Made by a program: the position numbers and the translations under genes
IMG/VR virus record: IMGVR_UViG_3300044941_000536
Location: 1-47,867 of that record
Source: a virus
Reading direction: 5' to 3' (one strand)
Length of the DNA: 47,867 bases
Notes under the pieces: generated by a model
Seen by the model: only the letters and a program-made list of their open reading frames with translations
Databases searched by the model: none
Told to the model about the DNA's origin: nothing
Part shown: positions 1-47,867 of the stretch, piece after piece
How the letters are laid out: the number at the start of each line of letters is the position of its first letter
Numbering within the stretch: the first letter of the stretch is position 1

Positions 1-102
1 GGTCGCCGCCGCCTGCTCGGTGGCGCGTGCGGCGTCGGCCATGGCTGCGGCGGTCGCGCGCAGGCTGAGGATGAGGTCGCGGACGTCTTCTTGGCTCAGC
101 AT
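1..102 (-). CDS. N-terminal part of the phage metallopeptidase (runs off the window)
   Basis: An ATG at 102 opens a leftward frame of 34 codons that runs off the left edge without a stop. GGAGG lies 7 nt upstream, and the ATG shares its A with the TGA of the Cro-like gene, so translation is probably coupled. The visible peptide starts MLSQEDVRDL and continues as an Ala-rich helix. 102 nt is exactly 34 codons, so if position 1 is joined to 47867 the frame runs straight into the ATG at 47867 and gives one protein of 386 residues. I infer that this is the true N-terminus of the metallopeptidase. If the molecule is not circular, it is only an unidentified partial gene. Confidence 0.55.
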   Translation of the reverse strand, partial: MLSQEDVRDLILSLRATAAAMADAARATEQAAAT

Positions 103-305
103 CACACGGCCTCCGCGTGTTGCGGGTCGGGCTCGGTGGCGAGCTCGTCGAGGGCCTTCTGGATGGCTTGGACGGTCAGGATGCCGGGGTTGGCGATGCT
201 TCCGTTCTTGATGCCGACCACGGTGCTGATGCTGACGCCCGCCTTCCGCGCGAGAGCCCGGAGGCTGCCATGGTAGGCGTTAAGGGATCGGAGAAGGTCT
301 TCCAT
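102..305 (-). CDS. Cro-like HTH regulator, first gene of the leftward early operon
   Basis: This 67-residue protein is one XRE-type helix-turn-helix domain, seen as GSLRALARKAGVSISTVVG (about residues 14-32) followed by a KNGS turn. It lies divergent to the S24 repressor gene, the usual cI/cro arrangement, so it probably antagonises the repressor and controls the leftward early operon. The start chosen is the ATG at 305, with AGGTGA 5 nt upstream. An upstream start at 353 would run the gene through an operator-like site. Its stop overlaps the next start (TGATG). Role is inferred from fold and position; no other domain is visible. Confidence 0.75.
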   Translation of the reverse strand: MEDLLRSLNAYHGSLRALARKAGVSISTVVGIKNGSIANPGILTVQAIQKALDELATEPDPQHAEAV

Positions 306-328
306 TTCGTTCACCTCAGGCGGGAGGG

Positions 329-379
329 TGATCGGAACTCCGAACGGTTGCAAGCCAAAAGTGATCGGCTTTTAGATCA
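329..379. promoter_or_regulatory. Repressor operator sites between the Cro-like and CI genes
   Basis: TGATCGG occurs at 329-335 and again at 362-368. The second copy belongs to an 18-bp imperfect palindrome, TGATCGGCTTTTAGATCA (362-379), with arms TGATC/GATCA and an 8-bp spacer. With the site at 403-422 there are three half-sites in about 95 bp of the divergent control region, like OR1-OR3 of lambdoid phages. Binding by CI or the Cro-like protein is inferred. Confidence 0.6.
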
Positions 380-402
380 GAAATTGACGCGCGGCCCCGC
401 GC

Positions 403-422
403 TTGATCGGAATGGCGATCAA
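403..422. promoter_or_regulatory. Repressor operator, best palindrome
   Basis: TTGATCGGAATGGCGATCAA has perfect 6-bp arms (TTGATC/GATCAA) with the same 8-bp spacing as the 362-379 site. It abuts the Shine-Dalgarno AAGGAG of the repressor gene (421-426), so a bound protein would block cI expression. A GC hairpin at 389-402 separates it from the neighbouring operator. Confidence 0.6.
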
Positions 423-434
423 GGAGCGGCTCCG

Positions 435-1172
435 GTGGGCGTTGAGTTCTTCAGTTCCCTGGTAGACGAGGCGATTCGGAAAGCCGGCGGTCAGCGAATG
501 CTGGCCGAGAAGCTTGAGCTTGGTCTGGCCACGGTCTCAGCGTGGCGTGGCGAAGGGCTCCCGCGTCTCGACTCCTTCGTCAAGCTGCTGGATTACGTCG
601 GCGGCGACATCAGGCGCGCGCTGCCAGGCTGGGAGGCGGACGCCCAAGGCAAGGCGCTCGTTGAGGCCCCGCTCCTTGGCCGCGTCGCCGCAGGCACAGC
701 CCGCTACTCCGCGGAAGACGGTCGCACCATCGTCGTCTCACCCCAGGACTTCCGCCGATCGCGCTGGTACCATTGCACCCGCGCCCCCCAGTCGGGCCGC
801 GCCATCGAGTGGATCCAAGTCGACGGCGCTTCCATGGAGCCCGAGTACCCGGACGGCTGCCTCCTGGCCTGCCGGCCGCCCGCGGATCCCGCCAACCTGC
901 CTTCTGGCGCGCACGCCATCCTGCGCACACGCGCGGGGGACATGACTTTCAAGGTCGTGCAGTTTCGAGGAACGGGTCGAAACCGCGAGCTGTGCGCGGT
1001 GCCCATCAACCGTCTATACGAGGTGCAGTTTTTCCCGCTCGGCGAAGTCGAGATCGACTGGATCGTTCTGGGGATGTTCCTTCATCGCGTGAACGATCCG
1101 ACGCCCGCCCGCACCGGCGTATTGCGCGAAGGCGGGGGAGAGCCCGGAGAGCAGGGCGAGGTGGTGGCGTGA
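435..1172 (+). CDS. CI-type repressor with HTH and S24 (LexA-like) peptidase domain
   Basis: 245 residues from a GTG start at 435, chosen because AAGGAG lies 8 nt upstream; the open frame extends further left but through the operators. An N-terminal HTH (about 15-65, QRMLAEKLELGLATVSAWR) precedes an S24 peptidase domain. The Ala-Gly self-cleavage site is about 86-87 in GRVAAGTAR, the nucleophile Ser133 is in DGASMEP, and the general base Lys173 is in TFKVV. This is the arrangement of RecA-responsive repressors, so the prophage is probably SOS-inducible. The gene diverges from the Cro-like gene. GTCTATAC lies within it at 1012-1019. Confidence 0.92.
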   Translation: MGVEFFSSLVDEAIRKAGGQRMLAEKLELGLATVSAWRGEGLPRLDSFVKLLDYVGGDIRRALPGWEADAQGKALVEAPLLGRVAAGTARYSAEDGRTIVVSPQDFRRSRWYHCTRAPQSGRAIEWIQVDGASMEPEYPDGCLLACRPPADPANLPSGAHAILRTRAGDMTFKVVQFRGTGRNRELCAVPINRLYEVQFFPLGEVEIDWIVLGMFLHRVNDPTPARTGVLREGGGEPGEQGEVVA

Positions 1173-1227
1173 TGAAAGTGTCGCCTGCCCCCGTCCCGGA
1201 TTGGCTTGTCATTGGCCATGGTGCGCT

Positions 1228-1244
1228 GGCATCCTACGGATGCC
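1228..1244 (+). promoter_or_regulatory. Hairpin ahead of the PIN gene pair
   Basis: GGCATCC-TAC-GGATGCC is a perfect 7-bp inverted repeat ending 3 nt before the AAGGAGG ribosome site of the gene at 1261. It could be an operator for an autoregulated pair or an RNA hairpin that controls translation. There is no T-run, so it is not an intrinsic terminator. Confidence 0.4.
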
Positions 1245-1260
1245 TGCAAGGAGGTGCGCC

Positions 1261-2010
1261 ATGAACGACGTCAACTTCGAAGTGAGGGTGGATGCCAAGT
1301 CTGGGAGCGAGTACTCCCTCGCTGACGCTCGCGAATTCCTCGACATCCTCAAGGACCTCTTCGACATCAAGCGCCAGAATCGCGAGGCGGTCCCTGTCGA
1401 AATTGTGTCGCTGAGGCGCAACTGCCTGACTATGGAGCTCGCTGTTTCGGAGGCTGACAAGGATCCTGTCGGAGCCGCCATCCGAAATCTTGAGAAGCCG
1501 GATAGCCTGACCGGGGAAAGTCGCCGGCGCTTCCGCAAAGTCGAGAAGAGACTGCGCGATAAGGGATGGTCGATGACAATTCAGGAGTCGGCTCGATTGA
1601 AGTCTCCCAGGGTGGTTGTTGAGCCTCGCCCAATCGAAGACGCGGTTCCCATCGTCGAGGAGACCACGATCAGCGGCAGGCTGTTCAGGGTCGGAGGCAG
1701 CATCCCCACTGCGCAGATCACCGATGTGCCTGGGTACAAGGCGTCGACCATCGAGGCCCGCTGTAGTAAGGAGAAGTTGAGGCAGCTTGCCGGCCTGCTG
1801 TACAACTACATCACGGCAACGGTCGAGATCACTTGGCTGCCCGACGGCCCCCCCGAAGATTGGGAAATCAAGCGCGTGGAGCTACTGGACTTCCGCCCCG
1901 TCGACTTCAACGTGGGCAGGGCGTTCTCCATGCTCAACGAAGCCTTCAAGAATGAGGACATCCCCGCCAACACGGCGGAGTTCGTGCGCCGACTAAGGAG
2001 TGACCCATGA
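1261..2010 (+). CDS. Unknown protein, upstream partner of a PIN-domain protein
   Basis: 249 residues with AAGGAGG 6 nt before the ATG. I do not recognise the family with confidence. The N-terminal third is an acidic/basic alpha-beta segment. From about residue 150 the pattern (GRLFRVGG..., then a Cys near 183, then ITATVEITWLPDG and RVELLDFRP) looks like a small beta-barrel. The stop overlaps the next start as ATGA (2007-2010), so the two products are probably made in fixed ratio. It is longer than a typical antitoxin, and no antitoxin DNA-binding motif is evident. It could be a regulator, RNA-binding partner or sensor for the PIN protein. Lying between the repressor and integrase genes, it is probably expressed from the prophage. 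Confidence 0.6.
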   Translation: MNDVNFEVRVDAKSGSEYSLADAREFLDILKDLFDIKRQNREAVPVEIVSLRRNCLTMELAVSEADKDPVGAAIRNLEKPDSLTGESRRRFRKVEKRLRDKGWSMTIQESARLKSPRVVVEPRPIEDAVPIVEETTISGRLFRVGGSIPTAQITDVPGYKASTIEARCSKEKLRQLAGLLYNYITATVEITWLPDGPPEDWEIKRVELLDFRPVDFNVGRAFSMLNEAFKNEDIPANTAEFVRRLRSDP

Positions 2011-2651
2011 CGCCGCGCCGCAGTCGCTACCTTCTTGATACATCGTCCCTTCTTGAGATCGTCAAGGGGATGAAGGGTGAGCAGGGAGCGGCTGCGAATG
2101 CGGGCATGAAGCTCTTGGAGATGGCGAAGGAGGGCAGGGTCGAGCTGTTCGTGCCAGCCCTGGCTGCCCACGAGATACTGGCCGGCACGAAGGACCACGA
2201 GCTCAAGGTCAGCGCTCTGGCCCAACTTAGGATCTTGGCCTACGGGGCGCGAGAATATGTGCGGTCAAGCGAGATGGAGCGAGAACTCAACGAAGGCGCT
2301 AGCCGTGCCGGCAAGCGCGCGCCTTCGCCAGATGGGCGTGCTCGCCATCGCATAGATTGCATGATCGCGGCGATTGCTGAGGTTTCCAAAATAGGCTGCC
2401 TTCTTTCTGAGGACGCCGGCTTTGAGGAAATCAAGACGTCGGGCGTCGGTGTGATGAACTTGTGTGCGCTGTTCTCCGATGATGGGGATATTTTCATGAC
2501 CCCACCCCCCTCTGAGGACGAGCCTGGGGCCGACGTCATCGAAATGCCGGAAGGCGTGCTCAATGACTCGGTTGAGAAGATGCCGGCGGAGGAACTGCCT
2601 GAAGTTGAAGGCGAGGACCCCGATGAAATGACCGGCCCGGCCAGCCAGTAA
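2007..2651 (+). CDS. PIN-domain ribonuclease-like protein with acidic tail
   Basis: 214 residues. The acidic quartet of PIN nucleases is visible: Asp11 in YLLDTSSLLEI, Glu56 in AAHEILAG, Asp117 in RIDCMIAAIAE and Asp136 in LLSEDAGF. PIN proteins with these residues are metal-dependent RNases, often toxins of VapC type. After the fold (about residue 155) comes an acidic, Pro-rich extension of about 60 residues, which ordinary VapC toxins lack. The start overlaps the upstream gene by 4 nt. Toxin-antitoxin, abortive infection or superinfection exclusion are all possible; activity is inferred from residues only. Confidence 0.75.
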   Translation: MTPRRSRYLLDTSSLLEIVKGMKGEQGAAANAGMKLLEMAKEGRVELFVPALAAHEILAGTKDHELKVSALAQLRILAYGAREYVRSSEMERELNEGASRAGKRAPSPDGRARHRIDCMIAAIAEVSKIGCLLSEDAGFEEIKTSGVGVMNLCALFSDDGDIFMTPPPSEDEPGADVIEMPEGVLNDSVEKMPAEELPEVEGEDPDEMTGPASQ

Positions 2652-2656
2652 CCCCT

Positions 2657-2694
2657 CGCCCCTGTTGCGTTCGCGCATCGGGGGCGTTCGCGTT
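2657..2694 (+). terminator. Possible terminator after the PIN gene
   Basis: CGCCCC (2657-2662) pairs with GGGGCG (2681-2686), and inside it TGCG-TTCG-CGCA forms a stable tetraloop hairpin (2666-2677). A short T-run (TTTT, 2693-2696) follows after TTCGCG. The T-run is somewhat distant, so efficiency is uncertain. Confidence 0.45.
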
Positions 2695-2729
2695 TTACCT
2701 ACGATTCAGGACAGGAGGAGGAACAGGCC

Positions 2730-3503
2730 ATGTTGGATCCACGCGAGGTCCAACCTTCAGGGGCGCCGCCCCACTTCTACAACCACGCCACGATCTTGGG
2801 CGTGCTCTACGCCCTGCCCTTTCTCCTGCTGCTGCTCATCGGACTGCCGCTCGGCGCACTGTTGTTCCCGGAGTATGCCGTAGCGCTTGCCTGCGTGTCC
2901 TTCACGCCAGCCATCTGGGCGAATGTTGTGTTCCTGAGACAGATCTCCCGTGTGGGGAAGGCCACGGGGCTGTCTCCGCCTGGAGCGAGTGCAGTCCGCT
3001 ACGCCCCCATGGTCGCCGCAGTGCTTTTTGCGATCTGCCTCATACTCGCGACGATTGTCGCCGTCAGGATTGGGACGTTCATTGATAAGCTTGGCGGGCG
3101 CAGTGAACAGGCATCAAACCGTCAAACAATCCCGATCCCTCAGCGCCTCCTGACTCCGCCTGCTCCAAGATCGGATCGATCCGGCATCGTCGTCGGGCAG
3201 ACCTCCCCAGCGCGAAACGAGATCGATCGTATATACGTCGCCCGCACGTCCCTGATGTATTACAGCGCTCCCCCGTCCAGCCCACGTCAGACCGTAGAGA
3301 TCGCAGACGGCCCCGTCTTCTTTCGCGTCCTCTCAACTGAATCTCACGCGGGCGAGGACTGGTACCAGATCCGGATCACGCCCGTGCGGGGTCAGCAGTT
3401 CCTCGCCTGGATCTCTGACAACGCGCTGCGGATCGCCAATCCCGAGCCGCTCACCGAGCAGCAGGCTCAGGCCGAAATCACACGACTCAGAGGAGGAAAC
3501 TGA
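2730..3503 (+). CDS. Membrane protein with SH3-like domain
   Basis: 257 residues; AGGAGG at 2713-2718 precedes the ATG. Two hydrophobic segments occupy about residues 20-70 and a third about 90-113. A Ser/Pro-rich linker leads to an SH3-like stretch of about 75 residues (RIYVARTSLMYYSAPPSS..., DWYQIRI..., FLAWISDNAL). Bacterial SH3 domains of this kind usually bind peptidoglycan or act as exported adaptors. It lies in the lysogeny region ahead of the integrase, so a superinfection-exclusion role at the envelope is plausible but not shown. No catalytic motif is visible. Confidence 0.65.
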   Translation: MLDPREVQPSGAPPHFYNHATILGVLYALPFLLLLLIGLPLGALLFPEYAVALACVSFTPAIWANVVFLRQISRVGKATGLSPPGASAVRYAPMVAAVLFAICLILATIVAVRIGTFIDKLGGRSEQASNRQTIPIPQRLLTPPAPRSDRSGIVVGQTSPARNEIDRIYVARTSLMYYSAPPSSPRQTVEIADGPVFFRVLSTESHAGEDWYQIRITPVRGQQFLAWISDNALRIANPEPLTEQQAQAEITRLRGGN

Positions 3504-3504
3504 A

Positions 3505-3759
3505 GTGGACGAGCCACGCCCGCACAAGAAGCTGACCGACGAGGAAGCCGCACGCCTGGCGAAGGCCCTCGTCGAGGAGTTCATCCGTATAGACGTCTTC
3601 GAGGAGAAGAAAGACGGTCGCACGTACGAGATGGACGACGACCTCCTCCTGTTCGACGAGGACATCGCGGAGCAGATCGCGGAGGACGAGGCCGACGCAA
3701 AGGCGCAGGACGCTGCCGAGCAGGAGCGCATCGACGAACGGCGACGGTGGAGGGGCTGA
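3505..3759 (+). CDS. Small acidic protein next to the integrase
   Basis: 84 residues from a GTG start with AGGAGG 8 nt upstream. It begins 1 nt after the previous stop and ends 1 nt before the integrase start, so it is co-transcribed with both. The middle is very acidic (EMDDDLLLFDEDIAEQ) and the end is basic (RIDERRRWRG). The position fits an excisionase or directionality factor, but those are usually basic winged-helix proteins and none is visible. A DNA-mimic or integrase-modulating role is possible. GTATAGAC occurs inside it (3587-3594). Function unknown. Confidence 0.6.
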   Translation: MDEPRPHKKLTDEEAARLAKALVEEFIRIDVFEEKKDGRTYEMDDDLLLFDEDIAEQIAEDEADAKAQDAAEQERIDERRRWRG

Positions 3760-3760
3760 G

Positions 3761-4999
3761 GTGGCGTTCGTCTACAGGATGAAAGGCTCGCCCTACTGGT
3801 GGGCTGAGTTCCGTGGGCCGAACGGCGCGACGCGGAAGTCGACGAAGGTGCGGAACACCGAGCCGAGCGAACACGCTCTGGCCGTCGCTGTCTCGCTCGA
3901 ACATGCCTACCTGGCGTTGGTGGAGCACGGCGACCTGAGCGGCCTCGACAAGCTCGTCGAGTACAAGGTGATCGACTACTCGCGCGTCGTCGAGCTGCGC
4001 TCGGAAGCGCCCGTCAAGCCCCGGCGCGGCCCCGCCACGATCGTCGAGGCCGCCTATGCCCACGAGGCCACAAAGCGCGAGGAATTGAAAGCGAAAGCCG
4101 ACGTGAAGGCCGGCCAGGATCTGCGTCGTCATCGCGCCGACCTCGATGCCTTCGTCGCCTGGCTCGGCACCTCCAGCCTTGCGGCGATGACCCGCCAGCG
4201 CGTGCTCGCGTACATTGACCACCTCAAGGAGCAGGGCTTCGCCTGGTCGACGCGCAAACACAAGCTGCTGCTCATTCGCCGCGCGGCCCAGATGGCGCCG
4301 CACTTTGGGCTCCAGGACACCCTGACGAACGCGCTGATCGACCGGCGCGACGAGGACGAGTTCACCGAGATCCAAGCCTACGACGGCCCCGAGCTATACG
4401 AGCTGGTCACGACCTGCTTCGACCGCGGCGAGTCCAGGATCGCCATCGCCGCTGCCCTGATGGGTTACTGCGGCCTGCGCCCATCCGAACTCGCCCGCCT
4501 CCTCGTGGGCGACTACAACCCAGCCCAGAAGGTGCTGCGCGTCGGCGCCCAGAAACGAAAGAACCGCGCGAGCCGGCGCGACCTCCCACTGCCGGCGACG
4601 GTGGCCGCCTGGCTCGACACGTTCGTCGCCGGCAGGTCACCCGAGGAACCGCTGATCCGCACGCATCATCCCGACGGCAAGGTCCGCGGCTTCGAGTACT
4701 TCGACCTCGGCAAGTGGTGGGCGGAGCGGCTGAGGGGACTCGGCTGTACGCGGATCCTGTCGCCCAAGGCGCTCCGAAAGACGTTCGTTTGTATCGCGAC
4801 CTGGGAGGCCCGAGATATCCCCGAGCGCGCCATCGATCTATACATGGGGCACAAGATCGCCGGCTTCACGTCCGTGACCAACTCGGCCTATCTTCTGAGG
4901 GCGACGAGCGCGATGCGCGTGGTCGCAGAAGGCATCGAGGTGGTCCTCAGCCAGTCAGAAAAGAAAGTGATAAATTTCCCGGATCATTCAGCCGCATAG
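3761..4999 (+). CDS. int: Tyrosine recombinase (phage integrase)
   Basis: 412 residues from a GTG start 1 nt after the previous stop. The N-terminal part (about 1-90) looks like an arm-binding domain, followed by a SAM-like core-binding domain (about 95-190) and the catalytic domain. Catalytic residues visible include the Arg in GYCGLRPSELARL, Arg339 in KALRKTF, His364 in YMGHK and the nucleophile Tyr377 in TNSAYLL. It carries out site-specific integration and excision. The stop lies about 20 bp before the tRNA-Asn segment, the usual int-attP order. The usual HxxR box reads KALR here, a change seen in some phage integrases. Confidence 0.93.
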   Translation: MAFVYRMKGSPYWWAEFRGPNGATRKSTKVRNTEPSEHALAVAVSLEHAYLALVEHGDLSGLDKLVEYKVIDYSRVVELRSEAPVKPRRGPATIVEAAYAHEATKREELKAKADVKAGQDLRRHRADLDAFVAWLGTSSLAAMTRQRVLAYIDHLKEQGFAWSTRKHKLLLIRRAAQMAPHFGLQDTLTNALIDRRDEDEFTEIQAYDGPELYELVTTCFDRGESRIAIAAALMGYCGLRPSELARLLVGDYNPAQKVLRVGAQKRKNRASRRDLPLPATVAAWLDTFVAGRSPEEPLIRTHHPDGKVRGFEYFDLGKWWAERLRGLGCTRILSPKALRKTFVCIATWEARDIPERAIDLYMGHKIAGFTSVTNSAYLLRATSAMRVVAEGIEVVLSQSEKKVINFPDHSAA

Positions 5000-5020
5000 A
5001 CTTAGATATGCCGCTTAGGG

Positions 5021-5067
5021 GGCTGTTAATCCGTGGGTCGTTGGTTCGAGTCCAACCGGGGGAGCCA
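5021..5067 (+). other. attP core: 3' part of tRNA-Asn
   Basis: The segment reads from the anticodon loop (CTGTTAA, anticodon GTT) through the variable region, the T-arm (GTTGG-TTCGAGT-CCAAC), the 3' acceptor strand and GCCA. The 5' half of the tRNA is absent: upstream bases do not complete the anticodon stem, and the integrase stop is 22 bp away. This is therefore not a tRNA gene but the piece that restores the host tRNA-Asn 3' end on integration. The crossover probably lies within this 47-bp identity. Confidence 0.88.
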
Positions 5068-5105
5068 TTGAATTTCAAGGGTTTAGCGAGACCCTGCCTC
5101 AAGCT

Positions 5106-5140
5106 AAAGCCCCTGATTCTAACCGAATCAGGGGCTTTTT
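5106..5140 (+). terminator. Strong intrinsic terminator between attP and the hydrolase gene
   Basis: A 14-bp perfect stem (5106-5119 with 5125-5138, core GCCCCTGATTC) with loop TAACC ends in TTTTT. It faces rightward reading, away from int. In reverse it also ends the leftward hydrolase gene, with a weaker T-run. In a lysogen it lies next to the attachment site and may insulate the prophage from the host tRNA. Confidence 0.85.
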
Positions 5141-5159
5141 CGTTCCCTCGTCTCACCCT

Positions 5160-5780
5160 CTACAGCACCCGGCTGACGGCGTTGATGACGGCCTGATGAA
5201 AGGCCGGCGCGTCGTCGCAATACTCGTGGATCCGGTCGAGAACGAGCTCGCCGCACACCTCGGTGACCTCGGGATCAGCCGCCACGACGTCGTGTCCGCG
5301 CGGCTGGTTCCGATGCTGTCGGAACCAGTCCACCTGATCGACGTTGCGCGGAACCGTCAGCCGCCACCACGGTAGCAGACTCGTCGGGGTGGGGACTCTG
5401 GCCAGCCAGCGCCGAACCGCGTCGCACAGGATAAGCTGTCGGACGTCGAGCCCTCGCTTCCCGAGCTCGTCGCAGAATCGGATCGCGGTCTCGCCGCCGT
5501 AGCTATACCCGGCGACGATGATCATCGGGGTATGATAGTCGTCCTGAGTGAGCAGCGTGATGCGCTCCGCCAGGCGCTCGTACCTGGCATCCCACTCGCG
5601 CAGGCAGATGCGGACGCCAGGCGCGCGGAAGGGATCGAGCTTCTTCCAGAGGCGCTGCATGCCACTGAGCTGGTGGTTCTTCTGGGTGAAGCCACTGAAC
5701 AGCACGATCCACGTCTGGCGATCGGTCTTATCGGTGGGCTGGGCAAGGGCGGGGAGCTTCTCGTAAGCGCGCGGGACCAT
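5160..5780 (-). CDS. Alpha/beta hydrolase
   Basis: 206 residues from the ATG at 5780, chosen for GGAGG 8 nt upstream (a longer start at 5810 lacks one). A core strand leads to the nucleophile elbow GYSYGG (Ser93). A likely acid is the Asp in LILCDAV, and candidate His residues lie in QPRGHD and AFHQAV. The enzyme probably cleaves an ester, lipid or peptide. No signal peptide is seen. It is transcribed alone, divergent from the tape measure. It could help lysis, like LysB esterases, or be an accessory lysogenic gene; the sequence does not decide. Confidence 0.75.
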   Translation of the reverse strand: MVPRAYEKLPALAQPTDKTDRQTWIVLFSGFTQKNHQLSGMQRLWKKLDPFRAPGVRICLREWDARYERLAERITLLTQDDYHTPMIIVAGYSYGGETAIRFCDELGKRGLDVRQLILCDAVRRWLARVPTPTSLLPWWRLTVPRNVDQVDWFRQHRNQPRGHDVVAADPEVTEVCGELVLDRIHEYCDDAPAFHQAVINAVSRVL

Positions 5781-5840
5781 GACGGATGCCTCCGCCGCGG
5801 GGTGTGCCACGATGCGCCTCGAGCCCCTTACGAAAAAGCG

Positions 5841-5860
5841 TTGATCGGTTTTTAGTAACC
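5841..5860. promoter_or_regulatory. Operator-like sequence in the divergent tape measure/hydrolase gap
   Basis: TTGATCGGTTTTTAGTAACC matches the immunity operator at 362-375 in 13 of 14 positions (TGATCGGYTTTTAG), though its right half-site differs. It is in the relatively AT-rich part of the 125-bp gap between the hydrolase (5780) and tape measure (5906) starts, where a divergent promoter pair is expected. Repression by CI is inferred. Confidence 0.45.
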
Positions 5861-5905
5861 GCTGGGCATGCGGTCTGGTGACTCTCGCGGCGGAGGCCCT
5901 CCGCC

Positions 5906-8632
5906 ATGAAGGAAGTCATCGAACTCATCGCGACGATCAAGGCCACGGCTGGCGAGTTCACGGCTGCGATTCGCGACGTGACTGGTGGTCTGACTGACGT
6001 GGCGAAGCAGGTCGACGCTGCGGCGCGCGAGTTCGACGAACTCAACCGGGCGACGCTCGACAAGATCATCGGCGAGCTCGAGGGGACGACATCCGCGTCG
6101 TCGGAGGCGGCCAAGGGCACCGAGAAACTCGGGGACGCTGCTGCCGAAGCGTCGCTGTCACTTCAGCAGCTCGAGTCCTCGGCCGGCCTGCGCGCACTCA
6201 ATGACGGCGCCGCCGAGGCCGAGAAGTCCATGAGCTCGCTCGACAAGGCTATCCAGGCTGCACGCGAGGAAGCAGGGGAGCTGGGCGAGACGCCGCTCGA
6301 TGCGCTCGCTCGCGAGATCGAGAACTCTGACGCGGCGATCATCGCCCTCGAGAAGTCCATCGAGCAATCGACGAAGGAGCTCGAGACGCTCGACCGGGTT
6401 GCCCAGGACAGGCTGCAGGCTGAGATCGCCGCCTCGCAGAAGCAGCTCGATGCGTTGAGGGCCAAGAGCAACCACGCCAAGGCGGAACTCGCGCGCCTTG
6501 ACCAGACGCCGATGCAGCGGCTGAAGGCTAGGATCAAAAGTGTCGCTGAAGAGGCAGCCGCCACTGCAAAGCGAGTCGGCGCTGCGACTGCGGCGATTGC
6601 CGGCGCGATCGCAGGCGCCAGCGCCATCGCCGCGAAGGGCGCCCTGTCCACGGGCTCCAGCTTCGCCGAGCTCACCTCGATCCTCGAGGACGACCTCAAG
6701 CGCAACGCGCAGTTTCTCACTGACTTCCAGCGGGGCGTGCGAGCCATCTCGACCGAGATGGTGATCGACATCAACGAGATCTACCGCGCCGCCTATCAGG
6801 CCCGATCGGCCGGCATCGCGGGGCGCGATCTGCTCGATTTCCTTCGCGCGGCTGCGGTCGGCGCCAAGGGTGGCGTCGCTGACCTCACGGCGGCGGTCGA
6901 CGCTGCAACCACCGTCATGAATGCCTACAGCGAAGAGAACCTAAAGGCGGCCGATGTCTTCGACACCATGTTCACCGCGGTGCTGAAAGGGAAGCTTACC
7001 TTCGCACAGCTCTCCGCGGTCTTGGGCCAGGTCGTGCCCACGGCGAAGGCGCTCGGCGTCTCTTTCGATGAGCTGTCGGCATCCCTCGCGGTGTTGACGC
7101 TGAACGGCATGCCCACCACCCAGGCGGCGACAGGCCTGCGCACGGCGCTGGACAACATGGTCAACCCCTCGGAGCAGGCGAAGGCGGCGTCGAAGGCGCT
7201 CGGGGTCGAGTTCTCGGCGACCGCGCTCAGGGCAAAGGGGCTCCGCGGCTTCCTCGGGGAACTCTCCGATCGGCTCAAGAGCCTAGAGGGGCGGGGGCTC
7301 CACGTCGTCGATGCTAAGCAGGTCGCGGCGCAAGAAGCGAAAATCGGTGCTTTAACCAAGAAGCTGGCGGACCTGCAGGAGAAGCTCCGAGGCGCGAGCG
7401 GAGGCGCACGCGAAGGCCTGGTGAGGCAGATCAACGAGGTGGGGGCGGCGCTCGGTGAAGCCCGCGAGCGGCTCTTCGCCTTAAAGGTTGGGGAGGAGGT
7501 CGCGCGCAACGCCACCGAGGCCATCATCGAGATGTTCGGCAGCGTCGAGTCCAAGAACGTCGTGTTCGCCTTGATGGCGAACGATGTCGCCCAGCTCAAC
7601 AGCGTGATGGGTGACATGGCGAACAAATCGGGCGCCGCTGCCGAGGCCTTCGCGACGATCAAGGAAAACGACCCGGGCTGGGCGCTTAAGCAGACCGCGG
7701 CGGAAGCTGCCGCCCTGAAGGATCAGGTCGGGACCGACCTGCTGATTGCGCTCAAGGACCTCTTCGCCGCCCTGAGCTCGGTGACGCAATCGCTGCGCGA
7801 ATGGGCAGCCGAAAACCCCAGGCTCTCCTCAGGCATCATCATTGTCCTCACGGCGATTCTCTCTCTCGCGGCAGCCATCGCAGCCATCGTGTGGGCGATC
7901 GGTACCCTGATCACCTCCGTAGTGGCCATCGGCGCCAAGCTCGCGCTCATCGGCGCGCTCTTCGTCAAGCTCAAGGCCGCGGCCATCGCCGTGGGCGTAG
8001 CCATCGCTGGTATCTCTGCGCCCGTCTGGATCGCCATTGCAGCGATCGCCGCGGCAGTCGCGCTCGTCGTCGTGTATTGGGACGAGATCATCGAGGCGAC
8101 CTCGAACGCGATGTACGAGATCGGCCGCTTTTTCTGGGATCTGGGCGAAAATGCCCAGTTCGTCTGGGGCGAGATCAAGCGCTGGGGGCTCGACATGATC
8201 AGCGTGCTCATGGACAGGTTCCGGAGCATGTTCGATTGGCTGGGGAAGAAGCTGGCATGGCTGGCCGAGAAGCTTGGCCTCGCTAGCGAGACGACCGAGC
8301 TGACCGGCAAAGGCGGCGTTTCTCCCGAGGAGGCTCGGCGCCGCAACGAAGAGCGCTGGAACAGCCAAGGGGGCGACGTGAAGAAGTTCGCCGCTGGCGG
8401 TATCGTCACGCGCCCTACTCTCGCCTTGGCCGGCGAGGCCGGCCCCGAGGCTTTTGTTCCCCTCAGCAACGGCGCGATCCCAGTGTCCCTCAACCTGGAC
8501 TCTATGGGCGCCACAGCAGGCCCGGGAGGCGGCTCGTTCGCGCCCAACATCACCATCATGCAGCAGCCAGGCGAGTCCGCGGAAGCCCTAGCCCGCCGCG
8601 TCGCTGATGTCCTGCTCCGGAGGCGAGGCTGA
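5906..8632 (+). CDS. Tail tape measure protein
   Basis: 908 residues; GGAGG precedes the ATG. The first 200 residues are heptad-rich coiled coil. A TP901-like tape-measure core follows (about 250-460, including LNGMPTTQAATGLRTALDN), then another coiled coil (about 475-520). Hydrophobic segments occupy about 640-720, as in proteins that enter the host membrane during DNA delivery. The end carries the typical AAGGIVTRPTLALAGEAGPE motif. It sets tail length and helps DNA entry. In most siphophages this gene directly follows the G/GT chaperone genes; here it is on the opposite strand about 12 kb from them. Confidence 0.92.
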   Translation: MKEVIELIATIKATAGEFTAAIRDVTGGLTDVAKQVDAAAREFDELNRATLDKIIGELEGTTSASSEAAKGTEKLGDAAAEASLSLQQLESSAGLRALNDGAAEAEKSMSSLDKAIQAAREEAGELGETPLDALAREIENSDAAIIALEKSIEQSTKELETLDRVAQDRLQAEIAASQKQLDALRAKSNHAKAELARLDQTPMQRLKARIKSVAEEAAATAKRVGAATAAIAGAIAGASAIAAKGALSTGSSFAELTSILEDDLKRNAQFLTDFQRGVRAISTEMVIDINEIYRAAYQARSAGIAGRDLLDFLRAAAVGAKGGVADLTAAVDAATTVMNAYSEENLKAADVFDTMFTAVLKGKLTFAQLSAVLGQVVPTAKALGVSFDELSASLAVLTLNGMPTTQAATGLRTALDNMVNPSEQAKAASKALGVEFSATALRAKGLRGFLGELSDRLKSLEGRGLHVVDAKQVAAQEAKIGALTKKLADLQEKLRGASGGAREGLVRQINEVGAALGEARERLFALKVGEEVARNATEAIIEMFGSVESKNVVFALMANDVAQLNSVMGDMANKSGAAAEAFATIKENDPGWALKQTAAEAAALKDQVGTDLLIALKDLFAALSSVTQSLREWAAENPRLSSGIIIVLTAILSLAAAIAAIVWAIGTLITSVVAIGAKLALIGALFVKLKAAAIAVGVAIAGISAPVWIAIAAIAAAVALVVVYWDEIIEATSNAMYEIGRFFWDLGENAQFVWGEIKRWGLDMISVLMDRFRSMFDWLGKKLAWLAEKLGLASETTELTGKGGVSPEEARRRNEERWNSQGGDVKKFAAGGIVTRPTLALAGEAGPEAFVPLSNGAIPVSLNLDSMGATAGPGGGSFAPNITIMQQPGESAEALARRVADVLLRRRG

Positions 8633-9513
8633 TGCCGACACCGCTCTACTGGGCCCCCACCATAGTCTACGGCAGCACGAGGTTTTACCTGCCGCCGTGG
8701 GTCAGCGCTCGCGTCAGCCGATCGCAGTTCATTGACCTACAGAGCGTGCCGCGCACGAACCGTGCGGTAATCACGCGCGTTGACAAGAATCAGGGCACAC
8801 TGATCGCCCTCGACTGCAGTGGTGTGGTCCCGCATTCAAGCCAAGCGGAGGTTATCGCTTGGCTCGAGCAGATCTGGGAGGAGCTGTCCGGCAAGGTGTT
8901 CAAGCTCTTCCTCTGGTCGGATCGCGGCTGGGAGGAGTGCGCGCTCGACACGCACGAACACGAGATCGGGCTCGATCCGCTATGCGTCCTACAGGGGCTG
9001 ACGCTGTCTATACGCTCGGCGAACAGCGCGCCCACCACGAGCCAGCAGCTCGTCTTTACTGACTACGCGAACGAGTATCCCTACGCTGCGCTCGTCGGCC
9101 GACCGGCCGGCGTCGCAGCCACCCCAGGAGTGTTGCGACCCGTGACTGAACCCAGCCAGGCCAACTATGGCGGAACCTTTCATGGCGTCCTCGGCGCCGC
9201 ATCTGTTGCAGGGGAAGAGCATGTCTTCCGCGTTGGCGGCAGCGCAGGCTCGTCCTGGCGTGTTCGCGGGATCCAGATCACCTCGGCAGAGCTGCCCGTC
9301 GCGTCGGCCACCACGACCATCCGTCTGTCAACTCAGCCGATCGGCGGGGCGGACCCGCAGACGTTGGATGTCAGCGTCGCCAGCGACGAGACCTTCTCGG
9401 ATGTCTCGCCGGCATCAATCTTGGTAACCGAAGGCGACGCGCTGTACGTCTACGCGACCGCGGGCGGCGGCCACCAGAACCTGCAGTACCGATTCCTGCT
9501 GACGGCGGAGTGA
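8632..9513 (+). CDS. Probable distal tail protein
   Basis: 293 residues; the ATG shares one base with the tape measure stop (TGATG), so translation is coupled. Sequence is beta-rich with no enzymatic motif. The N-terminal part (about 1-130) has the alternating strands expected of a tail-ring domain. The C-terminal part (about 175-293, starting FHGVLGAASVAGEEHVFRVGG) resembles a jelly-roll or carbohydrate-binding module. Position directly after the tape measure suggests a Dit-like tail-tip protein. GTCTATAC lies at 9006-9013, using the rare ATA codon. Confidence 0.6.
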   Translation: MPTPLYWAPTIVYGSTRFYLPPWVSARVSRSQFIDLQSVPRTNRAVITRVDKNQGTLIALDCSGVVPHSSQAEVIAWLEQIWEELSGKVFKLFLWSDRGWEECALDTHEHEIGLDPLCVLQGLTLSIRSANSAPTTSQQLVFTDYANEYPYAALVGRPAGVAATPGVLRPVTEPSQANYGGTFHGVLGAASVAGEEHVFRVGGSAGSSWRVRGIQITSAELPVASATTTIRLSTQPIGGADPQTLDVSVASDETFSDVSPASILVTEGDALYVYATAGGGHQNLQYRFLLTAE

Positions 9514-9516
9514 CCC

Positions 9517-10488
9517 ATGGCGACCCGGAGATACGTTGCGAAGGAGCTTCAGCTCGATCCCAACTCCAACGGGACCGGGCCAGTGCTGACCGCGGCGCAG
9601 CTCGCGGCAATGCTGGCGGCTGGCTCGCCGCAGCCTGCAAACCTGATCTACGCTGGCCCGTCGTCGGGAGGCAACGCGGCCCCGACTTTCCGCTCGCTCG
9701 TGGCGAACGACCTCCCGACCGTTCCGATCACAAAGGGTGGCACAGGAGCCACCACGGCCGAAGGCGCGCGCGCCGCGCTGGGGATCGACACGGCGCTCGC
9801 CGGCAAGCAGAACGCGGATCCGCTGCTGTCGGCCATCGCCGCCTTGTCGACGACTGCGGATAGACTGATATACACGACCGGCGTGGACACGGTGGCGCTG
9901 TCGCCGTTGACGAGCTTTGCGCGCTCGCTGCTCGACGACGCGGACGCGGCGACGGCGCGCGCGACGCTGGGGCTGGGCGCAAATGCTAGCGTCACTTTCG
10001 GCGCGCTCTTGGCGACCAATATCACCGGCGTGACAATCTTTGCTACAAATGTCGCGAGCACGAGCGTCAATGCGCAGAGCCTTACCGGTGCAAATATCAC
10101 AGCTACCGGTGCGATCTCGGGCGGGAGCGCCAACATTGCCGGCGACATCGCCGCCGGGCGGCTCTTCCGCTGCCCGAGCGTGCCGCCGTACCAGTCGTCA
10201 AACTCGGCGATCGTCCTGACCGCCGCCAGCAGCGGCGGGACGTTCATTTCTCCCGTCGGCTTCGAGCTACCGAACGTAGCATCGATACCAACAAACTGGA
10301 ACGTAAGGCTGATCTTCGAGGACTATGGAGCCTACGTCAGTGCTCTCGGAGGCAATATTATAGACCCCGAGGGCGCCTTCGGCGACTCGGCGCTACAGTC
10401 CTCAAACTCGTGGGGACTCATGGATATATACACCGACGGCACCAACTACATCGTCGCACACTACCGCGGCCTCTTCCAATCTGTATAG
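9517..10488 (+). CDS. Tail fibre protein
   Basis: 323 residues. It carries the phage-fibre signature ITKGGTGATTAEGARAALG (about residues 70-90), repeated in weaker form as LLDDADAATARATLGLG, then a Ser/Thr/Ala-rich beta-helix-like region (about 160-230) and a C-terminal beta domain (DYGAYVSALGGNII...) that may bind the receptor. It starts 3 nt after the previous stop with GGCGGAG upstream. It probably recognises the host surface. The stop codon overlaps a GTATAGAC copy (10483-10490) that also lies ahead of the next gene. Confidence 0.8.
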   Translation: MATRRYVAKELQLDPNSNGTGPVLTAAQLAAMLAAGSPQPANLIYAGPSSGGNAAPTFRSLVANDLPTVPITKGGTGATTAEGARAALGIDTALAGKQNADPLLSAIAALSTTADRLIYTTGVDTVALSPLTSFARSLLDDADAATARATLGLGANASVTFGALLATNITGVTIFATNVASTSVNAQSLTGANITATGAISGGSANIAGDIAAGRLFRCPSVPPYQSSNSAIVLTAASSGGTFISPVGFELPNVASIPTNWNVRLIFEDYGAYVSALGGNIIDPEGAFGDSALQSSNSWGLMDIYTDGTNYIVAHYRGLFQSV

Positions 10489-10490
10489 AC
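10483..10490 (+). promoter_or_regulatory. GTATAGAC copy ahead of a gene start
   Basis: The octamer overlaps the fibre stop codon and lies 23 nt before the next ATG. A partial copy (ATAGACA, 10493-10499) follows, then AAGGAG. The arrangement resembles the tandem pair at 22105-22125. Confidence 0.45.
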
Positions 10491-10513
10491 AAATAGACAA
10501 GGAGCCCACCACC

Positions 10514-10831
10514 ATGACCATGCCGCCATTCTCCTCCACCGACTGGATCGCCGCCGGCCGCGCCGCCGAGCAGGCAGGCCCCATCGTCGACCGCCTGCGC
10601 ACCGCCGCCGCCAACATGGACGCCCTCCTGCGCCACCTCGACGCGGCCAACGCCCGCGTCCTGCGCGCCGACGATCCCGCCGCCGCTGCGGCCGCGCTCG
10701 AGCCCGCCCTGCGCTCGATGCGCGACGGCCAGCTCCCCGCGCTGCTCGCCGCCTGCAACGAGGCGATCACAGCGGCGAACGTCTATACGCCGCTACTCGA
10801 CGCCATCCTCGGCGTCCCCGAGGAGGAGTGA
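10514..10831 (+). CDS. Small Ala-rich helical protein, unknown
   Basis: 105 residues; AAGGAG at 10499-10504 gives the start. About a third of residues are Ala and the whole chain is predicted helical (AANMDALLRHLDAANARVLRADD...). It has no Cys, no membrane segment and no known motif. It sits between the fibre and holin-like genes, a place often taken by fibre chaperones or small virion proteins; neither can be shown. A GTCTATAC copy (10781-10788) encodes NVYTP. Confidence 0.6.
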   Translation: MTMPPFSSTDWIAAGRAAEQAGPIVDRLRTAAANMDALLRHLDAANARVLRADDPAAAAAALEPALRSMRDGQLPALLAACNEAITAANVYTPLLDAILGVPEEE

Positions 10832-10834
10832 CCG

Positions 10835-11011
10835 GTGAAGCCAGACGTCACGCGTCTCCGCCAATGTCTTCAGCTCCTGCACCAGTGCGCTCGCGAGTCA
10901 CACCAGCCCTACCAGGTCCACGCTCAATGCGACGTCGCCGCGGCCGAGCTCAAGGCTCTGATCGACTCGCTCCAGCCGAAGCCGAAGGTCACGCAAAAGG
11001 AAGTCTCATGA
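10835..11011 (+). CDS. Small Cys-containing protein, unknown
   Basis: 58 residues from a GTG start 3 nt after the previous stop, with AGGAGG upstream (10821-10826). Three Cys residues (RQCLQLLHQC... and QCDVAAAELK) lie in an otherwise helical peptide. The stop overlaps the next ATG (ATGA at 11008-11011), good evidence that it is translated. It could be a regulator or an antiholin-like partner of the next gene; function unknown. Confidence 0.5.
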   Translation: MKPDVTRLRQCLQLLHQCARESHQPYQVHAQCDVAAAELKALIDSLQPKPKVTQKEVS

Positions 11012-11319
11012 TTACAAAAGCAGTTGGCATCGGGCTCGTCGGGCTGACGGGGATGGCAGCCACCACAGTCTTCGATCCGTCCCCCTTCATCTCCTACGAG
11101 AAGATCGGCATCGCTGCGATCACCATCGGCATCCTGCTTTACCTCCTTGTTGCGGAACGCAACGACCGCATCGCGATGACAAAGAAGTACCAGGAGCTGC
11201 AGGAGGGGATTCTCAGAAGCCACACGATCGTCCTCGAGAAGAGCGCTGAGGCGATGCGCGAGCACGCCCACGCGATGACTCGCCTGGCTGTATCCCTCGA
11301 CCGCCGCGAGGGGTCGTGA
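11008..11319 (+). CDS. Small membrane protein, holin-like
   Basis: 103 residues. Two hydrophobic segments (about 4-21 and 32-48) are separated by a short loop containing DPSP, followed by a charged helical tail (ERNDRIAMTKKYQELQEG...). Size and topology fit a two-pass holin with a long cytoplasmic tail. No lysozyme gene is next to it, so the assignment rests on topology alone. The ATG overlaps the previous stop, and AAGGAA lies upstream. Confidence 0.55.
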   Translation: MITKAVGIGLVGLTGMAATTVFDPSPFISYEKIGIAAITIGILLYLLVAERNDRIAMTKKYQELQEGILRSHTIVLEKSAEAMREHAHAMTRLAVSLDRREGS

Positions 11320-11320
11320 C

Positions 11321-11980
11321 ATGATCCGCGTGGGGCTGCAGGTCGATGGCCTGCTGCAGCTCAAGAAGAAGTTCGAGGCGCTTGGCCGCGAGAACTGGTC
11401 GCGCAGCGTCCTGACGCCCTTCGGGGGGCGCATGCAGCGTTCGGTCGCCCAGGTGTTCCGCGAGCAGAAGGATCCGAAGACCGGGGCGCCCTGGCCGAAG
11501 ACCTCGGCGGGCGTGCTGAAGTCGCGTCCTGGCGGTGGCAAGGGCGGCAAGACCCTCAGCGATACTCGCGCCCTCTTGAACTCGATCGTCAGCCGGCCGC
11601 CGCGCGTCACGCCCGCGTCGGTCTCGGTCGGGTCGAATCTCATCTACGCCCTGATCCACCAGAAGGGCGGTACGATCAAAGCCAAGAAGGGTAAGTACCT
11701 CACGATCCCGGTGACGCGCGAGGCGCGCCGCGCCGGGTCCATCCGCGCGTGGTTCGCGGCCAATGGCAAGCAGGCGCGCTGGCTCTTCGGGAGGAAGGGA
11801 ATCTACGGGGCGGGCTTCGCCCAGAAGGGGAAGAAGGGCGGCAAGCCTGTGCCCCACTGGATCTTGGCTAAGGAGATCAAGGTCCCCCAGCGCCGCTACC
11901 TGTACTTCGGGCAGGCCGATCGCGAGGCGCTCACGGATATGATTCAGCGGCGGATCCAGAAGGTAGTGAAGAAGGGCTAG
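11321..11980 (+). CDS. Phage virion morphogenesis protein (Mu gpG / P2 gpS family)
   Basis: 219 residues. The family pattern is present: an early helix, VFREQKDPKTGAPWPKT (about 47-63), LSDTRALLNSIVSRP, then SVGSNLIYALIHQKGGTIKAK. These proteins complete or connect head and tail in Mu-like and P2-like phages. An insertion of basic residues (about 130-175, AKKGKYLTIPVTREARRAG) makes it longer than the usual 150 residues. The start lies 1 nt after the previous stop. Its last 4 nt (CTAG) overlap the stop of the convergent gene. Confidence 0.8.
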   Translation: MIRVGLQVDGLLQLKKKFEALGRENWSRSVLTPFGGRMQRSVAQVFREQKDPKTGAPWPKTSAGVLKSRPGGGKGGKTLSDTRALLNSIVSRPPRVTPASVSVGSNLIYALIHQKGGTIKAKKGKYLTIPVTREARRAGSIRAWFAANGKQARWLFGRKGIYGAGFAQKGKKGGKPVPHWILAKEIKVPQRRYLYFGQADREALTDMIQRRIQKVVKKG

Positions 11981-12291
11981 TCCTCGAGGGTGATGCCGCG
12001 CTCGTCGAGCAGACGTCGCAACTCGGCGAGCGTGCCGGCCCCGACGTTCCGCCAGCGACGTATCTCGCGCCACGTATAGACTGATAGCTGCCGCAGGTCG
12101 ACGATGCGGTGGTGCTCAAGGGCGTTGCGCAGACGCGCGGAAAGTTTCGATGGGTCGAACCGACCCTCCTGCTTCTCGAGCCTTGCGGCCAAGTCGACGA
12201 TAGCCTTCGCGACCTCGGCCTCGCGCCCACGCAGCACGGCGGCTGCGGACGCTGGGATGGTGACGCGGATTTCCTCCATCGGCTCCGTCAT
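11977..12291 (-). CDS. RNA polymerase alpha-subunit C-terminal-domain-like protein
   Basis: 104 residues. Residues about 50-102 resemble the bacterial RNA polymerase alpha C-terminal domain: LSARLRNALEHHRI, then DLRQLSVYTWREIRRWRN, then VGAGTLAELRRLLDERGI. Aligned by eye with E. coli RpoA, the DNA-contacting Arg265 and Asn268 and the Gly of the NLGKKSL loop are kept, while Cys269 and Lys298 are not. The first 49 residues are helical and lack the alpha N-terminal domain, so this cannot assemble polymerase like true alpha. It could bind promoter DNA or compete with host alpha. It is the last gene of the amidoligase operon and contains a GTCTATAC copy (12074-12081). Confidence 0.72.
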   Translation of the reverse strand: MTEPMEEIRVTIPASAAAVLRGREAEVAKAIVDLAARLEKQEGRFDPSKLSARLRNALEHHRIVDLRQLSVYTWREIRRWRNVGAGTLAELRRLLDERGITLED

Positions 12292-12292
12292 G

Positions 12293-12529
12293 TCAGTCCT
12301 CGACGCGTGCGAGCCCCGCGGCAACGAGCTGCTGCACGAGTTCGCCGGCGCGAGCCTCCGCGTCCTTGGCAGCAAGCGCGACCTTCGCTCCGCAACCCTT
12401 CGCGAGGTGGTCGACGTACTCGTTGCCGCTCATGTGTGCCAGGAACGGCGAGCGATCGCGCAGCTCGAGCAGTGCCTTTAGGGCGGTCGCGCCCTCCGTA
12501 CATTCCCCGCCTGCCAGGTAGATCTTCAT
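12293..12529 (-). CDS. Small protein in the amidoligase operon
   Basis: 78 residues; GAAGGAGG precedes the ATG, an excellent ribosome site. It starts MKIYLAGGECTEG, like the first strand and loop of some nucleotide-binding Rossmannoid folds, but is too short for that fold. The rest is helical (ATALKALLELRDRSP..., AKVALAAKDAEARAGELVQQL). Two Cys are present. Between the amidoligase and the alpha-CTD-like gene it could be a substrate peptide or accessory subunit. I do not recognise the family. Confidence 0.6.
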   Translation of the reverse strand: MKIYLAGGECTEGATALKALLELRDRSPFLAHMSGNEYVDHLAKGCGAKVALAAKDAEARAGELVQQLVAAGLARVED

Positions 12530-12549
12530 GGTGTCCTCCTTCGGGGTAG

Positions 12550-12572
12550 GCGGGCGGCTCAAGGCCGCCCGC
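12550..12572 (-). promoter_or_regulatory. Hairpin straddling the amidoligase stop codon
   Basis: GCGGGCGGC and GCCGCCCGC form a perfect 9-bp stem with a 5-nt loop that holds part of the amidoligase TGA (12559-12561). It lies 21 nt upstream of the next start, just ahead of its GAAGGAGG. There is no T-run, so a role in mRNA processing or in limiting downstream translation is more likely than termination. Confidence 0.4.
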
Positions 12573-13431
12573 TCCGGAAGGCACAATCACCGCTCAGGTG
12601 CGCCAGCAAATGCAAGCGCGCCGTCTTAAATTCGTCGCCGATCATGCCGAGGCGCAGAAGGAAAACTCGGAAGTCGTAGCGGGCCGTCGCCTCGGTCGTC
12701 TCGCGGCGCTCGGCCTTAACGCGGCTGCTGCTCGCGGCCTTCGCGACCAGCTTCAGGCAAAGCTGAACGTAGGCCTTCACCTTGCCCGCGTGCAGCGTGC
12801 TGTTGAACCACCGGAACTCGATCGTGCCGCGGTACCAGACGCTGTGGAGGTTGAGGCCGTGGTAGCGGCTCTCGTCGTAGTGCTGGGGGGTGGGGTTGAA
12901 GTGGCCGAACCAGGCGCGGTTCAGATCGTCCATCGTCTGCGGCGGCGTATTGCGGAGGCGCTCGAGGAAGGCGGCGCTGACCCGCTTCGCGTAGCGGTAC
13001 TCGCGGCCGGAGGCGATCTGAAGGGCAGGGGAGATCAGGGCTTCCTGCTGGTAGACCATCTTGGCGACGTTCGCGATCTGGGACGCCGTCAGGCTCTGCG
13101 CGCCGACGTGGATGTGGATCCCGCAGCTCTCGTCGACCTTGGCGCCGCAGGCTCGCACCGCGCGAACCACGTTCTGCAGGGTCTCGAGGTCTTCGTAGCG
13201 GAGGACCGGGGTCACCACCTCGCCCTGGTGGTGGTAGTCGCCGCTGACGCTCGAGTCGCGCATGACCTGCCAGGTTCGCCCGTCGGTAGCCTTGACCCTG
13301 AACTTGTCGTAGGCGCCACCCACGTACTCGGGCGTTCCGCCGACCACCGAGGCAACCGCCTCAGCCACCCGCCGCCGGGTCTGCCCCGTCACCTCGATCT
13401 CGACCCCGAAGGTCAGGTCCCTGAAATCCAT
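12559..13431 (-). CDS. Amidoligase-family (COOH-NH2 ligase) enzyme
   Basis: 290 residues. Hallmarks of the phage/fungal amidoligase family are visible: FGVEIEVTG near the N-terminus (about 8-16), CGIHIHVGA (about 113) and [17 protein letters not shown] (about 220-236). These relatives of glutamine synthetase and gamma-glutamylcysteine ligase use ATP to join a carboxyl to an amine. Predicted roles are peptide tagging or modification of cell-wall or virion components. GGGGAG lies about 9 nt before the ATG. It leads a three-gene leftward cluster with a 78-residue protein and the alpha-CTD-like protein. Substrate unknown. Confidence 0.85.
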
Positions 13432-13562
13432 CTCAGCGTTCTCCCCGTTGGGCTTGGCCGGCGGCTGGCGCCCCGTGCCTGACGGGTCGACACACGCTCT
13501 GGTGCCGCGCGCGATGCAAGGCGATAAGCACACATAAGTCGTTTATTATCAACTGGCAGAGG
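13432..13562 (-). promoter_or_regulatory. AT-rich gap, possible promoter for the amidoligase cluster
   Basis: The 131-bp gap contains an AT-rich patch (about 13525-13560) in an otherwise GC-rich genome. On the minus strand it reads TTGATAATAAACGACTTATG, with nested TTAT/ATAA repeats. TTGATA could be a -35 element, but no convincing -10 at 17 bp is seen. It may let the cluster be expressed apart from the tail operon. Confidence 0.35.
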
Positions 13563-16500
13563 TCATGAGGGGACGCCCATCGCGCGGCGGGGGATGGGCG
13601 GGCAGAAGGTCTCGATCGCGCCGCTCGGCAAGCGCACCGAGACGATGAGGTTGCGGAGCTCAACGCTCGCGAACCTGGTGTCCTGACCCTTCAGACCGAA
13701 GCTCTGCGTCCACCATTCCACGCCGTCGATCATCTGGCTGTCTATCTCGATAGTCGCCTGGGGCAGGCAGGAATTCAGGAACAGCGCGAGGTCGCCGAGG
13801 CCCGCGTTGATCTCGGCGCCGAGGCCGCGCGGCACCAGGTAGAGGTCGGTGAAAAGAGACTCTCGCGCGTCTATACAGGCCTGCATCGCATGGCGGATGT
13901 CGACCACCGTCCACTTGTCGGCAGGCACGTCAGTCAGCAGCGCGCCGGCCGAGGGGAAGGCGGTCCATCCATCCGCAGGGATGTTCGCATAGTCCCCTCC
14001 GCCGATGTAGGCGATGCGAGCGGCCTCGTCTTCCGGATCGCCTCCCGACCACAGATAGCTGGCGTTCAGGTAGGCCTTGTAAACGCGGGCGGTTGAGCGG
14101 CGGCGCCCTACCAGGTCGAAGGATAGGGGCGCGCTGACGCGCGGCGGCGGCACGCCTCCTGGCCGAGCATAGTTGGTGATGGTCACGCCTTCCTCGACGA
14201 CGAGTTCGCGGAATCGCTCGCCGTTGATCCTGTATATACCGCGGAAGTAGCTGCCCGGCTCGCTGCCGCTGCCTGCCGGCCAGTGAGGACCGCGCTGCTC
14301 GATCTCCCACTCCCATTCGTGAGTAGACACGCCTGAGAGTCGGACCTCAACGGTCGCGGAGACGACCTGCAGACCAGGCGGCGCGCGCCGGAGCTGAGGT
14401 GGAAGCTCGAAGGGGATCGCCGTCAGCTTGAAGCTCGTATAGACGGGCGGATCACCGAGTCGCGCCGGTTGCAGGCTCCCAAACCCTAGGAGACGCGGGA
14501 GGCCTGGATCCCCCGGGATCTCCATGGCCGTCCAGAGCTGGCATGGGATGTTGCGCGTGACGAGCTGGCCGGCGACGGCGAGCACCTGATCGTTATGCGT
14601 GAGGATCGGCGTCGCGTTCTCCGCCACGCCGTGATAGCCGCCGCCCAAGCTGCCGAGATAGTATGTGCTGGTCCACACTGGCGGGGCGAGCGACCCGAAG
14701 TCGAGGATTTCGCCCCAGAATTCCGTCGGCCCTGTCCATACGTCCTTGGGGAGCCCCCACGCCCGGCCGGTCTCGACAGCGACCGCATTTCCGAAGCTGT
14801 CGAACTCGAGGCGGTATCCGGTGGGCACGAGCTGCAGCGGGAACGGGACGGCGATCCCGCCCAACCCTACCTCGCCACCGCCGCCGAGCTGGCAGCGGAA
14901 GCTCAGGGTCTCCAATGCGTCAATCGCGTCTCCGAGCTCGTTGATGGTGCGCGCGTCCAGATTCGCATGGTGGGTGATGAAGCGCCCCACCAGGCGAAAG
15001 CACGGCCGCGCGCCCTCGGGGATCTCCTCGAGCCAGGATTGGGCGACCAGAAACAGCCCTTCAGCGGGGCGGCCAAAGACGCTCCCCTCCGGCATGTCCT
15101 GCCACTCCGGAGGCTCGTCTTCCTCCGACCACGAGGACGGGCGGTAAGAATACTGCAGCGAACAAGGGTAGCGCGGATCGAGCACTGCGCAGCGGTAGCC
15201 GACGAATTCGACTCCTGGCGCGAGCACAGGCGGATGGTCGGGATCAGCGACGATCCCACGGAGGCGATCGTACCAGTTCGCTCTGTTCTCGTCGGGGTCG
15301 GTCGTGCCGAGCAGCGTCTCGGGATCTGCGAAGGTCGCGAGGTTCCTGATGCCGGACGTGACGCGCGGTGCTCGCCCAGGAGCAGAGCCTGGCGAGGTCA
15401 ACCCTGGGAAGGCGACGTTGAGGACGTCAGGGCAGTTCTCGCTGTATAGACGGATGACGCCAGGCTCGACGAGGAAGAAGCGGCGCCGCGCCCGCGCCGC
15501 GTCGGTGCTAGCCGCTGCCTGATAGGGCTCGCCCGTGATGGCGCTGGCGACGGCCTCGGGATTGAGCGCGAGCCCGACGTTGAGCTGAATCGAGTACTGG
15601 ACGTGGCCCCAGTCGGTGAACTGCTGGCGCCACACCTGCGCGCCGCGGACGGCCTCCATCGAGAAGCCGTTCAGCCCGGCGAATCGCGCGGTCGATCCCG
15701 CCGCGCAGCGCACGCCGATATAGCCGTTGTGGACGGGCTGGCCGACGAGCGCGCCGAGGTTGGCGCTGGCGATCGGCAGGTTCGTGTTGGCGCCGTCGCT
15801 GAGGAGCACGGTGCAGGTCGATCCGCTCTTGGCGATCGTCAGGACGACGAATCCGGCGGTCGGCGTCAGCTCGATCGGTGTCATCGACAAGGTGGCCCAG
15901 CTCCCGCCTTGGGGCTTCGCCTTGGCCGAGACGAGGCTGTTTCCTGCGAACTTGGCCGCGATGGCGGCCGAGCCCCCACCGGGCAGCACGAAGCGCCACA
16001 AAAGCCAGCCCTCGCCGAAATCGCCCGCGCCGTCGTCGTATAGGAAGAGGCCCAGCGTGGCATCCTCGCTGGTGGGAGACTCGACGCCGCCGAGCTCGTC
16101 GGGCTCGCCCGTGTTCGCGCCGGCCATCACCTGGGGCACGGCGAGCGAGCTCGACCACCGGCGCCAGCCGCTGACCCAATGCTGGGTGATGAGCCGCGTG
16201 CCGATCTCGGCATTGCGCGAGGCCAGGACGAAGGATAGGTCGCGCCCATGGATCCAATACTCGCCGGCGGCCAGCGTCGCCCCCGCGGGGAAATACTCTT
16301 CGTCAGGTGCGCCGTCAGCCGGGCGGGAGAAAACGCGCCGGGTCAGGCGAACGAAGTCGCCTGGCGCGTCGGCCTGCTCGAGGAAGAAGCCGGATCCTCG
16401 CCAGTGCCCGGCGCCGTCGACCGTTCGAGCCAAGTCAACAGCCAGCGCAGGGTTCGTGATGCGGTCGGCCTCCGACGGCGGCTCGATCGCCGGCCCGAAG

Positions 16501-17045
16501 GTCTCGCCGCCTGCCTCGCGCTGTATCCATGACGCGTTCCACTCAAAGCGGCGAGCGCTGCCTGAGCCCGGGCGCCAGTCGACCGATGCGGGGCGGATGC
16601 CGAACGCCTCGACTTCGGTCAGGAAAATAGCCTGCTGCGCCTCGCGCGGCCCCACCAGGATGATGTCCATCGGCTCGAGGCGCATCTCGCGCATGTCGCC
16701 CCGGTAGGCGAGAGTGCTGAAGGCGCCGTATAGACGAAGCGGCTCCGGTGGGTTGGCCACGTTGCCGCCGCACATTGATTCCCATGTTTCCTCGAACGAG
16801 TTTCCCACACCGAGAACGCGCGTCCTCGATGAGGTGATTGGCGCGCGCTCCGCGGCGATTTCCACGACGCCACCGCCCAAGTCGGTCACGCTGTGGATCC
16901 TGCCGCGAACGATCTCGCGACCCGGCCAAGGGTCTGACTCGGGGGACGCCTTGAAGCGCAGCGCCAGACCGTAGGCGACACCGTCACGAACGACCGGCGG
17001 GTTGAGCGGTTCGGCTGCGCCCATGCGCTGCTGGTTGCGCATCAT
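13563..17045 (-). CDS. Large tail-tip / central fibre-like structural protein
   Basis: 1160 residues, beta-rich, without enzymatic motifs. The start overlaps the previous stop (ATGA). Recognisable blocks are an N-terminal region with many short strands (about 1-260), a concanavalin-like middle (about 310-480, LVSAKAKPQGGSWATLSMTPIEL..., YIGVRCAAGSTARFAGLNGF), and a C-terminal region (about 920-1160). It is the last large gene of the leftward tail operon, where siphophages encode the host-specificity protein. Copies of GTCTATAC fall inside it in different frames (RLY, VYT) plus one antisense. Family unknown to me. Confidence 0.65.
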   Translation of the reverse strand: MMRNQQRMGAAEPLNPPVVRDGVAYGLALRFKASPESDPWPGREIVRGRIHSVTDLGGGVVEIAAERAPITSSRTRVLGVGNSFEETWESMCGGNVANPPEPLRLYGAFSTLAYRGDMREMRLEPMDIILVGPREAQQAIFLTEVEAFGIRPASVDWRPGSGSARRFEWNASWIQREAGGETFGPAIEPPSEADRITNPALAVDLARTVDGAGHWRGSGFFLEQADAPGDFVRLTRRVFSRPADGAPDEEYFPAGATLAAGEYWIHGRDLSFVLASRNAEIGTRLITQHWVSGWRRWSSSLAVPQVMAGANTGEPDELGGVESPTSEDATLGLFLYDDGAGDFGEGWLLWRFVLPGGGSAAIAAKFAGNSLVSAKAKPQGGSWATLSMTPIELTPTAGFVVLTIAKSGSTCTVLLSDGANTNLPIASANLGALVGQPVHNGYIGVRCAAGSTARFAGLNGFSMEAVRGAQVWRQQFTDWGHVQYSIQLNVGLALNPEAVASAITGEPYQAAASTDAARARRRFFLVEPGVIRLYSENCPDVLNVAFPGLTSPGSAPGRAPRVTSGIRNLATFADPETLLGTTDPDENRANWYDRLRGIVADPDHPPVLAPGVEFVGYRCAVLDPRYPCSLQYSYRPSSWSEEDEPPEWQDMPEGSVFGRPAEGLFLVAQSWLEEIPEGARPCFRLVGRFITHHANLDARTINELGDAIDALETLSFRCQLGGGGEVGLGGIAVPFPLQLVPTGYRLEFDSFGNAVAVETGRAWGLPKDVWTGPTEFWGEILDFGSLAPPVWTSTYYLGSLGGGYHGVAENATPILTHNDQVLAVAGQLVTRNIPCQLWTAMEIPGDPGLPRLLGFGSLQPARLGDPPVYTSFKLTAIPFELPPQLRRAPPGLQVVSATVEVRLSGVSTHEWEWEIEQRGPHWPAGSGSEPGSYFRGIYRINGERFRELVVEEGVTITNYARPGGVPPPRVSAPLSFDLVGRRRSTARVYKAYLNASYLWSGGDPEDEAARIAYIGGGDYANIPADGWTAFPSAGALLTDVPADKWTVVDIRHAMQACIDARESLFTDLYLVPRGLGAEINAGLGDLALFLNSCLPQATIEIDSQMIDGVEWWTQSFGLKGQDTRFASVELRNLIVSVRLPSGAIETFCPPIPRRAMGVPS

Positions 17046-18868
17046 GATCCTCCATAGAGCGCGCGCAGGCGCCGAGCCTCAGCGCTGCCGGAGACGGAAA
17101 GCTCGACCGCCGTGATGTAGGCCTCCGACTGCGCTGGCGTGTTGACCGTGCGCAGCGAGCCCTGCCCGCTGCTATAGTCGTAGACACTCGTTGGCGCCGA
17201 GTACCGCCAAGGGAATCGGTCGCCCGCGACCTTGCCGTCGGCCCATCCGGGGACGAGCTCGGCCACGATGCCCTGCTGCAGTGGGCCATTCGCATCCGGC
17301 CAGTACTCGATGACGCCGCTGCCGGGCTCGGCGGACTCCGGAAACCGGTGAGGGGAAAGCCACCAGGCACCGTGGATCAGGCCTTGAGACTGGTTGCCGT
17401 CGCCGTCGGACCACTGGACCCGCTTGCCGAGGGCGCGAGCTGCCCACTCGACGCGCTTCTCGAAGAAGCCGCCGGGGACCTCGTCGGCAAACGATCCTGC
17501 CAGCGACTGTATAGACGGCCCGCCGCGCTGCGCCAGGTAGAAGTTCCGGCTGTTGCTGAAGCCCGGCACCTGCTGCAGGAGCACGAAGCCTGCTCGTGAC
17601 CAGAGGGATGCGAGGAAGCCAGCGTCATCCATGTCCAGCGGATCGACGAGGCTGAACCTGTCACACTTGCCCGGGAGCCAGCATGCCTCGTGGAACTCGT
17701 CGACCCCACTCGCGCGGTCGGCCTCGGCGCAATGTTGCGTCGCCGCCATCACCCAACTGCCGGTTGGGTCTACCTTCGCGTGCCGACACTGGGCAGCGAC
17801 GGGCACGCGGCCGGCGTCGCCCGCCCGCGCCTCTGCGTAGTACTCCACCACAACGTCCTCGAGCTGAAGGCCGGTGAAGTCGAGCCACGTCCGGTACTGC
17901 GTCGGGCCGACCTTGTCGGTGCGCAGCCGCGATCCCCAGGAGATGTTATTCGTCGGTGTGGAGGCGAACACGCGGAACGAGCCCTGTGCCTGCCCCGGGA
18001 ACAGCACGCGCGTGCCGGTGCCGTCGGAGGCGAGCAGTTCGACCTCGCCCGTGGGGCTGCCCAGGCTGGCACGCAGGGCCACGAACTGAATCTCGCGCGG
18101 GGTCTGATAGTCCTTCCACACCTGCGCGCCGAGCAGCTCGACGCGGACCTCGCACCAGTACTTCCCGTCCGCCGGCGGGAACGCCGCGTCCCACGGCTGC
18201 GTGGCATTCGTCGCATTGAAGCCGCCGATCTCCAGGCGGAACGTCACGTCGTCGAGCTCGTTCGAGGACGGCGGCAGCACGCGGCTGACGATGGGATAGA
18301 CACGGTCGGCCAGCGCCGATGGGTATAAGAAGCGGACCTGGCTGCCGGCCGGCAGGCTGTAGGACCCCGTGGTGAAGACGAGCCTGCCGTAGGTCCCGGT
18401 GACCGGATCGGCGAATGGCCATGAGGGATTCACGCGGCTGCTCGAGACCGGAAGGAACTTCGGGTTCGGGCCGCGTATATCGATATAGCCGGGGCCTCCG
18501 CCGAGAACCTCGAACGTCCAGGACTGGCTCCCGTTGTCGGCCGCAGGCCCGAGGTTGTAAAGAACGTCGGCACCGATCAGGCCGCGGTGCATCAGGTCGA
18601 GCAGCCAGAGCTTGCTCGCGATCTTTCGCATGACGCTGATGCTTGGTCTCTGCGCCTCGGGAATGAGGGCGTAGCGCCCGCCCGCAGGGTTGAGGGGGAG
18701 GTCGGCCTGCAGGTACTCCGCGACGCCGTGTGCTGCCTCCCACGGGCAGCCGCGACAAGTCGGTGGAGGGACCACCGTCGTGCCCAGCCCGGTGGGCACG
18801 CACCACATCTGCTGGCCAGGCGTAGCCTGCCGCGGGGCGTTCGATCGGGGCGCGAAGAAGTTTGGCAT
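17042..18868 (-). CDS. Tail-tip associated structural protein, unknown
   Basis: 608 residues; the start overlaps the preceding stop and its own stop overlaps the next start, so it is tightly coupled within the tail operon. It is mainly beta-sheet. Cys residues are frequent for a virion protein (TCRGCPW near residue 38, then QCRHAK, QHCAEAD and ACWLPGKCDR at about 380-430) and could bind metal or an Fe-S cluster, as lambda gpL does; this is a guess from Cys spacing. A GTCTATAC copy (17509-17516) encodes PSIQS with a rare ATA codon. Confidence 0.6.
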   Translation of the reverse strand: MPNFFAPRSNAPRQATPGQQMWCVPTGLGTTVVPPPTCRGCPWEAAHGVAEYLQADLPLNPAGGRYALIPEAQRPSISVMRKIASKLWLLDLMHRGLIGADVLYNLGPAADNGSQSWTFEVLGGGPGYIDIRGPNPKFLPVSSSRVNPSWPFADPVTGTYGRLVFTTGSYSLPAGSQVRFLYPSALADRVYPIVSRVLPPSSNELDDVTFRLEIGGFNATNATQPWDAAFPPADGKYWCEVRVELLGAQVWKDYQTPREIQFVALRASLGSPTGEVELLASDGTGTRVLFPGQAQGSFRVFASTPTNNISWGSRLRTDKVGPTQYRTWLDFTGLQLEDVVVEYYAEARAGDAGRVPVAAQCRHAKVDPTGSWVMAATQHCAEADRASGVDEFHEACWLPGKCDRFSLVDPLDMDDAGFLASLWSRAGFVLLQQVPGFSNSRNFYLAQRGGPSIQSLAGSFADEVPGGFFEKRVEWAARALGKRVQWSDGDGNQSQGLIHGAWWLSPHRFPESAEPGSGVIEYWPDANGPLQQGIVAELVPGWADGKVAGDRFPWRYSAPTSVYDYSSGQGSLRTVNTPAQSEAYITAVELSVSGSAEARRLRALYGGS

Positions 18869-20478
18869 CAGCTCGAGAAAAACCGGTTGGCGATGATCGG
18901 CACGACCAGCGTCGTCCCGCCGCCCCCGCCTCCTCCGCTCGGCGGCGAAAGACCGATGATGGTCGGGCGCGTCGAGTCCTTTCCGAAGAAGACGACGACC
19001 AGGTCGTCGATGGCGTAGGGAACGACAGGGGGCGGCCAAGCCTCGACCTGCGAGTAGGCGCCCACCACCTGTGACGCGTCGTCGCTGAGGACGTCGACCT
19101 CGTACTGCGCGCCAGAGACGTAGCGTACGCGCGCCTTCCACACCTGGACCTTGAGGGGACCGACGGGCGGGGCGGCGGTGCTGCCGTTGGTCGGATCGGC
19201 GCGGTCGGTGCCGTAGTCCAGGGTCGGCTCGTCCGACGGGTCGCTGGGCTCGTTGCGGTCTGGGTTCTGGTGGAGGTCGTCGCCGTCGCCATCCCAGCCG
19301 TCGCTTTCGTCGATCGTGAACGAGTCGCCGGTGTCGACCTGCGGATCGTCGAACGGCCGAGGCACCGAGCTGAAGGGATCGTTGAGCGGGTTGCCGGATC
19401 CGGCATCGGCCGCCGTCTCGCCGAAGTCGATCGCGGCGTGGAGCGTCTGCTGCGCCCAGTCGACGTGTACCTGACCGGCGAGGCCGGCAACGGCGAGCAT
19501 GCCGTTGTCGTAGACGACGAACTGCCCGAGGGCGGGATCCAAGCGGCGCGTGCCGCCGATCACCTCAAGTTCCTCGACGCGCGTGCCGCTGTCGGCGAAC
19601 CGGCGAAAGAGCCCCTTCGCGAGGCGCCGGGCACCCTGCCCACGGCGGACCTGCGGCGCGTAGTATTGCTGCTCGCGTCGTGCGCCAGGGTGGACGTCTG
19701 TATAGACGTAGGTGCGGATGCCGGGGCTGCCGGCCTCGTCGCGGCCGTGGATCGCCAGCGTGTTCGGCCCGCGGCGCTCGTCGATGAAGCGGCCGGCGAT
19801 GCCCCAGCCGCGGCCACCGGTGCGCCAGTTGGGCGGCATGCCGTTGCGCAGATGGATCTCGATGTGCCTGCGGGCGTTCAGCACGGCGCGCGGGATCCAG
19901 TATAGACGGCGGTTGACGTCGACGCCCACAGCGCAGTCGTCCATCGTCGCGAGGACCTCGAGCACCTGGGTCAGCCTGTCGCCGGCATGGATCACGAACT
20001 CGCCGAACTTCGTCGAGTGGTCAGCCATCACCATTTCCCCGCCCGTCACCGGGATGGGACCGCCGTTGATCCGCTCGGCGAGGAGCCAGGAGAGCAGATC
20101 CGCCGCTGTCTTCACGGCGGGGTGGTCGGTGTCGCCGAGGCCGAAGCTCAGGCGGTCGGCAGGAGGCGCCACAAGAGGGACCTCGTCGAGCGCCGCCCAC
20201 CAGCCCTGCAGCTCGATCTCGTGGTTGTCGACTTCGAAGACGGGGCGCGAGACAGTGACACGACCCGAGAACACCGGGACGCCGTCGCTGTATATCGCGA
20301 TGCCGTCGCCTGGCTCGGCCGCAGGCTCCTCATCCCATGTGCGGGAAAGCACCAGCGAGGCGCGGTCGCAGCCACCGTATAGACGGTAGCTGGCGTTCGC
20401 CACGAGCACAGGAGACAGGATCTCGCCGATCTCCTCGCCGGTCGCACCATCGAACCTAACGAGCCTGATCGGCGCCAT
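18868..20478 (-). CDS. Baseplate-hub-like tail protein
   Basis: 536 residues from the ATG at 20478 (AGGAG 8 nt upstream; GTG at 20481 is also possible). The N-terminal 330 residues look like a tail hub of phage gpD/gp27 type: strand-rich start (IRLVRFDGATGEEIGEIL), LQGWWAALDEV, GDRLTQVLEVLATMDDCAVGVD and RLYWIPRA. An acidic, Asp-rich linker follows (about 395-435). The end is an OB-like domain (VQVWKARVRYVSGAQYEVDV..., VVPYAIDDLVVVFFG, RPTIIGL) with a Gly/Ser tail, like spike domains. The start overlaps the frameshift-extension stop. Three GTCTATAC copies lie inside (19700, 19900, 20377). Confidence 0.7.
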   Translation of the reverse strand: MAPIRLVRFDGATGEEIGEILSPVLVANASYRLYGGCDRASLVLSRTWDEEPAAEPGDGIAIYSDGVPVFSGRVTVSRPVFEVDNHEIELQGWWAALDEVPLVAPPADRLSFGLGDTDHPAVKTAADLLSWLLAERINGGPIPVTGGEMVMADHSTKFGEFVIHAGDRLTQVLEVLATMDDCAVGVDVNRRLYWIPRAVLNARRHIEIHLRNGMPPNWRTGGRGWGIAGRFIDERRGPNTLAIHGRDEAGSPGIRTYVYTDVHPGARREQQYYAPQVRRGQGARRLAKGLFRRFADSGTRVEELEVIGGTRRLDPALGQFVVYDNGMLAVAGLAGQVHVDWAQQTLHAAIDFGETAADAGSGNPLNDPFSSVPRPFDDPQVDTGDSFTIDESDGWDGDGDDLHQNPDRNEPSDPSDEPTLDYGTDRADPTNGSTAAPPVGPLKVQVWKARVRYVSGAQYEVDVLSDDASQVVGAYSQVEAWPPPVVPYAIDDLVVVFFGKDSTRPTIIGLSPPSGGGGGGGTTLVVPIIANRFFSS

Positions 20479-20726
20479 CACTCGAGCTCCTGCATCAGCT
20501 TCTTGTATTCGGAGTCCTTTGCCTGGGCTGCCCGCGCCGCGATGATCATGTGGCGCAGGCCCTGCCGCTGCATGCGCACCATCGCCATCGAGGCGCTGTA
20601 GAACTGGCTGAGGGTCAAGCCCTCAGCCTGCTCAGGGGTCCAGCCGTAGTGGGCGAGTACCTGATAGTACTGGTAGGCGAGGGCCGCGGTCAGGTCCGAC
20701 GGCGCTTCCCGACCGCGGCCGTGAGT
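20478..20726 (-). CDS. Tail assembly chaperone extension (GT-type, made by -1 frameshift)
   Basis: An 82-codon frame continues past the G-like gene in the -1 frame and ends at 20478, overlapping the hub start. It has no plausible start of its own. The peptide looks real: TAALAYQYYQVLAHYGWTPE, AEGLTLSQFYSASMAMV, then a basic helix. Tail chaperone T domains end like this, with a GW.P motif. Joined at the slippery site it gives a GT fusion of about 242 residues. In lambda gpGT recruits the tape measure and tube subunits. Confidence 0.78.
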   Translation of the reverse strand, partial: THGRGREAPSDLTAALAYQYYQVLAHYGWTPEQAEGLTLSQFYSASMAMVRMQRQGLRHMIIAARAAQAKDSEYKKLMQELE

Positions 20727-21205
20727 TTTCCCGCGATGGCCTCCACGCGCTTGATGAGGGCGCCCAAGTCGACCGATTCGGTGAACGCCTCGATGAGGCG
20801 CAGGCCGTCGTCGATGCCGAGGTCGTCGAACCAGCGCTGCCGATCGCTCGGCTCATCGAGGCTCCCATGGTCTACGGGGAGGAACTCGATGCAGGCGAGC
20901 ATCAGCCGCTCGAACTGCGGCAGGCCCTGGAGGCCATCGGTGGTCGCGCTGCCACCGGCGGCGATCGCCGCGAGCAGAGCTTTCATCTCGCCGAGGCGAG
21001 GCTCCCGCAGAGCCACCCGCCGCGCACCCAGGGTGAGGATCCTGGGTGCGCAGAAGATTCGGGCGGCGGCCTCGGCGACAGAGGGCTGATCGTCGATGAT
21101 CGTCGCCCTATCGCGGGACGGGTGGGCGTACTCGGGCGGGACGTGCCCCAGCTTCCTGTGAAGCCGGATCCACTCCTCGCGGTCCTTGTCGGTGATCTGG
21201 ATCAC
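20690..21205 (-). CDS. Tail assembly chaperone (G-like)
   Basis: 171 residues from a GTG start at 21205 with GGAGG 8 nt upstream. Helical and charged, with no enzymatic motif. It follows the major tail gene, as gpG follows gpV in lambda. A slippery heptamer lies 12 codons before its stop, with an open -1 frame beyond. It helps tape-measure-guided tube assembly and is not kept in the virion in the known systems. Unusually, the next gene is the hub and not the tape measure. Confidence 0.78.
   Translation of the reverse strand: MIQITDKDREEWIRLHRKLGHVPPEYAHPSRDRATIIDDQPSVAEAAARIFCAPRILTLGARRVALREPRLGEMKALLAAIAAGGSATTDGLQGLPQFERLMLACIEFLPVDHGSLDEPSDRQRWFDDLGIDDGLRLIEAFTESVDLGALIKRVEAIAGKLTAAVGKRRRT
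20726..20732 (-). promoter_or_regulatory. Programmed -1 frameshift site GGGAAAA
   Basis: On the minus strand the heptamer G GGA AAA sits in the G-like frame in the X XXY YYZ arrangement (lambda uses GGGAAAG). The zero frame ends 12 codons later at 20690, while the -1 frame stays open to 20478. It sets the ratio of G to GT protein. Confidence 0.8.
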
Positions 21206-21234
21206 GTGGTCATCCTCCAGGCAGGAGCGGCGGA

Positions 21235-22086
21235 TTAGTTGGCGGTCGTGAACTGCATCGCGACGAGGCCGGTCGAGGCGACGCCGTCGAACGAGAGGAG
21301 CCCGGGCGGCACGATCAGGTCGTAGGTCGTGGCCGCGGCCAGGTTTGCCGCGGGCGTCAGGACGATCTTGCCGTAATCCTTGTTGCCGGCCGTCTCGCCG
21401 TAGGCGATCGTGCAGGCGACTGCGTCGTTCCCCGAGTTGCTCTTCAGGATGAACTTGCTGGCGCTGAGCTGGTCGGGGCGGATGCCGACGTTGAAGACGA
21501 TCTGCAGCTTGGCCGAGACCTCGACGTTGGTCGCGCCGTCGGCGATCGTCGTGGGCGTGCCGCCGACGATCTTCGCGTAGCTGGAGGGAGCAGGAGCGGC
21601 CGCGCTCGAGGCGGTCTCGCTGATCGTCCAGTAGGTGTTCGTCGTCGGGTCGCCGATTAGCTGCCACTCAACGGGGGCGCCCGTGTAGCTGCCACTCGCG
21701 AAGACCTTCTCGCCAGGAGTGATCAGATTGCCGACCGCCGTCAGGACACGCGTGCTGCCGTTGGCGCCCGGCATCGTCAGGACGATCTCGAAGTCGGTGG
21801 GTCTGCTATTCCACGCGCCGACGAGGTTGCCCGCGGAAGGCGCGTCTTTGAGGTCCTCGAGCAGGCGCCAGGCGTCGAGACTGAGCTGGTAGAACGTGGC
21901 GGCCAGGCGGGCCGTCACGCGCTGGCGATGGATGCGCGGCGTCACGAGAGACTGGGCGGCCTCGAGCTCGACGTTGCTGAACTCGGTGCTGAGAGTGACG
22001 CCGTCGTCGGTGGTGAGGCCGAGCTCGGTGCCGTTCACGCTGACGAATGCCGGGCCGATGATGGTTTCCTGAGCGTTGAGCGCCAT
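21235..22086 (-). CDS. Major tail (tube) protein with C-terminal Ig-like domain
   Basis: 283 residues; AAGGAGG precedes the ATG. Residues about 1-150 form a tube-protein-like beta domain (ALNAQETIIGPAFVSVNGTELG, LSTEFSNVELEAAQS). The rest (about 165-283) has an Ig-like fold of the Big_5 kind: PTTIADGATNVEVSAKLQIVFN, IRPDQLSASKFILKS, GKIVLTPAANLAAATTYDLIV. Such add-on domains decorate the tail surface and may bind host glycans, as the gpV C-terminal domain of lambda does. Unusually, two tandem GTATAGAC copies lie in its leader. Confidence 0.8.
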   Translation of the reverse strand: MALNAQETIIGPAFVSVNGTELGLTTDDGVTLSTEFSNVELEAAQSLVTPRIHRQRVTARLAATFYQLSLDAWRLLEDLKDAPSAGNLVGAWNSRPTDFEIVLTMPGANGSTRVLTAVGNLITPGEKVFASGSYTGAPVEWQLIGDPTTNTYWTISETASSAAAPAPSSYAKIVGGTPTTIADGATNVEVSAKLQIVFNVGIRPDQLSASKFILKSNSGNDAVACTIAYGETAGNKDYGKIVLTPAANLAAATTYDLIVPPGLLSFDGVASTGLVAMQFTTAN

Positions 22087-22104
22087 GGTGGCGTCCTCCT
22101 TGGT

Positions 22105-22125
22105 GTCTATACAGGGTGTCTATAC
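22105..22125 (-). promoter_or_regulatory. Tandem GTATAGAC pair in the major tail gene leader
   Basis: Reading toward the gene, CTGTATAGACACC occurs twice directly in tandem (13-bp period; GTCTATAC on the plus strand at 22105-22112 and 22118-22125), ending 18 nt before the ATG and abutting AAGGAGG. It is the only tandem occurrence of the dispersed octamer, in the only sizeable gap of the connector-tail stretch. Likely a regulatory site for this highly expressed gene. Confidence 0.55.
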
Positions 22126-22133
22126 AGGCCAGC

Positions 22134-22619
22134 TCACGCCGGCTGATTGATCTGCCAGTTGCGGACCGTGACGCTGAAGCCGATCAGCAGCGCGGCAAAG
22201 TCGGTGGAGTCGGCGTAGTCGAGCAGCGCGAGGTTAACAAAATCGGGGTCGGCCGTCGTCTGCAGCCCCTGCCTGCCGATCTGGCGCAGGCTGGTCAGGG
22301 CGGCGAATTGGTCGAAGAGCTCGTACGCGATCTGCCGACGGCTCTCGGTAGATCGGCGCGTCTCGATGCCCGCGAGAAAGCGATACTCGAAGGTGGCGTC
22401 GAGGACGCGCGGGCCGTTAGCCTTGGACAACTGCCCCGAGGGCACCGAGAGGAAGCCCATGGGCATCCGCGGCCGGAAGCGCTCGACGAGCTCGGCGAGC
22501 TGCTCCTCGCTTTTGAACTCCTCAACCTCGATGGTTTTCAGCGGGCCGCCGTGGGCCGCGGTGAGCGGAGCGAGCAGTCCGAGCAGCTTGGCCTCGAGGG
22601 TCCCGAGCAGCGTGGGCAT
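22134..22619 (-). CDS. Mu gp37-like protein (DUF1834), probable tail terminator/connector
   Basis: 161 residues from the ATG at 22619, 3 nt after the previous stop. The N-terminus (MPTLLGTLEAKLLGLLAPL), the FRPRMPMGFLSVPSG strand and the conserved helix-strand order match the DUF1834 pattern by eye. In Mu-like genomes this gene follows gp36 and precedes the tail genes, as here. Function inferred from synteny. Confidence 0.65.
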   Translation of the reverse strand: MPTLLGTLEAKLLGLLAPLTAAHGGPLKTIEVEEFKSEEQLAELVERFRPRMPMGFLSVPSGQLSKANGPRVLDATFEYRFLAGIETRRSTESRRQIAYELFDQFAALTSLRQIGRQGLQTTADPDFVNLALLDYADSTDFAALLIGFSVTVRNWQINQPA

Positions 22620-22621
22620 CG

Positions 22622-23056
22622 TCAGTACCTCCCGAACCATGAGGAGTTGACGCCGCGGCCGTCGTCGACAGCGTCGCCCAAGCGAACGAGCTCGGGCAGA
22701 CCAGCGCCCTCGCTGTCTGACAGCGAGAGCCGGGCGCGGCCGAGGGAGAGGTCCCTCAAATAGCCGATCGCCTTGCTATACGCCCGGTCCTCCGCCTCGC
22801 CAAACATGTCGATGCGCCGGCTGCTCACGAGGTGGTAGCGAGCGAGGTCGCAGGCGAAACCGACGAGCACCGCGGGGACCGCATCGAGCGGCAGCGAGTA
22901 CTGCTCGCGAAGGTAGGTGTCCACCTCGCTGTTGGCGCGATCGCAGGCAGCCAGCAAGACAGCATTGGCAGAGACGTCGCTTCCCTCCTCGACATCGAGA
23001 AGGTTGAAGAGGTCGCGTCCGAACTGCTGCACCATTCTGGCAGGCGTCGCGTACAT
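22622..23056 (-). CDS. Mu gp36-like head-tail connector protein (DUF1320)
   Basis: 144 residues. MYATPARMVQQFGRDLFNLL at the start and LLAACDRANSEVDTYLREQYSLPL in the middle are the recurring features of DUF1320/gp36-like proteins, followed by the helix VLVGFACDLARYHLVSSR. Members sit at the head-tail joining interface. It is placed as in Mu, after capsid and before gp37. A short Ser/Gly-rich end follows. Confidence 0.82.
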   Translation of the reverse strand: MYATPARMVQQFGRDLFNLLDVEEGSDVSANAVLLAACDRANSEVDTYLREQYSLPLDAVPAVLVGFACDLARYHLVSSRRIDMFGEAEDRAYSKAIGYLRDLSLGRARLSLSDSEGAGLPELVRLGDAVDDGRGVNSSWFGRY

Positions 23057-23059
23057 CGG

Positions 23060-23470
23060 TCAGCCTTCCTTCTTCTTCAGCACACCGAGGCTGATCAGGC
23101 GCTCGGGCGTTTGCCCGAAGCGGATCAGCTCGCCGCGGGTGACGACGGGACGCCGCGCGCCGCCGAGCTGGCGCCAGAGCCAGGAGCCGGCGACGATCTC
23201 GAACTGCTCGTTGAGATCGTTGCGCCACTTGGTCATGCCCTCTTGGGGGGAGGGACGTCCGACCACAGCGGGCGGGGCGTCCGCGGGCTCGCTGTTGGCC
23301 CCGTCGTCCTCAGATGCGCTGTCGCCCGCCCCCGAATCGGGAGCGGGCTCCAGGCTTGCGACCGGCGCTGCCTGGGGCGCCGGCGCATCGTCGTCGAGCT
23401 CGTCCTCGAGGATCTCGGGCATGGGCTCGTTCGAGGAGAGCTCTGCGTTGTTCTTCTGCTTCCTGGCCAT
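23060..23470 (-). CDS. Mu gp35-like small head protein, acidic N-terminus
   Basis: 136 residues from the ATG at 23470 (AGAGGAGG upstream). Residues about 10-75 are disordered, acidic and Ala/Pro-rich; the C-terminal 55 form a compact unit ending RGELIRFGQTPERLISLGVLKKKEG. Short genes between the capsid and gp36 genes in Mu-like phages have this kind of lysine-rich end, so I place it there by position. Function unknown. Confidence 0.6.
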   Translation of the reverse strand: MARKQKNNAELSSNEPMPEILEDELDDDAPAPQAAPVASLEPAPDSGAGDSASEDDGANSEPADAPPAVVGRPSPQEGMTKWRNDLNEQFEIVAGSWLWRQLGGARRPVVTRGELIRFGQTPERLISLGVLKKKEG

Positions 23471-23484
23471 GATGGCCTCCTCTC

Positions 23485-24474
23485 TTAGAGGGCCTCGATC
23501 GCGCCCGTGATCCAGAGGCCGCTCGTGGGCCGAACGATCTTCAGGTCGTAGAACGCCTGGACCTGAATCATCTCGCCCTCGCGCTCCTCGTCGCGCCACT
23601 GCCGCACGCGCCAGCCATCGATCAGGCCGCCGCCCGCGGGAGCGTTGTTCCAGCGAATCTGCAGTCCGAAATTCGCCGTGGCGACCTGCGGCTGGCTGCG
23701 GTGAAAGAGCAGGAGGTTCCCGCCCCAGACATCCTCGAACACAGGCGGCTTGCCCTTCGGCGCGGTGTTGACCGTGTTGAGCTGGCAGTACTCGACCTTC
23801 TCGATGCCGATCATCTCGGCGAGTCGAGCCGCGACCCTGTCGAGGCCGGCGGTCGTCTCGGCGGGCGTCAGGGTGTATCGCGCGGCGAGCTGGTAGGCGG
23901 GGTGCTGCGCGATGATGCGCAGTAGCGAGCCGTCCATTGCCAACACGTTCGGCACGGCATTGCCCTGCGTCTTCACCGTGTTAACGAGCGAGCTCAGGTA
24001 GCCGATCGGGTCCGAGGTCGGGGACGCGTAGTTGTTGAAACCTTGGCCGGACGGAACCGCGGTCGTCAGCGTGTTGACCATCGTGGCCTGAAGGAGGCGG
24101 CGCAGGCGCAGGTCCTTGGCCAGCTTGAGGCGGTGCGCGAGCGCGGTGACGCCGGTGACGACCGGGAGGACTTCCGCCTCCGCCGAGGCGCGGACCTCGT
24201 CGGGCACGAACTTCTTCAAGCCGCGCTTGGTGCAGAAGTAGGTGAGGTCCTGGTCAACGTCGTCATCGACGAGTCGAGCGGTACCGCCGGTGCCGATTTC
24301 GTCCTGGTACTCGCGGCGGGCGTCCTCGTCCTTGTCGATGCCGAAGATGGGTCCCGACTGGGTGGTGGCGCCGACCGCGGGCAGAATCTTGTCCGCGAGA
24401 TAGTCGTTCTGCCCGGAGGCGACCGCGACGCCGGTGAGGTGCTTGGAAACGTAGACGTTCTTAAGGGTGGCCAT
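23485..24474 (-). CDS. Major capsid protein
   Basis: 329 residues, AGGAG 8 nt before the ATG. Size, position after DUF2190 and sequence (KILPAVGATTQSGPIFGIDK near 30; VDQDLTYFCTKRGLKKFVPDE; NVLAMDGSLLRIIAQHPAY; NFGLQIRWNNAPAGGG) fit HK97-fold capsid subunits of the type found with Mu-like portals. No long N-terminal delta domain is fused, in agreement with a separate scaffold upstream. Confidence 0.82.
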   Translation of the reverse strand: MATLKNVYVSKHLTGVAVASGQNDYLADKILPAVGATTQSGPIFGIDKDEDARREYQDEIGTGGTARLVDDDVDQDLTYFCTKRGLKKFVPDEVRASAEAEVLPVVTGVTALAHRLKLAKDLRLRRLLQATMVNTLTTAVPSGQGFNNYASPTSDPIGYLSSLVNTVKTQGNAVPNVLAMDGSLLRIIAQHPAYQLAARYTLTPAETTAGLDRVAARLAEMIGIEKVEYCQLNTVNTAPKGKPPVFEDVWGGNLLLFHRSQPQVATANFGLQIRWNNAPAGGGLIDGWRVRQWRDEEREGEMIQVQAFYDLKIVRPTSGLWITGAIEAL

Positions 24475-24610
24475 GGCTGGGGCTCCTGGTGGGTAGGCTG
24501 GTTACTCAGCGGTGCGCGCTGAAGGTCGAGAAGCTGCGGGGCGCAGCAGCAGGAGAAAGACGCGGCCAGTGCCAGGCGTGGCGGGGGAAGAGCTTCACGG
24601 GTGGCCTCGG
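24475..24610 (-). other. 136-bp gap between DUF2190 and capsid genes
   Basis: Apart from the capsid ribosome site (AGGAG) I see no hairpin with a T-run and no convincing promoter. It may simply be leader sequence for the highly expressed capsid gene. Confidence 0.5.
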
Positions 24611-25012
24611 TTACACGATGGTGAGGTAGCCGATCTCGACATCGACGTCGATCTCGACACCATCCTGGTTTGCCGGGCTGGCCGCGATGGCGCCGTACTT
24701 GTCGCCGTTCGCGGTGGCCTTCACGCCGACGCCGTTGGCGCCGGCCTTGATGCGGTCGCCCGCCGCGATGTTGACGGACTGGGCGTTGACGACCAGGCGG
24801 CCGCGGCTCCCGGTGCGGAAGACGACGACGGGCTCGCCCGCGGCGGCGCCCTCGGCGGCGATGCCGTCAATGCGGTCGCCGGCGCCGCACGCGGCGTAGA
24901 CGCGGCCTTCCGCCGTCGTGCTGACATGCTTCACGAAGCGGCCGGCGGAGATGGCGCCCGAGGCGACGCCGGTCGCGTTCGGGCCGTCAAAGTGGGAAAC
25001 GGTGATGCTCAT
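24611..25012 (-). CDS. DUF2190 protein, probable capsid decoration protein
   Basis: 133 residues, GGAGG 8 nt before the ATG. Small, Ala/Gly/Val-rich and beta-rich, with the alternating pattern of DUF2190: TGVASGAISAGRFVKHV..., GDRIDGIAAEGAAAGEPVVV, GRLVVNAQSVNIAAGDRIKAG. Members are found beside capsid genes and are thought to decorate or cement the shell. Position between protease/scaffold and capsid agrees. Confidence 0.8.
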   Translation of the reverse strand: MSITVSHFDGPNATGVASGAISAGRFVKHVSTTAEGRVYAACGAGDRIDGIAAEGAAAGEPVVVFRTGSRGRLVVNAQSVNIAAGDRIKAGANGVGVKATANGDKYGAIAASPANQDGVEIDVDVEIGYLTIV

Positions 25013-25042
25013 GGATAGGGCCTCCGGTTAGGCGTTCTTGGG

Positions 25043-25537
25043 TTAGGCCTTGGCGGCCTGGGCTGCGGCCTCGGCGTAGTTCATGCCGGGGTTCGCCTTC
25101 ATGATCTCCTGCGTCTTCTTCTCCTGCTCGGCCTCGGCGAAGCGCAGAGGATCCGTCTCGCGGGGCTTGCGCTCGATGTTCTTCGGCGAGTTCGCGAGCT
25201 CGCCGAACTCGACGACCTTGGGGCGCGCCTTCAGGCCGCGCAGGAAGGCATCGCGCGGCGAGCACTGCTCCTCGCCGAAGCGGATCGTCTTGTCGCCCGA
25301 CGTCGGCAGCGCGTCGTAGATAGCCTTCGCGTTCTCCCGTTCGGCGGGGGAGACGCGGCCTTCGGCGAGCGCGTCCTCGAAGGCTTCGGAGAAGCGAATG
25401 CTCTCCTCGCGCTCGAACGCCTGGCGCTTGAGCAGGGCGATCTCGGCCTCCTGCTCGGCCATGCGCTTGAGCAGGGCGGCGTGGTCAGGGGCCGGCGTGG
25501 GCTCCAGGCTGGGCGGGTTCTGGGCGGGTGCGGACAT
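25043..25537 (-). CDS. Nested scaffold protein (Mu gpZ-like, internal start)
   Basis: An in-frame ATG at 25537 (protein start MSAPAQNPPSL) has its own AGGAG 8 nt upstream (25546-25550) and would yield the 164-residue scaffold alone. Mu (I/Z) and lambda (C/Nu3) make their scaffold in just this way, so I infer two products from this gene. The protein is Pro-rich at the start, then coiled coil, ending with a short helix (NYAEAAAQAAKA) that could contact the capsid. Confidence 0.68.
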   Translation of the reverse strand: MSAPAQNPPSLEPTPAPDHAALLKRMAEQEAEIALLKRQAFEREESIRFSEAFEDALAEGRVSPAERENAKAIYDALPTSGDKTIRFGEEQCSPRDAFLRGLKARPKVVEFGELANSPKNIERKPRETDPLRFAEAEQEKKTQEIMKANPGMNYAEAAAQAAKA

Positions 25538-26341
25538 GGCTTCTTCTCCTGTTTTGGTGCGGCTGGCCTCGGCCATGCCGTAGATCTTGTAATCGCCGTC
25601 GTACTTGTCCGGGCTCCACCGCAGGCCGTGGCTGTGCGGGATCATGCCGCCGGGCTGGATGACGCCCCCGAGGACGACGTGCTGATGGTTGGCCATGGGG
25701 CTCGCGTCGTAGCAGCGCGGCGGGCCTGTGAAGCCGTTGCCCTCGGCGTCGAGGTGGCAGTCGTGCCAGTGGTCGAGAATCGTGTCGGAGCTGCGGCTGT
25801 GAACGATGAGCCCGTGGCTCGAGGGATCCGGGTCGACGAGCTCGGCGAAGGTCTTCGCCTCGGGCGTATAGACATCTATTTCGATAGTCGTCGTCTTTGC
25901 GCCCTCGGCCGGCTCGGAGAACTGCACGTCGCGCAGGCCCTTCACGTGCGGCACCTGCGCGCCGAGGAAGGACACCGCGCGGATCACCGGGTGGCCGCCG
26001 TCCTCGAGCTCGTAGAACTCGATGCTGCGCTTCTTGTAGCGGCCGCGCTCGATGGCACGCGCCATCGACTCGGGGACGCCGGAGAAGTCGCCCTTCAGGA
26101 CATCGCCCTCGCGCCACACGCGCTTCAGCCACCCGTAGGCCGGGCCGTGCTTCGCGTGGTCGAGGGTGACCGGCGCCTCGTGTGCCGTCGGCCGGTAGTT
26201 CGCCGCCATCGCGTCGAGGTAGGCCTCGGAGAAGAAACCACGCTGGCCGTAGTCGCCGGCGCGGAAGAGCTCAACGCCCGCGAGGTCGCGGGTCGGCTCG
26301 TCGAGTCCTGCTTCGATGGTGCGCGTCGCGGGTACCGTCAT
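25043..26341 (-). CDS. Prohead protease fused to scaffold (Mu gpI-like)
   Basis: 432 residues from the ATG at 26341. The N-terminal half (about 20-190, LFRAGDYGQRGFFSEAYLDAMAANY, APVTLDHAKHGPAYGWLKRV, RGRYKKRSIEFYEL) has the features of Mu-type head maturation proteases. A His-rich insert of about 90 residues follows (about 185-255; HWHDCH, NHQH, HSHG), unusual for the family. The last 165 residues are a coiled scaffold (LLKRMAEQEAEIALLKRQAF). The protease trims the scaffold and capsid during maturation. Confidence 0.8.
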   Translation of the reverse strand: MTVPATRTIEAGLDEPTRDLAGVELFRAGDYGQRGFFSEAYLDAMAANYRPTAHEAPVTLDHAKHGPAYGWLKRVWREGDVLKGDFSGVPESMARAIERGRYKKRSIEFYELEDGGHPVIRAVSFLGAQVPHVKGLRDVQFSEPAEGAKTTTIEIDVYTPEAKTFAELVDPDPSSHGLIVHSRSSDTILDHWHDCHLDAEGNGFTGPPRCYDASPMANHQHVVLGGVIQPGGMIPHSHGLRWSPDKYDGDYKIYGMAEASRTKTGEEAMSAPAQNPPSLEPTPAPDHAALLKRMAEQEAEIALLKRQAFEREESIRFSEAFEDALAEGRVSPAERENAKAIYDALPTSGDKTIRFGEEQCSPRDAFLRGLKARPKVVEFGELANSPKNIERKPRETDPLRFAEAEQEKKTQEIMKANPGMNYAEAAAQAAKA

Positions 26342-26472
26342 TGCCTCGCTCCTGGCGCTCGTGCGCCTGCCGCAACTTCGCGTGAACGCGAGGCCGGTTT
26401 GCTTACTAAAAAAAGCGCGTGGCTTTTTTGCCGGCGGCGCCGGGGCGCGCCCCAGCGGAGGCTCCGCCCAAA
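26342..26472. promoter_or_regulatory. Divergent control region with hairpins, head operon / accessory island
   Basis: The gap separates the leftward protease gene from the rightward island. It holds AAAAAAGC-GCGTG-GCTTTTTT (26409-26429, 8-bp stem, T6 in both directions), the palindrome GGGGCGCGCCCC (26442-26453) and GCGGAG-G-CTCCGC just after it. The AT-flanked hairpin can act as a two-way terminator, keeping island and head operon apart. Confidence 0.5.
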
Positions 26473-26540
26473 AAAACGCAAGCGCATTGCGTTTTGCTGT
26501 TGCGCCCGGGCCGGGTCTGTACGACCTTCCAACCAGACAA
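26473..26540 (+). promoter_or_regulatory. Terminator-promoter cassette, copy 1
   Basis: AAAACGCAA-GCGCA-TTGCGTTTT (26473-26495) is a perfect 9-bp hairpin flanked by A and T runs, followed after 3 nt by GTTGCGCC (26499-26506). TTGCGC may be a -35 element; 17 bp on lies GACCTT (26523-26528), and 5 bp later CAGA. Copies 2 and 3 keep the same distances. AAGGAGG and the next ATG follow. Confidence 0.6.
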
Positions 26541-26555
26541 GGCAAGGAGGCCAAG

Positions 26556-26714
26556 ATGACCAGCAAGACGCACAAAGGCACCGCCTACTACCGCACGGGC
26601 AAGGTCGGCACGAACCTCCGCACGGGCAACCTGGTGATCGAGATGGAAGCGGCGAACGCGGCGCGCATCTGGGTCGACGCGAAGACGGGCAAGGTGGTCG
26701 AGGAGAACGCCTGA
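26556..26714 (+). CDS. Small accessory-island protein, unknown
   Basis: 52 residues with AAGGAGG 6 nt before the ATG. Likely beta-rich (TAYYRTGKVGTNLRTGNLVIE, AARIWVDAKTGKVVEENA). It is bracketed by cassette copies 1 and 2 and followed by a 12-bp GC hairpin (26723-26752), so it is its own transcription unit, as in phage morons. Small proteins in such units often alter host takeover or superinfection; nothing specific is visible. Confidence 0.55.
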   Translation: MTSKTHKGTAYYRTGKVGTNLRTGNLVIEMEAANAARIWVDAKTGKVVEENA

Positions 26715-26722
26715 GAGGAACC

Positions 26723-26827
26723 GCCGGCGGCCTGGGCGACCAGGCCGCCGGCAAAAAACGCAAGTCAAATGCGTTTTTTTGGTTGCGCCGCCCCCAGAGC
26801 CGCAACACAGTGGACACAGATCGGCGG
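26723..26827 (+). promoter_or_regulatory. Terminator-promoter cassette, copy 2
   Basis: A 12-bp GC stem (26723-26734/26741-26752) is followed directly by AAAAAACGCA-AGTCAAA-TGCGTTTTTT (26753-26779, 10-bp stem), then GTTGCGCC (26782-26789). CACAGT lies 17 bp after TTGCGC, and 5 bp later CAGATCGGCGGGAACGCC begins (26817). The element matches copy 3 over its whole length with the same spacing. Confidence 0.62.
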
Positions 26828-26889
26828 GAACGCCGGCACCTAAACCGCCGCCTACGCGGCCACCCCCACCCCCTCAAGGAGAGATCAGA

Positions 26890-27087
26890 ATGAAGCCCCT
26901 CCCCAACGGAACCTTCAACGAGTGGAAGTGCGCCGACGGGCACGCTTTTGTGCCGAACACCGAGGCAGGCCGCGAGTGGATCAAGGAAGCCGACCGGATC
27001 TGGACCCTGCCCGACAACGCCGAGAGCGCGGAACTCTGGGACGACCATTCGCTTGAGCTCGAAAAGATCGGCGGCCTATGGCTTTGA
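26890..27087 (+). CDS. Small protein, paralogue of the next gene's C-terminal half
   Basis: 65 residues; AAGGAG precedes the ATG. The sequence (FVPNTEAGREWIKEADRI near 20-37, then ELWDDHSLELEKIGGLWL at the end) matches the C-terminal half of the product at 27161-27598 almost residue for residue in these blocks. The shared pattern V-P-x-T-E-x-G-R-x-W-I-x-E-A-x-R-I ... LWxDHxxELExIGGxWL seems to define a small domain I do not recognise. A GC hairpin (27096-27125) lies just after the stop. Confidence 0.6.
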   Translation: MKPLPNGTFNEWKCADGHAFVPNTEAGREWIKEADRIWTLPDNAESAELWDDHSLELEKIGGLWL

Positions 27088-27095
27088 GATCCCCG

Positions 27096-27125
27096 CCCGG
27101 CCGGCGCCCGCGGGAGCCGGCCGGG
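27096..27125 (+). terminator. GC-rich hairpin after the 65-residue gene
   Basis: CCCGGCCGGC (27096-27105) pairs with GCCGGCCGGG (27116-27125), with CCCGCGGG in the loop. A related hairpin lies after the paralogous gene (27610-27636), so the gap was duplicated with the gene. There is no T-run: attenuator, mRNA stabiliser or weak terminator. Confidence 0.45.
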
Positions 27126-27160
27126 CCACCACCAACAGCCCACACCTAGGAGACCCTCAA

Positions 27161-27598
27161 ATGTCTTTGATCCTGCTCGACCCCCACACCCACGCCGGCG
27201 AAGTGCTCGAATCCGAGGCGCTGGTTCGCATGGCCGCCCCGGGCGACCGCCACTCTCGCGACCTCTGGCGGATCTCGCGCGACTTCGGCAGCACATGGCG
27301 CCGCCTCCCGAAAAAGGCCGCCGCCATCTTGCTCCACGACATTCGCGGCAGGCAGGTCAACGGGCGCCTCGCCTTCGACGCGACGATCCTTGCCGCCGTC
27401 CCCGAGGGCTTTGTCACGTGGGACGACAACTGCGACGCCACCGCGCTCGTTCCCGACACCGAAGAGGGCCGCGCGTGGATTTCGGAGGCCGAACGCATAC
27501 TCGCCGCGCGCGTGCCCGAGGAGGAGGAGGAGGAGGCCGCCGACCTTTGGGCCGACCACTGCGGCGAGCTCGAGCGCATTGGCGGCCGCTGGCTTTGA
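27161..27598 (+). CDS. Two-part accessory-island protein sharing the paralogous domain
   Basis: 145 residues. Residues about 1-80 (LLDPHTHAGEVLESEALVRM..., DLWRISRDFGSTWRRLPKKAAAILLHDIRG) are unlike any other product in the window. Residues about 85-145 match the preceding 65-residue protein (VPDTEEGRAWISEAERI, DLWADHCGELERIGGRWL). A run of Glu from GAG repeats (VPEEEEEEAADL) interrupts the shared domain. Function unknown; the N-terminal addition suggests a fusion or loss between paralogues. Confidence 0.6.
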   Translation: MSLILLDPHTHAGEVLESEALVRMAAPGDRHSRDLWRISRDFGSTWRRLPKKAAAILLHDIRGRQVNGRLAFDATILAAVPEGFVTWDDNCDATALVPDTEEGRAWISEAERILAARVPEEEEEEAADLWADHCGELERIGGRWL

Positions 27599-27609
27599 TT
27601 GCACTGCCG

Positions 27610-27636
27610 GGCCGGCGTCCCCCGCGGGTGCCGGCC
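27610..27636 (+). terminator. GC-rich hairpin after the two-part gene
   Basis: GGCCGGC (27610-27616) pairs with GCCGGCC (27630-27636), and the loop again holds CCCGCGGG. It is the partner of the hairpin at 27096-27125. No T-run. Confidence 0.42.
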
Positions 27637-27661
27637 GACCACACCCCTCTGAGGAAACCAC

Positions 27662-27922
27662 ATGAACGACTGGCAGTTCCACACCGGAGCCGAAACTGTA
27701 GCCGACTTCTTCGCGCTCTGTCCGCCCGACGAGCTCGCGATCGACGCGCTCGCGGAATGCGCGGAGTACGCCGTTGAAGACGCAGGGAAAGCCGCTGCCG
27801 AGACCCCTCTCGGCGTGGACGACATCCTCGACGATCTGGTCATGCACCTCGCCGACATCTCAGGCTGGGAGCGCATGACCTGCGGCCAAGTCGCCGCTGC
27901 GGCAAAGGCTCTCGGTATCTGA
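27662..27922 (+). CDS. Small acidic helical protein, unknown
   Basis: 86 residues; GAGGAAA lies upstream of the ATG. Acidic and helical (ETVADFFALCPPDELAIDALAECAEYAVEDAG, then GVDDILDDLVMHLADISGW, then QVAAAAKALGI). Its end overlaps a possible start of the next gene. Acidic proteins of this size in phage islands include anti-restriction and anti-CRISPR factors and DNA mimics; no such identity can be shown here. Confidence 0.55.
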   Translation: MNDWQFHTGAETVADFFALCPPDELAIDALAECAEYAVEDAGKAAAETPLGVDDILDDLVMHLADISGWERMTCGQVAAAAKALGI

Positions 27923-27936
27923 TGAAAGGACCCCCC

Positions 27937-28338
27937 ATGACCCAGCGAGCAGCAGAGTGGATGACCAGGGCGCAGGTCGCCGCGATGGCCGGCACAGCCA
28001 ACAGCACCGTGTCGCGCGCGATCGCCAGAGGCGTGTTGCCGGCGAAGGAGTTCCTGCCAGGCGTCATCGCAGTTCGCCGCGAGGATGCCGAGCGCTGGGC
28101 CAATGGGGGCAGAGCCCCTAAGGGGCGGCCGCGGAAGTCGCGCGGCGCTGTGGCGGCGGGCGCTCCGCCCCTGCTGACGCGGGCAGAGGTTGCCGAGCTG
28201 GCCGGCGTCGCTCGCTCCACAGTGAGTCGGGCGATTCGGCGCGGGGACCTGCCGGCGAAGACATCGGAGGGCGGCGGCGTGCTCGTTCGCCGCGAGGACG
28301 CCGAGCGCTGGGCCAATGGGGCGGAAAAGCGCAATTGA
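27937..28338 (+). CDS. Tandem helix-turn-helix DNA-binding protein
   Basis: 133 residues from the ATG at 27937 (AAAGGA upstream). Two near-identical 49-residue modules (9-57 and 80-128), each with a MerR/excisionase-like HTH (TRAEVAELAGVARSTVSRAI, then a wing and RREDAERWANG), joined by a basic linker (GRPRKSRG). It could bind two operator half-sites as a monomer. The modules share a 37-nt near-identical DNA stretch (one difference), so the duplication is recent. It probably regulates the island or acts as an excisionase. Its stop lies inside the hairpin of cassette copy 3. Confidence 0.72.
   Translation: MTQRAAEWMTRAQVAAMAGTANSTVSRAIARGVLPAKEFLPGVIAVRREDAERWANGGRAPKGRPRKSRGAVAAGAPPLLTRAEVAELAGVARSTVSRAIRRGDLPAKTSEGGGVLVRREDAERWANGAEKRN
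28072..28321 (+). repeat. 37-nt direct repeat within the tandem HTH gene
   Basis: The stretch at 28072-28108 recurs at 28285-28321 with one T/C change; it encodes VRREDAERWANG at the end of each module. Identity beyond what the protein needs points to a recent internal duplication or gene conversion. Confidence 0.75.
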
Positions 28339-28397
28339 AGTGCTCTTTTTTGTTGCGCCGCCGCCGGCTGATCGCGACGCTCAGTCCAGATCGGCGG
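28325..28397 (+). promoter_or_regulatory. Terminator-promoter cassette, copy 3
   Basis: AAAAGCGCA-ATTGAAG-TGCTCTTTT (28325-28349, 9-bp stem with one mismatch) includes the stop of the HTH gene. GTTGCGCC follows (28352-28359), then GACGCT 17 bp after TTGCGC, and 5 bp later CAGATCGGCGGCAACGCC (from 28387). Same element and spacing as copies 1 and 2; it would drive the genes from 28433. Confidence 0.6.
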
Positions 28398-28432
28398 CAA
28401 CGCCGCCGGACAAATCCACCGAGGGTCCTCCC

Positions 28433-28828
28433 ATGAAAACCAAAGACATCATCCCCGAAATCGCCCGCCTCGCGCGCGAGATGGGCTTTTTGGTGCTGGC
28501 CACAGAATCGAACACAACCGAGAGCGCCTACGTTTCGATCGGCGCTCGCAGCGCGAACGGCGGCTTTGCCATCATGTTAAAGGTCCGCGTTTCGTCCCAC
28601 GCCAAGCCCGGCTTTCGGTCAGGCTGGCATTACCGCGGGAAGGCAGCGCAGAAGGCGGGGGACATCCCTCAATACCATGCAAAGCTTGGGGCTGCAAGCG
28701 CGCGCAAAGCCGTCTCCGAGGTCGCCGCCTTTCTGCCGACGCTTGATCCGCGCCCGTTTTACGGGTGCACCAGCATTGACGAAAGCAAGATTGACCCGAA
28801 ATACCGGATGGCCGCTCTACCCTCTTGA
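28433..28828 (+). CDS. Accessory-island protein, unknown
   Basis: 131 residues with GAGGG upstream of the ATG. Alpha-beta pattern: a helix (IIPEIARLAREMGFLVLATESN), strands (AYVSIGARSANGGFAIMLKVRVSS), a basic segment, a helix, and an end rich in Pro/Tyr (DPRPFYGCTSIDESKIDPKYR). No catalytic motif is obvious. It is the first gene after cassette copy 3. Its start is somewhat AT-richer than its neighbours. Unknown function. Confidence 0.55.
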   Translation: MKTKDIIPEIARLAREMGFLVLATESNTTESAYVSIGARSANGGFAIMLKVRVSSHAKPGFRSGWHYRGKAAQKAGDIPQYHAKLGAASARKAVSEVAAFLPTLDPRPFYGCTSIDESKIDPKYRMAALPS

Positions 28829-28886
28829 TCGTCCTTGCCGCAGGCCACCCATCGCCCTATCCGGGAGCTGATACTAGGAGGCCGCC

Positions 28887-29198
28887 ATGGCAAGCGACGA
28901 GCCCAAGATCGACAAGTGGATCATCGGAGCCGGATCCGGGCGCAACCCGGTCGAGTACATCATCCACACCCGCTCCCCGCGCTTCATCGGCCAGCTTGCC
29001 GACTTCGACCACGACGTCTACCAGGCATGCTGTCCTGGCATGCCTGTCTTCTTCGGCGTTGAGATGCTCTGGCCGATTGTTTGGCTGGATCCCGAACCGG
29101 ACCACCAGACCAAGATAGACCTCCTCGAGGCGGGGTTCGCCGCCTACAGCCTTTTCTCGGAGATGGCCGAGCTCGACAACGAGGCGGACGAAGACTGA
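28887..29198 (+). CDS. Accessory-island protein, unknown
   Basis: 103 residues; TAGGAGG is 6 nt before the ATG. Contains YIIHTRSPRFIGQLADFDHDVYQACCPGMPVFFGVEMLWPIVWLDPEPD and an acidic C-terminus. Two adjacent Cys and several aromatics are notable. The stop overlaps the next start (TGATG), so it is translationally coupled to the SLOG-type gene and may work with it. Family not recognised. Confidence 0.58.
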   Translation: MASDEPKIDKWIIGAGSGRNPVEYIIHTRSPRFIGQLADFDHDVYQACCPGMPVFFGVEMLWPIVWLDPEPDHQTKIDLLEAGFAAYSLFSEMAELDNEADED

Positions 29199-29545
29199 TG
29201 CGGCTGGCCATCGTCGGTTCCCGAACGGCAGGCCCCGATCTCGCCGAGCTCCTCCGCGCGGAGGTCGACAGGCTCGGAGCGCCTCCCACCCTCATCGTTT
29301 CAGGCGGCGCCCGCGGTGCCGACACGCTGGCTCGGGAGCTCGCCCGGGAGCGCGGCATCCCCCTTGTCGAACACCTGCCCGACTACCATCGGCACGGTCG
29401 CGGGGCGCCGCTCCTTCGCAACAAGCTGATCGTCGACGACGCCGACGTTGTCCTGGCGCTGTGGGACGGCGCGTCGCGCGGCACCATGCACACCGTCAGG
29501 TACGCCCAAGAGCAGGGGAAGCGGGTCTTCGTCGTCCGCTTTTGA
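29198..29545 (+). CDS. DUF2493 / SLOG-fold nucleotide-binding protein
   Basis: 115 residues forming one Rossmann-like domain: MRLAIVGSRT at the first strand, LIVSGGARGADTLARELARERGIP at the second turn, LRNKLIVDDADVVLALWDG and GTMHTVRYAQEQGKRVFVV. GSR and GGARGAD are the signature of the DprA/YspA-like SLOG group, which binds nucleotides or nucleotide-derived signals. Members occur widely in phages and near defence genes. Coupled to the 103-residue gene upstream, it may sense or process a nucleotide. Confidence 0.82.
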   Translation: MRLAIVGSRTAGPDLAELLRAEVDRLGAPPTLIVSGGARGADTLARELARERGIPLVEHLPDYHRHGRGAPLLRNKLIVDDADVVLALWDGASRGTMHTVRYAQEQGKRVFVVRF

Positions 29546-29681
29546 CCTAGATCCCAGCCCCCAGAATCGTCAGCTCGACTTAAGGGAAGGATTGCACCCT
29601 TAAAGTCCCGGGGTTACAGCACTGGCCATCCGGCACTCGCCGCGGACATCCGATGCAGTCGTTGGGGGGCAATGATCCAAC
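29546..29681 (+). promoter_or_regulatory. Gap before the restriction-modification gene
   Basis: The 136-bp gap holds a hairpin (TTAAGGG about 29580 pairing with CCCTTAA about 29597-29603; loop near 10 nt) without a T-run. A promoter for the large downstream gene is expected, but no clear -35/-10 pair stands out. No obvious small control gene is seen. Confidence 0.4.
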
Positions 29682-32600
29682 ATGGCAGCCCGGCAATCGA
29701 TCCACACCATCCTGAACCAGTTTCGTGAGGACGCGCGCAACAAGCGCGACCTGGGCGACCGCTTCGAGCGGCTCGTCTACTACTTCCTGAAGACCGATCC
29801 TCTGTACCGCGATCGCTTTAGCAACGTCTGGATGTGGAACGACTTCCCGCTGCGTGGGAACGTCTCTGATGTAGGGATCGACCTGGTCGCTCAGGAGCGG
29901 GCCACGGGCGAGTACTGCGCCATTCAGTGCAAGTTCTACCTGCCCGACCACACGCTCTCGAAGCAGGACATCGACTCCTTCTTCACCGCCTCGGGGAAGG
30001 AAATCTACACGAGCTGCATGATCGTCTCCACCACTGACAAGTGGGGACGGAACGCCGAGGAAGCCCTCGACGGGCAGTCCAAGCCGGTGTTCCGTCTGCG
30101 GGTCCAAGACCTCGACAATAGCCCAGTCGACTGGTCGCTCTTCGACGCGCGTCGCCCCCAAGCACTCGGCCTGCGTAACCGCAAGCAGCTAAGGCCCCAT
30201 CAAGTCGCCGCCATCGCGGACGTTCTCGCGGGCTTCCAGGAGTACGACCGCGGCAAGCTGATCATGGCCTGCGGGACGGGTAAGACCTTCACCTCCCTGC
30301 ACATCGCCCTGCGCGCCTGCCCCACGGGGCACGTGCTGTTCCTGGTGCCCTCCCTCTCGCTGCTCTCCCAGTCGCTTCGGGAGTGGACTGCCGAGTCGCC
30401 CGAGCCGATCCACGCTCTGGCCGTGTGCTCAGACGCCAGCATCGGCAAGCGGCGCGTGAAGAAGGACGACGACGCGGTCTACATCACCCGGTATGACCTG
30501 GCGTTCCCCGCCACAACCTCGGGCGACGAGCTCGTCCGCCAGTACAACGCCCTCAAGATGTACCACGGCAAGTCGGGCGCGGCCGATCAGATGACCGTCG
30601 TCTTCGCCACCTATCAGTCCATCGAAGCGGTGGCGGCCGCGCAAGACGCCGGGTTCCCAGACTTTGACCTTATCATCTGCGACGAGGCACACCGCACGAC
30701 TGGCCTCACCCTCCCCGGCGAGGAAGCGAGCAGCTTCGTGAAGGCCCACGACAACGAGTTCCTGCGGGGCAGCAAGCGCCTGTACATGACGGCCACGCCC
30801 CGCCTCTACGGCGACGACGCCAAGAGCAAGGCCGCTGAGGCTGACGCCGAGATCTGCTCGATGGACGACGAGGCCATCTACGGCCCCGAGTTCCACCGGC
30901 TGGGCTTCGGAGAAGCTGTCTCCAAGGGGCTTCTCGCCGACTACAAGGTGCTCGTCCTGGCGGTCGACGAAAAGTACGTCTCTCGCGTGTTCCAGCGCCA
31001 GCTTGCCGACGACTCGAACGAGATGAAGCTCGAGGACGCGGTCAAGATCACCGGCTGCTGGAACGGGCTCGCCAAGCGCTTCGCCAAGGAGGCTCAGGTC
31101 CTCGGCGCCGAGCAGATCGACGCGGCGCCGATGAAGCGGGCTGTCGCCTTCTCTCGATCGATCAGCGACTCGAAGTCATTCATCAGGAAGTTCCGCGCCC
31201 TCATCGACGACTATCGCAGCCTCCACCCGGACGACGAGAGCATGCTCGACTGCGAGCTCGACCACGTGGACGGGACCGACAACGCCCTCAAGCGCAACGG
31301 CGCCCTCGACTGGCTGCGCGAGGAGCCGCCGGCCAACACGTGCCGAGTGCTTTCAAACGCCAGGTGTCTCTCCGAGGGCGTCGACGTCCCTGCGCTTGAC
31401 GCTGTCCTCTTTCTCAACCCGCGCGACTCAGTGATCGACGTGGTCCAGTCGGTGGGGCGCGTCATGCGCACGGCCCCGGGAAAGAAGTACGGGTACATCA
31501 TCCTGCCCATCGGGATTCCCGCGGACATCCCGCCCGAGGAAGCGCTCCAGGATCACGATCGCTACCGGATCATCTGGCAGGTGCTCCAGGCCCTTCGCGC
31601 GCACGACGATCGCTTCAACGCGACCATCAACAAGATCGAGCTCAACAAGACCAAGCCTCCGATCATCGACATCATCGGTGTCAGCGGCGGACGTCGTCGT
31701 GATGGTGGTGGTGATGGGGATGGTGGTGGTGATGAAGACGGTGGCGGGGGGACGATCTATGATCCAGTTATCGGTACCCTTGACGGCCAGACCCACCTCC
31801 ACTTCCCTCAGTTGGAAGAGTGGAAGAACGCCATCTACGCCCGCATCGTCAAGAAGTGCGGATCGCGTCGTTACTGGGAAGACTGGGCCAAAGACGTCGC
31901 CATTATCGCGGAGCGAAACACCACGCGGCTGCGGACAATCATCAAGGAGGGACAGGCTCGTCACCGGAAGGCATTCGAGTCCTTCGTCGCGGGCCTGCGC
32001 CAGAGCATCAACCCGAGCATCTCAGAGGACGACGCGATCGAGATGCTGTCGCAGCACATCGTCACGCGCCCGGTCTTCGACGCGCTCTTCGCCAACTACA
32101 GCTTCACCGGGCAGAACCCTGTCTCGGTCGCCATGCAGTCCATGCTCGAAACGCTACACGACCAGTCGCTCGAGAAGGAGACCGAGAAGCTCGGGAAGTT
32201 CTACGACAGCGTCCGCGAGCGGGCCTCGGGCATCGACAACCCGGAGGGCAGGCAGCGCGTCGTCATCGAGCTCTACGACAAGTTCTTCCGCACCGCCTTC
32301 CCCAAGGTGGCCGAGCGCCTGGGCATCGTCTACACGCCCGTCGAGGTCGTCGACTTCATCGTCCGAAGCATCGAGGACGTGCTGAAGGCGGAGTTCGGCT
32401 CCTCCGTCAGCGACAAGGATGTCCACATCATCGACCCGTTCACGGGGACCGGCACCTTCCTCGTGCGCCTGCTGCAGAGCGGGTTGATCCGGCCCGAGGA
32501 CCTAAAGCGCAAGTTCCAGCACGAGCTGCACGCGAACGAGATCGTCCTGCTCGCCTACTACATCGCGGCGATCAACATCGAGGAAACCTACCACGGTCTC

Positions 32601-34631
32601 CGCGCGGCCGCCTCGAAGCCGGGCGGTTACACGCCATTCGAGGGCATCGTGCTGACCGACACCTTCCAGCTCACGGAGTCGTCGGGCACCCTTGACGAGT
32701 TGATGTTCCCCGAGAACAACCGTCGAGTGAAGCGCCAGAAGGCCGCGCCGATCCGCGTCGTGATCGGCAACCCGCCGTACTCGTCAGGCCAGACCAGCGA
32801 GAACGACGGGAACAAGAACCTGAAGTACCCCAAGCTCGATGCCCGGATCCGCGAGACCTACGTCGAGAAGTCAACGGCGACGAACAAGAACAGCATCTAC
32901 GACTCCTACATCCGTGCCATTCGTTGGGCCAGCGACCGGATCAACGGGCGAGGTGTAGTTGCCTTCGTCACGAACGGGTCGTTCATCGACGGGAACGCGA
33001 TGGACGGCCTGCGCGCCTGCCTAGCCGACGAGTTTCAGTCCATCTACGTCTTCAACCTTCGCGGCAATCAACGGACAAGTGGAGAAATGTCTAGGCAGGA
33101 AGGCGGGAAGATCTTCGGCTCCGGTGCCCGAACGCCCGTAGCAATCTCCATCCTCGTCCGAAACCCGGCGAAGCAGCCCCCCGCCGCGATTTACTATCAC
33201 GACATTGGCGACTACCTTTCGCGCGAGGAAAAGCTTCAGATCATCAGCGAGTTCGGGAGCATCGACGGCATCCGTCGAGCAGCAAAGTGGCAGCGCATCA
33301 CCCCGAACGCGTCGCACGACTGGATCAACCAGCGCGACGAAGCCTTCGAGAAGTTCTTCCCCCTAGGCGACAAGAAGGACGACAACGCGGTCGTCGTGTT
33401 TGAGAGCTATTCGAGGGGCGTCGCGACCAGCAGGGACGCCTGGTGCTACAACTTCTCGCGAGCAGCGCTGGCGGCCAACCTGCGGCGGATGATCGACTTC
33501 TACAACTCCCAGATGCAGGCTTTCATGGCGAGACACGGTGCGCTTGAGCGCGCCGATCGGGAGCCGCTCGTTGACAAGTTCGTCAGCACCGACTCGAAGA
33601 AGATTTCCTGGTCGCGCGGACTGAAGCAGGATGTTGCGCGTGGGGTGAAGCACTCTTACAACTCCGCCTCTGAGCGCACCGCACTCTACCGCCCGTACTG
33701 CAGGTTGCACCTGTATACTGACAAACATATGAACGACATGATCTACCAGACGCCGCGCCTCTTCCCGTTCGAGGGGGCAGAGAATTTGGCGATCTGTCTA
33801 TGCTCCGTCGGTAACAGGACGGGGTTCTCGGCAATCATGAGCCGCGAGATTCCAGACCTTCACATGGCCGATAAGAATGGGGCCAGTCAGTGCTTCCCTT
33901 TATACCTCTACGAGAAGGCGGACGCCTCCTCAGGCGACGACCCCTCGCTCTTGGCAGCCGATGGTGCGGCCCCCGAGGGCGAGCCCATCAACGGCTACCG
34001 GCGCCGCCACGCCATCGCCGACGAGATGCTCGCCATCTTCCGCGAGGCCTACGAACCCAGCGTCGGGAAGGAGGACATCTTCTACTACGTCTACGGCATC
34101 CTGCACTCGACCGAGTACCGCACCCGCTTCGCTGCCGACCTGAAGAAGATGCTCCCGCGGATTCCCCTCACGAAGACCACCGAGGACTTCTGGCGCTTCT
34201 CCAAGGCGGGACGCGAGCTTGCCCACTGGCACCTCAACTACGAGACGGTCGAACCCTTCCCGCTCAACGAACACAAGGACACGTTCATCGAGGACGAGCG
34301 ATTCTATCAGGTGCAGAAGATGACCTTCGGCCGCTCGGGCAAGGCGATCGACAAGACGACAATCGTCTACAACAGCCACATCACCCTGAGCGGGATCCCG
34401 CTCGAGGCCTACGACTACGTCGTGAACGGCAAGCCGGCGCTCGAGTGGATCATGGAGCGCTACCAAGTGACGGTGGACAAGGACAGCGGAATTCGCAACG
34501 ACCCGAACGACTGGTGCCGTGAGCACAATCAGCCGCGATACATCGTCGACTTGGTGAAGCGGATCGTGCGGGTAAGCCTGGAGACAAACCGGATCGTAAC
34601 CGGGCTGCCGGCGCTGAACGAGAGAAAGTGA
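29682..34631 (+). CDS. Type ISP restriction-modification enzyme (single polypeptide)
   Basis: 1649 residues. Domain order: Mrr-like nuclease (about 1-160; Asp in VGIDLVAQ and AIQCKFY); SF2 translocase (Walker A MACGTGKT about 196-203, DEAH in IICDEAHRTTG, TATPRLY, and the Arg-finger block QSVGRVMRTAPGKK); a Gly/Asp linker (about 669-692); N6-adenine methyltransferase (DPFTGTGTF about 917-925, NPPY about 1029-1032); and a C-terminal target-recognition region. This is the LlaGI/LlaBIII plan. It methylates one strand of a short asymmetric site and cuts after translocation between head-to-head sites. As a prophage gene it could protect the lysogen from other phages. All key motifs look intact. 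Confidence 0.9.
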   Translation: MAARQSIHTILNQFREDARNKRDLGDRFERLVYYFLKTDPLYRDRFSNVWMWNDFPLRGNVSDVGIDLVAQERATGEYCAIQCKFYLPDHTLSKQDIDSFFTASGKEIYTSCMIVSTTDKWGRNAEEALDGQSKPVFRLRVQDLDNSPVDWSLFDARRPQALGLRNRKQLRPHQVAAIADVLAGFQEYDRGKLIMACGTGKTFTSLHIALRACPTGHVLFLVPSLSLLSQSLREWTAESPEPIHALAVCSDASIGKRRVKKDDDAVYITRYDLAFPATTSGDELVRQYNALKMYHGKSGAADQMTVVFATYQSIEAVAAAQDAGFPDFDLIICDEAHRTTGLTLPGEEASSFVKAHDNEFLRGSKRLYMTATPRLYGDDAKSKAAEADAEICSMDDEAIYGPEFHRLGFGEAVSKGLLADYKVLVLAVDEKYVSRVFQRQLADDSNEMKLEDAVKITGCWNGLAKRFAKEAQVLGAEQIDAAPMKRAVAFSRSISDSKSFIRKFRALIDDYRSLHPDDESMLDCELDHVDGTDNALKRNGALDWLREEPPANTCRVLSNARCLSEGVDVPALDAVLFLNPRDSVIDVVQSVGRVMRTAPGKKYGYIILPIGIPADIPPEEALQDHDRYRIIWQVLQALRAHDDRFNATINKIELNKTKPPIIDIIGVSGGRRRDGGGDGDGGGDEDGGGGTIYDPVIGTLDGQTHLHFPQLEEWKNAIYARIVKKCGSRRYWEDWAKDVAIIAERNTTRLRTIIKEGQARHRKAFESFVAGLRQSINPSISEDDAIEMLSQHIVTRPVFDALFANYSFTGQNPVSVAMQSMLETLHDQSLEKETEKLGKFYDSVRERASGIDNPEGRQRVVIELYDKFFRTAFPKVAERLGIVYTPVEVVDFIVRSIEDVLKAEFGSSVSDKDVHIIDPFTGTGTFLVRLLQSGLIRPEDLKRKFQHELHANEIVLLAYYIAAINIEETYHGLRAAASKPGGYTPFEGIVLTDTFQLTESSGTLDELMFPENNRRVKRQKAAPIRVVIGNPPYSSGQTSENDGNKNLKYPKLDARIRETYVEKSTATNKNSIYDSYIRAIRWASDRINGRGVVAFVTNGSFIDGNAMDGLRACLADEFQSIYVFNLRGNQRTSGEMSRQEGGKIFGSGARTPVAISILVRNPAKQPPAAIYYHDIGDYLSREEKLQIISEFGSIDGIRRAAKWQRITPNASHDWINQRDEAFEKFFPLGDKKDDNAVVVFESYSRGVATSRDAWCYNFSRAALAANLRRMIDFYNSQMQAFMARHGALERADREPLVDKFVSTDSKKISWSRGLKQDVARGVKHSYNSASERTALYRPYCRLHLYTDKHMNDMIYQTPRLFPFEGAENLAICLCSVGNRTGFSAIMSREIPDLHMADKNGASQCFPLYLYEKADASSGDDPSLLAADGAAPEGEPINGYRRRHAIADEMLAIFREAYEPSVGKEDIFYYVYGILHSTEYRTRFAADLKKMLPRIPLTKTTEDFWRFSKAGRELAHWHLNYETVEPFPLNEHKDTFIEDERFYQVQKMTFGRSGKAIDKTTIVYNSHITLSGIPLEAYDYVVNGKPALEWIMERYQVTVDKDSGIRNDPNDWCREHNQPRYIVDLVKRIVRVSLETNRIVTGLPALNERK

Positions 34632-34752
34632 GGGGAGCGTAGACTACCCTTCTGTTGGCCGTGGCCTCGTCACGGACATCGCGCAGGACGGCATCCAGGC
34701 CACGGTTATCGCAGGGGCGCTTCAAGGGCGAGGCATTCGCCCAAGTGCCGGC

Positions 34753-34772
34753 AACCGCTAGAAGCGGTTTTT
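34753..34772 (+). terminator. Intrinsic terminator after the restriction-modification gene
   Basis: AACCGCT-AGA-AGCGGTT is a perfect 7-bp stem followed by TTT, in the 195-bp stretch between the ISP gene and the membrane coiled-coil gene. It suggests the latter is transcribed from its own promoter. The stretch before it shows nothing else clear. Confidence 0.6.
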
Positions 34773-34827
34773 CGTTGTCGCCCGTGTGGGGCATGTTGAA
34801 GACTGCACCAAAGTGGAGGTGGGCACT

Positions 34828-36123
34828 GTGGCTGAATACACCGTCCGAGGATTGACTACGTCTATATCCGAGTTAGAGAGGCGAGTCGCCAGTCTCTTAG
34901 AGGCCGACGCATGCCGGTACGCGAAGGGGTATTTCTTGTTTGCCGGGCAGTCTATTCCACTAGAGTGGAGAGATTCGCGATTCGTTGTTGGCCAATCGCC
35001 CCCTCCCCTTCCCCAGGCTATCGGGCTGTGGGGAATGTTGTCGGGCCTCGAGGCGCCGATGCCCTTAGGGCCCGGCAACGAAATCTCAATCGAATTCGGC
35101 GATTGCAGGGTCTGCATCTATGATTCAGAAATTCCCGGGGTTAGCGTCTATCGGTTCCACTTCGAGACTAATTCCGACGGTAAGCGCGCGGGGAACATCT
35201 TCAAAGTACTTTTGGCTCCCGACCGCGGCGAAGGAGTCGTACCGCAGGTTCAGGGTACGCTGGCTAATATTGGAAAGCTTGGCGAGGTCACTAGTACAGT
35301 CATGGCCGCCATGGCCTCGACCGCCCGGGAATCCGCGAGGACTCTGGTGGACGAGGCTAGGCGTCAGGTCGAAGAACTCCGCAGCTCCGCAGAGCACGAT
35401 TTCGAGCAGCGGCGCTTCCATTTAGCGGAGGAAGCCAAGCGGCTCAATGAGCTTCGCGAAGAACTCGACAGGGTGCAGGCAGAGCAGCGCCAGAGGGAAG
35501 AGTCACTTAATAAAATGTCCGCGCGCTTGGAGCGGCGTAAGGAGGCTAAACGGCTGATTGGGGAGCTCACAGATCAGATGGCAGAAAGCTTGGAGGCTTC
35601 AAAGCCAACAAAGGTGCAGGGGGCGCTTTCTTGGGCCGTGATATTTGCGTCTCTTTCCATTTCAGGCGCCCTCGTCGGCTTGGGCTTGCATAGCGCCTTG
35701 AGCCCAGATCCGGGGAATCTAGCCGGCCTGATCGTTGGCGGTACATTGAAATTCGCTGGCGTAGTGGGTCTATTCTCCACATTGGGCTACGCGCTGAAGT
35801 GGCAGACTGGGAATCACGCTAGGGCACAAAGACTCGAAGCCGATCGCCGACGTCTTGCGATCGACATCGGTCGGGCCAATTGGCTAATCGAAGCTCTGAT
35901 GGAAACGAGTGAGGTGGACGACCGGGCCATTCCAGAGACGCTCCTTGATCGCTTGTCGAAGGGGCTGTTTGACCTCGAGAGCACCCAAGCACATGGTATT
36001 GAAGCGGATAACGTGAGGTCTGCCCTCTCTACGATCCTGGGCGAACATGCGACCATCAAGGTCAGCCCTACAGAGCTGACGGCCGAGGTGAAGGACCGTC
36101 GGCGGTTTCGTGACAAGCGATAG
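34828..36123 (+). CDS. Membrane-anchored coiled-coil protein, unknown
   Basis: 431 residues from a GTG start at 34828 (GGAGG 8 nt upstream); an in-frame start at 34786 is possible. About 1-150 is a globular beta-rich domain. About 155-260 is a long coiled coil (TARTESAR-like start, then RRQVEELRSSAEHDFEQRRF). Two hydrophobic segments (about 262-288 and 297-322) give a hairpin in the membrane, then a helical C-terminal domain. No enzymatic motif. Base composition is AT-richer than in neighbours, suggesting a separate origin. Downstream of a restriction system and read independently, it is a candidate defence effector or exclusion protein. Family not recognised. Confidence 0.65.
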   Translation: MAEYTVRGLTTSISELERRVASLLEADACRYAKGYFLFAGQSIPLEWRDSRFVVGQSPPPLPQAIGLWGMLSGLEAPMPLGPGNEISIEFGDCRVCIYDSEIPGVSVYRFHFETNSDGKRAGNIFKVLLAPDRGEGVVPQVQGTLANIGKLGEVTSTVMAAMASTARESARTLVDEARRQVEELRSSAEHDFEQRRFHLAEEAKRLNELREELDRVQAEQRQREESLNKMSARLERRKEAKRLIGELTDQMAESLEASKPTKVQGALSWAVIFASLSISGALVGLGLHSALSPDPGNLAGLIVGGTLKFAGVVGLFSTLGYALKWQTGNHARAQRLEADRRRLAIDIGRANWLIEALMETSEVDDRAIPETLLDRLSKGLFDLESTQAHGIEADNVRSALSTILGEHATIKVSPTELTAEVKDRRRFRDKR

Positions 36124-36148
36124 TATTAACCGTCGGCCGAGCCTCCCT

Positions 36149-37102
36149 TCACCACCTCTCGATGGCTCTCACCCTGGCGAGCGCGTCTGGCGGCTCGGCG
36201 TAGTCCTGGTCGGCCTCGCTGACATCGGCCACGACGATCGGAACCCGCGTGCAGCGGCACTGGTAGTGCCATGGCGGCCCGGGTCGCGACGCGCGGTCGG
36301 CGAGGCTGTCCTTCTTGAGGATGAGCCCGTCTATCGCTGCGTGCGTCGGCCGCGAGCGGTCGTCGTCGGGGTTGAGCAGCTCGTAGCCCCACGTGTGGTC
36401 GCGCACCTCGGGCAGCGACTGGAATGCCTCGCGCTGCTCCTCGTAGCCCTTCGCCATCTCGGTGCGGAACACCATCTGCAGGTAGCTGTCCATGCCGGTG
36501 GGGAGCTCGCCCGCCTCGGTCAGCTCGCGCATGGCAGCCAGGAACGACTGGGCGGTTTCGCCGCGGTCGTAGGCCTCCTGAAGGGCCACGCGCAGGCGCC
36601 GCGCGGTCTCTTCGCTGACGAGGCGGTCGATGGCCAAAACGCCATCGGGGTCGCCGACCTGGAGCGCGGCAGCGAGCTCGCCGGTCGCTCTGCCGATGCG
36701 CTGCAGCTCGCGCAGCGAGAAGAAGGCGTCGCCCTCGCTCTCCTCTCGGTCAGCCTGCTCGGGCTCCTCCTCCGGACTTGGAGGATCCTCGCCTCGGTCG
36801 TCGTCGTCTTCGGCGAACGCGCGCGGGGCCAGGAACTGCTCGTAGGCTTCGAGGGTAACGAGAACGGCGAACCGCTTCGAGCATGCGAGCGCCTCTTGGG
36901 CGGGGGCGCCCAAGGAGATCGGGATGGAATCAGGCACGACGAGCTCGGCGGGATCCGCGGCGGCGAGCCAAGCCTTCAGGCCGGCGAGTACACCGTCGCG
37001 GGCCTTCGGGGCGATGGCGTCAGCAGCAGCCTCGAGCCTCCTCGCGATCTCGACGTGGCGCTGCAGGCGGTCGCTTCTTTTTTTTTTGCTCGGCCTCTGC
37101 AA
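36149..37102 (-). CDS. Head morphogenesis protein, Mu gpF-like; start uncertain
   Basis: Up to 317 residues. The C-terminal half has the family motif: FRTEMAKGYEEQREA, YELLNPDDDRSRPTHAAIDGL, and PPWHYQCRCTRVPI. Such proteins are minor capsid components or maturation factors. An acidic stretch (EDDDDRGEDPPSPEEEPEQADREE) is near residue 105. No ATG or GTG with a ribosome site exists near the beginning; the only candidate is TTG at 37102. The frame overlaps the portal's end by 83 nt and meets it at an A10 tract, so it may be fused to the portal. Confidence 0.7.
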   Translation of the reverse strand: MQRPSKKKRSDRLQRHVEIARRLEAAADAIAPKARDGVLAGLKAWLAAADPAELVVPDSIPISLGAPAQEALACSKRFAVLVTLEAYEQFLAPRAFAEDDDDRGEDPPSPEEEPEQADREESEGDAFFSLRELQRIGRATGELAAALQVGDPDGVLAIDRLVSEETARRLRVALQEAYDRGETAQSFLAAMRELTEAGELPTGMDSYLQMVFRTEMAKGYEEQREAFQSLPEVRDHTWGYELLNPDDDRSRPTHAAIDGLILKKDSLADRASRPGPPWHYQCRCTRVPIVVADVSEADQDYAEPPDALARVRAIERW

Positions 37103-38501
37103 AGGCCGCCAGCTCTTCGTCGGTCACAATGCGCGGACCAGGCGGGGCGGTCGGGGCCTTGGGCGGAGGCCGCAGGATGTCCTCGCCCTCGCGCGGCGCC
37201 CGCAGCCCAAACCACTCGCGGACCTGCTCGATGCTGATCTCCATCCCGAGCTCGGCCGTCAGGCGAACGATCTCAAGGGCGAGCTTCACGTCCTGGCCTT
37301 CGTCGATGTCGATCTTGAAACGAGTGGCCGGCGCGTTCTCGCCCCAATTGAGTATGCGAAACGGGCGGCAGAGCCCGCGCTGGATCGACTCGGCGAGGCC
37401 GAGCGCCAGGGGGGCGCTGCGCCGTGAGGCGGTCTGCTGGTGGACCTCGCCCATGGCGCGGTTGCCGTACCTGCTCTCGGCCATCGACAGCGTGCTGCCG
37501 ATCAGGCGGCGCATCTGCTCGGCGTTGAAATACTCGATGAGGTCCTTGTGTGGCGAGCCAGACTGCCCGCCGTTGCGCGCTTGGAATTCGATGCTCTCGT
37601 CGCTCGACAGGACGATGCCCCACTCGCGGGCGAGGTTGCGCAGGATGTTCCGCATGTTCGCGGCGCGCTGCTTCCAGTTGGTCGCCGACGAGGCGATCTT
37701 TGCGACGCCCAGGGGGCTGCCGTACTTCTCGGAGTACTCAACCCAGGCCTTCTCCACGTCGCGCTTGAATTTCGCCTTGTATCGCAAATTGAAGACGGGG
37801 CTGATCGCGTATGGATTGCTATACAGGCTGCCGAGCCGAAATACGATGAACTTGCCCGCGGGGGCCGGGGCGAACGCGCCTGCCTCGTCGCGATAGTACA
37901 GCGCGCCATCTGCGTCGAAGGCGAACAGGCCAGGGTGGCGGTGCATGTAAGCGCGCGGCACCACCATTGAATCCTTCAACTGCCACATCACTTCAACGAC
38001 GCTGAACCCGTGGAGCACCGCGCCAACGAGCAGGCTGTTAAGCGCCTGGCGGAAGCCCCACTCGGACTCGAGGTCGCGCAGGTAGGTCTCGTGGGCCTCG
38101 CGGATCTCGGTCGCGCCCGGCGTCTCCTCGTCCGCCTCCCATACTTGCTCGCGGCCCAGAACCGAGGACGCCAGGACCTCGATGGTCGAGGCGATGGTGG
38201 TGTCCTTGTCGAAGACCTCGTCGAGCATGTCGTAGAGGCCGTCGGACATCAGGTAGATGAAGCCGAGAGCCGACGACAGCGACTGCGTGGAGGACACCTG
38301 CTGGATGAACTCGGCAGGGTTCTGGTTCAGGTAGCTGTCCCAGATCTGGCTGCTCGCGTCGGCGCCGGCATAGCCAGCGCCTTTTGGCAGGAGCGCCTCA
38401 GGCGTCGGCTTGTCCGGGGGCGCCGCGACCTCGCGGCCGTTCGCCTCGGGTTCGTCAGCCGCCCTTTGCAGGAGGCCCTTCGCCCACGTCGCCAGCCCCA
38501 T
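37020..38501 (-). CDS. Portal protein (DUF935, Mu gp29-like)
   Basis: 493 residues as read. DUF935 features: SALGFIYLMSDGLYDMLDEVFDKDTTI, QALNSLLVGAVLHGFSVVEVMW, RHPGLFAFDADGALYYR, FIVFRLGSLYSNPYAISPVF, then FNAEQMRRLIGSTLSMAES. It forms the dodecameric ring for DNA packaging. The last ~20 residues after the KKKK block (RPPAAPRRDREEARGCC) are Arg-rich and lie in the other frame of gpF, so the real C-terminus is probably different. The start overlaps the preceding gene by 47 nt. Confidence 0.88.
   Translation of the reverse strand: MGLATWAKGLLQRAADEPEANGREVAAPPDKPTPEALLPKGAGYAGADASSQIWDSYLNQNPAEFIQQVSSTQSLSSALGFIYLMSDGLYDMLDEVFDKDTTIASTIEVLASSVLGREQVWEADEETPGATEIREAHETYLRDLESEWGFRQALNSLLVGAVLHGFSVVEVMWQLKDSMVVPRAYMHRHPGLFAFDADGALYYRDEAGAFAPAPAGKFIVFRLGSLYSNPYAISPVFNLRYKAKFKRDVEKAWVEYSEKYGSPLGVAKIASSATNWKQRAANMRNILRNLAREWGIVLSSDESIEFQARNGGQSGSPHKDLIEYFNAEQMRRLIGSTLSMAESRYGNRAMGEVHQQTASRRSAPLALGLAESIQRGLCRPFRILNWGENAPATRFKIDIDEGQDVKLALEIVRLTAELGMEISIEQVREWFGLRAPREGEDILRPPPKAPTAPPGPRIVTDEELAAFAEAEQKKKKRPPAAPRRDREEARGCC
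37078..37087 (-). other. A10 homopolymer at the portal/gpF frame junction
   Basis: On the coding strand ten A residues follow GAGC. In the portal frame they read Q-K-K-K-K, in the gpF frame S-K-K-K-R. A net +1 shift (loss of one A, or gain of two) moves the portal frame into the gpF frame. The tract can serve transcriptional slippage, or it may be an assembly error. Confidence 0.6.
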
Positions 38502-38814
38502 GTTTCTCCAGCCTCTCGAGCAGGTTGTGCAGGGTGGCGCGGCGCCCGCGCAGACGCGCCAGCGCCGCCCTGTGGTAGCTATAGAGCGAGCGCTGCGTCA
38601 GAGGCTGACTAAAATCCTCGCGCATGATTTTAGCAACGGCCTCCGCGGGGATCGGCGTCTCACCCGTCACCTCGTCGCGCAGATCCTCGCGCATGCGCAT
38701 GAGGGCACACAGGACACGGTCGTTCATCTCGCGCACCGATTCGTGCTCGATGCGCATCAGCTCTCGCGCCAGGGAGCGGACGATCCTGCTGGCGGCCTCG
38801 GGTTTCGAGTTCAT
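38455..38814 (-). CDS. Small helical protein between terminase and portal
   Basis: 119 residues; the ATG overlaps the terminase stop (TGATG), and the end overlaps the portal start by 47 nt, so it is firmly embedded in the packaging operon. Helical and charged (ASRIVRSLARELMRIEHESVREM, VLCALMRMREDLRDEV, SLYSYHRAALARLRGRRATLHNLLERLEKHG). Not recognised; could assist packaging or portal assembly. Confidence 0.62.
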   Translation of the reverse strand: MNSKPEAASRIVRSLARELMRIEHESVREMNDRVLCALMRMREDLRDEVTGETPIPAEAVAKIMREDFSQPLTQRSLYSYHRAALARLRGRRATLHNLLERLEKHGAGDVGEGPPAKGG

Positions 38815-40559
38815 CAATAGTGCTCCCTTTCGTTGTAGAAGTCGCGGACACCTTCCGACATGTCGTCGCTGGCGTCGCCGCCAGGGGCATTGCGCAGTGC
38901 GTTCTCGATCGCGAACCAGAAGGCCATTATCTCGTCCGGCGTCGCGGATCGGTCGAGCGCGGCGGGCAGGTCCGCCATGGCGGCCTCGAATGTCTGCCAG
39001 TCGCCGGCGTGAGGTGAATCGCTGGTGGCCTCGGCGGCCGGCCAGACGATCTGCTTGTTGTGCAACATCGTGTTGATGCCAGGCAGGCCGAACTCCGGGT
39101 GCATTTTGTTTGCTCCCGTGTGGAAGGCCTCGAGGCGGCCCCACCAGTCGAGCCCGCGGCGCTGCGCCTCGCCTTCCAGTGTCTTCGACACGCGGTCCTG
39201 CAGCGCGTTGTTCTCCACCTTGACCGACTTGAAGCGGATGCCGCGCCGCCAGATCGCCTCGAGCAGGTCGACAAGCTCGAGGTCGGAGTACTTCCCGACG
39301 TGCAGCTCGACTGGATAGATCTTCCTGGCAGCGTCCTGGGCAACAATCCACAGCACGGTGCCGCGGCGCTTGAGCGATGCCAGGTCGAGGCCGCCGATGA
39401 AGGTCAGGCGGGCGAGCGCCTCCGACTCCGCGTAGGGGAGGCCGTTGCGCAGCGTGAGGCCGAGCAGCTCGTGGGCGCGGCAGGGTTGCTGTGCGCGATC
39501 GTTCCATGCCGGGAACATCAGGTCGCCGGCCTCGGAGGCTTGCAGCCGGTAGAGCTTCTTCTTCGCGACCGGGTTCTTGAGCGCCAGCTTGTCCGGAGTC
39601 CACTCGGGATGGTTCGGCGGGGGAATCGTCAGCTCGGCGTGCGGCGCGCCGATGATGGGGGCGGCCGACGCTGGCAGCAGCGTAGCCGAAAAGTCTGCCG
39701 AGCGCTCGAGCAGGGACAGGCGCGGCGGCGGATTCCAGATTCTGACGAACATCGAGCGGTCGTCGTCGTTGAGCCCGATCCACACACTGGTGAATCGGCG
39801 ATCGCCGCGGAGCGCGTGGGCCAGATCCTGCTTCGAGCGGATGTTCTGCAGGTAGCAGCACCAGCCGCCGTTCGCGAGGCGGCCCTCAATCCAGGTGTTC
39901 CAGAAGGCATTCGTGACGCGCTGTCGCTTCGCGGCGGACTGCGCGATCTCCTCGGTGATGATGTCGTCGGCCAAAAGCATATCGACGCGGATATCCTCGC
40001 GATCGGGGACCGCGGCGATGGCCGCCATCGTGGGGTCCTTGCGTTGGCCGGCGGCCCGCAAAAACCAGCCGTCGCGGCGCCAGCCCTGATCGTCGCGAAT
40101 CGTGCGCCCCATGCGCCGTGCGCCCCGCACGCGCGAGCGCTCGTAGTCAGGCCGCACGCTCGGGAATATATCTCGATAGTCGGGGAGCAGCAGGGTCTTT
40201 CGGCAGAGGGCAACTCGGTCGGCGGCGCCAGACTCGTCGCCGCTGATGACAACAGTGCGGAGCGTCTGATCGTGCCCGATCCGCCAGAGGAAGAACAGCG
40301 AGGCGAGCGTCGACTTGCCGCGCCCTGGCGGCGTGATGATCGACACATGCCGGCGCTGGGCGTAGCACTCCTCGAGGACAGACACGATGACCTGCAGGTC
40401 GGCTGAGTCCATGTTGAGCGGGCGGTCGCTCTCATCGCGGCCGACGCGCATGCAGAACTCTGCGAACGACTGACGCGCGGCCTTGGCCGCTTCGGCCTTC
40501 GCCGCGCGCTCAATCAGCCTTTCTGCCAGGAACGCAGTGAGGGGGCGGGGCTCGGTCAT
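38814..40559 (-). CDS. terL: Terminase large subunit
   Basis: 581 residues. The ATPase half shows Walker A TPPGRGKST (about 76-84) and Walker B MLLADDIITEE, with the coupling motif likely at RRFTSVWIGL. The nuclease half shows the RNase H-like aspartates in FIGGLDLAS, then a conserved helix-strand array (KSVKVENNALQDRVSKTLE). It packages DNA into proheads and cuts it. The start overlaps the small-subunit stop (ATGA). A TATCTCGATAGTCG motif (40169-40182) lies inside. Confidence 0.92.
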   Translation of the reverse strand: MTEPRPLTAFLAERLIERAAKAEAAKAARQSFAEFCMRVGRDESDRPLNMDSADLQVIVSVLEECYAQRRHVSIITPPGRGKSTLASLFFLWRIGHDQTLRTVVISGDESGAADRVALCRKTLLLPDYRDIFPSVRPDYERSRVRGARRMGRTIRDDQGWRRDGWFLRAAGQRKDPTMAAIAAVPDREDIRVDMLLADDIITEEIAQSAAKRQRVTNAFWNTWIEGRLANGGWCCYLQNIRSKQDLAHALRGDRRFTSVWIGLNDDDRSMFVRIWNPPPRLSLLERSADFSATLLPASAAPIIGAPHAELTIPPPNHPEWTPDKLALKNPVAKKKLYRLQASEAGDLMFPAWNDRAQQPCRAHELLGLTLRNGLPYAESEALARLTFIGGLDLASLKRRGTVLWIVAQDAARKIYPVELHVGKYSDLELVDLLEAIWRRGIRFKSVKVENNALQDRVSKTLEGEAQRRGLDWWGRLEAFHTGANKMHPEFGLPGINTMLHNKQIVWPAAEATSDSPHAGDWQTFEAAMADLPAALDRSATPDEIMAFWFAIENALRNAPGGDASDDMSEGVRDFYNEREHY

Positions 40560-41227
40560 GATTGAGGGTCCTCCTGGGCCTCGCTGACGCGCGCCTCGAT
40601 CACCTCGAGAGGTTGAGCCTCACCCGCGAGCAGGCGGTCCTGCTCGGCCCACTTCTTGGGGAGGACCTTCGCGATGCGGGCGATCGCTTCGGAGTTCTCG
40701 GGCCCAAGCGCCTCGACGATGTCGGCGACCAGCTCCTCGGCCATGGCGGCGCGCTCCTGCTCGACCTGCACCTTGGCCTCGACGCGGAGCGGGGCGTCGA
40801 GCCCCAGCAGCTTCCGCCGCTCAGCGCCGGCGCGCAGCGCCATCTCGAGGAAGCGAGGATCGCCGGCCGGCTCTTCCGTCGTCACCTTCACGCGAGCGAT
40901 GCCGTCCCAGCCTGCCTTCTGTGCCTGTTCCTTCGTCACAACGCTCTTGGTCTGCTTGGACTTTTCCCAGGCCTCCCACGCCTGCTGCTCGACGAGTGAG
41001 ATGCGCTGCAGCTCGTCGGCGATGAGGGCCTCCTTGCGGGCGACCCACGTCGCGCGCCATGAGTCGCGCATGATCTGCAGCAGGCGATGCGTGCGGGGTA
41101 TCGTGAGGCCGAGCTCGGCGGCGAACCACCGAACCGGCTTGCCCGGGTTGCGCAGCGCGAGCTCGCTCAGCTTGAGCACTTGAGCCTCGCGCGCCAGAGA
41201 CTCCTTCTTCCGTCGGGGCGCGCTCAC
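40556..41227 (-). CDS. Terminase small subunit / phage DNA-binding protein
   Basis: 223 residues from a GTG start that overlaps the previous stop (GTGA). An N-terminal HTH (about 15-60, LSELALRNPGKPVRWFAAELGLTIPRTHRLLQI) is followed by a long helical oligomerisation region and the acidic C-terminus seen in TerS. Position directly ahead of terL supports recognition of the packaging site. The product is a typical size for TerS. Confidence 0.75.
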   Translation of the reverse strand: MSAPRRKKESLAREAQVLKLSELALRNPGKPVRWFAAELGLTIPRTHRLLQIMRDSWRATWVARKEALIADELQRISLVEQQAWEAWEKSKQTKSVVTKEQAQKAGWDGIARVKVTTEEPAGDPRFLEMALRAGAERRKLLGLDAPLRVEAKVQVEQERAAMAEELVADIVEALGPENSEAIARIAKVLPKKWAEQDRLLAGEAQPLEVIEARVSEAQEDPQS

Positions 41228-41523
41228 GCCTTGGTCGCCCTCCGCCCGGTGAACTTCTCCCAGCGCGCGACGATCACGTCGCAGAACTTGGGGGCGCGCA
41301 GGACGGCGCCGTGAGGGGCCTCCTCGAGGATGAGCTGATCGCCGTACACGGAGCGCAGCGCGCGCAGCCGCTGATGGCCGGCGACCATGTTGCCCGTGCG
41401 CTTGTTCCACGTCAGGCCGGCGATGTCGCCGAACTGCACGAGGCTGCTCTTCAGGCCGGCAAGGGCCTCGGGGGAGATCCGCCGCGGATTGTAGCTGGCG
41501 GGCTTAAGGTCGTCTATGCGCAT
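41224..41523 (-). CDS. ParB N-terminal-domain-like protein (short)
   Basis: 99 residues. MRIDDLKPASYNPRRISPEALAGLKSSLVQFGDIAGL, then NMVAGHQRLRAL matches the ParB/Srx nucleotide-binding fold. In many phages this fold is fused to an adenine methyltransferase, in a protein of about 400 residues; here only the ParB part is present. It may be a stand-alone CTPase-like or nuclease domain helping replication or packaging. Coupled to terS by GTGA overlap. Confidence 0.72.
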   Translation of the reverse strand: MRIDDLKPASYNPRRISPEALAGLKSSLVQFGDIAGLTWNKRTGNMVAGHQRLRALRSVYGDQLILEEAPHGAVLRAPKFCDVIVARWEKFTGRRATKA

Positions 41524-41592
41524 GGTGGGCTCCTAATCCAGAAAATCTCAAGATTGGCGGGGCCGGAAGGCCTCCGCTCGTTTTCGTGAAAG

Positions 41593-42993
41593 TTACGAAA
41601 GGGTGTTGTGGAAAAGCCCGCTCTTGAGGTCGAACTGCAGCTCGACCGTGTAGATCGGCCCCTGCCGCTGCTTGGCGACGATGACCTCGGTGGGGATGTG
41701 CGCCTTGTACCTGAAGCCGCCATCCGCTGTTTCGTCCTGGGTCTGCTGGACACGCTCGCGGTGGAGGAAAAGCACGTTGTCTGCATCTTGCTCGATGTGC
41801 CCGGAGTCGCGCAGATCGGAGAGCACGGGCCGCGCCCGCTTGGATGTGTCGGCGCGACGCTCAACGGCGCGGTTGAGCTGGTGGAGGCACAGGATCGGGA
41901 TGCCCAGCTCCATCGCCAGGCGCTTCAGGCCCACCGACGTTTCCCCGAGCAGCTCGTTGGTGTTCGCGTTCTTCCTGCCCTCGAGGCGCATCAGCCCGAG
42001 GTAGTCGACGACAACCAGCCGCAGGTCGCCGGCCATGCGAGCATAGCGCCGCGTGATCGACGAGAGCTGGGTGAGGGAGACTCCGGGAGTCTGCTCGATC
42101 GCAAGCGGCATGGTGCGCGCCCAGTCCTGGTAGTCGCGCAGCCGGGTGATCTCGAAGCCGCTGAGGTAGCGCGGGTTCTGCAGCTTCGACGCATCAATGC
42201 CGGTGGCCATGGCCATGAGGCGGCGGGTGAGCTGCTTCCAGTTCATCTCCATCGAGAAGAAGAGCACGCGGCCTTGGCCGGAGCGCGCCACGTTGTAGGC
42301 GATGTTGAGCCCGAATGCGGTCTTGCCGATGGATGGGCGGGCACCGAGGATCGTGAGGCTCGATCGGTCCATCTTGAATCGGGCGTCGAGGTCAATGAAG
42401 CCGGTTTGGAGCCCCTCGCCGTTGCCGGCTTTCTCGGCCTCGATATCGTCGATGGTTGGCGCCCAGATGTCGCCGAGCTCGTGGATGGCCATGTCGCGAG
42501 AGTCGACGGCGATTTCGTAGAGGCGGCGCTGAGCGTCGCCCAGGAGCTCGTCGACGGGACGGTCCTGGGCGGCGGCCTCGCGGTAGATGTCCTTGGCTGC
42601 GGCGAGCAGCTTGCGCAGGCGCGACTTCTCGGCGATGCGCCTGGCGAGCTCTGGGGCGTGCCCGGTGGTGACGACGTAGTCCTCGAGGCTGGCGAGGAAC
42701 AGCACGTCCTTGTCGCTGTCGATCTTGCCGGCGAGCTTAAGTCGATCTGTAACGCCGACGAGCTCGGCGGAGCCGCCGGTGGACCACTCGGCGACGATGG
42801 CCTCGAAGATGGCCTGATGGCGCTTGAGGTAGAAGTCCTCGGCTCGGAGGACCTCGGTGACCTCGGCGATCACGTCGTTGTCGAGGAGCATGGCGCCGAG
42901 GACACTGCGCTCGGCGTCTTCGGAGTATGGGACTTGAGGGCGGGTTTCGTCGGCGGTGGCGCCGTTGCCGTTGCCGTTGCGGTGGTAGGTCAC
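41593..42993 (-). CDS. dnaB: Replicative DNA helicase (DnaB-like)
   Basis: 466 residues from a GTG start overlapping the upstream stop (GTGA). N-terminal DnaB domain (YSEDAERSVLGAMLLDNDVI, then FYLKRHQAIFEAI, at about 20-120), RecA-like core with Walker A GARPSIGKT (217-225), Walker B LVVVDYLGLM, and helicase motifs near LHQLNRAVERR, DLRDSGHIEQDAD, HREL-like FLHRER. It unwinds DNA at the phage fork and follows the initiator gene, as in many phages. Confidence 0.93.
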   Translation of the reverse strand: MTYHRNGNGNGATADETRPQVPYSEDAERSVLGAMLLDNDVIAEVTEVLRAEDFYLKRHQAIFEAIVAEWSTGGSAELVGVTDRLKLAGKIDSDKDVLFLASLEDYVVTTGHAPELARRIAEKSRLRKLLAAAKDIYREAAAQDRPVDELLGDAQRRLYEIAVDSRDMAIHELGDIWAPTIDDIEAEKAGNGEGLQTGFIDLDARFKMDRSSLTILGARPSIGKTAFGLNIAYNVARSGQGRVLFFSMEMNWKQLTRRLMAMATGIDASKLQNPRYLSGFEITRLRDYQDWARTMPLAIEQTPGVSLTQLSSITRRYARMAGDLRLVVVDYLGLMRLEGRKNANTNELLGETSVGLKRLAMELGIPILCLHQLNRAVERRADTSKRARPVLSDLRDSGHIEQDADNVLFLHRERVQQTQDETADGGFRYKAHIPTEVIVAKQRQGPIYTVELQFDLKSGLFHNTLS

Positions 42994-44255
42994 AGTTCAG
43001 CCCTCCTTGCCTCGAGGTAGTCGAGGGTCAGCAGGCTGGGGTTGGCCTTGATCGCCTGGACCTCGGGGGTCTTGGCGAGGTCGCGCATGATATGCCCGAA
43101 GGTGTCTTGGGCGACGTCGGGGCCGTGGCGCAGGGCGAACTCTCGGGCGAGGGGGAGCCAGGCCTTGTGGTCGTGGCCGGTAAGCTGGCCGAGGACCGAT
43201 AGGTGGCTGTGGGTGAAGGAGATGAGGAAGTCGCGGACGCGGATCTCCTCGGGGACGGGGGGCGGTGGCGGGTCGTCGTCGTCGGCGGCAGCCTCCTCGT
43301 CGAGGAAGCGCAGTGCCTGGTCGAGGCGATCGACGCCGCCACGGACGGCGAAGGCGTCGGGGTATCGGACGATTCGTCCCCACTGGCCGGGGTTGTGGGA
43401 GGGGCCGTTTCGGATCCACCAGGTGACCGCGGCGGTGACCTGGTCGACGCCGAGCTCGTTGATGCGCTCGATGAGGCACTGGGTGCGCTGGGCGTGCTCT
43501 TGGGCGGTGCCTCGCTTGCTGTGGCGCTCGATCGCCCAGGCGAGGTTTTCGGCCGCCTCGAGGAGCTCGGCCGCGCAAGAGCCGTTTTCTGGCACTTTCG
43601 AGCCGGGGCCAGTAGTCTCACTCTCTCCGCGGCTCGGAACGGCCGCGGCGTCAAAGGTAAAGCCCTTTACCGGCCCCAGATTTCCGTCGCCTGATCCTCG
43701 TTTGCTCGGTTTCGCCGATGTTGGGGTTGTTTCTGCGTTTCGCGGCGGGCGGGCGTCGGCGGCGGCCGCCGCCTCGCGCGCGACCGCCCTCTCGCTCTCG
43801 TTCTCGCTCTCGCTCTCGCTCTCGCTTGTTGAACCGGCGTTGAACGGCGGTTGAACCGGCGTTGAACCGCGGCTCAACCGTGGTTCAACCGTGGTTGAAC
43901 CGGCGTTGCCTTGACCTCGGGTTTGGGCCGATCGCTTGCCGCGCTCAACCTGTTGCTCGCGCAGACGCTCTGCGCGGAGCCACTCCTGGTAGAGGCGCTC
44001 GTTGATCAGCTTGTTGGGCACCGAGGGGTGCTTGACGAAGCACCGGCGGACGAGATTCAGGGATGCTCCGTCGGACGTTTGGAATCCGGCCAGCCGTGCC
44101 AGCAGGAGGTCGTCGTCGGGGATCCCGCAGTCCTTGTCGAGCCATGCGAGGGCGAGGAGCTGGATGTAGGCGCCGCGCTCGGCGGGGGTCATCATCATGA
44201 CGGTTGGTGACGACACCCAGTCCGCGGCGTTGAAGGGGAAGTAGGGTAAACCCAT
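42990..44255 (-). CDS. Replication initiator-like protein (DUF1376)
   Basis: 421 residues. The N-terminal DUF1376 domain (YFPFNAADWVSSPTVMMMTPAERGAYIQLLALAW, about 4-95) is a winged-helix domain found in phage replication organisers. A low-complexity middle (about 115-200) has SESESESENESE and a Ser/Thr/Pro region. The C-terminal half (about 235-421) resembles a helicase-loader domain (WAIERHSKRGTAQEHAQ, DQVTAAVTWWIRNGPSHNPGQWGRIVRYP). The middle DNA carries 11-bp iterons. It is coupled to dnaB by GTGA. The plan mirrors lambda O, in which the origin lies inside the initiator gene. Confidence 0.8.
   Translation of the reverse strand: MGLPYFPFNAADWVSSPTVMMMTPAERGAYIQLLALAWLDKDCGIPDDDLLLARLAGFQTSDGASLNLVRRCFVKHPSVPNKLINERLYQEWLRAERLREQQVERGKRSAQTRGQGNAGSTTVEPRLSRGSTPVQPPFNAGSTSESESESENESERAVAREAAAAADARPPRNAETTPTSAKPSKRGSGDGNLGPVKGFTFDAAAVPSRGESETTGPGSKVPENGSCAAELLEAAENLAWAIERHSKRGTAQEHAQRTQCLIERINELGVDQVTAAVTWWIRNGPSHNPGQWGRIVRYPDAFAVRGGVDRLDQALRFLDEEAAADDDDPPPPPVPEEIRVRDFLISFTHSHLSVLGQLTGHDHKAWLPLAREFALRHGPDVAQDTFGHIMRDLAKTPEVQAIKANPSLLTLDYLEARRAEL
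43789..43827 (-). repeat. CTCTCG hexamer repeat beside the iterons
   Basis: About six near-perfect copies of a pyrimidine-rich hexamer (CTCTCG/CTCGCT) sit directly left of the iteron array and encode SESESESENESE. It could be a slippage-prone repeat or a polypurine strand that helps opening near an origin. Confidence 0.6.
43828..43915. repeat. Eight 11-bp iterons inside the initiator gene; candidate replication origin
   Basis: Units begin at 43828, 43839, 43850, 43861, 43872, 43883, 43894 and 43905, with no gaps. Four read GTTGAACCGGC or a close variant, the next two GCTCAACCGTG and GTTCAACCGTG, then GTTGAACCGGC again and a degenerate GTTGCCTTGAC. GGTTGAACC is self-complementary apart from its centre, so units 5-6 are the same site on the other strand. 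Eleven is not a multiple of three, so the repeats are not a protein repeat; the period is close to one helical turn. Confidence 0.75.
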
Positions 44256-44284
44256 CTTAGGGCCTCTTTCCGGTCAGTGGCGCA

Positions 44285-44303
44285 GAATCATCCGCGATGA
44301 TTC
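44285..44303. promoter_or_regulatory. Palindrome ahead of the initiator gene
   Basis: GAATCATC-CGC-GATGATTC is a perfect 8-bp inverted repeat, 30 bp before the initiator start (44255) in the 76-bp gap. It is a good candidate for a regulator site or mRNA hairpin controlling replication genes. No T-run. Confidence 0.42.
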
Positions 44304-44331
44304 CGTCGGTGGCTGGGTGGAGTGCTGACGA

Positions 44332-45096
44332 TCAACGCTCGGTCCTGTTGGCAGCTCTGCCTGCCGGGAACGCCCAGCTGCCGGCATAGCTGGGCATCGG
44401 AACGTGGGCGCCCGGGCGGGCCCATGCGGGCTCCTTGAACGTGGGGATGACTCCCCGGCAGTCTGAGTGCGGTGGCGGCCGGCGGGGCGGCGCGGATTCT
44501 TCCTCGCTGTCATCGGCGGCGGGCTCGCTGGCCTCGGCCGCGATCGCGACGGGCTGAGGGGCGGCGCCCGCCCCCTTGAGCACGTTCTTGATCATCTGCA
44601 CGTTGAACCTGCGCATTTTGCCGGCGGCGCTAATCCACTGGCGACTGGCGATCTCCTCGGGGCCGTGCCCCTTGGCGGCGAGGTCGCGGATCGCCTGGGC
44701 TGACTGCGGGCTGAGGCGCGCATTAAGCTGCATGTGGGCTCGGCCGATGTCGCTGACGTGGTTGCGGCGCTTGGGCGCGCTGTCTAGGGGCACGGCGAGC
44801 GGCTGCGTCGGGGGCATTTTGCTGGCGTCGGCAAAATGGTCCCGACGCGCCTCGGCGACGTCCTGCTCGAGGCGGCGGATGGTCTCGCCGCGCAAGTGGT
44901 TCAAGGCCTCGATGCCCTCGGTTGCGCTGCGGACCTCGCGGCCGAGAAGCTTCTCGAGGAGGGCGCGGGCCTGCTCGAGCTCGTTGGCGCTGCGGTCGAT
45001 TTGCCAGAGGCGAAGCAGAATGCCTTCCTCGTGGGACTCTGGCTCGTGATTGATCTGGAGCCGGTTGTTGGCGTCGATGACGAAGGTCGCTTTCAT
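44332..45096 (-). CDS. Unknown replication-region protein
   Basis: 254 residues, the stop of the next gene overlapping its start (ATGA). About 1-95 is strand then coiled helix (FVIDANNRLQIN..., then LLRLWQIDRSANELEQARALLEKLLG). About 120-175 contains a possible HTH (LSPQSAQAIRDLAAKGHGPEEIASRQWISAAGKMRRF). The C-terminal 70 residues are Pro/Ala-rich and disordered. It could be a DNA-binding accessory of replication. Not recognised. Confidence 0.58.
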   Translation of the reverse strand: MKATFVIDANNRLQINHEPESHEEGILLRLWQIDRSANELEQARALLEKLLGREVRSATEGIEALNHLRGETIRRLEQDVAEARRDHFADASKMPPTQPLAVPLDSAPKRRNHVSDIGRAHMQLNARLSPQSAQAIRDLAAKGHGPEEIASRQWISAAGKMRRFNVQMIKNVLKGAGAAPQPVAIAAEASEPAADDSEEESAPPRRPPPHSDCRGVIPTFKEPAWARPGAHVPMPSYAGSWAFPAGRAANRTER

Positions 45097-45326
45097 TGGC
45101 CTGCTCCCTGGGCGAAAAGGTCGCTGTTCTCCTCGAGCTCGAGCTGCCGGTAGTCGGCGATGATGGATTCGAGGACGGCGAGGTGATGGTTCTGCGCGGC
45201 GGAGAGGCGTTCGCCGCGGTTGGCGCGCTTCATCTCGGTGAAGGTGGTGGCGCGGATGGCCTCGAGGGCTTGGCGTTTTTCGGCGGCGGAGATCGGTCCC
45301 CGGTCGTGATCGAGTCGCGTCTTCAT
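45093..45326 (-). CDS. Small helical early protein, unknown
   Basis: 77 residues; both ends overlap neighbours by 4 nt (ATGA), so it is co-translated with the helicase and the 254-residue protein. Entirely helical with basic then acidic halves (AAEKRQALEAIRATTFTEMKRANRGERLSAAQ, then IIADYRQLELEENSD). Could be an accessory subunit of the helicase. Not recognised. Confidence 0.6.
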   Translation of the reverse strand: MKTRLDHDRGPISAAEKRQALEAIRATTFTEMKRANRGERLSAAQNHHLAVLESIIADYRQLELEENSDLFAQGAGQ

Positions 45327-46651
45327 GCGGCAGCCCTCCCCCTCCGCTGCATCTCTGCAGGCCTGATGATGTCGAAGCCTAGGGCGCGATAGCCTTGGAA
45401 GCGGGTCCAGGAGGCGGCCTCGCTGAAGGCGTGCTGCCAGTCGTAGAAGTCGATGATGAGGCCGTGGTCCTTGCCTTCGAACTGGCGCAGCACGCGGGCC
45501 GTGCGCTGCTCGATGCGGGCGCTGTGGCGCTTGTTGCCGTCGCGGTCCTCGACCTTGCTGATGCCGCGGCCGCCGGAGGCGAGGACGAGGCAGGAGGCGC
45601 GCGGGACGTCGAGGCCTTCATCGGCGAGGCTGGTGGCGATCAGGACCTTGATGGTGCCGTCGCGGAAGGCTTGGATGATGTCGTCGCGGCGGCCGTCGTT
45701 CTTCACGGTCATCCGCGAGAAGACGAGCGCCGAGCCGGGAACCTGCTCCTTGATGGAGCGGCCCTGCTCGACCGAGAAGACGAGGCACAGGACCGAGTGT
45801 CCGGCCTCCGCCTGGGCGCGGCAGGCCTGGGCGGCCATCGCGTTGCGCACGGCGTTGTTGGCGATGACGATCTCCTGGACCTTCACGTTCTCCGCCTGGC
45901 GGCGAACGGTCTCCATCTCCTTCGCGATCTGCCCCTTGTCGCAGTCGCGGAAGCGCCACTTCACCTTGGTCCACATACGCTCGAAGAAGGACGAGCTGCG
46001 GCCTTCCTCGTCGGTCTCCTTGTCGAAGGTGGCCGCCTTCACGATCTTGTCCAGGCCCATGTACTGGCCGGGGACGAGGAACTCGACGCGGCCATGCGTC
46101 GTATAGCCGCCGCCGCCGACCTCATCGCGCTCGATCGTGCAGGCGATGGGGCCGATGGTGTCCTCGATCTCGGGCCACAGGCCGTCCTCGCGGTGCGGCG
46201 TGGCGGTGAGCCCCCAGACGATCTTGGCGTTGGTGCAGCCGGTGATGGCGGCGCGCCAAGTGGGGGCGGCCGCGTGGTGGCACTCGTCGACGATCAGCAG
46301 ATCGATGGTGGCGAGGTCGACTGCGGCGAGGCCGGACGGGTGGGCGAAGGTGACGCTGCCCTTGGCGGCGATCTCTGGGGGGATGATGCCGAGGGCCTTC
46401 TCGCCCTGGGCGAGCTGGTCGTTCGTGTTTGCGAGCCAGAGCACGTTGATGGCGCGGGCTGCGCTGCGCAAGACGACCTCGAGGGCGCGCGCTGCGATGA
46501 TGGTCTTGCCGGATCCGGCGGGCGCGACGGTGATGCTGCGCTTGTGCCGCAGCATCGATGAGATGGCGCGGTGCTGGTAGCCGTTCTTGCCGCCTCGGAG
46601 GCCCCAGAGTTCGGGGGCGTCGGCGGGCATGTAGTCGATGAGCCTGCTCAT
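45323..46651 (-). CDS. DEAD/DEAH-box (SF2) helicase
   Basis: 442 residues from the ATG at 46651 (GAAAGG upstream). Motifs: Q-like region YQHRAISSML, Walker A VAPAGSGKT, II VDECHHAA, III LTATPHR, V TSLADEGLDVP, VI QRTARVLRQF. RecA-like lobes are complete. Of the type found near phage replication genes (recombination or replication-fork helicase, similar in role to UvsW). Cluster position suggests it works with DnaB and the initiator. Confidence 0.88.
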   Translation of the reverse strand: MSRLIDYMPADAPELWGLRGGKNGYQHRAISSMLRHKRSITVAPAGSGKTIIAARALEVVLRSAARAINVLWLANTNDQLAQGEKALGIIPPEIAAKGSVTFAHPSGLAAVDLATIDLLIVDECHHAAAPTWRAAITGCTNAKIVWGLTATPHREDGLWPEIEDTIGPIACTIERDEVGGGGYTTHGRVEFLVPGQYMGLDKIVKAATFDKETDEEGRSSSFFERMWTKVKWRFRDCDKGQIAKEMETVRRQAENVKVQEIVIANNAVRNAMAAQACRAQAEAGHSVLCLVFSVEQGRSIKEQVPGSALVFSRMTVKNDGRRDDIIQAFRDGTIKVLIATSLADEGLDVPRASCLVLASGGRGISKVEDRDGNKRHSARIEQRTARVLRQFEGKDHGLIIDFYDWQHAFSEAASWTRFQGYRALGFDIIRPAEMQRRGRAAA

Positions 46652-46808
46652 GGCGTAGCCTTTCGGTGTTGACCGACCGGCGCAGGCGGGAGTGGCTCTC
46701 GTCTGCGCGGTGGTTCTGGGAAGTTCTGCTGCGTCGGGGGTTGGGGGTGGCGCCCCGGTCCTCGGGGCCGGCGGGGAGTTGGCGCTCCCTGCCGGCCCGC
46801 TTGGTTTC
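46652..46808 (-). promoter_or_regulatory. Gap with strong hairpin between metallopeptidase and helicase genes
   Basis: A 14-bp stem (46765-46778 with 46785-46798, core GGGCCGGC/GCCGGCCC, one mismatch) with a 6-nt loop lies just after the metallopeptidase stop. With no T-run it might be an attenuator, a site of antitermination, or an mRNA stability element. The rest of the 157 bp is GC-rich leader without a recognisable promoter. Confidence 0.42.
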
Positions 46809-47867
46809 TCAGTGGGCCGCGGCCGCGGCCATCTCGGTGGCGCCGAGCCGGGTGGGCGCGACGTCGATCGTGGCGGCCTTCTTGGGCTTGGCCGGCCCGA
46901 CAGGGGCGACATCCAGGCCGAACAGGTCGAGCTGCTGGTACTCGACGGCGGACCTGAGCCCGGCATGGATGAAGTCCATGTGGTCTTCGAACCACTGCTG
47001 CGGCTCGAAGTCCTCGATGGTCTGGGTGAAGGCCTCGATGTTGTGGGCGACCATCCAAGTGGTGCCCTTCGCGTCGTCGTAGCCGATGTGGCAGATCTCG
47101 TGGTGAATGAGCATGCGGCGGCGCGCGGGGCTGAGGGTACGCCATGCCTGGCTGCAGACAGTCACGACGAAGTCGGGCGCGTAGCCGTAGGCCGCCTTGA
47201 AGACGTCGGCCTGGGCGATGCCCACCTTCTTGCACTCGCCGAGCTTCGCGATGGGCTCGCCGCTGGCGTCCTTGCCTTGGGACCATGCAGTGGGGACGCC
47301 CTTCACCATTTCGTCGCGGGTGAGGAAGAGGATCTGCAGGCCGCGATCGATCTTGGGAAAGAAGCGTGCGAGCGTCTCCTGCGCGAGGCGCAGGTCTGAA
47401 CCGGAGAAGGGGGCGAGGCGCACGATCCGGCCGTCGGCCAGACCGTTGAGGAGATCCTTCACTTCCTCGCGAACGCGAGCGCGAAAGCGGAGGACGCGCT
47501 CGAAGTCGCCGCTGTTGGATTGTTCGGTAGCGCGCTGGGTGCTGGTGACGAGTTCCTGCAGCCAGTCGTTGAGGGCCTTGACGGCCTCCTTGGCTTCCTT
47601 GCTGCGGAGGGCCTTGGCGAGGTCGCCGGCGTGGCAGTGCTTGCGGGCGATTTCTGCCCATTCCGAATCGCGGGGAGCGGCGGCGACGATGCGGAGCAGC
47701 GTGGCGACGACCTCGCCGCTGGCGTTCGAAAGCGTATAGACGGCGATACCGACCTCGCCGTGGGTGGACGAGGCCCGCTCGGGGAGCTCGGGGACTTCCG
47801 CCGAGGCGCAGGCGGCGCCGGAGATGATCATCGCGGCCACGCGTTTCTGGGTGAGGGTGATCTCCAT
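46809..47867 (-). CDS. Putative phage metallopeptidase
   Basis: 352 residues inside the window, the first codon being the last three bases. The zinc motif HExxH is at MLIHHEICHIGY (about 265-276), with an Asp pair after it. The family is found in many phages near early genes, with unknown substrate. The N-terminal part is Ala-rich and helical, with a predicted coil around 95-150. With the 34 codons at 1-102 the protein would be 386 residues, and those residues carry the better ribosome site. GTATAGAC lies at 47734-47741 near the start (AVYTL). Confidence 0.78.
   Translation of the reverse strand: MEITLTQKRVAAMIISGAACASAEVPELPERASSTHGEVGIAVYTLSNASGEVVATLLRIVAAAPRDSEWAEIARKHCHAGDLAKALRSKEAKEAVKALNDWLQELVTSTQRATEQSNSGDFERVLRFRARVREEVKDLLNGLADGRIVRLAPFSGSDLRLAQETLARFFPKIDRGLQILFLTRDEMVKGVPTAWSQGKDASGEPIAKLGECKKVGIAQADVFKAAYGYAPDFVVTVCSQAWRTLSPARRRMLIHHEICHIGYDDAKGTTWMVAHNIEAFTQTIEDFEPQQWFEDHMDFIHAGLRSAVEYQQLDLFGLDVAPVGPAKPKKAATIDVAPTRLGATEMAAAAAH

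Follow-up and report, generated by a model that had tools for sequence, protein, structure and literature searches.

A repeated joint of putative terminator and promoter in the cargo island of an uncultivated phage

Accessory cassettes of phages and the island at this locus

In morons of the HK97/HK022 type, a promoter and a terminator border an accessory coding region that has been inserted between two genes which are neighbours in related phages (PMC4378225). Typically, such accessory genes run antisense to lytic genes or lie between adjacent phage genes (PMC7067206, PMC4378225). T4-type phages carry PeSL (promoter early stem-loop) cassettes (Arbiol 2010; Comeau 2014; cited in PMC4503421). 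In acr-aca operons, Aca proteins bind inverted repeats within the promoter (PMC9410906), and Mu-like phages of Pseudomonas hold anti-CRISPR genes in an accessory region, RGP G (PMC4378225). These are the closest known arrangements to the one described here. Cluster K mycobacteriophages carry SAS motifs at the start codon (GGGATAGGAGCCC) and ESAS motifs, which have 17-bp imperfect inverted repeats (PMC3203893).

The present locus resembles morons in that accessory genes lie between virion genes in the opposite orientation, and hairpins, each followed by a putative promoter, mark the unit borders. It differs in having three consecutive units with one joint design, a weak -10 element, and a base composition not clearly different from that of the phage (66-68% G+C in the joint region). 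Like PeSL cassettes, as far as the citing text (PMC4503421) presents them, it repeats a composite terminator-promoter motif at gene borders of an accessory region, the promoter here being putative. However, the phage is unrelated, the sequence is different, there are only three copies, and we see no evidence of shuffling between genomes. As in the acr-aca locus of Pseudomonas Mu-like phages, small genes lie in the midst of the head genes and one operon closes with an HTH gene; here, by contrast, the genes are antisense, a Type ISP enzyme forms part of a region of 10 kb, no match to an Acr or Aca family is seen, and no inverted repeat is common to the copies. SAS/ESAS are similar as repeated intergenic motifs upstream of many small phage genes, but neither a start-codon SAS nor ESAS inverted repeats are seen in the cassettes.

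The window, which is the whole 47,867-base stretch of IMGVR_UViG_3300044941_000536, probably comes from a temperate phage. An integrase match (3761-4999) is followed by a tRNA-Asn-like 3' end (~5020-5068) that is probably the attachment core. Searches for this core in sets of 18, 349 and 80 genomes gave one match, with 2 mismatches, and no close phage was present in the order and family of the matching genome. The island (26.5-36.1 kb, ~10 kb) lies on the + strand, antisense to the flanking - strand virion genes, and separates the minor head gene from the head protease gene (Table 1). Besides eight small genes, it contains a Type ISP restriction-modification enzyme of 1649 aa and one other gene. 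The corresponding gap in Rhodovulum phage vB_RhkS_P1 contains only one 186-nt ORF, whereas in Pseudomonas PA1/KOR four small ORFs accompany a virion morphogenesis gene there; relative to these distant comparison phages, the island is inserted between genes that are adjacent in related phages, as morons are. Judging from gene order, RGP G may be the same place as this minor head-protease site. At ~34752-34783, a hairpin and TTTTTCGTTGTCGCC form a possible degenerate fourth joint, which we do not claim as a copy.

Table 1. Features of the head-gene region and the cargo island, in window coordinates
Feature	Position	Strand	Remark
Capsid	23485-24474	-	
Head protease	25046-26341	-	Divergent from cassette 1; gene start ~26341
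T0, extra bidirectional hairpin, AAAAAAGC-GCGTG-GCTTTTTT	26409-26429	.	Between divergent protease gene and cassette 1
T1 hairpin, AAAACGCAA-GCGCA-TTGCGTTTT	26473-26495	.	Perfect 9-bp stem; T-tract on both strands
-35-like GTTGCGCC, cassette 1	26499-26506	+	
-10-like GACCTT, cassette 1	26523-26528	+	2/6 match to TATAAT
CAGA, putative start region, cassette 1	26534-26537	+	Leader ~21 nt with AAGGAGG
Unit 1 gene, 52 aa	26556-26714	+	No family; one weak PHROG match, E 0.0035
G+C hairpin, 13 bp, directly before T2	26723-26752	+	Tandem double hairpin
T2 hairpin, AAAAAACGCA-AGTCAAA-TGCGTTTTTT	26753-26779	.	Perfect 10-bp stem; T-tract on both strands
-35-like GTTGCGCC, cassette 2	26782-26789	+	
-10-like CACAGT, cassette 2	26806-26811	+	3/6 match to TATAAT
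CAGATCGGCGGGAACGCC, putative start and leader hairpin, cassette 2	26817-26834	+	17/18 as in cassette 3
Unit 2 gene 1, 65 aa	26890-27087	+	Paralogue of C-terminal part of unit 2 gene 2, 46% identity
G+C hairpin between unit 2 genes	27095-27126	+	-32.4 kcal/mol
Unit 2 gene 2, 145 aa	27161-27598	+	No family
G+C hairpin between unit 2 genes	27610-27636	+	-22.9 kcal/mol; z -0.7, unexceptional for composition
Unit 2 gene 3, 86 aa	27662-27922	+	No family
Unit 2 gene 4, 138 aa	27922-28338	+	Tandem HTH_17/excisionase-type DNA-binding protein, operon end
T3 hairpin, AAAAGCGCA-ATTGAAG-TGCTCTTTT	28325-28349	.	One mismatch; overlaps HTH gene end
-35-like GTTGCGCC, cassette 3	28352-28359	+	
-10-like GACGCT, cassette 3	28376-28381	+	2/6 match to TATAAT
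CAGATCGGCGGCAACGCC, putative start and leader hairpin, cassette 3	28387-28404	+	17/18 as in cassette 2
Unit 3 gene 1, 131 aa	28433-28828	+	No family
Unit 3 gene 2, 103 aa	28887-29198	+	No family
Unit 3 gene 3	29198-29545	+	SLOG/DprA-like (YAcAr; ShosA-like in PADLOC)
Type ISP restriction-modification enzyme, 1649 aa	29682-34631	+	Perhaps on unit 3 transcript
Minor head protein	36149-37102	-	
Portal	37020-38501	-	21-24% identity to Mu-like and related portals
Terminase	38814-40559	-	

Conserved anatomy of the three cassettes

Three junctions on the + strand (26473-26537, 26753-26834 and 28325-28404) share one order: an A/T-flanked hairpin with its T-tract, GTTGCGCC 0-3 nt further on, an interval of exactly 27 nt, and CAGA. 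The identical spacing put forward in the preliminary description is thus present at all three places, and it exceeds chance. Over the whole record, the pattern GTTGCGCC-N25-29-CAGA matches the three cassettes only, with 0 control matches, and the full cassette order does not occur again in the rest of the window. Hairpins followed by a T-run are found at only 7 sites on the + strand of the whole window; at 3 of the 7, GTTGCGCC lies no more than 3 nt past the T-run. Once the anchor is fixed, 10 of the 31 columns downstream do not vary (simulated P = 0.0003), four of them in a row (P = 0.003).

Two finer elements of that description were also borne out. A hexamer of the form [GC]AC..T stands 17 bp after TTGCGC in every copy (GACCTT, CACAGT and GACGCT, in order); TTGCGC occurs 42 times in the window, and a hexamer with A at position 2 and T at position 6 accompanies it in 5 cases, namely the three cassettes and two intragenic sites. 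The block TCGGCGG(G/C)AACGCC does follow CAGA in copies 2 and 3, which are alike at 17 of 18 nt from CAGA on, CAGATCGGCGG(G/C)AACGCC; copy 1 is without this common leader block. Conservation is confined to the -35-like, -10-like and start-like blocks, and the spacer between them is poorly conserved: copies 2 and 3 match at 8 of its 17 positions by our count. Conserved blocks around a divergent 17-nt spacer would fit promoters rather than recent duplicates.

One kind of hairpin, AAAACGCA...TGCGTTTT, had been proposed for all three copies. The stems of copies 1 and 2 are perfect; copy 3 is looser, with a mismatch, a different stem and a 5' arm inside the end of the preceding gene. Apart from this hairpin, the positions and counts given in the preliminary description are correct. 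T3 has six T residues on the + strand and only four on the - strand, and would act mainly on the + strand. Each stretch from hairpin to gene runs through GTTGCGCC, then CAGA, then the gene start, the distance from the end of the T-tract to the start codon being about 60, 110 and 83 nt in copies 1, 2 and 3. The corresponding putative leaders measure 21, 72 and 45 nt, and clear Shine-Dalgarno sequences are present in copies 1 and 2. The leader hairpin of copies 2 and 3 is short and G+C rich, with an energy that is not exceptional for its composition; it could stabilise or protect the 5' end of the mRNA.

Putative terminators, promoters and transcription units

On their own, the A/T hairpins have modest folding energies (z -0.8 to -2.2), and a generic terminator scan, which found 3 sites versus 5.2 expected from shuffles, called only T3 among the three cassette hairpins. 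The case for terminators is therefore one of structure, position and repetition, from which we infer that the cassette hairpins end transcription. At the second junction, the combined fold of the 13-bp G+C hairpin and T2 has an energy of -43.1 kcal/mol (z -6.5). Acting together, T0, T1 and T2 would shield the island from the head-gene transcript in either direction.

If the hairpins terminate, a promoter must sit between each hairpin and the next start codon, where the copies have GTTGCGCC, the hexamer and CAGA in common. The -35-like element GTTGCGCC is strong. At 17-nt spacing, the -10-like hexamers have no more than 2-3 of the 6 bases of TATAAT, a consensus that may not be that of the host. 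All three copies lack the near-TATAAT -10 that a sigma-70 promoter would have 16-18 nt from its -35, and a scan of 24-32 kb for sigma-70-type sites called none. We also searched genomes for TTTT-N0-6-GTTGCGCC-N17-A-N3-T-N5-CAGA. This gave 45 matches, about the number expected by chance by our estimate, of which 8 have at least 5 of the 6 TATAAT bases at that spacing (chance estimate ~2). Several of the 8, from a Chloroflexi genome and Clostridia-type genomes, follow a perfect terminator hairpin (L048, L081 and L084). Given these matches, GTTGCGCC can serve as a -35, and a terminator-then-promoter layout is common. Because the -10-like hexamers are poor, the promoter reading is unproven: the host may have different promoters, transcription may be helped by an activator, or the reading may be mistaken. 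By eye, we also weighed a lambda CII-like TTGC-N6-TTGC site, a sigma-54 site and, for GTTGCGCC, an attC-like reading, and discarded all three.

We consider it reasonably probable, though well short of certain, that each cassette is a transcription joint in an island of cargo genes of the moron type. Its hairpin would be an intrinsic terminator that ends the upstream unit or, at copy 1, stops transcription arriving from either side of the divergent head genes. Directly past the U-tract would lie a promoter, with GTTGCGCC as its -35 and the weak [GC]AC..T hexamer 17 nt on as its -10, and the A of CAGA would be the transcription start or lie close to it. The mRNAs of copies 2 and 3 would then open with a small G+C hairpin, a possible protection of their 5' ends. 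The three joints would yield three independently transcribed units, possibly expressed in the lysogen: the 52-aa gene (unit 1), three small genes and the HTH gene (unit 2), and two small genes and the SLOG gene, perhaps with the Type ISP restriction enzyme (unit 3). As for the moron plan suggested earlier, with a terminator followed by a promoter that starts near CAGA, the geometry, the block conservation, and the position and orientation of the island fit it, and the poor -10-like hexamers do not.

Alternative readings and meaning

Could the resemblance be mostly chance plus a common layout of terminator then next promoter, with only copies 2 and 3 related? The missing leader block of copy 1 would agree with this, as would the finding that an 8-mer common to three spacers is, taken alone, not rare (P = 0.13). 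For that reason, it is the register that constitutes the evidence. When the anchor was left free and island intergenic DNA underwent 5,000 dinucleotide shuffles, only 4 of these produced an 8-mer in three of the seven intergenic spacers together with an in-register 4-column run, a count that leaves out the hairpins and the common leader of copies 2 and 3; we judge a chance origin very improbable indeed. The joints could also be conditional terminators (attenuators) on one upstream transcript running through the island, with an antitermination or RNA-processing site after each hairpin. The conserved sequence there could act as RNA, and copies 2 and 3 do form a leader hairpin. However, copy 1 has no such hairpin, no RNA fold is conserved across all three, and an Rfam search of 25-31 kb gave no match. 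Moreover, T0 and T1 stand directly upstream of copy 1, beside the divergent protease gene, so attenuation appears quite unlikely. An operator is another candidate: GTTGCGCC and its flanks, instead of or besides being a -35, might be bound by the unit 2 HTH protein, which would co-regulate all three joints as Aca does in acr-aca. Unit 2 consists of three small uncharacterised ORFs and, after them on the same strand, a DNA-binding HTH gene; the anti-CRISPR genes of related phages (PMC4378225) and the four small ORFs of PA1/KOR lend this some weight, and unit 2 may resemble an acr-aca operon, a lead by analogy. Copy 2 alone has an inverted repeat, GTTGCGCC-N9-GCCGCAAC, and no operator dyad shared by the three copies was found, unlike the inverted-repeat Aca sites inside promoters (PMC9410906). 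Searches of NCBIfam, Pfam and PADLOC for Acr or Aca families gave no match. We regard the operator as doubtful. A dedicated small regulon, in which the tandem-HTH protein, or some other factor of the phage, would recognise GTTGCGCC and so control three anti-defence or defence units through an unusual promoter class without a standard -10, has a low probability in our estimation; its units would be small proteins that may inhibit host immunity and the Type ISP restriction enzyme.

The preliminary description had further proposed that the cassettes could promote gene shuffling by recombination, and that other phages would carry them. Such a scaffold, with short homology swapping accessory genes as proposed for T4-type PeSL cassettes, would suit repeated copies that share one orientation and each sit at a unit border; there is the PeSL precedent itself, as cited in PMC4503421, and Red-like functions can work with short, diverged homology (PMC4378225). 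Yet the longest exact stretch between any two copies is 12 bp. Pattern scans of IMG/VR (2.9 million viral contigs, three patterns) and GTDB (84,980 genomes, one pattern) found no other cassette of this kind: their matches had no upstream hairpin and are attributable to chance, or were ordinary terminator-promoter pairs in unrelated bacteria. By blastn and tblastn, phages and plasmids contained nothing similar to the island DNA or the small proteins tested. The signature of PeSL cassettes, the same cassette with different genes in related phages, was accordingly not seen in either scan. These scans agree with one of the two outcomes, absence from other phages, that the preliminary description had named as refuting it. 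Queries of IMG/VR with the terminase, protease, capsid, HTH protein and two-paralogue alignment returned no close relative (for the HTH protein there were just two matches, both short and partial), nor did the portal against GTDB contigs. Since the protein queries found no close relative in which to look, absence of the cassette elsewhere is weak evidence, and the scaffold is unsupported rather than disproved; we hold it to be very unlikely.

The layout of these repeated joints, each with a putative terminator and promoter, is real. For phage cargo genes it is nonetheless an ordinary arrangement, in line with expected biology. Should the joints act as we propose, they mark out the transcription units of a phage cargo island from an uncultivated lineage. 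They would also single out small uncharacterised genes in the part of the head cluster where Pseudomonas Mu-like phages carry small accessory genes as well, and these small uncharacterised genes would therefore be sensible candidates for immunity-related tests.

Cargo genes of the island

The phage carries a complete Type ISP restriction-modification enzyme, in which an Mrr-like nuclease, a helicase, a coupler, a methylase and a specificity domain are recognized; its nearest plasmid match is from Picosynechococcus (61% identity). The SLOG/DprA-like protein encoded by unit 3 gene 3 partially matches the PADLOC models ShosA and PsyrA.

Genes 1 and 2 of unit 2 are adjacent paralogues. Because their products share a C-terminal module, LWxDHxxELExIGGxWL, and a similar G+C hairpin lies 3' of each gene, their sequences suggest local duplication of a gene together with its hairpin.

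Features discussed in the text (window positions)
Feature	Position
Integrase match	3761-4999
tRNA-Asn-like stretch	5020-5068
Unit 2 gene 1	26890-27087
Unit 2 gene 2	27161-27598
SLOG/DprA-like gene	29198-29545
Type ISP enzyme gene	29682-34631
Hairpin and following element	34752-34783

A possible fourth joint and a promoter-like element

Past the Type ISP gene, a hairpin, AACCGCTAGAAGCGGTTTTT, is followed by CGTTGTCGCC. Together they are possibly a degenerate fourth joint, ahead of the gene ending at 36123. Three Rhizobiales genomes from the GTDB scan (L049, L068, L070) have in common TTTTCGTTGCGCC...GCAAGGT....CAGA..CAACATG upstream of a start codon; this is a conserved, promoter-like element.

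Putative attachment core

Shortly past the integrase gene lies CTGTTAATCCGTGGGTCGTTGGTTCGAGTCCAACCGGGGGAGCCA, which resembles the 3' half of a tRNA-Asn; no complete tRNA was called. Given this likeness and location, CTGTTAATCCGTGGGTCGTTGGTTCGAGTCCAACCGGGGGAGCCA is probably the attP core. Our genome search found two copies, with 2 mismatches, in one genome from a Pseudomonadota-type sample.
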